DNA of 50,224 bases. It comes from a virus. Made by a program: the position numbers and the translations under genes. Location of the stretch: positions 1-50,224 of IMG/VR virus record IMGVR_UViG_3300010354_000132. One strand, given 5' to 3'. How positions within the stretch are numbered: the stretch's first letter is position 1; each line of letters begins with the position of its first letter. The notes beneath the pieces were generated by a model that made no database searches, was not told the DNA's origin, and saw only the letters and a program-made list of their open reading frames with translations. This document shows, piece by piece, positions 1 through 50,224 of this stretch.

Positions 1-20
1 AGTCCAGGTCTAGGGCGCAT
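1..20 (-). CDS. possible start of a gene running off the left edge
   Basis: An ATG on the minus strand at 18-20 opens a frame that reads MRPRPG and leaves the window. It lies just downstream of the GIY-YIG-like gene on the same strand, and an AGG about 11 bases upstream could serve as a weak ribosome site. Only six codons are visible, so neither the gene nor its product can be confirmed. Confidence 0.25.
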
Positions 21-41
21 GAAATTAGCCTGCGCTAGCCT

Positions 42-476
42 TTAACCGAGTAATTTGCCTTTAATATGGGAGCCATGGACACGAACAGATATCTGTCCGT
101 TATAGTATTCGTCTGATTCTAAAACTTTTCTTGTGAATTGTTCTCGTGCCTCAATGTATGAACATTCTGCCTTTGATTTACAGTAATATAATATTTCTCT
201 ATGAAATTTGTCTGTGCCTAATTGTGCTACGTCTTTGCTGAGATAATCGTTTGAGCCGTAATATGTCTGCCAGTCTGAGTCTATTTTTGATTTAATTCGT
301 TTCTTTTTCTTTGTGCCGTTTTTTAGTTTTACTGTTTTATAAGAAATTTTACTAAATTTGCCTAATTTTTTGCCTATGTATTTTTTGCCTGTGACCAAAT
401 TTGTGATAAGATATACGAAGCCTATGCAATCTTCCGGTAATTCTGTGACTAAGGTATTTTTATAATACCAAGTCAT
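42..476 (-). CDS. GIY-YIG-like endonuclease domain protein
   Basis: A 144-residue protein. Residues 20-36 hold the two short strands that name the GIY-YIG fold: VYLI at 21-24 and KYIGK at 32-36, separated by a typical NLVTG turn. A Lys/Arg-rich stretch follows (about 38-65). Further on, the segment IEAREQF carries a Glu in the place expected for the metal-binding residue of this family. There is no obvious DNA-binding domain at the C-terminus, so it is shorter than classical phage homing endonucleases of the Seg type. Its start overlaps the end of the methyltransferase gene by four bases, so the two are probably translationally coupled. It could be a free-standing nuclease for DNA processing or host-DNA attack. 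The fold is fairly sure; the role is inferred only. Confidence 0.65.
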   Translation of the reverse strand: MTWYYKNTLVTELPEDCIGFVYLITNLVTGKKYIGKKLGKFSKISYKTVKLKNGTKKKKRIKSKIDSDWQTYYGSNDYLSKDVAQLGTDKFHREILYYCKSKAECSYIEAREQFTRKVLESDEYYNGQISVRVHGSHIKGKLLG

Positions 477-1204
477 TCTTTCCAGGAAATTATATGCGTA
501 TTCGGTGCTAGATGTTGTACAGTCATTCCTAAGTTATCAAATAAAATATCTAAACTCATATTGCTGTGCATACAAACATGTCCGTTTCTAGGAGCGATAT
601 ACCAATAATTTACACCTTCATTTCTAATAATATCATTTGTGAGTGTGTGTATAACAAGTTGACCTTCCCCTTCTTTACTGAAGTTTATAATTTCTTTAGC
701 AGTTTCATACGGGTCTGGTGTGTGTTCTAAAACTTCAAATGCTGTTATTACATCGAATTTAGCATCCTTATCAAAGTCAGGATCTTTTTTCCATAAAGGA
801 TCCCAAGAACTTACACTAAAGCCTAGAGCATTTAATTCTGAACCAAATAGCGCAGTACCGGCTCCGTAATCTAATATAGAAAGTTCCTTGTTATTATCTA
901 AAAAAGGCAAGATCCACTGCGCTAATTTTTTTGGTCTAATTTCGTCGTACTCAGGGTCGACTAGTTTATACTCTTCATTGTATACATTAGTAAGGAAGTC
1001 ATCAAGTGACCAATCGTCGAAATCTACAGTAAAAATAAATTTACAATGATTACATTGATGATAATAAACAGCCGTTCCTGAGTATGGAAGTACTTGTACT
1101 CCATTTATTTCTTCGCAACTTTTGTTAAAATCTACTATACCGTAAACACTGGTAGGGTTGTCGCAGATTTTACAAGGTATATCTTTGTATTTTTGACCAA
1201 TCAT
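473..1204 (-). CDS. class I SAM-dependent methyltransferase with N-terminal zinc ribbon
   Basis: A 243-residue protein. The N-terminus has two CxxC pairs, CKIC near residue 11 and CNHC near residue 52, expected to bind one zinc. A Rossmann-type methyltransferase domain follows: motif I is ILDYGAGTALFG, an acidic residue ends strand 2 (SSWDPLW), and motif IV/V is ITAFEVLEHTPDP, the usual signature of the Methyltransf_23 type. A late HVCMHSNMSLDILF segment matches the HxxxFS-like end of such enzymes. This ribbon-plus-methyltransferase plan is known from sugar and small-molecule methyltransferases, but the substrate cannot be read from sequence. It overlaps its neighbours by four bases on both sides, indicating one operon with the small basic protein and gp46/gp47. 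Confidence 0.8.
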   Translation of the reverse strand: MIGQKYKDIPCKICDNPTSVYGIVDFNKSCEEINGVQVLPYSGTAVYYHQCNHCKFIFTVDFDDWSLDDFLTNVYNEEYKLVDPEYDEIRPKKLAQWILPFLDNNKELSILDYGAGTALFGSELNALGFSVSSWDPLWKKDPDFDKDAKFDVITAFEVLEHTPDPYETAKEIINFSKEGEGQLVIHTLTNDIIRNEGVNYWYIAPRNGHVCMHSNMSLDILFDNLGMTVQHLAPNTHIISWKE

Positions 1205-1407
1205 TTTGCTTTCGCTTCTTTCCTTGCGGCCTTTTCTGCAGTGATTTCATTTCTACGGGCTTTAATTGCCTTGCTCATATCTGCTAAGGCCTTACGGGCT
1301 CTAGTACCAGCAGCAGCATTGCCCTTTTCAAATTTTTCGTTTTCTTTTAGAAAATCTTCAAATAGTGTTTTGAGTTGATCTGAGGTTGAGGTTGTTTCGT
1401 TTGACAT
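1201..1407 (-). CDS. small basic histone-H1-like phage protein
   Basis: A 68-residue protein: an acidic, helical first half (LFEDFLKENEKFEKGN) followed by an Ala/Lys/Arg-rich half (AAAGTRARKALADM, then a KxxRxE pattern and AARKEAKAK). The GNAAAGTRARKAL block resembles a family of tiny phage proteins often labelled histone-H1-like; that name rests on composition and memory, not a demonstrated activity. The start is supported by an AGGA ribosome site (AAAAGGAACAAAAA before ATG). The coding start lies inside the 3' end of the 109-residue gene upstream, a 50-base overlap. A nucleic-acid-binding role fits the charge but is not proven. Confidence 0.7.
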   Translation of the reverse strand: MSNETTSTSDQLKTLFEDFLKENEKFEKGNAAAGTRARKALADMSKAIKARRNEITAEKAARKEAKAK

Positions 1408-1687
1408 TTTTGTTCCTTTTTAATTTAACTGTTCCGTCTGGTCTAATTTCTTTTCTATTTGCTACTTCTGCTTTCCAAATATCTAGTTGTTCTCTTGTTA
1501 CTAATGGATTTAATTTTAACATCTCGTGTAGAACAATTCTAAGATCTCTTATAGTATTTCTAATCTCTTTGGCAGTTTTTTTTGTGTATAATTTTAAGTA
1601 CGACTGATGATAGTTATGCAAATTTAAACTTAACTCTATATATTTTGAGTAAAGTTCCCTATACTTTAATACTTGTTCAGTCGACAT
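1358..1687 (-). CDS. conserved small helical protein, unknown function
   Basis: A 109-residue protein without a family I can name. It is mostly helical by composition, with a Tyr/Leu-rich N-terminal half and a strongly basic C-terminal tail (KLKRNKNVKRNNLN). It starts 11 bases inside the end of gp46 and runs 50 bases into the histone-like gene, so it is embedded in the recombination operon. The long overlap with the next gene is unusual for this compact genome. The extra C-terminal basic residues may therefore be a recent read-through extension. No catalytic motif is visible. Confidence 0.6.
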   Translation of the reverse strand: MSTEQVLKYRELYSKYIELSLNLHNYHQSYLKLYTKKTAKEIRNTIRDLRIVLHEMLKLNPLVTREQLDIWKAEVANRKEIRPDGTVKLKRNKNVKRNNLNLRSTQNTI

Positions 1688-3461
1688 ATTCTAAACTATT
1701 CGAATAACTGGTAAATCCATTTTCTTTAATTACCCTGAGCACATTATTGACTCGACCTTGAAGTTCATCTTTGTGACTGATCAAGTAAATGTTTTTATTT
1801 CTTTCTCTACCCATTTTCTTAAGTACTGCTAACGCACTCTCTACACCTGCCGCATCCATGCCTGCGTCAACTAGTTCATCGATAAACAGTAGGTTAATAG
1901 GTTGATAAAGACCTTCCCATACATCCCTGAAGGCAAAACTCATACTTAAGATAAGTCTATTGCGTTCACCTCTGCTAAGATTATCAAAGTCTAAATCCTG
2001 TCCCAACTGTGTAATCTCCACAGACAGATCATTTTGAAATATCACACGATGCGGTAATCCTAGTTTATCTATATAATAACTAAGACGTTTGTTTAGATAG
2101 GTTAGGTTTTGATCTATAATACGTTTTCGTATGAAACTATCTTTATTTGTCAACAATTTCAAAAGAAACTCTTGATGATTTTGAACTCTTGTTAATTCAT
2201 TTACTGATGTCCAATCTATTTCCTGTATGGCTGTATCTTTTAATTCTAAAATTTGTTCTTCATAAGGATTAGATTCTTCTGATTTTTGAATTAATGCCTT
2301 TTCTAAATTTTCTAAATTGTTTTTATGTCCTAATGCTTCTGCTTCTGTGTCGTAAAATGTACTTGGTTTCTTATCTTGGCGACCTATTTTTTCTATTTCA
2401 TTCACCACAATACCGTAATCGTTTACTACCTTGAGCGCATATTGTTCTGCCTCTGCCTTAAACTTGAGAGCATCGTCTAGCATTTCTTTATGTTTATGAT
2501 CATGTAGTTCTTGTTCACAGGCATGACATCTTTTATCTTTTAGTTTGTCTATTTCAGAAGTGTATTTTTTAACTGTCTTTTCTGCTTGTAATACTGCTGT
2601 CTCTAAAGTAGCCTGTTGTTTTCTGAGACTGACTAGTTTGTTGTTATTATCTAACCAAACTTTTAATTTATTGTGCGACACTAACTCTGCTTCGATATCC
2701 ACTGCTTCTAGGTTAACAATAGCACGACCTAGACTTTCTAATTCTTGATCATGTTTAGACTCCCAGGCGCTACTTTTAATTTTTAAACTATCGATACTTT
2801 TTTGTACATTATCATTCGCTGATTTAATACCTTCGATTCTAAACGTTTCTTTTGAGATTAGGTCTTTGCCTTCTTTTATCTTATTCTTGAGTTCTTCTGC
2901 TTTAGCAGATAATAAAGTTATTCCTAATAGTTGTTCTATTACTTCTCGTTGATCAGCAGCCCGCATAGCAAGGAATGGTTCGGTATAGGTATTTAGAGCA
3001 ACGAGATGTTTGAACATAGTATGGCTCATTTCTAACATTTGCTCTATTGATTTTTGAGTTTCTCTACTGTCGCCCTGACTTTCGTCTTCAGATTGTTCTG
3101 CTGTTATTTCTTTATTGTTGACAAATAGTTTGAGAACATTTGGTTTACGACCTCGTTCGATACGATAGTTAAGATTATTTTTTTCAAACTCTACAGTGAC
3201 TAACATATGTTTGTTGTTAATCTTATTGATTAAATTTTCTTTTTTAATGTTAGTCAGTGCTTGTCCGTATAGGCCATAACTCAGAGCGTTGATGATAGTT
3301 GTCTTACCAGTACCATTTCTGGAACCTGTGTCATCGCCACCCAGGTCTAGATTAGATCCTAATACTAGAGTTAACTGTTCCTGATCAAAATCAACAGCCT
3401 GAGTTTGGTTTCCTACACTCATAAAATTTTTCACGGTAAGTGATTTAATCTTAAAGGTCAT
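1677..3461 (-). CDS. 46: gp46 recombination endonuclease subunit (SbcC/Rad50-like ATPase)
   Basis: The ATPase half of the gp46/gp47 complex that resects DNA ends for recombination-dependent replication. Counting from the ATG at 3461, residues 46-55 are the Walker A loop (GSRNGTGKTT). A coiled coil occupies about 170-430 and is broken by a zinc hook CHAC at about 312-315. The ABC signature reads LSRGERNRLILS and Walker B is INLLFIDELVDAG near the C-terminus. An in-frame ATG at 3491 would add ten residues. I prefer 3461 because conserved sequence (MTFKIKSLTVKNFMSVG) begins there and the overlap with gp47 drops to 11 bases. At about 594 residues it is slightly longer than T4 gp46. Confidence 0.96.
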   Translation of the reverse strand: MTFKIKSLTVKNFMSVGNQTQAVDFDQEQLTLVLGSNLDLGGDDTGSRNGTGKTTIINALSYGLYGQALTNIKKENLINKINNKHMLVTVEFEKNNLNYRIERGRKPNVLKLFVNNKEITAEQSEDESQGDSRETQKSIEQMLEMSHTMFKHLVALNTYTEPFLAMRAADQREVIEQLLGITLLSAKAEELKNKIKEGKDLISKETFRIEGIKSANDNVQKSIDSLKIKSSAWESKHDQELESLGRAIVNLEAVDIEAELVSHNKLKVWLDNNNKLVSLRKQQATLETAVLQAEKTVKKYTSEIDKLKDKRCHACEQELHDHKHKEMLDDALKFKAEAEQYALKVVNDYGIVVNEIEKIGRQDKKPSTFYDTEAEALGHKNNLENLEKALIQKSEESNPYEEQILELKDTAIQEIDWTSVNELTRVQNHQEFLLKLLTNKDSFIRKRIIDQNLTYLNKRLSYYIDKLGLPHRVIFQNDLSVEITQLGQDLDFDNLSRGERNRLILSMSFAFRDVWEGLYQPINLLFIDELVDAGMDAAGVESALAVLKKMGRERNKNIYLISHKDELQGRVNNVLRVIKENGFTSYSNSLEYVD

Positions 3462-4464
3462 TATAGATGTCCAAAAGTAATTTTTTATCAAACTGTCCGT
3501 TATCTATGTTTAATAATTGTTCTGTAACGATTTGATCTATGCTTTCAAATTTTGTGTCAGGATTATCATCGAATGAACTTTCCAAATTGCTTTTATCTTG
3601 AATTAAACTTATTTCTCTAATATCGTAATCTCTAGTAAATTCTTCTTTGATAAAATTAGCCTCTTCAAAACTGATGTCAATATCTAAATTTACTCTTAGA
3701 TACATTTTAGATTTCATTATTGAATCTTTACGATCTATTAAGTCACTTAGTTTAATTGTTCTAAACTTAGGAGCATTGTCCCAATTGATAAATTTAGGTT
3801 TTCCTCCCCACTTTAAAACCATCATACCTCTTTCATCATCCCATGCGTCACTAAAATTATGAGGAAAGGCATTGCCGATGTAAGTTACGCAACCATTTGT
3901 TTGACGTTTATGAAAGTGACCACTGAATACGTAATCTGGACCTTGAAAATCTTCAGCATGAAGTTCTCCGTGATCGGGCATTTGTACCATAGCGTTCATC
4001 ATAAATTTAGGAAGTTCAAAATGACCAAAAACATATTTTGTTTTTACATTTTTCATCGATTTCCATTCATCACCTACTAACCAAGGTACAAGTGTGACAT
4101 TGCTTAGAGTGGTGACAGAGTCTACAACAGTTACGCCTGGAATATGGCGCCCGAACGCACTACTATGAACATCACGCTTGTCTTTATAGAATAGGTCGTG
4201 ATTACCGGGGAACCAAAAGAATTGTTCAAAAGCAGCACCTAATTTTTCTAACAATCTTAAACTTGTGTTTAAGGTGTATAAATTAAGACTGTTTCGATTA
4301 TGGCTCCAGTCCCCTAAGAATATGGCGGTTTCACAACCTTCCTTTTTTGCGTTATCGATAAACCAGTCTATAAATTCTTCACAGTCCTGTAAGTGAACTA
4401 TACTATTTGATTTAGCCCCAACGTGTAAGTCTGTGAAACATGCTACTTTTTTAAATAATGCCAT
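3451..4464 (-). CDS. 47: gp47 recombination endonuclease subunit (SbcD/Mre11-like nuclease)
   Basis: The nuclease half of the gp46/gp47 complex. The five metallophosphatase motifs appear in order: FTDLHVG near residue 10 (Asp and His metal ligands), FLGDWSHN, FPGNHD, FGHFELP and FSGHFHKRQ. The last 100 residues form the region that contacts the ATPase partner. At 337 residues it matches T4 gp47. An AGGAG ribosome site lies just before the ATG, and the gene has its own consensus promoter (4482-4510) although it follows gp55 closely. It overlaps gp46 by 11 bases, which suits a fixed-ratio complex. Confidence 0.96.
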   Translation of the reverse strand: MALFKKVACFTDLHVGAKSNSIVHLQDCEEFIDWFIDNAKKEGCETAIFLGDWSHNRNSLNLYTLNTSLRLLEKLGAAFEQFFWFPGNHDLFYKDKRDVHSSAFGRHIPGVTVVDSVTTLSNVTLVPWLVGDEWKSMKNVKTKYVFGHFELPKFMMNAMVQMPDHGELHAEDFQGPDYVFSGHFHKRQTNGCVTYIGNAFPHNFSDAWDDERGMMVLKWGGKPKFINWDNAPKFRTIKLSDLIDRKDSIMKSKMYLRVNLDIDISFEEANFIKEEFTRDYDIREISLIQDKSNLESSFDDNPDTKFESIDQIVTEQLLNIDNGQFDKKLLLDIYNDL

Positions 4465-4481
4465 AGGATCTCCTCTGTGGC

Positions 4482-4510
4482 ATTATAACAACTGCTAACC
4501 TAGATGTCAA
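4482..4510 (-). promoter_or_regulatory. sigma70-type promoter for gp47/gp46
   Basis: On the minus strand TTGACA (4505-4510) is followed by exactly 17 bases and then TATAAT (4482-4487), both hexamers perfect. Transcription would start near 4475, about ten bases before the gp47 ATG, with the AGGAG site at the start of the transcript. The TGA inside TTGACA is the stop codon of gp55 (4507-4509). Confidence 0.8.
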
Positions 4511-5397
4511 ATAGTTTCCTCTTCATCTTCAGGTGTTTCTTCGCTTTTTGGCATTCTTGCATTTTTGTACAGGGCTGCTTGTCTAGCCGTTTCTTCGGCA
4601 AATTCTTGCGCCTGTTGTCTAGTTGAACTAGGTGTAAGACCTGCTTCTACTAACATGTCATCTCGGATGTTTTGATTTTTCTTTTCAATATTTAAGATAC
4701 GTGTAAAACTGTTTGTAACTGCAGCGGTGTAATAGGCGAACGGGTTTTCTGATTTTGACTCATCAAATTGTAGACCAATTTGGCTCAATTGTAGTATGGC
4801 TTGTCCCCGCATCTCATCAATGTAGGTATAGCCACGCCAGTTGCTGCGTTGAGCATATCTTTCTGATAATTTAATAAACATCTTACCTAACTCTTCGGTA
4901 ATACGTCCGTGTTCTTTACAGAATTTACCAGTTTTGATTCCGCCCTTCCAATGGCTTTTTCCAACACAGATAAGTTCATCTTCTTCATTAAACTTCCAAT
5001 GCTGAAACGGAGGAAAATTGACCTTTTCGTGATTGTCGGATGTAGTTTTTGTTGATTTTTTCCGTCCGGGGCTCAATGGAATATGTTCAAACGTCATGAT
5101 TCTAAAGACCAAATCTGTTTTTTCTATTTTTTTATGATTGGGTATGAGTTCGGCTAATTTTACTTTCTTGTCTCCGTTCTCTCTTAGTTCGGAAAATGCT
5201 AACCATCCTATACGTTTGGCTCTATTTTTCTTTGCTTCTAGTATGGTTTTTTGATTGATTTTTTTTAAATCTGTTACGATAAGATCATAATCTTTAAAAT
5301 CTTTATGTACGAAACTGGAAAAACTGCACTTACTTTTGTGGATTTCTGATAATAAATCCCTGTTATTTAGGTATTTTACTTTTTTTGTGGTGATCAT
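4507..5397 (-). CDS. 55: gp55 late-transcription sigma factor, long marine form
   Basis: The phage sigma factor that directs host RNA polymerase to TATAAATA-type late promoters. Two parts resemble T4 gp55: the N-terminal KYLNNRDLLSEIHKSK (8-23) and the core from NWRGYTYIDEM (186) through GLQFDESKSENPFAYYT to FTRILNIEKKNQNIRDD (about 250), equivalent to sigma region 2. Between them (about 32-160) is extra sequence absent from the 185-residue T4 protein, including MTFEHIPLSPGRK and GKSHWKGG. As far as I recall this is shared by marine gp55 proteins. The C-terminus is acidic, as expected for the part that contacts the sliding clamp. It has its own promoter and an AAGGAAG ribosome site. Confidence 0.88.
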   Translation of the reverse strand: MITTKKVKYLNNRDLLSEIHKSKCSFSSFVHKDFKDYDLIVTDLKKINQKTILEAKKNRAKRIGWLAFSELRENGDKKVKLAELIPNHKKIEKTDLVFRIMTFEHIPLSPGRKKSTKTTSDNHEKVNFPPFQHWKFNEEDELICVGKSHWKGGIKTGKFCKEHGRITEELGKMFIKLSERYAQRSNWRGYTYIDEMRGQAILQLSQIGLQFDESKSENPFAYYTAAVTNSFTRILNIEKKNQNIRDDMLVEAGLTPSSTRQQAQEFAEETARQAALYKNARMPKSEETPEDEEETI

Positions 5398-5421
5398 TAT
5401 TATTATTCTTCCTTTGAAAGA

Positions 5422-5450
5422 ATGATAGCACTATTTGTTATAAAGGTCAA
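5422..5450 (-). promoter_or_regulatory. sigma70-type promoter for gp55
   Basis: On the minus strand TTGACC (5445-5450), 17 bases, then TATCAT (5422-5427). The predicted start near 5415 gives a short leader of about 18 bases that includes the AAGGAAG ribosome site. It fits early or middle expression of the late sigma factor. Confidence 0.65.
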
Positions 5451-5469
5451 GAGGGGAAAAATGGCCTTT

Positions 5470-5477
5470 TATTTATA
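5470..5477 (-). promoter_or_regulatory. possible T4-type late box upstream of gp55
   Basis: A perfect TATAAATA on the minus strand, 72 bases upstream of the gp55 ATG. It could add late expression of gp55 from a longer leader. In AT-rich DNA this octamer can arise by chance and the distance is long, so confidence is low. Confidence 0.3.
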
Positions 5478-5478
5478 A

Positions 5479-5486
5479 GGTAAATA
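5479..5486 (+). promoter_or_regulatory. possible late box for the structural block
   Basis: GGTAAATA followed by CAAATTATATAAAATTG on the plus strand, 27 bases before the first virion gene. It matches six of eight positions of TATAAATA. It is the only late-like signal in the 116-base divergent gap facing the structural genes, so position favours it more than sequence does. Confidence 0.35.
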
Positions 5487-5513
5487 CAAATTATATAAAA
5501 TTGTGGAACCTCG

Positions 5514-6446
5514 ATGCCAACATTAAATTCTATAGGTTTAACCAGCGAATCAACAGTTCAAACAGATCCTCTGCCAATATTTTCTGAAGAAAGAGAAGCA
5601 ATAGTAGCCTCTAAGGTCGCTGCTGACATAGATTCATATACCAATACTAGCCAATCTGATCTAGATATATTGGCCAAATACCAAACAAGTGAAATAGTTG
5701 ATCTTACAGATCCTAATAATACTCAGTCTGAAAGATTTATTAAGTCTACTTTAAATTTAGAAAGATCAGTACCTGGAATAAATTTCGGGGCAGAAAAGTC
5801 AGGTCCTCCTACACTATCTACTCAGACAATAGATAGAAAAGGCAATAAATTAGGCAGAGACTTAAGGGTTAAGATTTTAGTTCCACCTAAATATCTAGAT
5901 AATTCGAGAACAGATATTCTTCAACCTTTTCAAGGAATAGTTTTTCCGTATACTCCTACAATAAGTTATGAAGTTAAAGCAGATTATGGTACAACAAATG
6001 TTATGCACAATAACTTTGCTGTGAGTTTTTATCAAAGAAGCAGTATTTCTTCTATTGTTATTAATGGTAAGTTTTCTGTTAACAATGAAAATGATGCTTT
6101 GATCTATATAGGTACAATGGTTCTTTTACGTGCTATTTCAAGAATGAGATCTGGAGGTGCTAAAGGAGGAGATGTAGATAGCGGAGCCCCACCACCTGTT
6201 TGTAGATTATTTGGTTATGGCGACGATCAACTCAGTAATGTACCTGTTGTGCTTAATAATTATAGAATTGAAATGCCCGATTCTGTAGATTTTTTCACTG
6301 TAAAGTATGATGATAAAGTTACTAGCGTTCCAGTATTATCGACAATAGCACTAACCTTGCTGCCAATGTATAGTAGAAATGAAATGCAACAATTTAGTGT
6401 TAATAATTATCTGAATGGTAATTTTTCAGGTAAAGGATATATCTAA
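5514..6446 (+). CDS. baseplate tail-tube cap/initiator-like protein (gp48/gp54 type)
   Basis: A 310-residue virion protein. The middle (about 140-235) has the pattern of the tail-tube-like domain seen in marine T4-type baseplate proteins: GIVFPYTPTISYEVKADY, then HNNFAVSFYQRSSISSIVING, then a helix with LLRAISRMRSGG. A CRLFGYGDD loop and a second strand set with NNYRIEMPDSVDF follow. This suggests the ring on top of the hub where tube polymerisation starts (T4 gp48/gp54). The first 80 residues are hydrophilic and may be flexible. Assignment rests on pattern memory and position just before gp53 and the hub; which T4 protein it equals is uncertain. It overlaps the next start by one base. Confidence 0.55.
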   Translation: MPTLNSIGLTSESTVQTDPLPIFSEEREAIVASKVAADIDSYTNTSQSDLDILAKYQTSEIVDLTDPNNTQSERFIKSTLNLERSVPGINFGAEKSGPPTLSTQTIDRKGNKLGRDLRVKILVPPKYLDNSRTDILQPFQGIVFPYTPTISYEVKADYGTTNVMHNNFAVSFYQRSSISSIVINGKFSVNNENDALIYIGTMVLLRAISRMRSGGAKGGDVDSGAPPPVCRLFGYGDDQLSNVPVVLNNYRIEMPDSVDFFTVKYDDKVTSVPVLSTIALTLLPMYSRNEMQQFSVNNYLNGNFSGKGYI

Positions 6447-6745
6447 TGGCCACATATAATCCTTATAGTCCTTACTATAAAACTCAACAAACTAATGATT
6501 ATCTAGATATTCTTAATTTTAGAAATATACCTAGTCAAAACGATGATGTATTATTTGAAATTACATCTACCTATGAAAATAGACCGGATCTATTGGCCTA
6601 TGATTTGTATAAAGATATTAGATTATGGTGGGTCTTTGCTGTTAGAAATAAGGAAACTTTAAAAGATCCTATTTTTGATATGAAACCTGGAACTAAAATT
6701 TATCTACCTAAGTTATCTTCTATTAAGAAAGTATTAGGAAATTAA
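6446..6745 (+). CDS. 53: gp53 baseplate wedge protein
   Basis: A 99-residue protein. The core YENRPDLLAYDLYKDIRLWW (about 44-63) with VFAVRN and then DPIFDMKPGTKIYLP is the characteristic gp53 pattern: wedge subunits packing against the hub, ending in a LysM-like PGTxIxLP strand. T4 gp53 is about twice as long, so this is a compact version, as in other marine relatives. The position directly before hub and gp5 genes matches T4 gene order (53, 5). Confidence 0.85.
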   Translation: MATYNPYSPYYKTQQTNDYLDILNFRNIPSQNDDVLFEITSTYENRPDLLAYDLYKDIRLWWVFAVRNKETLKDPIFDMKPGTKIYLPKLSSIKKVLGN

Positions 6746-6746
6746 C

Positions 6747-9700
6747 ATGGAATATTCAGGATACGAATCTGCGTTTGTCCCTACTGAGCCATCGGCGTCT
6801 GAAAATGTAGAAAGAAAAACTCAAAAAGCAGATAATCCTACTAACACTAATGAATCAAAAAAAGATGCCGATCAAAAGCAGATATACGAATTTAGTGGAC
6901 AAAAAAATGTTTTGAATTTTTTTAGAAGTTATACGTACCATTTCACCTTAGCAGCATTAAACAAAGATCAAGCAAACAATCCATCTAATTATAGAGATAG
7001 CGAATTAGATTTGGTTATTTTAAAATCTGGGGGCAAGGGTCAAGAAGGCATATCTAGTAAAAATGTCAAGTCTGATATAGAGGTTCTTGATGCTAGAGAC
7101 GCAAAAGTAAAAGCATCCAGAGAGCAGAAAGATAATCAAAATACAGCAGATCTAATTGGGGGATTCAACGAACGAAGCCCTGGCAAATTTGATCTGTTTA
7201 TTGATAATGTAGAAATAGAAACTATAATGGCTTTTAACGCACAGGGGGGTACAACTCAACCTGTACAGTTTAGATTTGAAGTAATTGAACCATACAGTAT
7301 AAATGGTTTCATAGAAGCATTACATACATCTGCAGTTGCGGCAGGTTATCCTAGTTATGCTTCATGCAGTTTTTTATTAAAAATAGAGTTTTGGGGTTAT
7401 CCAGATGATGATGTTTTAGAATTTAAAGATCCTATAAAAGTTCCTAAAGCAGAAAGATATTTTGTATTCACGTTTACTGGTTTAGAAGTTGAGGTAACCG
7501 AGCGAGGAACGAAGTATTCTTGTAGTGCTATTCCTTTCGCTGATAAGGCCTACGGACAAGCAGGCAGGTTGAAAAAATCTATTAAGATGACAGGAAAAAA
7601 TGTAAGAGAAATTCTAAGAGATTTAATGAAAGCCTTAAACAAACAGGAGGCGTTTTCGGAAGAAAAATCAAAGGGAACTGGGTCAGAGTATGATTCTTAC
7701 TCTATTCAATTTTTAAAATTATCTGGAGGAGCATGGGTAGATGATTCAGAAGGCGCTATAGCAAGTAGTAAATTGGTTGAGATTGGTAAAGATAATAGTT
7801 TATATGCAATGATTGATCCTGCGGAATCACCTAAACCTAATGCCTATCAAGTAGACGCAGTTCAAAAACCCTTGCCTGAACGTAGATCAACTAAGCCAGA
7901 AACTATTCAATATAGACCTGAAACTACTGTTATTCAATTCCCTGAAAATTCTAATCTTCATGATATAATTGCTGCCGTAATTAGAGACAGCGAATACACA
8001 AGAGATTTAATCAAAGAGTTACCTATTGACTCAAATGGTATGATTGATTATTTCATTGTAAGGATAGAAGTAAAAAATAAACCTACCATAAATCCTGATA
8101 CAAAAAAACCTTATCAAGAATTTACCTATATCGTCACTCCTTATAAGGTACATTATACCAATATTCCAAATTTTGAAAGTCAAAATGTTGACGAAAAGAA
8201 ATTAAAAAAAACAACCTTGAGAGAATATAATTATATCTACACTGGACTTAATGTAGATGTTAGAAACTTTAGGTTAAATTTTAATAATTTATATTTTGAA
8301 GCCATTCCTGCAGATTTAGGTAATAAGGAAACACCTGGCGGAAAAACTGCCGCAAGACAAGGCGAGTCAGTAGAAATTAAGACAAATCCATCATCCCCGG
8401 GAAGTCCTAAGCAACAAATACCTAGTCCTGCTAAACGAACAGATCCAACAGCCACAGCAGTTAAACCACCTAGCGGGTACAATGCAGGATTACCATTAAA
8501 TGATCCCTACAGTGTGTTAGCAAGAAGCATGCACGAAAAAATTATCAACAGTGTTAGTTTATTAACAGGTGAACTTGATATTATAGGTGATCCTTATTAT
8601 CTTGTAACAGGAGGTATTGGAAATTATAATCCAGGTGTAGCAAACGGACAAACTACAGACGGTGAAGCCGCTCATAATGCCGGGCAGGTTAATATCAGTA
8701 TAAATTTTAGAAATCCTATTGATATTAACAGTTTTGAACAAGGCGGTATGATGAGGTTTGATGCAAACCGAGTGCCGTTTAGCGGTGTGTACATGGTTAA
8801 AAGTGTGAAAAGTACTTTTAAGGATGGTTTATTCTTACAAAAATTAGATATTATAAGAATTCCTGGACAGATTATTGATATTGATCTAGAACCTAGTGAT
8901 CCTAAAGATGTGTTGGCTACAAATCGTAATCCATCAGACGGTATTAAGGCAGATACTTCAGAGGCAGTACCTTTAAGCCAACGAGCAGATGATAACAGTG
9001 TGCTTGAAATTTTAAACAGAGGTTTACCTAGTTCAGGTGTACCTGGGGAAGGAGTTAATTTTGTTGATGCCCCCGGAGGCTTAGGCGGCGATTCATCTAC
9101 ATTGAAAAACCAAACATTTGGATCATTTAACAGAGCGTCTTCTGTTTTTTCTGGAGCAGGGCAAGTGGGATTGCCATTGCCTAATGATATTGCTGCTAAT
9201 ATTAGATTGACATTAAGTGGTTTATCTGATTTAAGCAAGGTGAATTTTGAAAATTCTTCTAAAGTAACAGAAACTATAAAAACTCTAGCATACGGGTATA
9301 ATATGTTTGATACAAAGTCTCTTCAAAAAAGTCTTACTAGTTCTGTTTTAGAAGCAGCAGGTAAAGTTTTATCTCCAGGTTCTGGAATAGGAGAAGGTGC
9401 ATCTTACGATTTATCATCCGCTGATAGTCTTGTTCAAAACAATATTTCATTTACTTCTAGACTATCAAACATTTCTAACAGTAATATAAGTAATGCCTCT
9501 ATATTGGATAATTCAGCAGGAATATTGAATAATGCTACGGATAAGATTGCAGGATTGTTAGGATCAATATCTGATCCTCGTGCTGTTGCATCAAGAGCAG
9601 GAATAGATCCTAATTTATTATCTGGGTTAGGGCAGGGGTTACTAAGTAAATCTGTAAATCAACTTGAGTCTTTTAGTGATTTACCTGAAAATGTAAATTT

Positions 9701-10190
9701 AACACAATCTAGGTTTGAAGGTCTAATATTGAATAATATGTCACCTAGCAAATTGAAAAATATACCTGCGACGCAGCCTTATGTTCAAGCCCCTCCCCCT
9801 GATAACGATCCAGAATTCCTTAATTATGTAGCATCCACAGGTGGGGAAAATTCTCTTGCTAGATCATTTGGAGTTAATAATATTAAGAATATTCCTGGAC
9901 ATTTAGTTGATAGAGATTATCTTTCTGATGCTCTTGCAAATGTTCCTACGGGACAACGAAATCCTTTAAGTAATATAAATGCTTATACTAATTCTGTTGA
10001 TATTAATGCTTACACTGATAGAGTACAAAGTTCAAACAGTCAAATAAACCCCTTAACTAGAACTAGATCTGTACCAGACCAATATATCTCCGGGTCAGTT
10101 ACCGATAGTCTAGGAAGTTTATCTGCCGGTAAGAATCCGTTGAACAAATTAATCAATAAAAAGAATTTACAAAACCCTAAACTAGGTTAA
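6747..10190 (+). CDS. large baseplate hub protein (gp27-like role)
   Basis: A 1147-residue virion protein. Residues 145-300 look like the tube-like hub domain: FDLFIDNVEIETIMAF, a VQFRFEVIEPYSINGFIEAL strand-helix unit, LLKIEFWGYPDDD and VFTFTGLEVEV. A second structured region near 640-720 ends in FSGVYMVKSVKSTFKDG and LDIIRIPGQ, a typical end of phage hub proteins. The C-terminal third is rich in Asn, Ser and Leu and looks flexible. It lies directly before the gp5 lysozyme gene, as expected for the partner that seats it. T4 gp27 is only 391 residues, so equivalence is by role and position, not length. Confidence 0.65.
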   Translation: MEYSGYESAFVPTEPSASENVERKTQKADNPTNTNESKKDADQKQIYEFSGQKNVLNFFRSYTYHFTLAALNKDQANNPSNYRDSELDLVILKSGGKGQEGISSKNVKSDIEVLDARDAKVKASREQKDNQNTADLIGGFNERSPGKFDLFIDNVEIETIMAFNAQGGTTQPVQFRFEVIEPYSINGFIEALHTSAVAAGYPSYASCSFLLKIEFWGYPDDDVLEFKDPIKVPKAERYFVFTFTGLEVEVTERGTKYSCSAIPFADKAYGQAGRLKKSIKMTGKNVREILRDLMKALNKQEAFSEEKSKGTGSEYDSYSIQFLKLSGGAWVDDSEGAIASSKLVEIGKDNSLYAMIDPAESPKPNAYQVDAVQKPLPERRSTKPETIQYRPETTVIQFPENSNLHDIIAAVIRDSEYTRDLIKELPIDSNGMIDYFIVRIEVKNKPTINPDTKKPYQEFTYIVTPYKVHYTNIPNFESQNVDEKKLKKTTLREYNYIYTGLNVDVRNFRLNFNNLYFEAIPADLGNKETPGGKTAARQGESVEIKTNPSSPGSPKQQIPSPAKRTDPTATAVKPPSGYNAGLPLNDPYSVLARSMHEKIINSVSLLTGELDIIGDPYYLVTGGIGNYNPGVANGQTTDGEAAHNAGQVNISINFRNPIDINSFEQGGMMRFDANRVPFSGVYMVKSVKSTFKDGLFLQKLDIIRIPGQIIDIDLEPSDPKDVLATNRNPSDGIKADTSEAVPLSQRADDNSVLEILNRGLPSSGVPGEGVNFVDAPGGLGGDSSTLKNQTFGSFNRASSVFSGAGQVGLPLPNDIAANIRLTLSGLSDLSKVNFENSSKVTETIKTLAYGYNMFDTKSLQKSLTSSVLEAAGKVLSPGSGIGEGASYDLSSADSLVQNNISFTSRLSNISNSNISNASILDNSAGILNNATDKIAGLLGSISDPRAVASRAGIDPNLLSGLGQGLLSKSVNQLESFSDLPENVNLTQSRFEGLILNNMSPSKLKNIPATQPYVQAPPPDNDPEFLNYVASTGGENSLARSFGVNNIKNIPGHLVDRDYLSDALANVPTGQRNPLSNINAYTNSVDINAYTDRVQSSNSQINPLTRTRSVPDQYISGSVTDSLGSLSAGKNPLNKLINKKNLQNPKLG

Positions 10191-10194
10191 AAGA

Positions 10195-12525
10195 ATGACA
10201 TCTAATTTTGAACAAAGAAGACGCAATCCGCCGGCCTCATCCGGTCCCTATATCGCAGAAATAACTAGTCATTTGGATCCTATCTATATGGGAAGACTGG
10301 AAGTTAGTTTAATTAAAAATTTACCAAATAGGATTAAAGAACAGTCTGAAACATATATAGCAAATTATTGTAGTCCATTTATGGGGTCAACTGATATTAG
10401 ATTTGAAGGAAACAATTCTAGTAATTTTAACGATGTTCAAAAAAGTTATGGTTTTTGGATGGTACCTCCTGATGTAGGAACAAGAGTTCTAGTTTTATTC
10501 ATAGACGGAGATCCTAATCAATGCTATTGGTTTGGATGTATTCAAGATCCTTTTCAGAATCATATGATACCCGGAATAGCCGCTAGTAGGGAAGCAGCAT
10601 TAACAGCAGAACAAAGGAGAAAATACGGAGTTGATTATGTTCCTGTCGCTGAGGTACATAAAACAAGTATTAAAGAAGGAGCCACTCCTATGGGTAAGCC
10701 TAAGCCTGTACATCCCTTCGCTGATAGGCTTATGAATCAGGGCTTGCTGAAAGACACAGTTAGGGGAGTTACAAATTCTAGCGCAAGAAGAGAAGTACCA
10801 AGTCATGTTTTTGGGATATCAACACCTGGACCTATAGATGCTAGCCCGAGTGGAAAACGAGGAAAAATCGGATATGGAGACGGAACTCCTGCTCCTGTAA
10901 GTAGACTAGGGGGTAGTTCGTTTGTAATGGATGATGGTGACATAAGTGGACAGAATGAATTAATGAGATTGAGAACTAGGACCGGCCACCAACTGCTGCT
11001 TCATAATAGTCAGGATTTAATTTACATAGGTAACAGTAGAGGAACTACTTGGATAGAATTTACAAGTAATGGAAAAATAGATATTTTTTCGCAGGATAGT
11101 ATTAGTATCCATTCAGAACAAGATTTTAATTTTAGAGCAGATAGAGATATTAACTTTGAAGCAGGGAGAAATATACATATTCGATCTGGAAAGAATATGG
11201 AAACGAATATAGGAGGTTACTACTATCTTACAGTAGATGATAAAAGCAAAATCTCCGTAGGGGGAACACAAGATTATTCTGTAGCGGAAACTGCTAAATT
11301 TACTGTAGGAAGTGATTATGAAATGCTGTTAGGTAAAAATTTTGTAGTCAGTGCTAACGGCGGTCTAGATCTAAGCGGTGAAACTCATATAAAACTAGGT
11401 AGCGCTGGTAATTTATCTATGGGTACGAATGCTAAAATTATAGTTACTGGAAATAGAGTAGATATAAATGGTCCTATCGCACCTGCTCCTGCAACAGCAA
11501 GTCAAGCAGAAGTTCCGCCTGACCTGCCTCTTTTTACCTTGCCTAACAGAAAGAAAAAAGAAGGATGGGAAGATTCGAGATTTTATAAAGCAGATGATCT
11601 TAAGAGTATAATGCAACGTGTTCCTACACATGAGCCTTATGATCAGCATGAAAATATTAACCCACAGCAATTCACGCCAGAAGCCACAGACGTTACTTTG
11701 GCAGATAGGTCGAAAACTGGAGTAGCACCTAATTCTGCTACTAAAGAAGGAGGAGCAAGTGAACCTCAGCAGTCTGCTAACCAGCCAGAAGTAACTCCGG
11801 GAACATGTAAACCAGAGTTCGCTAAGGACATTAATAATAGTTCAGCACAAGCCGGTATTGCTGCTATAAAGGCAGCATGTAGTAAATTAGGGTTAACTAG
11901 TCCATATGCGGTCGCTGCTTTGTTAGGTATAGCAGGTGGCGAATGTCAATGGAAATTAGTTGAAGAAAGTTTCAAATATAGTGCTCCTAGATTATTACAG
12001 GTATTTCCTAGTGTATTCAAAGGAGATCAAGCATTGGCACAACAATACGCATCAAATCCTAGCCAACTTCCGGAATTTCTTTACGGGTCAAATACTGCTA
12101 AAGGTAAAGGCTTAGGTAATACACAGTCAGGTGATGGGGCTAAGTTTATAGGTAGAGGATATATTCAACTCACAGGAAGATCTAATTATACTAGATATAG
12201 TCAACTACTTTACGATAAGAGATTGGCATCTACTCCTACAAGTTTAGTGGATAATCCTGCTTTGTTAAACACCCCAGAGATTGCTGCTCAAGTAAGTGCT
12301 CTTTATATGTTAGATAGATGTAAGGTTTCTCAAACAGATCCTGGATATTTTGAAGCAGCATGTAAGGCTGTTGGCTTTAATACTCCTGACATTAAGGCTA
12401 GAAAGAAAGGATACTATGAATGTTTCTTGGCCCAATTACAGGGTACAAATCTTAGTAGTGGTACAGGAGGAATTGTTACTGATTCTTCTGGCAATCCTAT
12501 AAGAACAGGTTCAGCAGGTCCATAA
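10195..12525 (+). CDS. 5: gp5-like tail spike with C-terminal GH19-type lysozyme
   Basis: A 776-residue baseplate needle protein. Residues about 17-125 are the OB-fold domain shared with gp5/VgrG (IAEITSHLDPIYMGRLEV, GFWMVPPDVGTRVLVLFIDG, YWFGCIQDPFQNHM). Residues about 260-425 are short repeats with alternating hydrophobics (SISIHSEQDFNFRADRDINF), the triple-stranded beta-helix. After a Pro/Thr-rich linker, residues about 550-745 form a chitinase-class-I/GH19-like muramidase: GIAGGECQWKLVEES places a catalytic Glu near 583, and FIGRGYIQLTGRSNYTRYS near 650 is the family hallmark. In T4 the lysozyme lies between OB fold and helix and is a different family, so the architecture is rearranged here. 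It would cut peptidoglycan during injection. Confidence 0.88.
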   Translation: MTSNFEQRRRNPPASSGPYIAEITSHLDPIYMGRLEVSLIKNLPNRIKEQSETYIANYCSPFMGSTDIRFEGNNSSNFNDVQKSYGFWMVPPDVGTRVLVLFIDGDPNQCYWFGCIQDPFQNHMIPGIAASREAALTAEQRRKYGVDYVPVAEVHKTSIKEGATPMGKPKPVHPFADRLMNQGLLKDTVRGVTNSSARREVPSHVFGISTPGPIDASPSGKRGKIGYGDGTPAPVSRLGGSSFVMDDGDISGQNELMRLRTRTGHQLLLHNSQDLIYIGNSRGTTWIEFTSNGKIDIFSQDSISIHSEQDFNFRADRDINFEAGRNIHIRSGKNMETNIGGYYYLTVDDKSKISVGGTQDYSVAETAKFTVGSDYEMLLGKNFVVSANGGLDLSGETHIKLGSAGNLSMGTNAKIIVTGNRVDINGPIAPAPATASQAEVPPDLPLFTLPNRKKKEGWEDSRFYKADDLKSIMQRVPTHEPYDQHENINPQQFTPEATDVTLADRSKTGVAPNSATKEGGASEPQQSANQPEVTPGTCKPEFAKDINNSSAQAGIAAIKAACSKLGLTSPYAVAALLGIAGGECQWKLVEESFKYSAPRLLQVFPSVFKGDQALAQQYASNPSQLPEFLYGSNTAKGKGLGNTQSGDGAKFIGRGYIQLTGRSNYTRYSQLLYDKRLASTPTSLVDNPALLNTPEIAAQVSALYMLDRCKVSQTDPGYFEAACKAVGFNTPDIKARKKGYYECFLAQLQGTNLSSGTGGIVTDSSGNPIRTGSAGP

Positions 12526-12532
12526 ATATACT

Positions 12533-12970
12533 ATGCCTTTCAAAAATTTAGAATTAAGTTCAACAGGTTATACTGTTCAACGCGAAACAGTTAAAGACCA
12601 TACCTATAAAGGTTTTAGCACTATAGATCCCTATAATAGTGCCAGTAAATTATATGATTTTAATTTAATCAAACAAAATATCATTAATCATTTTAATACA
12701 CGCAAGGGCGAACGTGTTATGAATCCCACATTTGGTACAATAATATGGGATTTAATTATGGAACCGTTGACACCGCAGGTTAATGATTTGCTTACGAATG
12801 ATATCAAAGAAATCTGTAATTTTGACCCAAGAGTAACACCCCTTGAAATTAAAATAACAGAATACGACCAAGGATACCTAGTAGAAATATCTTTATTAAT
12901 GAAAAGTACAAACGAAACTTCTACTTTGAGACTGGCTTTTGATCAAAAAATAGGACTAAGGGTACAATAA
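12533..12970 (+). CDS. 25: gp25 baseplate wedge protein
   Basis: A 145-residue member of the GPW/gp25 family, the sheath-initiating wedge protein. The core reads IINHFNTRKGERVMNPTFGT, then IIWDLIMEPL, then DPRVTPLEIKITEYDQGYLVEIS. The Asn-Pro-x-Phe-Gly and the late acidic strand are the conserved parts. Length is close to T4 gp25 (132). It sits between gp5 and gp6, a common order in marine T4-like phages. The ribosome site is weak: AGG lies far upstream. Confidence 0.93.
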   Translation: MPFKNLELSSTGYTVQRETVKDHTYKGFSTIDPYNSASKLYDFNLIKQNIINHFNTRKGERVMNPTFGTIIWDLIMEPLTPQVNDLLTNDIKEICNFDPRVTPLEIKITEYDQGYLVEISLLMKSTNETSTLRLAFDQKIGLRVQ

Positions 12971-12989
12971 TATACAGCGTTTATTAACA

Positions 12990-12997
12990 AATAAATA
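12990..12997 (+). promoter_or_regulatory. T4-type late promoter for gp6
   Basis: AATAAATA in a 48-base gap, followed by TATTCTACTATAG. Transcription would start near 13004, giving a short A-rich leader before the gp6 ATG at 13019. It matches the T4 late box at seven of eight positions, and the gap exists in an otherwise gapless block. Confidence 0.5.
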
Positions 12998-13018
12998 TAT
13001 TCTACTATAGATAAAAAC

Positions 13019-16000
13019 ATGATTCCTTCAACTACCAGCAAATTATTAGTCAGTGAAGATTGGAAAAAACTCTATCAATCGTTTAGAAATGCCGACTTTA
13101 AAAGTTATGATTTCGAAACATTGAGAAGAACAATGATTCAGTACCTTCAGGAAAATTTTCCTGAAGATTTCAATGATTATATTGAGTCTAGCGAATATAT
13201 TGCTCTTATTGATTTAATTGCTTTTATAGGTCAAAATTTAAGTTTTAGAATTGATCTAAATGCCAGAGAAAATTTTCTAGAAACAGCAGAACGCAGAGAT
13301 AGTATTCTAAGATTAGCGCAGTTGATAAGTTACTATCCTTCAAGGAATTTACCTGCTAATGGTCTTTTAAAAGTAGTATCAATATCTACCACTGATAATG
13401 TATTCGATTTAAATGGTGTAAATCTTGCAGAAACAACAATTAGTTGGAATGATTCTGTAAACCCAGATTGGTATCAACAATTTATTACCATATTAAATTC
13501 TGCTACAACCTCTGTATTTGGAAAATCCAGTTCTAAGGGCACCATTGATGGAATTTTAACAGAACAATATCGTGTTAATAGCAGTAATATTGATACTCCT
13601 ATTTTCAATTTCAACAAGGCAATTAACGGAACCAATATGAGTTTTGAGGTAGTTCCTTGTTCATTTTCTGGAAAAGACTATATTTACGAAGAAGCACCTA
13701 TTCCGGGTAATTCTTTTAGTTTTCTATATCGAAACGACAATCAAGGTACATCTAGTATCAATACAGGATTCTTCTGCCATTTTAGGCAAGGAACTTTGAG
13801 TTTGAGCAGTTTTAACATAAACAACCCTGTACCTAATGAAATAATAGGTGTTAATACTCCTGACATAAACAATTCAGATGTGTGGTTATGGCAATTAAAC
13901 AAACAAGGGAATTTTGATACCTTGTGGACTAGGGTACCTGCCGTAACAGGTAATAATATTATCTACAATAGTTTACAAAAAAATCTTAAAACTATATATT
14001 CTATTACTTCTAGGACTAGTGATCAAATTGATATAAATTTTGCAGACGGTGTCTTTGGAGATCTACCTAAAGGTCAGTTTAGATTATTTTATAGACAAAG
14101 TAACGGATTATCCTATGTCATCAAACCAGAACAGTTAAGTGGTATAGTAATTAGTATCCCCTATCTTAATAAGTCAGGTCAGCAAAATACTCTTCAAATG
14201 ACTTTGAGTTTACAATATGCTGTAAACAATTCAAGTGGTGCAGAAACTAATAGCCAAATTCAATTTAGAGCCCCGCAAACCTACTATCTACAAAATAGAA
14301 TGATTACAGGAGAGGATTATAATATCGCTCCGTTAAATGCCAGTTCTGATATATTAAAGGTTAAGAGTGTTAATAGGGTCTCTAGTGGTGTAAGTAAGTA
14401 TTTTGACCTATCTGATGTTTCGGGTAGATATAGTAAAACAAATATTTTCGGCAATGACGGTGTAATATATAAAGAAGAAAGTGAATCAACCAGCCAGTTT
14501 GAATATGTAAGCAAAACACAGGTGTTTTCATATGTTAAAAACACATTGGCTGAAGTGGTTAATAGTCAACCACTTAGGGCATTTTACTTTGATAAATTTT
14601 CTAAACCTAATTTAGAAAGTTTAAATCTTAGATGGAAAGAAGTCAATAAAACTCCGGGACAAAGTAGAGGATACTTTTACAACGAAAATGGTTCATTTCC
14701 TGTAGGATCTAACTATACTGACAACAATTTGAAATATGTTCAACCTGGATCTATAGTAAAATTTTTAGCACCTAATGGGAAATATTTTGATGAGAGTAAT
14801 AATTTACAATTTATTGATTCATCAAAATTACAGACATTAGGGTTTGATATTTTAGATTTTGTTAATACAACAAAAGGATCATATAATTATGATTCTTATT
14901 ATATTAAGACCCTTAATATTCTTCCTTTATATACATCTAACAATGAATTCACTACTAACATAGGTATTAAGTATGGATTATATAGAGATCCAGATTATGA
15001 TGGTTTAGCCTATTGGGTCAAAGAAGCAATAAACAATGGTAAATCAATAGAGGACATTGATTTTAGAACAGGATTTTTTACAGCCGCTTTACAATATGCT
15101 TCGGGCGATAGGGCAAATGTTAAACTTAAGCCTTATTTTACTGCCAGCGGTACACAGGCAACTAAAACTCCTTATCAATTAACTCAAATTACTAATTCAA
15201 TTCCTATAGGCGGAAGATCCTATATATGGGCAACTGTTAGTCAAGTTATCGATAATGGAGCAGATGTTCTTATAGATGGTACAGGGCCTATAATTTTTAA
15301 TACAAGAATACCTAGCGATGCAGTTCCTGCTGAAGTTCTGCCTAAGTATCCTGACATTCTACCATATAGCATTGAAACAGAAATCGTTAATACTTGTTCT
15401 CTATTTAAGAATTTTGGTCTTACACTGAATGAAGAAACAAGAGAATGGGACTTTATAACAAGTGCTAACTTAAACACAGTAGATGAATTCAGTTTAGGTT
15501 TTCAAAATTCACAAGGCAGTCAATCTTTAGATTCAAGTTGGTTAATATCATTTGTTTGGACAGGTATAAACTATCAAATAAGATATAGAATACTTAATTA
15601 CATTTTTGAAAGTGTTCAAGAAACTTCATTTTATGTAGACAAAACCACAAAGAATTATGACTATACTAATAATACTGTAGTTAAGGATAAAATTAGTATT
15701 CTAAATATAAACACTACCCCAGACGCCAGTGCTTTCAATGCTAAAACCCTTGGTACCAGTAATGAATGGCAAATAGATGATGTTGTGATTGAAGAGGATG
15801 GTTTTATTAAACCAAATCGAGTTAAGGTAAGTTTACTTAACTTTAACAATCAAGGAATATTTTCTAATCCTAATAGTTTTCAAGAAATTGTCGGGGATTT
15901 TTATGTATTTTTTAAGAGGACTGATGACGGTTTGACTTATAATATTACTGACACTGATATTACAATATTAGACAGTGAAGATTATTTTACAGACATAATG

Positions 16001-16747
16001 AAAGTAGACGGGTCATTATATTTCTTTAAAGATACAGAGGTAGTCAAGTATTGGTCCAACATAAATTCTGCTTTGATCTTTTCTGATTTGTATTTTGGAA
16101 GAAAGGGTAGAAGAAATTTAAAATTCCAATATGTACATAATAGTGGAGATCAGAGAAGATTAGATCCTAGCAAATCTAACATAATAGATATATATTTGCT
16201 TACACGAAATTATGATACAAGTTTTAGAAGTTACATTATTGGCAATTTATCTACAGAACCTTTAGTGCCTACCAGTAGTAGTTTGGAACAAAATTATAGC
16301 CAATACCTAGAACCTATTAAGGCCATGAGCGATGAGATTATTTTCCATCCGGTAAAATATAAAATTTTATTTGGTGATAAGGCGCCTTTAACTTTACAAT
16401 GTACATTTAAGGCTGTAAGAAATTCTAGCAGGATCACTAATGATAATAATCTTAAGACAAGAATTCTTAGTGCCATTGATGATTTCTTTAGTTTAGAAAA
16501 TTGGGAATTCGGTCAAACGTTCTATTTCGGAGAACTTAGTGCATATGTAATGAATTTACTCAGTCCTGATATTAATAATTTTATATTGGTTCCAAAAAAT
16601 AACATAGGATTTGGCAGTTTATTAGAAGTAACTTGCTTATCCAATGAACTATTTGTGAATGGGGCAGGTATAGATAACATTGAAATTATCGATGCTATCA
16701 CAGCAGCCCAATTGCAAACTAATTCTACTATTGTAACATCTGTATAA
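13019..16747 (+). CDS. 6: gp6 baseplate wedge protein with inserted DUF4214-like module
   Basis: A 1242-residue protein. The N-terminus is clearly gp6: DWKKLYQSFRNADFKSYDF, YLQENFPEDFNDYIESSEY, NLSFRIDLNARENFLETAE and LAQLISYYPSRNLPANG (about 12-115). gp6 dimers join wedges into the baseplate ring. T4 gp6 is 660 residues. Much of the excess lies between KFLAPNGKYF (about 590) and YIWATVSQVIDNGADV (about 735). Within this, residues about 645-690 (GLYRDPDYDGLAYWV, then SIEDIDFRTGFFTAA) match the DUF4214 pattern. The C-terminal half keeps the baseplate-J-like segments (FHPVKYKILFGD, LENWEFGQTFYFGELSAYV). No Shine-Dalgarno is visible before the ATG. Confidence 0.92.
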   Translation: MIPSTTSKLLVSEDWKKLYQSFRNADFKSYDFETLRRTMIQYLQENFPEDFNDYIESSEYIALIDLIAFIGQNLSFRIDLNARENFLETAERRDSILRLAQLISYYPSRNLPANGLLKVVSISTTDNVFDLNGVNLAETTISWNDSVNPDWYQQFITILNSATTSVFGKSSSKGTIDGILTEQYRVNSSNIDTPIFNFNKAINGTNMSFEVVPCSFSGKDYIYEEAPIPGNSFSFLYRNDNQGTSSINTGFFCHFRQGTLSLSSFNINNPVPNEIIGVNTPDINNSDVWLWQLNKQGNFDTLWTRVPAVTGNNIIYNSLQKNLKTIYSITSRTSDQIDINFADGVFGDLPKGQFRLFYRQSNGLSYVIKPEQLSGIVISIPYLNKSGQQNTLQMTLSLQYAVNNSSGAETNSQIQFRAPQTYYLQNRMITGEDYNIAPLNASSDILKVKSVNRVSSGVSKYFDLSDVSGRYSKTNIFGNDGVIYKEESESTSQFEYVSKTQVFSYVKNTLAEVVNSQPLRAFYFDKFSKPNLESLNLRWKEVNKTPGQSRGYFYNENGSFPVGSNYTDNNLKYVQPGSIVKFLAPNGKYFDESNNLQFIDSSKLQTLGFDILDFVNTTKGSYNYDSYYIKTLNILPLYTSNNEFTTNIGIKYGLYRDPDYDGLAYWVKEAINNGKSIEDIDFRTGFFTAALQYASGDRANVKLKPYFTASGTQATKTPYQLTQITNSIPIGGRSYIWATVSQVIDNGADVLIDGTGPIIFNTRIPSDAVPAEVLPKYPDILPYSIETEIVNTCSLFKNFGLTLNEETREWDFITSANLNTVDEFSLGFQNSQGSQSLDSSWLISFVWTGINYQIRYRILNYIFESVQETSFYVDKTTKNYDYTNNTVVKDKISILNINTTPDASAFNAKTLGTSNEWQIDDVVIEEDGFIKPNRVKVSLLNFNNQGIFSNPNSFQEIVGDFYVFFKRTDDGLTYNITDTDITILDSEDYFTDIMKVDGSLYFFKDTEVVKYWSNINSALIFSDLYFGRKGRRNLKFQYVHNSGDQRRLDPSKSNIIDIYLLTRNYDTSFRSYIIGNLSTEPLVPTSSSLEQNYSQYLEPIKAMSDEIIFHPVKYKILFGDKAPLTLQCTFKAVRNSSRITNDNNLKTRILSAIDDFFSLENWEFGQTFYFGELSAYVMNLLSPDINNFILVPKNNIGFGSLLEVTCLSNELFVNGAGIDNIEIIDAITAAQLQTNSTIVTSV

Positions 16748-16748
16748 T

Positions 16749-19700
16749 ATGGCCGAACAAAATAAAAAAACAGTAAACTTTCTTCCTGATTATCTTAAAA
16801 CAGTTAAGAATGAAAAATTTCTATCGGCCACATTAGATCAATTAATACAATCTCCAGATCTAGAAAGAGTAGATGGTTATGTAGGATCAAAAATAACTAG
16901 CCTTTACAATCCTGTAAAAGATACATATATTTCAGAAACAGAATCTATAAGATCAAACTATCAAGTAGAACCAGGTCTAGTCTTCAAAAATGCATCTGGT
17001 GAAATAAATGATGTAAAAGGTTATATAGACTTATTAAGTGCCATTAAAAATAATGGTGGACAAGTAAATGATCTAGATGAATTACTTAGAACAAAACATT
17101 ACAGTTTTGATCCTTTAATCGATTGGGACAAACTTATTAATTATGATCAATACTATTGGTTACCAAATGGTCCAAGTGCTATTGTTTTAGATTTAGAAAC
17201 TAGTCCATTTACTGAAATTATTGGCAATATGTCTTATGATTTGCCAAATGGCCCTCCATTGAGCAACGGTATGAAACTCATGTTTACACAGACATGGGTA
17301 CAAGGGCAGAATTCATTAACCAGTTCTACTCAATATCTTGTAGAAGGAGTAGGTAAGTCTATCAAATTGATTGATCTAAAGGACCTTGAAGTATCCGGGG
17401 ATATTTCATCGGCATTCAATGAAACTTTTGATAATACCGATTTTGATACTGTAGGATTTGACAGTGATAAAAAGACAGCAAGTGTGCCTGAATATTATAC
17501 CATTAATAGAGCAAGTGCTGACCTTAATCCGTGGACCAGATATAATAGATGGTTTCATAAAAGTGTAATAGAAGCGACCGCAGAATATAATAAAGAAGAT
17601 TTATCAATAGATTACGAAAGCAGGGCCAAAAGACCTATCCTTGAATATAAAGCAGATCTTCAATTGTTTAATTTTGGATCAAAGTCAATTCAAAATATTG
17701 ATGTAATTGATGATTCAACAGTTGAACCTTTCTCCGAAATTGAAGGTTCAGTTGGATATTATATAGACCAAGTGCTATTACAATCTGGATATAGGGTAAT
17801 ATTTAATAATGCCAATGATCCTGAAGTTAGGTCTAAGGTTTATGTTGTTAATTTTACAACTACAACAAATACTATTGAATTAGTTTCAAGTAATGAATTT
17901 ATAAATGATTTAGATAGCGTATCTGTGAACAATGGAACTAAGTATTCTGGCAAAAGTTTTTATTTTAAGGAATCTAGTTTCAAGTGGATTTACGCTCAAC
18001 AACACACTTACCTTAATCAACCTCCGTTATTTGATGTTTTAGACGAAACAGGGACAAGTGTTTCTGAAAGTGGATTTGAAAATAATTTTAAAGGTACTAG
18101 AATTTTTGGTTATGAGGAAACTACTGGTACACCTGATTCTGTGTTAGGGGTTGCCATAAAACAAACAACCACACCTTTAGGAATTGGTAGTTTCGTTTTT
18201 AAAACATATTTCAATACTGATTCTTTTGATTATGTAAAAAATAATATATCCTATAAAACTAAAATTTCGGGATATTATCTAAAGATTAATAATCCCGATA
18301 ATGGTACATATTTTTTGAATAATATATGGGTAAGTGGAATTTGGTCACAAACTACAGAGTTGGACCTTAATGGCGATTATTTTTATATAGATAATTTTAC
18401 CGTAATCCCAGAAATACCATCTCCTATTATTGAAACTAAATTATTATCTGAAAATACATCGTCTGTTAAAGTTCAAAGTTTAAGAAATGTATCTACAGTT
18501 ACGTCAGTAGATACTTTTGTTAATAATATTTTGACAAGTTCAACGTTTACAATTACAAATAACGAAATAATAGTTAATTTTAATTCTACCCTAAGCCAAA
18601 ATAGTTTTGTAAGTTTGAATATTGTAGGAGAAGGGAAGTTAGATGAGGAATTGGGATATTACTCAACTCCTTTAAGTTTAAACAGCAATCCTATTAATGA
18701 AGATCTTGTAAGTCTCACATTAACGCAATTAAGCGATCATTTAAAGAGTATGGTATCTAGAGATTCTAGATTTGTTGGAAATTTTCCTGGAACTAGTAAT
18801 TTAAGAGATCTTAATAATTATTCCATACAAGGTGACAAGTTAATTGTAAATGATAATCCTATTTCCTTTGCCTTAATGTTTTTGACAAAGAAAGAACATG
18901 ACTTAATCGAATCTTTAAGGTTTGGAGCCAATCAGTATAATCAATGGAAATATAATTTTATTAGAGAATTATCTAATATTGATACTCAGTCTTCTCCTAG
19001 AGAAATGTTAGATGCTGTTCTACTTAATATGAGCCAGTCAAAGTCTAATAGAGATTCATATTACAAGTCGGATATGTTAGGTTATGGCTCTGATAAAACA
19101 GTAAGAACTATTACAGTAACTAACTTGTCGTATAGTGAATACTATCTTGGTGAAGAGTTTGATCTAAATAGTCTGAGTTACAGATCTATTTTGGTATATA
19201 AGAACGGCATTCAACTAATTCATGGTTTAAATTATGAATTTGTTTTATCTAGTAATTCGGTTAAATTTTTAACAAGTCTGGATGTTAATGATCTAATAGA
19301 ATTCGTTGTATATAACACAACCGTAGGTTGTTACATTCCTCAAACACCTAGTAAATTAGGATTATATCCTGCATATACACCTTCTATAGTTAGTGACGGT
19401 AACTACGCAGGTAATCCTAAAGATGTGATCATTGGTCATGATGGTAGTAGAACTGCTGTGTTCAACGATTATAGAGATGATATAATTTTTGAATATGAGA
19501 AAAGAGTATATAATAATATAAAGGTAAAATATAATAGGAATTTATTTGATATATTTTCAATTTTACCAGGAATAAACAGAACAACTTCTGATTATGATCA
19601 ACTTTTTAATTCTCTATTAGAAAAAGAATACAGTAAATGGGCTGCAACTTATAATGTAGATGTTGTTTCAAATATAACATACGATCCTGCTAATTTTAAA

Positions 19701-22700
19701 ACATGGAACCTAACTGGTGGTAAAGAATCAAAATATAACAAGCCTATTAAAGGAACTATTCGTAGTGTAAACAAATATTATTTCGATAGTTTATCTATGG
19801 AAACAACTCCTTGGGAAATGTTAGGATTCCATGAAAAACCGTCTTGGTGGGAAGGGTTATATGGGCTACCTCCGTATTCATCAACGTTATCTTCTGTATG
19901 GCCTGACATAACTAACGGCTATATTGCTTCCGGCGAATATAAAGGAACATGGCCCAAATATGCTAGACCCCAATTCAATACATTATATAATCCAGTTGAT
20001 TTTGCAGGTGTTAATCAATGGTTAAATTATCTATCACTAAGTGGACCTTCTGATAGAAAGGCCGATTGGACTTTTGGTGATTATAGTCCTGCAGAGGTAG
20101 CCTTTAGAAATAGCAGTTTTTATCCATTTGCCTTAAGTGTGGTTGCATGTTTGCTTAAACCCGCAGATTATACATCTAAGTTATTTGATCTAAGTAGAGT
20201 TAAATTAAATTACCTAAAACAGGCTATTATATCTGATCAATATTGTTATCTAAATCCTAGAAAAGTGTTAGTAGAAGGAGTAAACACTGAACAAACTGCT
20301 GGATATATTAATTTAATTATAGAAAGAGGTGACAGACTATTTCAAGATTATAGAAATAGTCTAGCACAGGATCTAAGTTATTGTGACTTAAATCTACTTT
20401 ACAAAGTTGGTGGATTTACAAGTAAAGAAAAAATCCAACTTAAGATTGATGCAGTTGATCCAGAGTCTACCAGTCCAGGTGTAGTGATTCCCTATGAAGA
20501 TTATGAATTAAGGTTATCAACTAGTGTACCTATCAAATCTAGTAGAATATCAGGTATTATTGTTCAAAAGAAAAACGGTAAGTTTTTAATTAAAGGTTAT
20601 GATAGGCAGAATACTTATTTTACTGTTTATCAACCATTAAAAAATAATGTAATGAGTTCAATTACAGTTGGTGGGAAAACTGAACCTTACACTGTATGGC
20701 AACCTGTATTTTCTGACGGTAATGTAGGACTTACATCTATAGATATTGCTGGATCTAGTTCTGGCAAATTTTATAAGCAAGGTCAAATAGTTTTTTACAG
20801 TAACAAATATTATAGAGTTAAGGTTGCTCATAGTGCAGGAACTAAATTTAATTCAGAATATTTTCAACAATTGCCTGCACTACCTACTAAAGGTGGAGTT
20901 ACTGTAAGTACAACTAAAAAATTTGATACTTTGGAAACTAAGGTTCCTTACGGCACATTATTATCTAGTGTACAAGAAGTATATGATTTAATTATAGGAT
21001 ACGGAGCGTGGTTAGAAAGTCAAGGGTTTATATTTGATAAAAGTTTATCTGAATTAAATGAGATACTTAATTGGTATTTTACCGGTAAAGAGTTTTTATA
21101 TTGGAGTACGCAAAACTGGGCAGATGGAAATTTAATTACTCTTTCTCCTTTTGCTTCTTATCTAAAATATCAATCTAATAATTCTATAGTTGATAATTTA
21201 TTTTCAAAAGGATACGAATACAGTTTACAAAATGCAGATGGTTTATCTTTTCCTAAAGATGGATTTGACATTTATAGGTTTGATAACGCCTGTGTTATTG
21301 AAACTAAAAATACAGAAGATGGGATCTTTTTCGCAGTATTAAATTCTGTACAAAAAGAGCATGTAATTGTATTCAATAATACAACGGTGTTTAATGATAC
21401 AATTTTTGAAAAAGTTACAGGATATCGTCAAAAGCGTATCAAGTATACAGGTTTTAGAACTAAAAATTGGAATGGTGATTTAACTAGTCCTGGATTTGTC
21501 TATGATAATGTACAAATTGAAACATGGAAAGAAAACAAAAGTTACATTCCGGGATCGGTAGTGAGATTTAATGGGCAATATTTTCAGGCTAATCAATCTA
21601 TTGTAAATGAGATAGCATTTGACTTTCAAAAATGGACCTTTTTAAGTAAAAAACCAATTTCAGGTCTGTTGCCGAATTTTGATTACAAGATAAATCAGTT
21701 TGAGGATTTTTATAGTGTAGATATTGACAGTTTTGATACTAAACAACAAGAATTATCTCAACATCTTATAGGCTATACACCTAGACCGTACCTTAATAAG
21801 ATAATTATCGATCCAGTTGCTCAATATAAATTCTATCAAGGATTTATTAGAGAAAAAGGTACTAAGAATGTTATAGATAAGATTTTAAAAGTTAGCAACA
21901 ACGAAAATCAAGAATCTATAGATGTAAAAGAAGAATGGGCCATTAGGGTAGGAAGTTATGGTTCTGATCAAACTTTTAGTGAACTAGAGGTACAACTTAG
22001 GGAAGGGTTGAACATAGAAAACCCCTATGTTGTTAAATTTGGAAATACAAATCAAAATGAATCTAAGTTGATTCATTATGTACAACCTAGAGAAATTTTG
22101 ATCAAACCAGATAATTTTAATCCTTCATCTGTGTTTAAAAATAGAACTGGAACATATAATGACAGCGGTAACATATTATTAACTGCAGGTTATGTTCACC
22201 CTGATGATATAGATCTCACTGCCTACAATAAAAACAGTTTATTAGATATTGCCAATATTCAAAACCTAAAAAATGGTACAGTAATTTGGCTAGGATTTTT
22301 AGAAAACGGTGAATGGGACGTTTATAGGTATAATTCTCAGCAGGCCAAAGTAACTGGAGTTTTTGTAAGTAACCCAGGATCCTCTATTACTTTTGTAACA
22401 GATATTCATCATTCTTTAAAAGTGGGCGATATTATTTCTGTGGTTAGATTTAATAGGCAAGTTGATGGTGTTTATATTGTAAAGAATATTCCAAATATCA
22501 ATCAATTTGAAGTAGCATCTTCATTGGTTGGTATTATAAACGAATCTATTTTGACATTCGGAAGTATATTTAGATTTGAACCATCTAGAATAAGTTCGTT
22601 AGATAACTTTGTAGAATTAGAAAATCTGTTTAATTTACCATTTGGTTCTAAAGTTTGGATAGATAATGATGAAAATTCTAAATGGGCTGTGTATGAAAAA

Positions 22701-25700
22701 ACAGACAATTACAGTTCTAGTACAGAATTTAAATCTTTCTCCAAACCCCTAGGTCAAAATTACGGACGAAGCATTTACGCAAGAGATGATGATTTAACTG
22801 TATTAGTTTCATCTCCTGGATACCATGTTGCTGGTTCTTTGAATTATGGAAAGGTAAGTGTTTTTAGAAAAACTGCTAATACCCAAAATATAACTAATAA
22901 CTTTGATTATTTTTTAAATGCAGGACAAAATTATTGTGCAGTTAATACCACTACTGATTTCGGCTTCAGCCTTGTACACGACATTGGTAAAGATCTTTTT
23001 ATAGTTGGGGCTCCTGCTGCTTCGAATGTTAGAGCATCTATAGACAGTAATCAAAAAATTACAACTGCTACTAATGCTCTAAGTCCAAGAACTAATCAAA
23101 CTGAAGGTCTAGTTAAAATTAGCACAAGAAACCAGGCCAATGTTTCTGAAGTTGCTAAAGTGGTTATTGCTCAACCATTCACAAATACTACGACTATGCA
23201 GAATTCTAGATTCGGGCATAGCATTTACATCAATCAAGTTCCATCTACGTCTTCTACTACTGTGCTAATTGGTGCACCAGGTAATTCTGCTTATCAAAGT
23301 ACTGGATCTGTTTATGTCTATAAACTAAGTCTTCAAAATGGAAATGTTAATTTAGGATATTTTTATAATACCAGTACTGTAAATGTTCTAAGCACTACTA
23401 GTGTGGTTATGAATGCTGGTGCAAGATGGGGAGATTCTATAGCAGGATCTAAAACAGGAGATGTTATTGCAATCAGTGCTCCTAAATATTTTTATAGGGG
23501 TAACAAGGGTATTGTTCAACTTTTTGATAGCAATCTTAATTGGTTTCAAACATTGAACAGTCCATTCGGAAATGACGATCAGTTTGGATATTCTATTTCT
23601 GTAAGTAACTCTGGAACCTTTGTGTTTGTTAGTTCTATATTAAGCCAATCTACATTTGGAACAGAAGGCAAAGTTGCTGTTTATAAAAAGTTAGATAACC
23701 AACAACAATATTCATTAAGTCAAATCATAACCAATCCTATTAGAAATAGCGATTTGAAGTTTGGGGAATCTATTGCTATTAGTGAAGATGAGACTTCTTT
23801 GTATATTAGTTCTTTGGGTACAAACAAATCAGAATTTGTTAAATTCTATAAAAATAAAAATACAGAAGAACAGGAAACAACTTTTGATAGTGATAAAACT
23901 AGATTTGTTTCTAGTATAAAAGATTCTGGAACTGTACATGCCTATAGTAATTTTAATGGAAAATTTGTACAAGGATCTGAAATAGTTCCTGTAAATTTAG
24001 AACCAAATGGCAGGTATGGTTTATCCTTAGCAGCGACTAATAGGTCATTGTTTGTAGGAGCACCTCAATCTAAGGTTAAATCTTATACAAGTGATAATAG
24101 TAAATTTTATCAATTTAAATTATTAGGTAACACGAATATATGGAAAAAAATTAGATCTCAAGAATCATCTGTTGATATCGAATTGTTTAGAAGAATTAGT
24201 CTAATAGATAATCAGCAAGAAGAACTTATTGATTACTTGGATATATACGATCCTCTAAAAGGTAAAATTCCGGGAATAGCAGAGCAAGAATTAAATTACA
24301 AATTCGTTACAGATCCCGCAGTCTACTCAGTCGGTATGGCAGGTACTACTAATGATACACAAACAAATTGGATTGACGATCATGTAGGTGAGTTATGGTG
24401 GGATCTTAGTACGGCCAAATATGTATGGTATAACCAAGACAATGAAATATTTAAAAAGAACAATTGGGGTAAATTATTTCCGGGCGCCAGCATAGATATA
24501 TACGAGTGGGTCAAATCTGATCTTTTACCTAGCGAATGGGCAGTCCTTGCAGATACCGCTGGCGGACTAGCCATTGGCATTAGCGGACAACCAAAATATC
24601 CAGATAATAGTGTATTAAGCGTAAAGCAGGTTTTCAATACCGTTACGGGAAGTTTTGAAAATGTTTACTTCTTTTGGGTAAAAAATAAAACCATATTACC
24701 TAAGAATGCAAATAGAAGATTAACTGCCTATCAAGTCGCAGCACTAATTTCTGATCCATTAGCGAATGGAGTAAAATTTATAGAATTTTTAAGCGACAAT
24801 TCTTTTGCCTTAGGTAATGTTCAAAATAGGTTAATAGGCAATAGAATTTCTGTTAATATAGCCTACGATAAAATTAACAATAAGATTCCATTACACACTG
24901 AATGGATGTTAATCGGTGAAGGTGATTCTACAACATTACCTAATGATCAGATTAATAAAAAGTTAATTGATAGTTTATTGGGTAGAGATAATCTAGGAAA
25001 TAAAGTACCTGATCCATCTTTATCATTTAGGAATAGATACGGGCTTGGTATTAGACCTCAACAAACCTTATTTGCGGACAGATTCGCTGCATTAAGGAAT
25101 ATCATTGATTTTGCTAATTCTGTTTTAGAAAAAAATTTAATTACGGGAATTTATAATTTTCAAAATCTTAATAGTGTAGATCCTATTCCAGATGATAGTC
25201 AAGGAGAATACGATTTTCTTTTAACAGATGTAGAAGAAATTACTGCTATTGATACAGAAATTTTCGTTAAGGCGCAGGTATCGTGTACTGTAAAAGATGG
25301 AATTATAGTTTCTACCAATATCATTAACGCTGGATACGGGTATGCTACTGCTCCTAAAATAACGATTACTCCTAATCCAAATAACAAGGCGGTGATATCT
25401 ACTATAATTGATAATCAAGGCAGAGTAATCAGATGTGTTATAGAGAATGCAGGATTTAATTTTAGTAAATCACCTAGTCTTGCTGTTAGAAATCATAGTG
25501 CTTTGGTAAGTGTAGATAGTAATTCTAACGGAAGATGGGCGCTTTATGAATTTAATTATAATGGTCAATGGAATAAGATAAAGACTCAATTATTCAATAC
25601 CACATTGTATTGGGATTATTTAGACTGGAGTTCTGAATCTTTTGATTCTTTAAAAACACCTTCTATTATTATTGATAATGTTTACCAATTATCTAGTCTA

Positions 25701-28700
25701 AGTTTAGAAGTTAGTAATTATGTTAAAGTTAAAAATATTGGAGATGGAAGAGCAGTTATTTTAGAACGTGTAGTTTCTAATGGTAACTTCTCAAATGAAT
25801 TTGATATTGTTTTCAGTCAGAACGGCACATTGAAAATTTCTGATAATCTGTGGAACAGTGAAAATTCTAAATTTACTTTTGCCAGTTCCTCATTAGATGA
25901 AACCTTATATGATCAACTTCCTGATATAGAATTGTACAACATATTGATAGCCTTGAAAGATGATATATTCACTAATGAATTAAAGGTAAATTGGAATCTT
26001 CTATTTTTTAAAGCGGTTAAGTATGCTCTAACTGAGCAAAAAATTCTAGATTGGGCGTTTAAAACAAGTTACATTAATATAACAAATAATTCCGGAGAAC
26101 TTGACCAGCCATTTAATTTTAGAATTGATAATAACCAATATTATCAAGATTATTTCACTGAGGTTAAACCTTATAGGACTAAGATTAGAAACTATACTGC
26201 TGGATATTCTTATATTGAAGATGCTAGATTACTAACATCTGATTTTGATGTTTCACCTTATTATAATCCATTATCTGAAAAATATGAATCTTTAAATATT
26301 CCATATACCGGACAGTCATCTTTATTAAGTCAATATCCGTATAAAACTTGGTACGATAATTCTACATATTATGTCAGTGAAATAGTTGTAGGTTATGGAG
26401 GAAAGGGATATACATCAGTACCTGAAGTTTATGTTTATAGTAATGGAAATGTTGTTCGTACTGCTACAGCAAAGGCATATTTAAAAAATAATAAAGTATG
26501 GAAAATTATTGTTACAGATCAAGGGGAAGGTTATTACGATACACCTACAATTAGTTTAAGAGGCGGTAATCCTATAGAGGAAGCCAAGGCCTCGGCTATA
26601 ATCAAAAATGATACAACTAGAAAGAATATCATTACTATGAAGTTTGACAGGTATTCTCGTAAGGGTGAAATAGAGAATACAGAAGTAACTTATACAATAA
26701 TTTGCGATGGAATCAACAGCGAATTTGAGTTACCTTACCTTGCCAATACAGATAAGTTAACAATATTTCCGACCTTAGACAGAAAACTAATTCTGTCTTC
26801 CGATTACAAAATAGTAAATTTCAGTAAAACTGATAATACACTACAGAAAAATTACAGCAAATTTGTATTTGTAGATAGAATTCCAAAATCAGGGCAGTTG
26901 TTAAAAATTGTCTATCAAAAAGACTTGTCGTATTATAATGCTATTGATAGAATTGAAAACTTTTATCAACCTACAGAAACTATGGCAGGTAAAGATCTAA
27001 ACTTATTAATGACAGGTCTAGAATATCCTAATCTAAGAATAAAAGGAATGGATTTTTCCTATTCGTCTGCTTATAATATAGGTACCACAGGTTCCTACGG
27101 TATGAGTCTAGGGTGGGGTGATTTAACAAATAGTTATTCTAAATCTAGACTTGTAGAACCTGCTACAATGTCTACTAACACACTATATCTTAACACAGTA
27201 GAAGATATTCGCATAGGACATTCTTTAAACTTTTTAAATACTTCTCAGTTCATTGTTCGGACCGATACAGTAGTTCAAGCGATTGATATTAGTAATAATA
27301 TTGTTACAATCAGTAGACCAACTTATACAGCATCGGTGGCAATATCTACCACTACTGCAATAGGTACTGAAATTTTAGTATCTACAGTAAATGAATTTAG
27401 GGGTGCTATAAGACAGAATGATACTGTTGAACTTACTGGATTTTCTCCTAACGAGTTTAATGGAACATATACCATAACTACCATTTATGACAATAATTCA
27501 TTTATTGTTACAGCTTCACAGGTTTTAAGCACTACAACTTCTATAGTAGGGTCTGGTACAATAATAGTCTATAGTTTGCTTCAAAATATTGATGTTAGAA
27601 ATAGAAAAATTGGAGAATATTCATTCCATGTAGGTCCATGTAAATTTCCGGTTTATACAATAGAAAAGAGTATGGGATTTATTTCAGAAGGTCGAACAGT
27701 TACATTTACTGTAGATGGAACTGATGTTTTGTTTGGACAAGGTAGAACCTTCGAGTATGAAATTACCGGTACAAATATATTGGCCAGTGATTTTACAGAT
27801 AATACTCTTACAGGATTGGCTAGTGTATTATCTTTACCTATCAACTTTACAAAAACTTTAGCAACGGATAATGATTTAGGTGTAGAGACATTTACAGTTA
27901 ATATTTTTACATATTTTACCAGCGGCACAGCGAATACATCTGTTGTTACTAGCACCAGTGTAACAATTCTACCGTATGATCCTGCTTTGCCAACTGTGTA
28001 CACAATTACAGCCAGTACATCCACAGTCCAAGAAGGCGAGTCTGTAACACTTACTCTGGATGGGACTAATGTTGATTTTGGCGATACAGGAAGAGCATTT
28101 AGATTAACGGCAACCGGTACAAATATAACAGCAGGTGATCTTATCGCAAATACACTAACAAGCGAAGTGGTTATACTAGATCAGTTACCTATTACAGTTA
28201 GTGCCGGCTTTGCACTAGACAATCTAATTGAAGGCATAGAAAGAGTTTATTTCAATATACAAACATGGTTAAATGGCGCTGCTGAGAATACTGCTACTGT
28301 GGCTAATACGTATGTTGAAATAATTGATGTTGAACAATCTGCTACATATGAGTTTTTTGATACGCCGTCTACTATAAGTGAAGGATCTACACTGATATTG
28401 AAGTTAAGAACACAGAACAAGTCTGTGGGATCTCAAGTAGGATTTAGTCTAAGTACTCAGACAGGTGATTTTACTGTAGCAGATTTAACAACTTCTACAT
28501 TGTTTGGTAAATTTATTATGACAGACGGTGCTCCTACATATCCAGGATACCAAATTGGTACATACACATATGTGGTTGCGCAGGATGCAGCATCTACAGG
28601 TTACGAGATAGCAGAAAAGTTTCGTGTAACTATAAATGAAAATACAGCAACATATATTGATATAACAATAACAGATCAGATACAAAGTTCATTTGGCCAA

Positions 28701-29291
28701 TATGGAAGTAAATTAAGTTCGTTCACTTCTAACTCTTATCCGGCTTTTACACAAGTTAGAATTAAATCTACAGGAACATTTGATCTACAAATAGAGCAGG
28801 GGCAATATGCTGTTTATCCTTCAGGATTTTCTCCAGCGTCTATACTTACAGATAAATGGACAGATAATATTACCGGCACATCCGGTTATTATGTAAGAGC
28901 AAGAATGGAGCCGACAGGCAGTCAGTGGTTAGGAAACATTCAGTTTACTGGCCCGGGCTTCGCCACTGTAATTAACGCTGCCAGTTTGACAGCCTCAAAT
29001 TATGCGCCAGTTCAGGGCAATTGGGAACTAATTAGTGCTGCAGATAGTTACACCAATGCTAATGGTAACTATGGTTGGTATTGTTTTGCTCAATATGATC
29101 CTATTCAAGATGTTAGTGCTTATGCTGAGTTTACTATTGTTATTGAAATTAGTAAAACGAATGGTGGAGATATTATTGCCTCGGGTAGTTATCTTTGTTC
29201 ATTAGGATCAGTTGGTACAATTAGTGTACCTCCTGGTAGAATTACAGGTGGTAGCAGCGGCAATACCTTATATCCAAATCAATTAAATTAA
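16749..29291 (+). CDS. giant (4180-residue) baseplate wedge/fibre protein, gp7 position
   Basis: The largest gene here. The N-terminus (VNFLPDYLKTVKNEKFLS, then PLIDWDKLINYDQYYWLPNG) matches the conserved start of large structural proteins that follow gp6 in marine T4-like phages; by position it replaces T4 gp7. Two short Tyr/Gly modules resembling carbohydrate-binding strands lie near 1337 (YKQGQIVFYSNKYYRV) and 1597 (YIPGSVVRFNGQYFQA). Residues 2000-2455 hold seven FG-GAP-like repeats. GYxxxP repeats (AGYGYATAPKITI, GGKGYTSVPEVYV, QGEGYYDTPTISL) lie near 2850-3260. Three Calx-beta-like repeats fill 3634-3980, and a Gly-rich domain ends the protein. It has no frameshift. It probably forms the outer baseplate and a host- or surface-contacting arm; the exact role is inferred. 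Confidence 0.8.
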   Translation: MAEQNKKTVNFLPDYLKTVKNEKFLSATLDQLIQSPDLERVDGYVGSKITSLYNPVKDTYISETESIRSNYQVEPGLVFKNASGEINDVKGYIDLLSAIKNNGGQVNDLDELLRTKHYSFDPLIDWDKLINYDQYYWLPNGPSAIVLDLETSPFTEIIGNMSYDLPNGPPLSNGMKLMFTQTWVQGQNSLTSSTQYLVEGVGKSIKLIDLKDLEVSGDISSAFNETFDNTDFDTVGFDSDKKTASVPEYYTINRASADLNPWTRYNRWFHKSVIEATAEYNKEDLSIDYESRAKRPILEYKADLQLFNFGSKSIQNIDVIDDSTVEPFSEIEGSVGYYIDQVLLQSGYRVIFNNANDPEVRSKVYVVNFTTTTNTIELVSSNEFINDLDSVSVNNGTKYSGKSFYFKESSFKWIYAQQHTYLNQPPLFDVLDETGTSVSESGFENNFKGTRIFGYEETTGTPDSVLGVAIKQTTTPLGIGSFVFKTYFNTDSFDYVKNNISYKTKISGYYLKINNPDNGTYFLNNIWVSGIWSQTTELDLNGDYFYIDNFTVIPEIPSPIIETKLLSENTSSVKVQSLRNVSTVTSVDTFVNNILTSSTFTITNNEIIVNFNSTLSQNSFVSLNIVGEGKLDEELGYYSTPLSLNSNPINEDLVSLTLTQLSDHLKSMVSRDSRFVGNFPGTSNLRDLNNYSIQGDKLIVNDNPISFALMFLTKKEHDLIESLRFGANQYNQWKYNFIRELSNIDTQSSPREMLDAVLLNMSQSKSNRDSYYKSDMLGYGSDKTVRTITVTNLSYSEYYLGEEFDLNSLSYRSILVYKNGIQLIHGLNYEFVLSSNSVKFLTSLDVNDLIEFVVYNTTVGCYIPQTPSKLGLYPAYTPSIVSDGNYAGNPKDVIIGHDGSRTAVFNDYRDDIIFEYEKRVYNNIKVKYNRNLFDIFSILPGINRTTSDYDQLFNSLLEKEYSKWAATYNVDVVSNITYDPANFKTWNLTGGKESKYNKPIKGTIRSVNKYYFDSLSMETTPWEMLGFHEKPSWWEGLYGLPPYSSTLSSVWPDITNGYIASGEYKGTWPKYARPQFNTLYNPVDFAGVNQWLNYLSLSGPSDRKADWTFGDYSPAEVAFRNSSFYPFALSVVACLLKPADYTSKLFDLSRVKLNYLKQAIISDQYCYLNPRKVLVEGVNTEQTAGYINLIIERGDRLFQDYRNSLAQDLSYCDLNLLYKVGGFTSKEKIQLKIDAVDPESTSPGVVIPYEDYELRLSTSVPIKSSRISGIIVQKKNGKFLIKGYDRQNTYFTVYQPLKNNVMSSITVGGKTEPYTVWQPVFSDGNVGLTSIDIAGSSSGKFYKQGQIVFYSNKYYRVKVAHSAGTKFNSEYFQQLPALPTKGGVTVSTTKKFDTLETKVPYGTLLSSVQEVYDLIIGYGAWLESQGFIFDKSLSELNEILNWYFTGKEFLYWSTQNWADGNLITLSPFASYLKYQSNNSIVDNLFSKGYEYSLQNADGLSFPKDGFDIYRFDNACVIETKNTEDGIFFAVLNSVQKEHVIVFNNTTVFNDTIFEKVTGYRQKRIKYTGFRTKNWNGDLTSPGFVYDNVQIETWKENKSYIPGSVVRFNGQYFQANQSIVNEIAFDFQKWTFLSKKPISGLLPNFDYKINQFEDFYSVDIDSFDTKQQELSQHLIGYTPRPYLNKIIIDPVAQYKFYQGFIREKGTKNVIDKILKVSNNENQESIDVKEEWAIRVGSYGSDQTFSELEVQLREGLNIENPYVVKFGNTNQNESKLIHYVQPREILIKPDNFNPSSVFKNRTGTYNDSGNILLTAGYVHPDDIDLTAYNKNSLLDIANIQNLKNGTVIWLGFLENGEWDVYRYNSQQAKVTGVFVSNPGSSITFVTDIHHSLKVGDIISVVRFNRQVDGVYIVKNIPNINQFEVASSLVGIINESILTFGSIFRFEPSRISSLDNFVELENLFNLPFGSKVWIDNDENSKWAVYEKTDNYSSSTEFKSFSKPLGQNYGRSIYARDDDLTVLVSSPGYHVAGSLNYGKVSVFRKTANTQNITNNFDYFLNAGQNYCAVNTTTDFGFSLVHDIGKDLFIVGAPAASNVRASIDSNQKITTATNALSPRTNQTEGLVKISTRNQANVSEVAKVVIAQPFTNTTTMQNSRFGHSIYINQVPSTSSTTVLIGAPGNSAYQSTGSVYVYKLSLQNGNVNLGYFYNTSTVNVLSTTSVVMNAGARWGDSIAGSKTGDVIAISAPKYFYRGNKGIVQLFDSNLNWFQTLNSPFGNDDQFGYSISVSNSGTFVFVSSILSQSTFGTEGKVAVYKKLDNQQQYSLSQIITNPIRNSDLKFGESIAISEDETSLYISSLGTNKSEFVKFYKNKNTEEQETTFDSDKTRFVSSIKDSGTVHAYSNFNGKFVQGSEIVPVNLEPNGRYGLSLAATNRSLFVGAPQSKVKSYTSDNSKFYQFKLLGNTNIWKKIRSQESSVDIELFRRISLIDNQQEELIDYLDIYDPLKGKIPGIAEQELNYKFVTDPAVYSVGMAGTTNDTQTNWIDDHVGELWWDLSTAKYVWYNQDNEIFKKNNWGKLFPGASIDIYEWVKSDLLPSEWAVLADTAGGLAIGISGQPKYPDNSVLSVKQVFNTVTGSFENVYFFWVKNKTILPKNANRRLTAYQVAALISDPLANGVKFIEFLSDNSFALGNVQNRLIGNRISVNIAYDKINNKIPLHTEWMLIGEGDSTTLPNDQINKKLIDSLLGRDNLGNKVPDPSLSFRNRYGLGIRPQQTLFADRFAALRNIIDFANSVLEKNLITGIYNFQNLNSVDPIPDDSQGEYDFLLTDVEEITAIDTEIFVKAQVSCTVKDGIIVSTNIINAGYGYATAPKITITPNPNNKAVISTIIDNQGRVIRCVIENAGFNFSKSPSLAVRNHSALVSVDSNSNGRWALYEFNYNGQWNKIKTQLFNTTLYWDYLDWSSESFDSLKTPSIIIDNVYQLSSLSLEVSNYVKVKNIGDGRAVILERVVSNGNFSNEFDIVFSQNGTLKISDNLWNSENSKFTFASSSLDETLYDQLPDIELYNILIALKDDIFTNELKVNWNLLFFKAVKYALTEQKILDWAFKTSYINITNNSGELDQPFNFRIDNNQYYQDYFTEVKPYRTKIRNYTAGYSYIEDARLLTSDFDVSPYYNPLSEKYESLNIPYTGQSSLLSQYPYKTWYDNSTYYVSEIVVGYGGKGYTSVPEVYVYSNGNVVRTATAKAYLKNNKVWKIIVTDQGEGYYDTPTISLRGGNPIEEAKASAIIKNDTTRKNIITMKFDRYSRKGEIENTEVTYTIICDGINSEFELPYLANTDKLTIFPTLDRKLILSSDYKIVNFSKTDNTLQKNYSKFVFVDRIPKSGQLLKIVYQKDLSYYNAIDRIENFYQPTETMAGKDLNLLMTGLEYPNLRIKGMDFSYSSAYNIGTTGSYGMSLGWGDLTNSYSKSRLVEPATMSTNTLYLNTVEDIRIGHSLNFLNTSQFIVRTDTVVQAIDISNNIVTISRPTYTASVAISTTTAIGTEILVSTVNEFRGAIRQNDTVELTGFSPNEFNGTYTITTIYDNNSFIVTASQVLSTTTSIVGSGTIIVYSLLQNIDVRNRKIGEYSFHVGPCKFPVYTIEKSMGFISEGRTVTFTVDGTDVLFGQGRTFEYEITGTNILASDFTDNTLTGLASVLSLPINFTKTLATDNDLGVETFTVNIFTYFTSGTANTSVVTSTSVTILPYDPALPTVYTITASTSTVQEGESVTLTLDGTNVDFGDTGRAFRLTATGTNITAGDLIANTLTSEVVILDQLPITVSAGFALDNLIEGIERVYFNIQTWLNGAAENTATVANTYVEIIDVEQSATYEFFDTPSTISEGSTLILKLRTQNKSVGSQVGFSLSTQTGDFTVADLTTSTLFGKFIMTDGAPTYPGYQIGTYTYVVAQDAASTGYEIAEKFRVTINENTATYIDITITDQIQSSFGQYGSKLSSFTSNSYPAFTQVRIKSTGTFDLQIEQGQYAVYPSGFSPASILTDKWTDNITGTSGYYVRARMEPTGSQWLGNIQFTGPGFATVINAASLTASNYAPVQGNWELISAADSYTNANGNYGWYCFAQYDPIQDVSAYAEFTIVIEISKTNGGDIIASGSYLCSLGSVGTISVPPGRITGGSSGNTLYPNQLN
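22745..24125 (+). repeat. seven FG-GAP-like beta-propeller repeats inside the giant protein
   Basis: Seven units of roughly 60-85 residues share a pattern of FGxSI, a hydrophobic strand, GAP and then GxVxVY. Examples begin at about residues 2001 (NYGRSIYARDDD), 2069 (DFGFSLVHD, IVGAPAAS), 2152 (RFGHSIYIN, LIGAPGNS, GSVYVYKL), 2224 (RWGDSIAGS, AISAPKYF), 2276 (QFGYSISVS, GKVAVYKK), 2335 (KFGESIAIS) and 2420 (RYGLSLAAT, FVGAPQSK). Seven is the usual blade number of integrin-alpha-type propellers. Confidence 0.75.
27650..28690 (+). repeat. three Calx-beta-like repeats near the C-terminus of the giant protein
   Basis: Three units of about 115 residues, each starting with a SEG or QEG turn (GFISEGRTVTFTVDGT, STVQEGESVTLTLDGT, STISEGSTLILKL), then ITGTNILASDFTDNTLTG-like and E(x)FTVNI-like strands. 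This is the Calx-beta/adhesin-type repeat common in marine phage and bacterial surface proteins. The first two are more alike than the third. Confidence 0.75.
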
Positions 29292-29297
29292 AATAAT

Positions 29298-32000
29298 ATG
29301 AAAACAGTTGATAACTTAAACACATCAAGGTCAGTAACTTTATATACAGACAATATCTATTCAGATATATCTAGACATGAAGTTTCTGTTGATGGTTTTG
29401 ATATATATCCTATAGATCCTAGTAACACAACAACAATATGGTATACATTGACTCAAGATACTATTATCGCAAATCGTGCTGTTGTAATTATTTACAATTT
29501 AAATTCTGGAACATGTTATCAAATTAATGCTACGATGTATTCAGACCCATTAGTTGAATTTTGGGATTATGATTTTAACACCTCGGCTTTAGATACAGCA
29601 TATAGTTCTAATTTTGAAAACGGGCAATTATCTAATGCTACAGGTTTTTCTGCAGACGAAACTATAATATTAGGTGATGAATTTATGTCACCTAGTGTAG
29701 ATTACGCACCGGAAGAACTTGTTCCAGGACATACTACAGATAGTCTAGGAATTGAAGTATATACTCAAGGGGATAATTCTTACGCAAGTATTGTAACCGG
29801 AGCATTTCCTATAGTAGCAGGAGAAAAAACTATAGCAGAAATATCTGTTCAAGAAAATAGTGCTGCCGGAATTAAAGTTTATTTTAATGGTAAAAATTAC
29901 AATAGAACAACCAGCACAAACTTTACTACAGATACTCAGTTTTTCTTACAGGGTAAAAGTATTGTTTTACCACCTCAGACCACATCAGGCAGAGCGGGGT
30001 ATACAATTGTAAGAATTGGAGGTATTGGATTAATAGACAGTAATTCGGTATATGTAGAAGGTACAAGTACAGTAGTAGTAGAAAGTCTAGGGTCGATGAA
30101 AGACATTGAGTCAGTTTATGTAATGGCCAATGGTGTAGAACTTCCTAAGGTTACTACTTCTACACAGTTTGGTTATATGATAAAAGAAAACTCTTATGAT
30201 AATTTTAGAGCATCTGTTTATTGTTATAACCTGCCTGGTACTGAACAACTTGTTGAGGCGTGGTTCTTTAATACCCCATATATGAAATTTAATAGGATGA
30301 ATGAAGAAGTCTTCGTAGCCACAACTACAAGTCAGACAGCATTTACACTTAGTTTTCCTCCAGGAGCATGGGAACCATATAGCGATAAAGCCATTGTAGA
30401 GTTAACTTCTTTCCCTAATAATACTAGAAAAAGATTAATGCCGCCCCCTGTAAGCAATTATACTATCTCACCAGGGAAACTAGATTACTATATTGATGAT
30501 CTTAAAAAACGGTACTATGCTACTAGTCAGGTCTTTGTTTATGTAAATGGAGTTAGGATTAAACCTGGATTAGAATTTAACTATAGGATAGATTTATCTA
30601 ATCCTAATAATTTTCAAATTATTGATTTAGTTCCTGGGCTGTTTGCGGTTGGATCTTATCTATCCATAATGTATCTGCCTGCAAATGAATACGATTATTT
30701 TATTTCTGGAAATATTTTAACTTTAGTTAATCAGTCAGTTAATTCTATTAAGGTCACAACTTTTAATAATCACGATTCATTATTTTTTAAGAATGAAAGG
30801 TTTGCATGGAACCCTGCCAAATTTTTTAAATTGGCAAATCCAGTATTAGATGACAATTATGTGTGGGTTTATGTTGACGGTGTGCCTTTAATTCATAGAT
30901 ATGAATTTATGATAGAGGATGATAATAGAACTATAAGAATTTTGGAAGAACTTAATATTCAAGGTAATCCTAATGTATTAGTTACCCACATTAAACGACC
31001 TGACTATACTGATGAAATTTATGGTTTTAGATTGTTCAATGACTTTTTTGGCAGAACACACTATAAGAGATTAAGTAAAGCACATACAACATTTACAATA
31101 CAAGATACTAGATACTACGATAATTCTATTAAAGTTTTTAACGAAAACGTACTAAGTCCATGGAATGCAGCAAGAAACATACCTGGTATAGTTTTATTAG
31201 ATAGAGAAAGAATTGAATTTTTTGCCACCGATAATAACGAGTTACAAAGTCTTAGAAGAGGTACACTAGGAACAGGCCCGGCCTTTTATGTAGATAGTGG
31301 TGCTAAGGTTATAGATCAAGGAATAATTCAAACGATTCCATATGCTGATAGTGTGTTTGTTCAATCTACTATAACTACTACATCATCGACTTATACAATA
31401 TCAACTTCTGGTAGCAGTATTGTGGGTGAAAATGGTATAATTTTAACACAAGGAATACCTTTTATAGACCAACTAGAAGTTTTCTATGGCGGTAAGCCTT
31501 TAATGAAATCTGGAATGTTTTATCAAGAATCTATGGGGGTATATAACGGACCATGGATACAGTCTACTCAAACAGTCAGTTCTGCTAGTAATCTATTAAC
31601 AACAACTACAATTGGCACATCTTATATTAGTACAGATACTAATAAAGTTTGGATATATTTGGATTCAAAAGAAGAAGATGCCGTTAAAGGATATGTTTAC
31701 AAAGGTATTAAATGGAGAGACCCTGAATTCAGTATTAATTCTTTAGGATCTACTCAGACGATTACATTAAATATACAAAATGTAGAACCAGGCGTTCAAC
31801 TAACACTAATACAGAAAAAAGGTTATGTTTGGACAATGACTGAGTCTCTATTAACAAGTCAGTCTGTTCAGGCACGATTTATAAGAAACTTTCCGGCAGA
31901 ATTGCCAGATTGGTATTTTTATGGTGGAGATCCTAGACTACTTGACGGAAATTACGAGCCATTAGAGGATGGAGATGGTCAATCATTGAGAAGGTATTAA
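29298..32000 (+). CDS. large virion structural protein, probable baseplate/fibre component
   Basis: A 900-residue protein I cannot assign to a named T4 gene. It begins with SRSVTLYTDNIYSDISRHEV and is beta-rich and poor in Cys. There are recurrent VYVNGVRI/VYVDGVPL-like strands (YVMANGVELP, VYVNGVRIKPG, VYVDGVPLIHRYEF) that look like repeated small beta-sandwich or hook-like modules. The C-terminus ends ELPDWYFYGGDPRLLDG plus an acidic tail. It starts seven bases after the giant gene and ends one base before the next, so it is part of the same late transcript. Position corresponds to T4 gp8/gp9/gp10, proteins linking the wedge to fibres. The structural role is confident, the identity is not. 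Confidence 0.6.
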   Translation: MKTVDNLNTSRSVTLYTDNIYSDISRHEVSVDGFDIYPIDPSNTTTIWYTLTQDTIIANRAVVIIYNLNSGTCYQINATMYSDPLVEFWDYDFNTSALDTAYSSNFENGQLSNATGFSADETIILGDEFMSPSVDYAPEELVPGHTTDSLGIEVYTQGDNSYASIVTGAFPIVAGEKTIAEISVQENSAAGIKVYFNGKNYNRTTSTNFTTDTQFFLQGKSIVLPPQTTSGRAGYTIVRIGGIGLIDSNSVYVEGTSTVVVESLGSMKDIESVYVMANGVELPKVTTSTQFGYMIKENSYDNFRASVYCYNLPGTEQLVEAWFFNTPYMKFNRMNEEVFVATTTSQTAFTLSFPPGAWEPYSDKAIVELTSFPNNTRKRLMPPPVSNYTISPGKLDYYIDDLKKRYYATSQVFVYVNGVRIKPGLEFNYRIDLSNPNNFQIIDLVPGLFAVGSYLSIMYLPANEYDYFISGNILTLVNQSVNSIKVTTFNNHDSLFFKNERFAWNPAKFFKLANPVLDDNYVWVYVDGVPLIHRYEFMIEDDNRTIRILEELNIQGNPNVLVTHIKRPDYTDEIYGFRLFNDFFGRTHYKRLSKAHTTFTIQDTRYYDNSIKVFNENVLSPWNAARNIPGIVLLDRERIEFFATDNNELQSLRRGTLGTGPAFYVDSGAKVIDQGIIQTIPYADSVFVQSTITTTSSTYTISTSGSSIVGENGIILTQGIPFIDQLEVFYGGKPLMKSGMFYQESMGVYNGPWIQSTQTVSSASNLLTTTTIGTSYISTDTNKVWIYLDSKEEDAVKGYVYKGIKWRDPEFSINSLGSTQTITLNIQNVEPGVQLTLIQKKGYVWTMTESLLTSQSVQARFIRNFPAELPDWYFYGGDPRLLDGNYEPLEDGDGQSLRRY

Positions 32001-32001
32001 T

Positions 32002-33618
32002 ATGACAAGAGTTACTGATTTAACATTCATAGGTAGTCCGACATTTGCTACGTCATTTTTAACAGTAGATACTGGAATGACCAAAAGGTTGTCCTATGAA
32101 AACTTATATAATCTTTTGAGGACAACGATCACAGGCGCTGATCAAAATCTAAGCACCACCGCTTCCATAAAATTTAATAATATGGATATTGTTGGAACCA
32201 GTACAACTACTAATTTAGTTGTCAAGGGACAAGCGGCTATAGGGGGTCAAGTAATTGTTAGTATAGGACCTACTTTATCAATTAGTAATTCTAGCACTCA
32301 ATTACAGTCTTCGATTAATATAAGAGCATATAAGGATAATTTTAGGGCACTAGATACTAGAAAATATCCATATATAAACCTTGAAAAGTCAAATGGTGGT
32401 AGCGGAGGCCCGGTACAGACATTGGCAAATGAAGTTTTAGGGGTAATGGGTGTTGGTGGTTATGATGGATATTATTTTACCAATGATAAAGGATTTAATA
32501 CTGGAGGAATAACATTTACTTCTGCTGAACGCTTTCAAGGTAATGTGAGTGAAATTACTAATCAGGGTACAAATTTTTCAATATCTACTTATCCACCGAG
32601 TATAGTTGCTAAAGAAACAAGTTACAATCCGCATGTACACATTCAGCAGATTTGGACAGGAACTGGATATAATCAAATTAATGAATTTAGTATTGGAAGT
32701 AATTTAGGAAATATAACTCCTACATTGGTAAGAAGTAATGGACTTAATCAAACTGGATTCAATGGTTCTAATATAAAATTTGTAAATGCTGCTGTTAATG
32801 TAATCGGTGTGCCTTCTGAAGACTCTACTGTTGATAATGACACCTTACTTGACACTAATAAGATTGTTTTCTTAGGATCAAGAGGTAATGCTTCTATTGA
32901 TAGAAGAAAGGCAATTCTTAGCGGAGATAAATTAGGATATATTCAATTTAGAGGACAAACTACAAGTACGGCTACATTAGTAGGTAGTTTAGGCGCTCAA
33001 ATAGTTGTTAGAGCGGTTGATAATTTTACAAGTACAGCAAGCGGAACTAAAATTGTTCTTAGTTCTGTTAATAGCGGCACAAATGTTGAATCAACACGAC
33101 TGGATCTATTCAGTAGGGAACATGTTCATTATAGTGATGTTCATACTTTTAGAACAAGTAGCGGTCAATTATTGGCTAAACTTACCACTTCAAGTTTTGA
33201 TGTATCAGTAACGGCTACCTTTCTAGCAACAGGATTATCAATTAGAGATAATGTAACTACAAGCACAACTCTTATAGGCAATAATGCTACTGCTACTATC
33301 ACAATGGTAGGTTATAAATCCTATATGTTAAGTAAAATTCAAACATCTGTGCCAACTTGGGTAAGGATTTATACAGACTCAACCAGTAGAACCAATGATA
33401 GTACTCGTTCTGAATTTGATGATCCTAATCCTGGGTCAGGTATTATCGCTGAAGTTATAACTACATCTGGTTCTCTTACACAGTTAATTACTCCGGGTGT
33501 AATAGGATTTAATAATGATGCTACACCTAATAGAAATATCTATCTATCATTGACAAATAAATCTAGTGTGCCTGCTGTTATTCAAGTTACGCTTACCCTA
33601 CTTCAATTAGAAGGATAA
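32002..33618 (+). CDS. tail-fibre-like structural protein with C-terminal adhesin-type domain
   Basis: A 538-residue protein. The N-terminus (RVTDLTFIGSPTFATSFLTV) and the following ADQNLSTTASIKFNNMDIVG and TTNLVVKGQAAIGG pattern are typical of trimeric fibre shafts. The last 110 residues form a compact domain (YKSYMLSKIQTSVPTWVRIY, DSTRSEFDDPNPGSGIIAEV, QLITPGVIGFNND) that I recall as a recurrent tail-end domain in marine myovirus fibres. That suggests a beta-sandwich tip. It lies between the 900-residue protein and the protease with gaps of one and four bases. Likely a short fibre or baseplate-attached adhesin. Confidence 0.6.
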   Translation: MTRVTDLTFIGSPTFATSFLTVDTGMTKRLSYENLYNLLRTTITGADQNLSTTASIKFNNMDIVGTSTTTNLVVKGQAAIGGQVIVSIGPTLSISNSSTQLQSSINIRAYKDNFRALDTRKYPYINLEKSNGGSGGPVQTLANEVLGVMGVGGYDGYYFTNDKGFNTGGITFTSAERFQGNVSEITNQGTNFSISTYPPSIVAKETSYNPHVHIQQIWTGTGYNQINEFSIGSNLGNITPTLVRSNGLNQTGFNGSNIKFVNAAVNVIGVPSEDSTVDNDTLLDTNKIVFLGSRGNASIDRRKAILSGDKLGYIQFRGQTTSTATLVGSLGAQIVVRAVDNFTSTASGTKIVLSSVNSGTNVESTRLDLFSREHVHYSDVHTFRTSSGQLLAKLTTSSFDVSVTATFLATGLSIRDNVTTSTTLIGNNATATITMVGYKSYMLSKIQTSVPTWVRIYTDSTSRTNDSTRSEFDDPNPGSGIIAEVITTSGSLTQLITPGVIGFNNDATPNRNIYLSLTNKSSVPAVIQVTLTLLQLEG

Positions 33619-33622
33619 TCAA

Positions 33623-35266
33623 ATGGAAGAAAAAGAATATACAGTAACACTGAAGGATATCAATGATTTAGATGACTTCTATGATGACATGGAAACCCCT
33701 GGTGGAAATCTGTATATTCCAAATAGAGCAGTTGATTGTAGTTTAAGAAAGCCTATTAGTAGGAATACAATTTATAGACTAACAGAAGAAGAGGCTAACC
33801 AATTAAGAAATGATCCAAGAGTTGAGCATGTAGATTTAACTCCTCATGAAAAGGGTTATGAATTTAGGCAATTTTACGATCAAACAAGTAGTAATTGGGA
33901 TAAATCTACATCCATAACAAACTCAATGAAAAATTGGGGAATCCTTAGATGTACTGAAGGTGCTCAACGCACTGGATGGGGGCAAGATAGTACTCCTACT
34001 CAAAGCGGAACTGCTAAAATTTACGGGTCCGGAAAAAATGTAGATGTAGTAATTGTAGATGGTCACATTGATCCTAATCATCCTGAATTTGCTAAAAATG
34101 TAGACGGTACCGGTGGAACTCGAGTTATTCAGTATAATTGGTTTAAGGATGCCTTTCAAGTATATGGGATTACTCCCGGTACCTATGTGTATGGTCCATA
34201 TGATACAAGCAATACAAATTTACAAGCATCGATGAATCATGGATGCCATGTAGCAGGTATTGCTGCTGGTAATACTCAAGGTTGGGCCAAAGATGCTAAC
34301 ATCTATAATATTGACCCTTCTAGTTTAAACCCAAACGGCGTTGGTTATGTATATTGTTTTGATTTTTTAAAATATTGGCATCTAACTAAACCTATAAATC
34401 CTGCTACGGGTAGACCTAATCCTACTATAATGAACAATAGCTGGGGATTCGTTAAAACTGGAACCATTTCTAGTTTGCTTACGGTACGATTCCGCGGAGT
34501 GATTTACAACGGACCATTCACTGGCACACAATTATCTGTACAGTTTGGAATTTTAAATAATGGATCTACATATTCTATTTTAGTAAGAGATACAGGAGTT
34601 GAAACAGATATCAAAGATTGTATAAATGCAGGTATTGTTAGTGTTGGAGCAGCAGGTAATATACATCTGAAGATTAGTAATTACTCTGGATCTCCGTTAG
34701 ATGATTATAACAATTATATTGTTGATTCAAGTGGGCAGACATTTTACATGAGAGGCAGTATACATGCCTTAGATAATAGTGTAATGGTTGGCTCTATAGA
34801 TGCTAATTCTATAGAAAGAAAGCGTAGTTCTAGTGCTACAGGTCCTAGAACAGATGTTTTCGCCCCCGGATCAAACATTGTTAGTTCTATAAATTCTGCA
34901 AGAGGGGAAACTTCTACAGCGAACGATGCTAGAAACGCCAACTATCCTTTGGTTAAATATTCTGGTACTTCAATGGCAGCACCGCAGGTCACAGGTTCTT
35001 TGGCCTGTATTTTAGAATATAGAATTAAGTTGAGTGGATCACAAGCAGTACAATTCGTAAGAAACTTTGCTAAGATCAATCAACTTACAACATCTTCTGG
35101 AGGTTTTACGGATACAACTGATATATTAGGTGCCGGAAATAGGGTTTTGTTTCATCCAGATTTGAGAAGAAGAGAGGGTTATGTAGGAAGTATTGATTTA
35201 TCAGGCTATAGACCCGCATCTGGGCAGGCGTTTCCTAGAACCAAAATCTTTAGATATGGAAGATAA
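33623..35266 (+). CDS. subtilisin-like serine protease (S8 family) in the tail-fibre block
   Basis: A 547-residue protease. Residues 1-75 resemble an I9-type inhibitory propeptide, ending YRLTEEEANQLRNDPRVEHV. The catalytic triad is complete: Asp146 in VIVDGHIDPNHPEF, His206 in NHGCHVAG and Ser450 in SGTSMAAPQVTG. Asn346 in GAAGN fits the oxyanion hole. There is no signal peptide, so it acts in the infected cell or on the virion. A roughly 70-residue beta-rich insert (RFRGVIYNGPFTGTQLSVQF) sits between the NNSWGF strand and the oxyanion Asn. Placed among fibre genes, it may process a tail protein or degrade host surface proteins; neither is shown. Confidence 0.88.
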   Translation: MEEKEYTVTLKDINDLDDFYDDMETPGGNLYIPNRAVDCSLRKPISRNTIYRLTEEEANQLRNDPRVEHVDLTPHEKGYEFRQFYDQTSSNWDKSTSITNSMKNWGILRCTEGAQRTGWGQDSTPTQSGTAKIYGSGKNVDVVIVDGHIDPNHPEFAKNVDGTGGTRVIQYNWFKDAFQVYGITPGTYVYGPYDTSNTNLQASMNHGCHVAGIAAGNTQGWAKDANIYNIDPSSLNPNGVGYVYCFDFLKYWHLTKPINPATGRPNPTIMNNSWGFVKTGTISSLLTVRFRGVIYNGPFTGTQLSVQFGILNNGSTYSILVRDTGVETDIKDCINAGIVSVGAAGNIHLKISNYSGSPLDDYNNYIVDSSGQTFYMRGSIHALDNSVMVGSIDANSIERKRSSSATGPRTDVFAPGSNIVSSINSARGETSTANDARNANYPLVKYSGTSMAAPQVTGSLACILEYRIKLSGSQAVQFVRNFAKINQLTTSSGGFTDTTDILGAGNRVLFHPDLRRREGYVGSIDLSGYRPASGQAFPRTKIFRYGR

Positions 35267-35284
35267 CTGCCCATAAAAATAATT

Positions 35285-35292
35285 GATAAATA
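35285..35292 (+). promoter_or_regulatory. T4-type late promoter for the collar/fibre genes
   Basis: GATAAATA in a 44-base gap after the protease gene, followed by TCATATTGGAAATTACAC and then the ATG at 35311. The spacing gives a leader of about ten bases. Seven of eight box positions match TATAAATA. Confidence 0.5.
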
Positions 35293-35310
35293 TCATATTG
35301 GAAATTACAC

Positions 35311-35925
35311 ATGATGAAGCCAGGTAGAGAAAACGGTTTTTTGAATATAGAGGGTTATCTTAAGATATATGACCCCACGACTGATGAAATTTTTGTAGAT
35401 AAAAGAAATGCTATTCACTATGAAAATTTCAGTCAAGGATTGGCCAATGCTATGAGTCATCAAAATTCTGGATTTATTAACTCTATGGCGTTCGGTAATG
35501 GTGGGACTTTAATAGATCCGACTGGGATTATAACATACAAAACTCCAAATACAGTAGGATCTACAGCAGGATTATATAATAGAACCTATCAAAAAGTTGT
35601 CGATTCTAGAGATGCAACAAGCACAGATCCTGCTAGAAATTACATGGAGGTTAGACACCGTCCTGGAACTTATTATAGTGATATTCTTGTAAGTTGTTTA
35701 TTAGACTTCGGTGAACCTACTAATCAATTAGCATTTGATAATGAAACAAATAACAATGCTACATTTGTGTTCGATGAAATTGGCCTGTACTCATATTCAC
35801 CTGCAGGTTTACAAGACGGATACTTATTAACTCATGTTATATTCCATCCTGTACAAAAGTCGTTAAATCGTATGATCCAAATTGATTATACCGTTAGAAT
35901 ACAAAGTTTAAGTTCAGGAACATAA
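35311..35925 (+). CDS. conserved virion protein, unknown role, upstream of fibre genes
   Basis: A 204-residue protein with no domain I can name. It is a compact globular protein with GYLKIYDPTTDEIFVDKRNA at the start, a Gly/Asn loop (SMAFGNGGTLID) and a last strand pair (LLTHVIFHPVQKSLNRMIQI, DYTVRIQSL). It resembles conserved structural genes near the fibres of marine T4-like phages. The second codon is also Met, so the start may be one codon later. It has its own late box and lies one base before the collar-fibre gene, so a baseplate-to-fibre adaptor is a reasonable but unproven guess. Confidence 0.55.
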   Translation: MMKPGRENGFLNIEGYLKIYDPTTDEIFVDKRNAIHYENFSQGLANAMSHQNSGFINSMAFGNGGTLIDPTGIITYKTPNTVGSTAGLYNRTYQKVVDSRDATSTDPARNYMEVRHRPGTYYSDILVSCLLDFGEPTNQLAFDNETNNNATFVFDEIGLYSYSPAGLQDGYLLTHVIFHPVQKSLNRMIQIDYTVRIQSLSSGT

Positions 35926-35926
35926 T

Positions 35927-37732
35927 ATGTCAGGAAATTACGTTTTAAAGTTTTCAGATCCTTTTAAAACTTCTAATATTACTGTTCCTAGTAAGGCTAC
36001 GGGATCCGGTCTTAATAATTACGACACAAGTTTAGATTTACCAGGTGCTGGAAATGAAAACTATGGTAGTCATATCAGCCAAAATTTCCTAAAATTACTT
36101 GAACATTTTTCCAGTCCGTACCCTCCTGAGAATGCTATAGAGGGTCAATTATGGTATGATACAAGTAATCCAAATCAAAAAGTTTTAAGAGTTAATAACG
36201 GCACAGATACTAGTAGTAGATGGAGTGCAGCAAGCGGTGTTTACCAACAGTCTAATGATCCGTATGTTCAATTTTTAGATACTGTAAGAGAAGGAGATAT
36301 TTGGGTCGACACTCAAAACGGTCAACTTAAAATTAGAACCGGGGCAGAATGGAGACTAGTTGGTCCTGTGATTGGTTCTGATGTTGATAAAACTGGAACA
36401 GAGTTTGAATTTGTAGAAAGTAATACAGGACAGACATACCCTGTAATTAAGAATTGGGCAAATGGCAATATTGTAGAAATTATAAGTTATAATAGTTTTG
36501 TGCCCAAAAAAGTAATTCCCGGATTTACCAGTATTCAGACAGGTACAAATTTAACAACCAAAGTTGCAGCAAGATACAACGGTATATCTGAAAAGGCACA
36601 GGGACTTGTAGTAAACAATATTACAGTTTTAAAGGCGTCCGAGATATTAAGAAACCGACCAAGTACTATACAGATTCATACAGGAACGCTGTATGTAGAT
36701 AGTAGTTCTGGTTTCAAGGTAAGAAACGTCAATTTTAATCAAAATATTGAATTTTATAGTGGACAAACCGGTGGATTTATCAATTTTACCGATGAAGAAA
36801 GACTGTTAACTGTAGGTATAAACGATAAGTCATATTTAAAATTTAATCCTAATGGATTAAATGTAGGAATTAACACCACAACAAATGTGGGAGATCCTAC
36901 CTTAGATGTATTCGGTACTGGAAGATTTACTGGTTTATTGACAATCACAGAACCTAATATATCTTTACAAGTAACCGGTAAGAGCAATTTTGGAAATAAT
37001 GTTAGTGTTACTGGAAATTTATCAATTTCAGGTTTAACCACATCTACTGGTAAATTAACAATTGGATCTACATCAAGCAACGGAATAATTTTACAGCCTG
37101 GTAAGCATGATGTTTATGATATAGGTAGCACGTCAACAAGATTTAGACATATACATGCCGGATCTTTTGGTTATTCTTTAGGGGTAGGAAATACCGGTAC
37201 TGCCACTACAGTATTTTATGGTAGATTAGAAGGTACAGCAACACGACTGCAAAATGCCAGACAATTTAGAATAACAGGACATGTAACAAGCACAGCAGTT
37301 ACCTTCAATGGTGGAGCGAATGTGGTATTCACAACTACCTTACACAGGAGTATGATAACTGCTACCATTAGTACATCTTCTGCTACACTAAATCATTCTA
37401 TGGTAGTGTTGAACACAGGTACAAGTACGAGTGATTTAGAAGTTGTTTCTAAATCAGATTTTCTTAAAGATGTTGAGTTTCCTACTATACCTGGACTAGT
37501 TCCTGCAGGCACGGTTACTGCCTTTGGTACAAATACCAATATTCCCGCAGGTTGGCTGTTATGTGCTAATTCTACCAATTCTCCTACACCACCTACGAGT
37601 ACTAACTATCCAAAATTGTATAGTGTGATTGGTACTACTTTTGGTTCATCAGGTCCTGGTACGTTTTTTGTACCTGAAATAACACCGGCAGTGGTATTAA
37701 ATGGATCTGTCCACTGGATAATAAAGACCTAA
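35927..37732 (+). CDS. tail fibre with C-terminal phage tail collar domain (gp12-like)
   Basis: A 601-residue protein. The N-terminal module (ENYGSHISQNFLKLLEHFSS, then AIEGQLWYDTSNPNQKVLRV) recurs in the next two genes. A shaft with repeated TGxxxxTGxLTI-like strands follows (LDVFGTGRFTGLLTI, GNLSISGLTTSTGKLTI). From about residue 527 the tail-collar domain reads TNIPAGWLLC, YPKLYSVIGTTFGSSGPGTF and FVPEI, the fold seen at the head of short tail fibres such as T4 gp12. An AGGAA ribosome site precedes the ATG. Likely a trimeric receptor-binding fibre or its attachment part. Confidence 0.8.
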   Translation: MSGNYVLKFSDPFKTSNITVPSKATGSGLNNYDTSLDLPGAGNENYGSHISQNFLKLLEHFSSPYPPENAIEGQLWYDTSNPNQKVLRVNNGTDTSSRWSAASGVYQQSNDPYVQFLDTVREGDIWVDTQNGQLKIRTGAEWRLVGPVIGSDVDKTGTEFEFVESNTGQTYPVIKNWANGNIVEIISYNSFVPKKVIPGFTSIQTGTNLTTKVAARYNGISEKAQGLVVNNITVLKASEILRNRPSTIQIHTGTLYVDSSSGFKVRNVNFNQNIEFYSGQTGGFINFTDEERLLTVGINDKSYLKFNPNGLNVGINTTTNVGDPTLDVFGTGRFTGLLTITEPNISLQVTGKSNFGNNVSVTGNLSISGLTTSTGKLTIGSTSSNGIILQPGKHDVYDIGSTSTRFRHIHAGSFGYSLGVGNTGTATTVFYGRLEGTATRLQNARQFRITGHVTSTAVTFNGGANVVFTTTLHRSMITATISTSSATLNHSMVVLNTGTSTSDLEVVSKSDFLKDVEFPTIPGLVPAGTVTAFGTNTNIPAGWLLCANSTNSPTPPTSTNYPKLYSVIGTTFGSSGPGTFFVPEITPAVVLNGSVHWIIKT

Positions 37733-37736
37733 ACTT

Positions 37737-38774
37737 ATGTCATATACTGTATATAATAATAATGGAACTGTTCTTGTAAGTTTACCTACTGGTACCATTG
37801 ATGATGTTACAACAAGCATAACTTTTATAGGTAAAAATGTTAATAATTATGGTGAAATTTACAACAATAATCTAGTAAAGATGTTGAGTAATTTTGCCAA
37901 TGAAAATACTTCTCCTCCTAATAGTCCATTACAAGGTCAACTTTACTACAATAGTACAGAAAAAAGATTGTTAGTATTTGATGGAGAAAAGTTTAAACCC
38001 GTTTATGAATCATCTGTTAGTGCAACTAGTCCAACTAATGCTAGTGATGGTGAATTTTGGTATGACTCTGGAGCAGGCCAATTCAGAGTTTATGCAAACG
38101 GAGCATGGACATTAGTAGGTCCTGCTGTTAGTCCAGCATTAGGTAAATTTGGTGTTGAGCCGCCTCCTAGTTCTTATGCTTTTAGAGAATTTCAATCAAA
38201 TGATCAAAAAAATGTTGGGGTTGTATATTCTTATGGCAACGTCAGTCAGGTATTAACAAGTGCTACTTTCACAATGTCGTCTGGAACTAGTTTAGTTTAT
38301 TGGGGAACTACTACTCCTGTTATTGTTTATAGTGGAACAAATTTTGTTAGTAATGTAAAGATAAAAGAAAATCTGTATGTAGATGGTAATATCGAACTTA
38401 AAGGGACTATATTAAACTATCCTAACAAATCATTGACAAGTTATTATGATGCTACGTGGATAGGGACCTTTACTGGAGCACTATCGACCACACAAAATAT
38501 CGCACTTTATAACAATCATAATAATTTTGTTCGTGTAAATGTATTACCGCATCTATTTACCAGTACTCAATATTCGTTAGATAGTGAAGTTAAAGTATTA
38601 TTTGCCTTAGGGACAAGTACTCATGTTAGACATTACTATCTGAGTACTGGCACAACTATGTTAGAAAGAGTTTGGAAGGCTAAAGAAGTATATACTAATA
38701 CAAATACTTCTCCATTTTATTCTTTCTTCGGTGCTACACAAACATCTACTAACATTGTAAGGATTGATTTATAA
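37737..38774 (+). CDS. fibre-family protein, second tandem paralogue
   Basis: A 345-residue protein. Residues 1-90 repeat the module of its neighbours: DDVTTSITFIGKNVNNYGEI, then NNLVKMLSNFANENTSPPNS, then PLQGQLYYNSTEKRLLVF. A second copy of the WYD-type strand pair follows (DGEFWYDSGAGQFRVYANGA). The C-terminal half is beta-rich with no collar domain, ending in SPFYSFFGATQTSTNIVRI. The stop codon overlaps the next ATG, so translation is coupled. It probably forms a fibre segment alongside the collar-domain protein. Confidence 0.6.
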   Translation: MSYTVYNNNGTVLVSLPTGTIDDVTTSITFIGKNVNNYGEIYNNNLVKMLSNFANENTSPPNSPLQGQLYYNSTEKRLLVFDGEKFKPVYESSVSATSPTNASDGEFWYDSGAGQFRVYANGAWTLVGPAVSPALGKFGVEPPPSSYAFREFQSNDQKNVGVVYSYGNVSQVLTSATFTMSSGTSLVYWGTTTPVIVYSGTNFVSNVKIKENLYVDGNIELKGTILNYPNKSLTSYYDATWIGTFTGALSTTQNIALYNNHNNFVRVNVLPHLFTSTQYSLDSEVKVLFALGTSTHVRHYYLSTGTTMLERVWKAKEVYTNTNTSPFYSFFGATQTSTNIVRIDL

Positions 38775-40036
38775 TGGCTTATATTCTTAATAAAACTAAT
38801 GGGGCAGTAATTACTACGGTACAGGATGCTTCTTTAGATACAACGACTGATTTGACCTTCCTTGGTAGAAATTATGCAGGTTATGGTGAATATCAGAATG
38901 AAAACTTTTTAAGATTATTAGAGAACTTTGCCAATACTACAGCACCAGAAAAACCTATCGAAGGGCAACTTTGGTATGATAGTATAAACAATAAGGTAAA
39001 TGTCTATGATGGCTCATACTGGAAGAGTATGGGTAACTTAGAAGTTAGTGAAACAGATCCTACTGGTACAAAGATCTTTACTTTTGGTGATTTATGGTAT
39101 AATAGTTTAACTCAACAATTATACGTTTATAATGGTGCTACTTTTATTTTGGTAGGACCACCTAATAGATCTGATGTTATAGCAGGTTGGAGAGGGGATT
39201 TTGAATATAGCACTGCTGAATCGGGTACTCAGCAATATGTTATTAAGGCTGTAGTAGGTACAGACAATGAAGTTGTAGCCATAGCAAGTAACAAGGGTTT
39301 TGAAATAAGTCCTACTGTGAGTGGAACCGAATCACCTATCTATCCTTTATCGGGATACCTTAGTACAATTTACAAAGGTATAACCTTACCTGGAGCAGAT
39401 CCTAAAACCGGAAGAAGTGATTCTGCCGGATATTATTTTTGGGGAACTGCTGCTCATGCATCTACTGCTACTACGTCAACATATGCTGCTTATGTGACTG
39501 GTGGTTTTAAGTTTGAAACTACAGCAACAAATGAAAGATTTAATATTCCTTTCATTACAACTTCTTCAAACAGCACAACAAGTTTAGCCTATGTTAACAC
39601 AGGGCTACAATTTAATCCTAGCACTAAAACAGTATATGCGACAGCATCTAGTGCTCTATATAGTGATTTAGCAGAAAGATATGCCGCAGACGATTACTAT
39701 GAACCTGGAACAGTGTTAGTTATAGGCGGAAATCAAGAAGTTACGATTTCGACCTTAGAAAATGATGTAACTGTTGCAGGTATCGTAAGTACTAAACCTG
39801 CTTTTAGAATGAATGAATATGCTGGGTCTGATCAGTCACATCCCTTTATTGCTTTGAAAGGTCGTGTTCCTTGTAAAGTATTAGGTCCTATTAAAAAAGG
39901 TGACCTATTAGTTACAAGTAAAATTCCTGGGCACGGAAGATCTAAACTTAATTCAGATCATTCCAATGCTGTGTTTGCTAAATCTTTACAAGATTTTGAG
40001 GGTGGTATTGGTATTATAGAAGTAATGGTAGTTTAA
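38774..40036 (+). CDS. fibre-family protein, third paralogue, with Peptidase_G2-like C-terminus
   Basis: A 420-residue protein. The N-terminal module again reads TTTDLTFLGRNYAGYGEYQN, then ENFLRLLENFANTTAPEKPI and EGQLWYDSINNKVNVYDG; a second WY unit follows (GDLWYNSLTQQLYVYNGA). Residues about 290-420 form a separate domain: YSDLAERYAADDYYEPGTVL, VTVAGIVSTKPAFRMN, GRVPCKVLGPIKKGDLLVTS. This resembles the self-cleaving chaperone-like ends of some phage appendages, but I cannot confirm a cleavage site. It is the last gene of the structural block and converges on thyA with a shared stop region. Confidence 0.6.
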   Translation: MAYILNKTNGAVITTVQDASLDTTTDLTFLGRNYAGYGEYQNENFLRLLENFANTTAPEKPIEGQLWYDSINNKVNVYDGSYWKSMGNLEVSETDPTGTKIFTFGDLWYNSLTQQLYVYNGATFILVGPPNRSDVIAGWRGDFEYSTAESGTQQYVIKAVVGTDNEVVAIASNKGFEISPTVSGTESPIYPLSGYLSTIYKGITLPGADPKTGRSDSAGYYFWGTAAHASTATTSTYAAYVTGGFKFETTATNERFNIPFITTSSNSTTSLAYVNTGLQFNPSTKTVYATASSALYSDLAERYAADDYYEPGTVLVIGGNQEVTISTLENDVTVAGIVSTKPAFRMNEYAGSDQSHPFIALKGRVPCKVLGPIKKGDLLVTSKIPGHGRSKLNSDHSNAVFAKSLQDFEGGIGIIEVMVV

Positions 40037-40920
40037 ACTGCCATTTCTGCTTTTATAGAATCGTGACTTTGATAATTTTCTAAAGCAATATCTGCCATTG
40101 TAAACTTTGTTATATCGTTTATATCTTTGTTTAGCACAAGTCTTGGCAATTCTAATGGCTCTCTAGATAGTTGTTCTTTTACTTGTGAAATGTGATTTTT
40201 GTAAATATGGCAGTCACCGAAACTAATTACTAAATCACCTGCTGTCATATTACACACCTGTGCTAACATTTCAGTAAAAAGTGCGTAACTAGCAATATTG
40301 AATGGCACTCCCAAGAACATGTCAGCAGACCGTTGATACATGTGACAACTTAATTTCCTATCATTACTGACATAAAATTGTGACATTAAATGGCATGGAG
40401 GTAGCGCCATTATTTCAAGTTCTCCTGGATTCCACGCACTGATAATATGACGGCGACTAAATGGATCGTTTTTTAAACCATCTAATAATTCCAGTAATTG
40501 ATCATGATTTGCTAGGACAACCTTATTAATTCTAATTAACGGTTTGCGCCAACGACGCCATTGTACACCATATACTCTACCTAGATCGCCTGGATGCCTT
40601 TGAAGTTTTTTTCCTGTCCAATATGGCGCAGTAGCATTAGCAGTCCATATTGTTTGTTTATCAGAATATCTTGCTCCGTGTAGTATTTCTCTTAGTCTAT
40701 ATTCGTCACCACTGCCCTCTATAAACCAAAGAAGTTCACTGACTACCGCCTTCCACGCAAGTCTTTTCGTAGTAAGAGCAGGAAATCCCTTAGAAAGATC
40801 GAACCTAATGCTAGTACCAAATTTACTCAAGGTACCAGTCCCAGTTCGATCTATTCTTTCTTCTCCTGTTTCTAGAATATCTTTTAGTAAGTTAAGATAT
40901 GCTGTTTCAGGATGTAGCAT
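40033..40920 (-). CDS. thyA: thymidylate synthase ThyA
   Basis: Converts dUMP to dTMP with methylene-tetrahydrofolate, supplying DNA synthesis. The 295-residue sequence is complete. It has RTGTGTLSKFG near 25-35, the SELLWFIEGS helix with Glu62, RVYGVQWRRW at 115-124, catalytic Cys176 in ALPPCHLMSQFYV, and QRSADMFLGVPFNIASYA, which binds dUMP. It is the classical folate type (as T4 td), not the flavin ThyX common in cyanophages. T4 td carries a group I intron; here the frame is uninterrupted. It starts inside the end of the 221-residue gene (14-base overlap) and shares the late-type operon starting at 42093. Confidence 0.97.
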   Translation of the reverse strand: MLHPETAYLNLLKDILETGEERIDRTGTGTLSKFGTSIRFDLSKGFPALTTKRLAWKAVVSELLWFIEGSGDEYRLREILHGARYSDKQTIWTANATAPYWTGKKLQRHPGDLGRVYGVQWRRWRKPLIRINKVVLANHDQLLELLDGLKNDPFSRRHIISAWNPGELEIMALPPCHLMSQFYVSNDRKLSCHMYQRSADMFLGVPFNIASYALFTEMLAQVCNMTAGDLVISFGDCHIYKNHISQVKEQLSREPLELPRLVLNKDINDITKFTMADIALENYQSHDSIKAEMAV

Positions 40921-41572
40921 TTGATTTTACTTTTTTGGTTTTAGTTGCTGGTTCTTTTGTTTTTACAGGTTCTAATTCATCTGCTTTACGACGAAGAGCC
41001 TGTGCTTCCTTGAACAATTTATCCGCCATAGATCTTAGATCACTTGCTGTAACGGGTGTTTCAATTTTAGGTGTTTCAATGACAGCACCTTCATATCCTG
41101 GATGGAACGGGGCTTCTTCTACTAACTTTTTATTCTCTAGAGAACTGGGTTCAGGAATGGTTTCTGTTTTTTGTGGAGTAGTTTTAGTACCTTCTTCCTT
41201 AACTGCTAATTCATCTACGCTGATACCTTTTTGTTGAGCAATGAGTTGATTAAGTTCATTTAGCGGAATAGTTGTTTGAGCCGCAGGCGTCATTAGTACA
41301 AGTTCAGTTGATACCTTTTTAAGGTGTCCGTTGTTATGTAGATATGCCAACATTACTGATCCGTCTGGAAATCTTCTTGTGGCTAAAATGTCTGCTAGTT
41401 CGTTTGCCTGTTGACCTTCTGGACTTTGGATTACAGACATCAAAGCATCATGATGACTATCTGGTAATCCGTTAGTGCCAAATACTAGGGCGCTTTTAGA
41501 GTCACCTGGTAATGTTCTATAGGCTACTCCTACTCTAGCAGCATTGTTCTTCATTTTGCCCACATGTTTCAT
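40907..41572 (-). CDS. conserved phage protein of unknown function, acidic/basic tail
   Basis: A 221-residue protein. The first 115 residues look globular and conserved: MKHVGKMKNNAARVGVAYRT, DALMSVIQSPEGQQANELAD and ILATRRFPDGSVMLAYLHNN. After about residue 120 it becomes Pro/Glu/Lys-rich, then a helix (ASDLRSMADKLFKEAQALRR) and a Lys/Thr tail. This two-part form is one I associate with conserved marine T4-like genes without known function. A strong AAGGAGG ribosome site precedes the ATG. It is coupled to thyA downstream and follows a small helical protein upstream. Confidence 0.6.
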   Translation of the reverse strand: MKHVGKMKNNAARVGVAYRTLPGDSKSALVFGTNGLPDSHHDALMSVIQSPEGQQANELADILATRRFPDGSVMLAYLHNNGHLKKVSTELVLMTPAAQTTIPLNELNQLIAQQKGISVDELAVKEEGTKTTPQKTETIPEPSSLENKKLVEEAPFHPGYEGAVIETPKIETPVTASDLRSMADKLFKEAQALRRKADELEPVKTKEPATKTKKVKSNATS

Positions 41573-41581
41573 GGGACCTCC

Positions 41582-41794
41582 TTATTGTTGTTGTGTTTGA
41601 GTCGGTGTTTGAGCAGAAACGGCATTAAGAAACTTTTCAAGTTTATCATAGGCTGCACCTACGCTTGAAATTTCTGAAGCACTAAAAGTTCCTCTTCTAA
41701 CAGCCGCATCTATGATTTGTTTGATATTATTAAGATCATTTACTGTTAGTTCTGGTGAACTTTGTGTTTGTTCTGTTTGTTCTTGATTTTCCAT
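41582..41794 (-). CDS. small helical conserved phage protein
   Basis: A 70-residue protein. Gln/Glu-rich ends flank a helical centre, LTVNDLNNIKQIIDAAVRRG, TFSASEISSVGAAYDKLEKF, a pattern seen in small genes of marine T4-like phages. Function unknown. An AGGAG ribosome site lies just before the start. It sits nine bases after its upstream neighbour and nine before the next gene, inside the late-type unit leading to thyA. Confidence 0.6.
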   Translation of the reverse strand: MENQEQTEQTQSSPELTVNDLNNIKQIIDAAVRRGTFSASEISSVGAAYDKLEKFLNAVSAQTPTQTQQQ

Positions 41795-41802
41795 AAAATC
41801 TC

Positions 41803-42093
41803 CTATTGTTTATTATGAATAAATGGACAGCCTAGATTGAACATGGTAAACTCTCTAGGGTCTTCAATACCTATTTTAATTACATAACTAATCTTTTTAG
41901 TGTTATCTAAATCTACTGTCTTAAGTATAGAGTACCTGCTATTAAGATGAAATTCAATCCAATTTCCTATTTCATTTATGCTCATAAAGTCATTTTCAAA
42001 AACTCTTAAAACTGAAAAATGTTCTGGAATAAAACTCAACTTTCTTAATCCTAATAAGGATAAAGGATTGATTTCGTTTCTACTTAGCGACAT
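41803..42093 (-). CDS. small conserved protein, first gene of the thyA unit
   Basis: A 96-residue protein of unknown function, with a mixed alpha/beta pattern (IPEHFSVLRVFENDFMSI, IGNWIEFHLNSRYSIL, TMFNLGCPFIHNK). No motif is recognisable. It is the first gene behind a perfect TATAAATA box and lacks a visible Shine-Dalgarno (only CACACTTAATT before the ATG), so its leader is only a few bases long. That may mean inefficient or leaderless-like initiation. Confidence 0.55.
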   Translation of the reverse strand: MSLSRNEINPLSLLGLRKLSFIPEHFSVLRVFENDFMSINEIGNWIEFHLNSRYSILKTVDLDNTKKISYVIKIGIEDPREFTMFNLGCPFIHNKQ

Positions 42094-42105
42094 AATTAAG
42101 TGTGT

Positions 42106-43371
42106 TTATTTATAATATGCCACTTGACCGAATGGTGGAGAAATGGTGTCGTTACCGTGAATGACAAAAAGAGTTTCGCAGTAATCCTCATCACCCCAAT
42201 CACCGCAGGGATAACCGTCTGTAAACATGATAAAGCGTTTTGGAGTAATACCTTGTTCCTTCATAAATTCCCAATTGGCTTCGAAGTCAGTGCCACCACC
42301 ACCCTTTATCTCATAGGTAAGAAGGTCATCTTTATTGTCTCCTGTGAATTCTGCATAGTTGTATACTTCAGTATCAAAACACCATAAGTTGACTTTGAAG
42401 TCTTTGTATTCATCCATGATACCCTTGATCTCACTGATGAAGTCTTTGGCCTGATGATCTGAAATGCTACCACTCATATCAATACCTACACTAATATCAA
42501 TAGTTTCCTCATTCATCAGTCCGGGCAATATAGCACCGGTGTGCTGACTACGACGATTTGGACGATTAAAACTAAAGTCACTTTTGATAAGGCTTTGAAT
42601 ATTCATACGTAGCAATTGACGCCAGTCCATTTTAGGCTCTGTTAAGTCCTTGATCATACGCTGAATTCCTGCCGGAACTTTGCCTGCGCCGGCACTCTGC
42701 GCCGCGGCAATCATAGCCTCTTTGATCTCGTCACGGATCTGTTGGCGTTCTTCTTTGCTTAAACGTGGACGCTTGCCCTTACCAGGCTTATCACCGTCCT
42801 CACAGTCACCACCTTCATCACTGTCTTCATCATCATCTAAGTGTTCATCTAACAATTCGCCTAGATCTTCTGGATTGATTTTTTCTGCCATAGTATATAA
42901 AATGGAATAAATTTCCTCGTATGATTTACCACGGTATTTGTCATCTTGGAAAATCTTAATCCAACTTGGAGAGATACCTATGCGCTCATCTTTTAAGATT
43001 TGATTAGCGGCATAGTCAGCCGCAATGTTTGAAAGCATTGGATTACGCCCTTCTCTACGACCCATATGATCAAAAACATTATGTAGAACTTCGTGGGCAA
43101 ATCCAAATTCACATTCTTTGGCACTTAGCTCATTTACGAATCCTACATTGTAGTAGAAGTTACGACCGTCAGTGGCTAAAGTTTGGCACCAATCGCTGGC
43201 ATCTATTAGTTTAAGTCTAGTGGCTAGATTACCAAAGAATGGATGACGTAGTAACAAGCCAACCCGAGCAGTAACTAATTTGTCTAGTATCCTAGCCTTT
43301 TCTGCAGCAGTAAAGACTTTGTCTGCCCATTTTTGCTTCTTTAATTTCTCACTTTTCATAACTGAGGTCAT
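42106..43371 (-). CDS. VWA protein with N-terminal metallopeptidase-like domain (CobT/DUF2201 type)
   Basis: A 421-residue partner of the AAA+ gene. An N-terminal zinc-peptidase-like domain has HEVLH at 93-97 followed by NIAADYAANQIL. A strongly acidic linker (about 190-210, DDDEDSDEGGD) precedes a basic helix, and a VWA-like domain follows with a MIDAS loop DMSGS near 297-301, then GGGGTDF and FTDGYPCGD. This order recalls the CobT subunit of cobalt chelatase and MoxR-associated VWA proteins. An in-frame ATG at 43398 adds nine residues. I choose 43371 because AAAGGAG lies just upstream and the predicted transcript starts near 43394, after the earlier ATG. Confidence 0.85.
   Translation of the reverse strand: MTSVMKSEKLKKQKWADKVFTAAEKARILDKLVTARVGLLLRHPFFGNLATRLKLIDASDWCQTLATDGRNFYYNVGFVNELSAKECEFGFAHEVLHNVFDHMGRREGRNPMLSNIAADYAANQILKDERIGISPSWIKIFQDDKYRGKSYEEIYSILYTMAEKINPEDLGELLDEHLDDDEDSDEGGDCEDGDKPGKGKRPRLSKEERQQIRDEIKEAMIAAAQSAGAGKVPAGIQRMIKDLTEPKMDWRQLLRMNIQSLIKSDFSFNRPNRRSQHTGAILPGLMNEETIDISVGIDMSGSISDHQAKDFISEIKGIMDEYKDFKVNLWCFDTEVYNYAEFTGDNKDDLLTYEIKGGGGTDFEANWEFMKEQGITPKRFIMFTDGYPCGDWGDEDYCETLFVIHGNDTISPPFGQVAYYK
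42107..42114 (-). promoter_or_regulatory. perfect T4-type late promoter for the thyA unit
   Basis: TATAAATA on the minus strand, followed by AACACACTTAATT and the ATG at 42093. It overlaps the stop codon of the upstream VWA gene (42106-42108). This is an exact match to the T4 late box, with spacing that leaves a leader of about six bases. Confidence 0.6.
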
Positions 43372-43400
43372 TTGTTTCTCCTTTGTTTCGCTATACACAT

Positions 43401-43429
43401 ATTATATATTCACTTTGCTTTAGACGCAA
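43401..43429 (-). promoter_or_regulatory. sigma70-type promoter for the VWA gene
   Basis: On the minus strand TTGCGT (43424-43429), 17 bases, then a perfect TATAAT (43401-43406). It lies between the terminator and the VWA gene, with a start near 43394 and the AAAGGAG ribosome site in the short leader. Confidence 0.55.
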
Positions 43430-43431
43430 GT

Positions 43432-43457
43432 AAAAAAGGCCCTTGCGGGCCCTTTTT
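43432..43457 (-). terminator. rho-independent terminator after the AAA+ gene
   Basis: Read on the minus strand, AAAAAGGGCCC, loop GCAA and GGGCCTTTTTT form a five-pair GC stem, one mismatch, then an A/T stem ending in a T run. The stop codon of the AAA+ gene overlaps its first arm. The symmetric A and T runs would let it work on either strand. Confidence 0.8.
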
Positions 43458-44538
43458 AGCCTTCCATTGCTTGGATAATATACTTGCCATACTTGTCGTG
43501 GAAACGATCAAAATTCTTCAATTTACTAGCATCAAATGGTAGACCATAGTTAGTAAGGGCAACTTTAGCACCCATAACTACTAATTCAGTTGGGAAATTA
43601 TCCATCATAAACCCAAAGAAGTTATCTGCCATTGAATCCCAGTTTTTGGCCTTCTTTTTGTCTAACTCTTGAAGTTCGTAGCACATACTAATGGTAAGTG
43701 AGTACATGGCAGAGATTTCTTTGATATTGAAATCTTTTACCTTGCCTGCCAAAATATCCTCAGGCTTGGGCATCTGTTTGGCAACTTTACGGTGTGCCAT
43801 AAATTTAACAGCAAGACCTTCGCCGACAGCGCCTGATACCAAATCAGTAAGAGTAGTATCGCTGATGTCATCATCTTCCAAAAGATCACTTACAAAACTC
43901 CATGAACGTGGAGTAGCGAACGAGCGACTGGCACTCTTTGGATCAAAGTCGTAGAGATCTTGTTTGGCGAAACCAACATAACCTACAACCTGCTCGTGAA
44001 TACGATTAGCAGTAGCCCACTGGAGCCAATCTTCAAAGTCTACTGACAGTTCCAAATGGATGAAACGGTTAGCCAACGGAGCAGGCATACGATAAGTAAC
44101 GCCTTTGTCTGCTTCACGGTTACCAGCAGCCACGATGTCTACACCATCTGGCAAACGATAAGTACCAACACGGCGATTAAGAATAAGTTGATAAGCAGCA
44201 GCCTGAGTTGCCGGAGCAGCAGAGTTAAGTTCATCTAAAAACAAGATAGCCTTGCTATCTGGGTCAGAGGGAAGTTCAGCAGGAGGAGCCCAAGTCATAG
44301 TATTGGCTTGACTATTGTAATATGGAATACCTTTGATATCTGTGGGTTCCCAAAGACTCAAACGAACATCAATTACCTCACGATCCTGTTCAGCACCGAT
44401 CTGCTTGACAATGTCTGACTTGCCAATACCTGGGGGGCCCCACATGAAGATTGGACGCTTTTTGCTCATTGCTTTGCGGATAGACGCCTTTGCACCATTT
44501 GGAGTAACAGTGCGATTTGTGGACATTTCTTTTGCCAT
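43456..44538 (-). CDS. MoxR-type AAA+ ATPase (CobS-like)
   Basis: A 360-residue AAA+ protein. Walker A is GPPGIGKS at 34-41, Walker B is ILFLDE at 98-103, sensor 1 is Asn140 in VAAGN, and an arginine finger candidate is Arg158 in PAPLANRF. The segment EPTDIKGIPYY after the first strand is typical of the MoxR branch. MoxR proteins work with VWA partners to remodel or load metals into target proteins; the VWA partner lies directly downstream. Related phage proteins are often called CobS, but no cobalamin gene is present here. A GAGAGAG element lies upstream of the ATG and a perfect promoter precedes the gene. Confidence 0.88.
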   Translation of the reverse strand: MAKEMSTNRTVTPNGAKASIRKAMSKKRPIFMWGPPGIGKSDIVKQIGAEQDREVIDVRLSLWEPTDIKGIPYYNSQANTMTWAPPAELPSDPDSKAILFLDELNSAAPATQAAAYQLILNRRVGTYRLPDGVDIVAAGNREADKGVTYRMPAPLANRFIHLELSVDFEDWLQWATANRIHEQVVGYVGFAKQDLYDFDPKSASRSFATPRSWSFVSDLLEDDDISDTTLTDLVSGAVGEGLAVKFMAHRKVAKQMPKPEDILAGKVKDFNIKEISAMYSLTISMCYELQELDKKKAKNWDSMADNFFGFMMDNFPTELVVMGAKVALTNYGLPFDASKLKNFDRFHDKYGKYIIQAMEG

Positions 44539-44586
44539 TTATCTCTCTCTTAAAATTAAACTACAAAAAATTGTTTATGAGTCTCT

Positions 44587-44615
44587 ATTATAGTAAAGAA
44601 TCTGTGAGATGTCAA
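44587..44615 (-). promoter_or_regulatory. consensus sigma70 promoter for the AAA+ gene
   Basis: TTGACA (44610-44615), exactly 17 bases, TATAAT (44587-44592) on the minus strand, both perfect. The start near 44580 leaves a leader of about 42 bases. The TGA in TTGACA is the stop codon of the upstream 128-residue gene (44612-44614). Confidence 0.85.
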
Positions 44616-44998
44616 CTGTTTAGTGATTTGTTTCTTGTGTGTGCTTTTTGCCACAGTTTTAGATTACCTGAAAATAGTACCATTTGTATTACAGTTCTCT
44701 CTCCAAATGTGTATAATTCCTTTGGAGTTAAGTAGAAAGGATAATCCATTGTCCTATCTAACCAAATTATAAAACCATTTTCTAAGAATTCAATTTCTTC
44801 TTCTAGAGATATTTTATATGATTTTATGTCTGCTTTTTGAAGAGAGGCAAATCCATACTCTGTAAGCCATAGCCCGCCTTTGGATTTGGTTCTAGGATTT
44901 TGCCACCATCTGTTTAGATATTTTTTGAAATTTTTATCGTTAAACTCGATACCGAGTTGAGTCATTACATATTTGGTGATATCAGTTTTTTGGTTCAT
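44612..44998 (-). CDS. conserved phage protein of unknown function
   Basis: A 128-residue protein: KYLNRWWQNPRTKSKGGLWL, TEYGFASLQKADIKSYKI, GFIIWLDRTMDYPFYLTPKE and TVIQMVLFSGNLKLW. The pattern (W, NPR, GGLxLT, FYLT, FSG) is one I recall as a conserved marine T4-like gene with no assigned role. It resembles a compact nucleic-acid-related fold, but there is no catalytic motif. It starts 17 bases inside the end of its upstream neighbour and its stop codon lies in the AAA+ promoter. Confidence 0.6.
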   Translation of the reverse strand: MNQKTDITKYVMTQLGIEFNDKNFKKYLNRWWQNPRTKSKGGLWLTEYGFASLQKADIKSYKISLEEEIEFLENGFIIWLDRTMDYPFYLTPKELYTFGERTVIQMVLFSGNLKLWQKAHTRNKSLNS

Positions 44999-45281
44999 CT
45001 AAAAATTTTTCACCTGACACCAGTTTATAAACTGAAAAGTCTTTGGTGTTGAATTGTTTGTTTAATTTTTCTGCTAGATTAAAAGCATGTCCTGAATTGG
45101 AAAAACTTACTTTTTTATACTTGGGATTAAATTGTTGTCCTACTACATTTGTGGTTTTTAAATTGATTGGTTTATCTTTATAAAAAACTGCCCAAATAGC
45201 ATCTGCTTCTAGCACTTGATCAGTTTTATAATTTTTCTTATTAACTGTTTCTAAAAGTATTTGTGGTTTAGGTCTACTCAC
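44982..45281 (-). CDS. small conserved phage protein, GTG start
   Basis: A 99-residue protein with an unusual GTG start (45279-45281), supported by a GGAG ribosome site eight bases upstream and by the conserved-looking beginning SRPKPQILLETVNKKNYKT. The body, DAIWAVFYKDKPINLKTTN and YKKVSFSNSGHAFNLAEKLN, resembles small marine phage proteins of unknown function. It has its own late-like box at 45307-45314. Confidence 0.6.
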   Translation of the reverse strand: MSRPKPQILLETVNKKNYKTDQVLEADAIWAVFYKDKPINLKTTNVVGQQFNPKYKKVSFSNSGHAFNLAEKLNKQFNTKDFSVYKLVSGEKFLDEPKN

Positions 45282-45306
45282 GATATACGCTCCAAATCTG
45301 CGTATA

Positions 45307-45314
45307 TATTTATT
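45307..45314 (-). promoter_or_regulatory. possible T4-type late promoter in a small-gene cluster
   Basis: AATAAATA on the minus strand in a 38-base gap, followed by TATACGCAGATTTGGAG, placing the start close to the GGAG site of the 99-residue gene. Seven of eight positions match the late box. The local AT richness lowers certainty. Confidence 0.4.
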
Positions 45315-45319
45315 TTAGA

Positions 45320-45544
45320 TTAGAATTTACCTCCGTCCATTTTTACCTGTACATTATCTGTTGGTTTAGGAATGTTTGTCTGTTGTTCATACTGACCTAC
45401 TAATCTTGTCATTAACTGAACCAAACTTCCATGTAGATCATTAAATTCTTTTTGTGATAAGGTAAGGCTTTTTTGATTAGACTTAATAGCAAGTCTTGAT
45501 TTTTCTAGAAAGTCTTCAATTGGAAATGTATTAATAGGTTTCAT
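45320..45544 (-). CDS. small helical protein, unknown function
   Basis: A 74-residue protein with a helical centre (IEDFLEKSRLAIKSNQKSLT, then FNDLHGSLVQLMTRLVGQYE) and a flexible end. It overlaps its upstream neighbour by four bases, so it is translationally coupled. The regular heptad-like Leu pattern suggests a coiled coil or oligomer. No family recognised. Confidence 0.5.
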   Translation of the reverse strand: MKPINTFPIEDFLEKSRLAIKSNQKSLTLSQKEFNDLHGSLVQLMTRLVGQYEQQTNIPKPTDNVQVKMDGGKF

Positions 45545-46002
45545 AATTTAAGACTATTTAATTCTTGTTTCATTTCTTGTTCTGTTTTAAACGGTCCTTT
45601 GTAACCATATCTTTCCAATGTAATCAGTTTAGGACAGAAACTTTTAACCCAACCTTTTCTAAACTTAATTATATAATACCCTGCACAGAAATGACTTTTA
45701 CTTTTATTACTCTTTGTAAAAATAGGTAGTTTCTTTAAGATGTTATAAACGGGGCTATATGGTTTTGAACTACAAGGATATTCATATATGAAATGTGTAT
45801 CTTTATTAATTTCAATTTTAGAATTGATTGTTTTTTCGGGCAATTTAATACCAAAATCGGAAGGATCGGTAAGATTGACCATAGTACCATTTTTAATTAG
45901 ATAGTAACCTTTTTTATTTTTATATATAGATCCGATTTTTCTATTATCTTTTTTAAGGATCCATTCTTTATTTGGAATTAATACTTTCGGTTCTATATTC
46001 AT
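45541..46002 (-). CDS. basic protein of unknown function
   Basis: A 153-residue, Lys-rich protein. Visible parts are a strand-rich start (WILKKDNRKIGSIYKNKKGY, YLIKNGTMVNL), an aromatic Cys-containing region (YEYPCSSKPYSPVYNILKKL) and CAGYYIIKFRKGWVKSFCPK, then LERYGYKGPFKTEQEM. The late segment looks like a small DNA- or RNA-contacting unit, but I do not recognise a family. It starts within the RNase H stop region (four-base overlap), indicating coupling to that gene. Confidence 0.55.
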   Translation of the reverse strand: MNIEPKVLIPNKEWILKKDNRKIGSIYKNKKGYYLIKNGTMVNLTDPSDFGIKLPEKTINSKIEINKDTHFIYEYPCSSKPYSPVYNILKKLPIFTKSNKSKSHFCAGYYIIKFRKGWVKSFCPKLITLERYGYKGPFKTEQEMKQELNSLKL

Positions 46003-46985
46003 AATACATATCTCGCATTTAATGGTTCAGCATAACTTTGAATTTGTTCGCTGATTTTTTGTAAATCATATTCTTTACAAAATTTCAATAACCTAATTCC
46101 TACCTGTGGAACATTTTTCCCACTGTTAATTGTTTCGTTAATCACATCAAAAATAAGATCTTTTATTTCTGTAGGCTGTGCTCTAAGATCACATAACAAT
46201 TTATTTCGTTCATAACATTCTTTAACACGTTGTTCTTGTCCTTCATGATCTACCCAACGTTGTAACATAAGATTATTCCATGCCCAACCTTTGGCTTCTC
46301 TATCTGCAAAAGCATCTCTCAAACCTACTTTATTCTTAGTACCTTTTTCACGCACACCAGGAAATGCTGAGAAGATGTTGTCGCTGGTATCACCACGCAT
46401 ACATTTTTCAAATAAAAGCCATTCAGGATCTGGGGCAGGTTTAACTTCACCTGATTTCTTATCTTTTACTGGTTTTCCCTTTTCATCGAAGTAGCCTTCA
46501 TGTGTAGTCGTTACACCAGATACGCCATTGTATTGCTTGACATTAGGAGCAATCAATTGAGCAAAGTCACCATCTGTAGATATGATAACATGCTCGTCAT
46601 TTGGATGAAGATCAATCCAACCGGCAATGAGATCATCTGCTTCAAGTTGTGGATGATGTAAAACTGTGGTATTTGTCTTGCCTGTGATGAATTCTTTAAA
46701 CTGATCAAAGGTTTCCCAAAACACACGATCTTCTTCTGCTTCACGTGGACTTAGAGCAGCACGAGCATCTGAACGGTTTCGTTTGTATGGAGCATAATGA
46801 TCCTTACGCCACGAGCGTCCCTCTAAGGCAAATACAACATGACTACCGTTAAAATCCTTCCACGCTTTACGCACACTGCCCAATATAGTATGAATACTCA
46901 TACCTACTTTATCTTCAAGATTACCACGAACTACATGGCGGGCACGAAAGAATGTATTGGCTGTATCAACTAAAATATAAGTCAT
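45999..46985 (-). CDS. rnh: RNase H / 5'-3' flap nuclease (T4 rnh type)
   Basis: A 328-residue nuclease that removes RNA primers from lagging-strand fragments. Metal-binding residues appear in order: Asp7 in ILVDTANTFFRARH, Glu55 in VVFALEGRSWRKDHYAPYKR, Glu115, Asp117 and Asp118 in LEADDLIAGW, Asp138 and Asp140 in STDGDFAQL, and RGDTSDNIFSAFPG in the helix-hairpin-helix region. The clamped-arch segment is basic. Length is near that of T4 RNase H (305). It overlaps both neighbours by four bases, so it belongs to one transcript from the QueE promoter. Confidence 0.9.
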   Translation of the reverse strand: MTYILVDTANTFFRARHVVRGNLEDKVGMSIHTILGSVRKAWKDFNGSHVVFALEGRSWRKDHYAPYKRNRSDARAALSPREAEEDRVFWETFDQFKEFITGKTNTTVLHHPQLEADDLIAGWIDLHPNDEHVIISTDGDFAQLIAPNVKQYNGVSGVTTTHEGYFDEKGKPVKDKKSGEVKPAPDPEWLLFEKCMRGDTSDNIFSAFPGVREKGTKNKVGLRDAFADREAKGWAWNNLMLQRWVDHEGQEQRVKECYERNKLLCDLRAQPTEIKDLIFDVINETINSGKNVPQVGIRLLKFCKEYDLQKISEQIQSYAEPLNARYVL

Positions 46986-47461
46986 GAGACCTCTGTTTTT
47001 CCGTCATCACGGAGAGCACGATTAACATAACCAGAACCACGGCGTTCCATATCAACACCAGTTTCTGCCCCAACATTACGACAAAGTTCACTAAACCAAG
47101 CGTCTACAATTTCCTCTTCTGAAGCACCTTTGTAGCCTGCTTCAGTTAATTGTACAACGAAATATTCATTCCAGTCAAGTTCAAAGAATCCATTTCTAAG
47201 GTTGTCTTTATTGACATGAGTATCTAATACCGCTATATAAGGTTCTTTTCTTTCTGTTGCTAACTCTTTAGGGCTTAACTTTAAAAGTCTTTTGGCTTCT
47301 TCTGCTTCTGAAAGTTCTTTTTCTGCTATTTTGAGCAGGCGATTTTTTTCATCTTCAGCAGCCTTTATCGCCTGCTCAGCCTCCATTCGCCGTTGAATAG
47401 TTTCGGCAATGGCCTTCTCCATTTCCTCTATACCAAAAAGTTTTCTAAGTAGTTTTTTCAT
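46982..47461 (-). CDS. conserved coiled-coil protein, unknown function
   Basis: A 159-residue protein. Residues 1-65 are a charged Glu/Lys/Ala coiled coil (EMEKAIAETIQRRMEAEQAI). The rest is a compact conserved domain: YIAVLDTHVNKDNLRNGFFE, LDWNEYFVVQLTEAGY, EEEIVDAWFSELCRNV and MERRGSGYVNR. I recall the DTHVNKDN and NGFFELDWN blocks from marine T4-like phages, without an assigned function. It starts one base after QueE and overlaps RNase H by four bases. Confidence 0.6.
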   Translation of the reverse strand: MKKLLRKLFGIEEMEKAIAETIQRRMEAEQAIKAAEDEKNRLLKIAEKELSEAEEAKRLLKLSPKELATERKEPYIAVLDTHVNKDNLRNGFFELDWNEYFVVQLTEAGYKGASEEEIVDAWFSELCRNVGAETGVDMERRGSGYVNRALRDDGKTEVS

Positions 47462-48316
47462 TCATGTTCCCCACTCGTTCTTAAACAAGGGAACCTGAAG
47501 TCTATCACTATATCTTAATCCATGTTTCATACAGGCTAATGCTACGTTTTTATTATTTAAACTATATACACTTTCCACACCGCCTACTGGCATCAAATAT
47601 ACTTCACCTTCAAATCCAGCATCTCTATATTCCATTGTGGCACGTAAAGCATCTCGAACATCCTGTTCTGTAGCCACTACAAATTTGAGATAGGTCCAAC
47701 CAATTTCTTCATACTCACATACCACTTCTGGCTTAATTGCCTCCTCCCACTTTTCACCGCTGGAAGGAAGTTTGGCACTGACTGAGAAGGTTATAATATT
47801 GGTATTGGCCTCACGTTGATTAGTCCAAGCGATTAATCTACGTTTGAAATCTGGTAAGAGTTTTTGAGTGCCATTGGTCTCAAATGTGATTTCTTTTAGA
47901 TCCTGCATCTTAGGATGATCTAATAGGTCAGGATAACTACGCTGCCAACCTAATAAGGGTTCACCACCAGTAATAACAAGATGTTCTCTCATCCAACGTT
48001 TGTAAGGCAACATTTCCATAATAGCATCTACGATAGCATCGGTTTCTAACACTGGGCTAAAGTCCTTAAATCGTGGATCCCAACTGGCATAACTATCGCA
48101 TCCAGAATGAACTAACGGTAGGTCTTTGTAAGTTTTAAATTCTACAATACGGTTAGCGATTTCATTGCGTTCATTGGATTTCTCACCTCTAGGCATACCA
48201 AATCCGTCGCAGGTAAAGTTACAACCAAATACACGAAGGAACACACTAGGAACGCCCATATAGCGACCTTCACCTTGAACACTATAAAACAATTCTGATA
48301 CTTTTAATTTACTCAT
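47462..48316 (-). CDS. queE: QueE-like 7-carboxy-7-deazaguanine synthase (radical SAM)
   Basis: A 284-residue radical SAM enzyme for the ring contraction leading to CDG, the precursor of preQ0, queuosine and DNA deazaguanines. The start ELFYSVQGEGRYMGVPSVFL is diagnostic of QueE. Cluster cysteines are Cys32 and Cys36 (GCNFTC) and then Cys73 in GCDSYASW, so the usual CX3CX2C is stretched to CX3CX36C. LVITGGEPLLGWQ (about 113-125) binds SAM, and FETNGTQ and FSVSAKLPSSGEKW match later substrate loops. No queC, queD or queF lies in the window, so it either feeds host enzymes or those genes lie elsewhere. A perfect promoter precedes it. Confidence 0.9.
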   Translation of the reverse strand: MSKLKVSELFYSVQGEGRYMGVPSVFLRVFGCNFTCDGFGMPRGEKSNERNEIANRIVEFKTYKDLPLVHSGCDSYASWDPRFKDFSPVLETDAIVDAIMEMLPYKRWMREHLVITGGEPLLGWQRSYPDLLDHPKMQDLKEITFETNGTQKLLPDFKRRLIAWTNQREANTNIITFSVSAKLPSSGEKWEEAIKPEVVCEYEEIGWTYLKFVVATEQDVRDALRATMEYRDAGFEGEVYLMPVGGVESVYSLNNKNVALACMKHGLRYSDRLQVPLFKNEWGT

Positions 48317-48355
48317 ATATTATAACCTTTTCATATTTTGAGGCTTATTAAATAC

Positions 48356-48384
48356 ATTATATACTTTTATTTAGGTCTTGTCAA
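48356..48384 (-). promoter_or_regulatory. consensus sigma70 promoter for QueE and downstream genes
   Basis: TTGACA (48379-48384), 17 bases, TATAAT (48356-48361) on the minus strand. The start near 48349 gives a leader of about 33 bases with AAAAGG before the ATG. The -35 ends one base before the plus-strand ATG of the radical SAM gene, so transcription in one direction may hinder the other. Confidence 0.85.
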
Positions 48385-48385
48385 T

Positions 48386-49234
48386 ATGAATACAAAAATA
48401 AATTGGAGTTTACATAACCATTGTACGGCAGGATGTAGTTACTGTCCTTCGCACTATTGGCAGGGGACTATAGAAAATAGTTTTGATAGATACCTTGATG
48501 TGACAAATAAAATTATAAAACATTATAGTGAACTAGGTAGAACTATAGAATGGACATTTAATGGTGGTGAACCTTTAGAAATGTTTGATTTCCCTGCCAT
48601 TTTAAAATTATGTAAAGAACATCAAGGCCATATTACACTACATACTAATGGAGGTAGGTTGTGGTTGGATTGGTGGGCAATAGAACCCCATGTTGATAAT
48701 CTTGTATTATCATATCACTATTGGCAAAATCCTAGGTTGATAGACTATATAATAGAAATCTTTCAAAAATCCAATAAGCAAATAGAAGTAATAATTCCTA
48801 TTCGTCCAAACAATTATGAGGAAGACATGGATAGGGTAAAATTTGTAGAAAATAAACATAACCTAACGGTTAATAAATTAATTTTATTCAAAGAAATGTC
48901 AGATGCTGTAGGTCCTTATAATTATGAAGATCAGCAACTTGAAGAGATAAGCGGTCCTGAACTAGTTGAAGAACATGTAAACTATAAGGAAACTACCTAT
49001 GAAGAAAGGGTAGAGACACTGGTTAATCAGAGTCCGTCATTTCTTGGAAAAAAATGTAATACAGGTATAGAGCGTTTGTTTATTTCACATGATGGATGGG
49101 CTAGCGGCAGTACCTGTAATAATACTCATTTAGGAAATATTTGGCATGAAGGGTTTACTTTACCAAATACTCCTAGTGTCTGTAAAATGCTAGCATGTAC
49201 TAACGTAGATGATCAAACAATTACGAAATTTTAG
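48386..49234 (+). CDS. radical SAM enzyme with C-terminal SPASM/twitch-like cysteines
   Basis: A 282-residue protein starting at the ATG at 48386. An in-frame ATG at 48338 would add 16 hydrophobic residues translated from the QueE promoter region, and conserved sequence begins at INWSLHNHC. Cys13, Cys17 and Cys20 give a canonical CX3CX2C (CTAGCSYC), and FNGGEPLEMF supplies the SAM-binding GGE. Near the C-terminus Cys224, Cys244, Cys266 and Cys271 appear in KKCNTGIERLF, GWASGSTCNN and VCKMLAC. With SHDGW and LGNIW between them this resembles a SPASM or twitch auxiliary-cluster domain. Such enzymes modify peptides, proteins or RNA; the substrate here is unknown. It is the only plus-strand gene after 40036. 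Confidence 0.8.
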   Translation: MNTKINWSLHNHCTAGCSYCPSHYWQGTIENSFDRYLDVTNKIIKHYSELGRTIEWTFNGGEPLEMFDFPAILKLCKEHQGHITLHTNGGRLWLDWWAIEPHVDNLVLSYHYWQNPRLIDYIIEIFQKSNKQIEVIIPIRPNNYEEDMDRVKFVENKHNLTVNKLILFKEMSDAVGPYNYEDQQLEEISGPELVEEHVNYKETTYEERVETLVNQSPSFLGKKCNTGIERLFISHDGWASGSTCNNTHLGNIWHEGFTLPNTPSVCKMLACTNVDDQTITKF

Positions 49235-49388
49235 TGAATCTATTTTTGAATGCTTCTATTAGACAACTAAAAGTCTTCATGGTAAATGTGTTAGTATAAA
49301 AAACCCAGGTTTCACCGTTGATGATTCTCACATCATCTATTTTAAATAGATCACCGTTAGAGCCGTACCACTTACTACCGATCTTCAT
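49221..49388 (-). CDS. small gene directly downstream of clpP
   Basis: An open frame of 55 codons starting MKIGSKWYGSNGDLFKIDDV and continuing RIINGETWVFYTNTFTMKTF to FKNRFTKIS. It begins 14 bases inside the end of clpP with an AAAGG site eight bases upstream, and it fills an otherwise empty gap. The composition (GSKWY, FKIDDV, WVFYTN) looks like a small beta-barrel phage protein and not random sequence. Its end overlaps the 3' end of the radical SAM gene by 14 bases on the opposite strand. Function unknown. Confidence 0.55.
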   Translation of the reverse strand: MKIGSKWYGSNGDLFKIDDVRIINGETWVFYTNTFTMKTFSCLIEAFKNRFTKIS

Positions 49389-49980
49389 CTATTGGCCTTT
49401 TATTAAGCACCTTGTCTGCTAACCCATACGCTACAGATTCATCTGCACTCATAAAAAAGTCTCGTTCCATATCATGCTTTAGTTGTTCGAAAGTTTTTCC
49501 TGCAGAATTGTGTTTAACATAAATCTGAGTTAAGGACTGTTTCATTTTCAAAATTTCCTTAACTTGAATTTCCATATCGGTAGCCTGTCCACCTGCGCCC
49601 CCGCTAGGCTGATGAATCATGTGCCTAGCATTAGGTAAAATATACCTTTTGCCTACAGCACCTGCCTGTGCTAGTAAACTGCCCATTGAACAAGCCTGAC
49701 CTATTACATATGTACAGATATCTGGTCTAATAAACTGCATTGTATCATAGATAGCCATACCTGCCGTTACACTACCACCGGGACTATTAATGAATATATT
49801 AATTTCTTTTTCTGTATCTTCTGATTCTAAAAAAAGTAATTGACCTACTATAAGATTAGCCATAGCGTCTCTTATTTCACCTTCTAGTAAAATAATACGG
49901 TCTCGCATTAATCTACTGTAAAGGTCCATAGCACGTTCACCGTTGCTACTTCTTTCTAAAACTATAGGTACCATTGTCAT
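49375..49980 (-). CDS. clpP: ClpP-type serine protease
   Basis: A 201-residue protease subunit. The fold signature INIFINSPGGSVTAGMAIYD is present. Catalytic Ser is in GQACSMGSLLAQAG, His in ARHMIHQPSGGAGG and Asp in ERDFFMSADESVAYGLAD, so it should be active. The residue before the catalytic Ser is Cys where many ClpPs have Ala. The N-terminus VPIVLERSSNGERAMDLYSR matches mature ClpP, with little or no propeptide. No Clp ATPase partner is in the window; it may use the host ClpX/ClpA. An AAGGAAG site precedes the ATG. Marine T4-like phages often carry clpP, possibly for head maturation or host take-over. Confidence 0.94.
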   Translation of the reverse strand: MTMVPIVLERSSNGERAMDLYSRLMRDRIILLEGEIRDAMANLIVGQLLFLESEDTEKEINIFINSPGGSVTAGMAIYDTMQFIRPDICTYVIGQACSMGSLLAQAGAVGKRYILPNARHMIHQPSGGAGGQATDMEIQVKEILKMKQSLTQIYVKHNSAGKTFEQLKHDMERDFFMSADESVAYGLADKVLNKRPIDEDR

Positions 49981-49989
49981 TTTTCTTCC

Positions 49990-50224
49990 TTAAAACGGAA
50001 TATCATCTTTATCTTCTTCTCTCAAAGTGGCCAAGCACACATTATAGTCAATGATAAATGCTTCCCAACTCTTACGCATGGCAGGCCAACGTTCCAACAT
50101 CTGTTTCAGCCTCCACCAACTTACCTGTTCAAATGTTTTATATTCTACAATGGGATCATCAATGGTCACAGGGCCATCATCGTAATAGTCACGCATGGGC
50201 CATTCTTCCTCAAAGTCTAATTCA
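49990..50224 (-). CDS. conserved phage protein, 5' end outside the window
   Basis: The frame is open from the right edge (ELDFEEEWP before the first internal ATG at 50196), so the true start probably lies beyond 50224. The visible part is acidic then aromatic: MRDYYDDGPVTIDDPIVEYK, FEQVSWWRLKQMLERWPAMR, KSWEAFIIDYNVC and a DKDDIPF end. It sits nine bases before clpP in the same direction. It looks like a small helical regulator or adaptor, but no family is recognised. Confidence 0.55.
   Translation of the reverse strand, partial: ELDFEEEWPMRDYYDDGPVTIDDPIVEYKTFEQVSWWRLKQMLERWPAMRKSWEAFIIDYNVCLATLREEDKDDIPF

Follow-up and report, generated by a model that had tools for sequence, protein, structure and literature searches.

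The giant baseplate-region protein encoded in this stretch of DNA carries a seven-bladed FG-GAP beta-propeller, predicted to have the fold of the animal integrin alpha chain and inserted as a unit at a variable site, and on balance we favour the reading that this ring is an exchangeable, baseplate-mounted adhesion scaffold, i.e. a rigid platform that would be exposed and make contact with the surface of the host. The window (the whole stretch analysed, 50,224 nucleotides) is a fragment of an environmental IMG/VR virus record and probably belongs to a jumbo phage, since the contigs of relatives reach 353 kb. The best-studied changes of host contact in phages occur through tail fibres and receptor-binding tips; here a large environmental clade of jumbo phages has an animal-integrin fold inside a giant baseplate-region protein, and its natural versions with, without and with a swapped propeller make it testable whether the propeller serves in host contact and whether the modules nested in it track the host. 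The propeller fold, viral FG-GAP repeats and the giant virion family are already known. According to the open literature searched, where no paper linking an FG-GAP propeller to a baseplate wedge was found, what is new is that the ring lies within the giant protein, is exchanged at a single hairpin and serves to carry further domains.

A giant gene in the baseplate cluster

The gene lies in a cluster of baseplate genes, which also includes a gp53-like gene upstream of it, and is directly followed by structural and putative tail-fibre genes. The features of the cluster and of the giant gene outside the propeller are:

10195..12525, + strand: gp5-like baseplate hub and tail lysozyme gene (profile matches)
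12533..12970, + strand: small baseplate wedge gene at the gp25 position (phrog_261 and phrog_43, baseplate wedge)
13019..16747, + strand: gp6-like baseplate wedge gene, directly upstream of the giant gene (phrog_10646, E 6e-277; phrog_219, E 2.6e-16)
16749..29291, + strand: giant gene of the phrog_10938 family (E 6.2e-292), directly 3' of gp6, for a putative virion protein of 4180 aa
20760..20843, + strand: CBM_5_12 carbohydrate-binding module, residues 1338-1365 (Pfam E 8.8e-10 over two stretches)
20931..21998, + strand: conserved anchor that precedes the variable site, residues 1395-1750 (alignment A2)
24156..25118, + strand: conserved anchor that follows the variable site, residues 2470-2790 (alignment A1)
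27654..28682, + strand: three tandem repeats of ~110 aa, residues 3636-3978, Calx-beta-like by eye (self-comparison)

As the initial annotation had read it, the frame is open over its full length, with 4180 codons and no internal stop. The phrog_10938 match runs along the conserved anchors; the family includes PA5oct gp355, Atu_ph07 gp180, CBB gp236, Munch 262 and proteins of Phosso and SCTP-2, and its members span 3300-4550 aa in cultured relatives and reach about 5300 aa in environmental ones. The window protein is homologous to them over most of its length and occupies the same slot: in PA5oct, Atu_ph07, Phosso, Munch and CBB the homologue follows a gp6-like gene with the gene order of the window (that of SCTP-2 is preceded by a large hypothetical gene). 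It differs in its propeller, absent at this site from all cultured members examined. PA5oct gp355 bears an ESI-MS/MS note in its annotation, which makes phrog_10938 a virion family, and gene order and homology suggest a place in the virion for the window protein as well.

The same annotation had seen a wedge protein at the place of T4 gp7. Its position, directly after gene 6 in the baseplate cluster, does agree with that of gp7, but the protein is four times longer, belongs to phrog_10938 instead and has no detectable gp7 homology: 12 segments, represented by up to 136 sequences, gave nothing credible against T4 gp7 alone or a seven-phage gp7 family. With none of the 12 segments resembling gp7 while the control alignment of the gp6-like protein with T4 gp6 was positive (E 0.0014), identity as a gp7 homologue was rejected as unsupported.

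Conservation is uneven along the protein. The upstream anchor is 27-33% identical to cultured jumbo phages and 45-68% to environmental relatives, and the C-terminal part is hypervariable, with identities down to 9-15%. Its tandem-repeat region, in which repeats 1 and 2 share 41% identity (E 5.7e-21) and repeat 3 is weak, forms a second variable zone. A second CBM_5_12 copy was placed by eye at about residues 1600-1650, a stretch mostly missing from cultured relatives. Elsewhere in the window, the gp5-like protein ends in an endolysin/chitinase-like domain, with several lysis PHROGs matching over residues 545-746, and the minus strand holds a QueE-like radical SAM gene (47462-48316) and an HNH endonuclease-family gene (42106-43398).

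The seven-bladed ring

Blade limits were drawn as follows, each FG unit starting at the residue in brackets:

22752..24158, + strand: seven-bladed FG-GAP (integrin-type) beta-propeller, residues 2002-2470 (repeats, Pfam, profile, model)
22752..22949, + strand: blade 1 (YG at 2005), from FG repeats and model strands
22950..23201, + strand: blade 2 (FG at 2071); relatives have nested inserts, CBM_5_12 copies included, in its long 2-3 loop
23202..23417, + strand: blade 3 (FG at 2155); relatives carry nested inserts most often in its 3-4 hairpin
23418..23573, + strand: blade 4 (WG at 2227), from FG repeats and model strands
23574..23750, + strand: blade 5 (FG at 2279); its 3-4 hairpin takes inserts of up to ~445 aa in relatives
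23751..24005, + strand: blade 6 (FG at 2338), from FG repeats and model strands
24006..24158, + strand: blade 7 (YG at 2423); the second host-hairpin strand of the relative L198 aligns with its last strand, IWKKIRS

Seven FG-GAP units had been noticed beforehand at about residues 2000-2455, a count that was right, with limits correct to within ~15 residues. A leave-one-out profile scored six of the seven blades above all 500 of their own shuffles (9.7-23.5 bits for the real blades, 7.0-13.4 for the best shuffles), and a search of residues 1990-2490 alone matched Pfam FG-GAP_2 (PF14312) at E 1.9e-6, with 28.4 bits against a curated cut-off of 23; at E 0.01 or better the same family was matched by 62 of 73 relatives. 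An alignment of these 73 relatives (A3) was used both for a profile search of the PDB, in which integrin alpha chains ranked best (alpha-4, E 3.6e-19), and for AlphaFold2, which returned seven blades of four main strands each (pLDDT 90.9, pTM 0.89). The single window sequence found no PDB match, the integrins emerging only with the family profile. The 50 PDB matches listed by Foldseek were integrin entries without exception (best E 3.7e-14), with target-normalised TM-scores of up to 0.71 and with the propellers matched over their whole length, from which the ring is judged to be closed. Structure prediction of this region, the check named in advance, therefore bears out the proposed seven-bladed, integrin-type propeller.

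A reading of the FG repeats as chance similarity or as generic beta-sandwiches, with no closed propeller, is hardly credible. Such a view could appeal to the whole 4180-aa protein, which does not reach FG-GAP_2 in Pfam, and to blade 2, whose long loop goes with the one failure in the single-sequence shuffle test; it is already contradicted by the high-confidence model of seven four-stranded blades, by the integrins ranking best in both profile and Foldseek searches, and by the blade profile, which found no match in seven propeller-less relatives.

The resemblance to the integrin alpha propeller (alpha-4, 3v4p; alpha-5, 4wk2) covers the seven four-stranded blades and the FG and GAP motifs. The window ring nevertheless shares only ~10-16% identity with it and lacks its calcium motif (DxDxDG in the strand 1-2 loops), found in none of the window blades and in 8 of 910 blades of the family; calcium-dependent binding of the integrin type was thus rejected. 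Furthermore, the window protein is a putative virion protein with neither integrin legs nor a beta partner: Pfam detected no thigh or calf domain and no membrane anchor, and the segments beside the ring are the phrog_10938 anchors. Although the propeller stands above the curated cut-off of the FG-GAP_2 repeats, it differs from these in lying within a hairpin of a giant baseplate-region protein and in having loops that hold nested domains in relatives. A tblastn search of cultured phages with the window propeller gave no match. A fold similar to the ring is predicted for the Atu_ph07 'hemagglutinin' (A0A2L0UZX4), a virion protein of cyanophage S-TIM5 (H6WG31) and giant-virus FG-GAP proteins; the first two, however, are short separate proteins (~400 aa) outside a giant baseplate protein.

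One hairpin with exchangeable occupants

The site of insertion is delimited by a naturally empty version of it in L198, a close environmental relative with 57% identity to the window in the anchor:

22650..22706, + strand: N-terminal arm of the host hairpin, immediately preceding the propeller; residues 1968-1986, KVWIDNDENSKWAVYEK (L198 empty-site alignment)

Where L198 reads NKWAVYKK-GVYSWAQYRTQ, the window reads SKWAVYEK-[about 475 aa]-TNIWKKIRSQ, so that the ring is exactly absent from L198 and the inserted stretch corresponds to about residues 1987-2461. The arm is modelled with strands at 1968-1973 and 1980-1984, and the empty-site stretch of L198 is modelled as a two-strand hairpin; the L198 anchor-region model is modest (pLDDT 78.8, pTM 0.57), was used for this local hairpin only and retrieved weak, low-TM matches from the PDB (best E 1.5e-4, TM ~0.1, phage endosialidases). 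As modelled, then, a single beta-hairpin holds the propeller in its turn, which agrees with the suggestion that a propeller had been inserted into a larger baseplate-region protein. In a tree of 149 inserts (FastTree, local support values only) L198 is nested within the propeller-bearing clade with full local support, and its state is therefore best read as loss of the ring, which is thus not essential in every lineage.

Other relatives fill the site differently. The segment between the A2 and A1 anchors measures 223 residues in Munch and CBB, 338 in PA5oct and 526 in SCTP-2, the last being LamG-like by eye, with no Pfam support; in Atu_ph07 and Phosso it comprises ~1550 residues rich in GxGY repeats, and the environmental loci L244-L250 have segments of the GxGY type, with no blades. 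Stretches of GxGY...AP repeats replace the propeller in L002, L003 and L244-L250, the whole insert being about 690-1550 aa long, and similar motifs are also present elsewhere in the window protein. The site is minimal in CBB, Munch and L198, and holds a propeller in 142 unique environmental inserts, a frequency that describes a sample chosen by similarity to the window (at most 80 loci per scan), not the population. The propeller, absent from L198 and from the cultured relatives tested, is accordingly no generic part of all homologues, as had been anticipated, nor is it peculiar to this window.

The number of blades is strictly bounded. By profile, no propeller-bearing insert exceeded seven and 95 had all seven; in those counted with fewer, the gaps fall where diverged or interrupted blades lie. 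An eight-bladed ring in L235-L237, each with eight blade matches, was considered and rejected, two of the matches arising from one blade divided by a CBM-like insert.

Nested domains, selection and the role of the ring

In relatives the propeller itself receives large inserts at set loops: in blade 2 the 2-3 loop, in blades 3 and 5 the 3-4 hairpin, and also loops in blades 6 and 7. These reach about 700 aa; blade 3 exceeds its median length by more than 60 aa in 19 of the 95 seven-bladed relatives. The tree shows at least 13 gains or losses of large nested inserts on well-supported branches, the class being defined by a total insert of at least 780 aa, with length as a proxy. Such domains spliced into the propeller recall the alpha-I domain of integrins, likewise a domain spliced into a propeller. 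Some are CBM_5_12-like; Pfam assigned most to no family, save for CBM_5_12 and a weak DUF4214 match, and an adhesive function is therefore a guess for most of them. The notion of the propeller as a scaffold, voiced at the outset, gains support from these relatives, in which its loops accommodate additional domains. That the propeller binds sugar, proposed along with it, was not borne out, the sole recognisable sugar-binding modules being the separate CBM_5_12 copies.

Ring dN/dS ranged from 0.07 to 0.33 in close informative pairs, the near-identical L108/L110 left out, and was well below 1 in every pair except L108/L110, whose counts are tiny. In most pairs it exceeded that of both flanking anchors, commonly two-fold or more, and it was similar to that of the variable C-terminal part. 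The ring is thus maintained by purifying selection, yet changes faster than the anchors in most pairs, a difference that could in part reflect relaxed constraint rather than adaptation. This selection, the strict ceiling of seven blades in 142 inserts and the one near-universal occupant in a deep clade make it improbable that the ring is a mere spacer or decoration with no dedicated role at an insertion-tolerant site, even though that site does hold very different occupants or none.

About 140 related phages have the same propeller as a platform with other domains plugged into it, which makes it a probable changeable device for contact with the host. Fold, blade count, limits of the insertion, variation of the site, nesting and selection were all established computationally; beyond these, we infer that the ring is exposed at the surface and binds a glycan or protein of the host. 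In a giant protein of a jumbo T4-like phage, the conserved anchors would probably fix the protein in the baseplate, the hairpin with the seven-bladed propeller in its turn would present the ring, projecting from it, and the loops of the ring, together with the domains spliced into them in relatives, would constitute a fast-changing surface meeting the host. Alternatively, the ring could serve protein-protein docking within the virion, where tail fibres or neighbouring wedges, for example, would attach to it, with no contact with the host. Propellers are frequent interaction hubs, putative tail-fibre and other structural genes lie directly downstream, and the ring's retention by nearly every sampled member of a large clade would fit a structural part; we nonetheless regard such an assembly role as rather unlikely, given that L198 lost the ring within that very clade, that cultured relatives assemble without it, and that nested inserts of up to ~700 aa and a faster change than the flanks are unlike a typical buried interface.

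Within the favoured reading of the ring as a platform for host contact, it is tempting to speculate on a display in two tiers, in which the propeller, exchangeable but always at the same hairpin, would form the first tier and offer its blade hairpins as docking sites for second-tier modules (70-aa repeats, CBMs and other beta domains), which would be reshuffled by intragenic recombination, including copying between blades 3 and 5, and so alter what the phage binds; we hold this for plausible, if slightly short of an even chance. The 70-aa repeat (AP-LYPTE--IRYWM--GL) looks helical, matches no Pfam family and lies within the propeller of L113, L179, L108, L127 and others. Among the loci fetched it occurs only inside propeller hairpins of the giant gene, and in even number (2, 4, 6 or 8), except for a third, partial match in L011. 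The insert in blade 5 of L011 and L120 also contains, adjoining the helical repeats, a beta-rich domain that is PA14-like by eye, which Pfam did not confirm.

Between L108 and L110, which are near-identical phages, the main difference is a single tract of the blade-3 module; over ~100 nt this tract of L108 matches its own blade-5 module with one mismatch, at a place where L110 differs. This suggests copying between blades 3 and 5 by gene conversion inside the gene, with an assembly chimera as another possible source of the pattern. In L180 the blade-3 and blade-5 modules have the same position as in L108 and L110.
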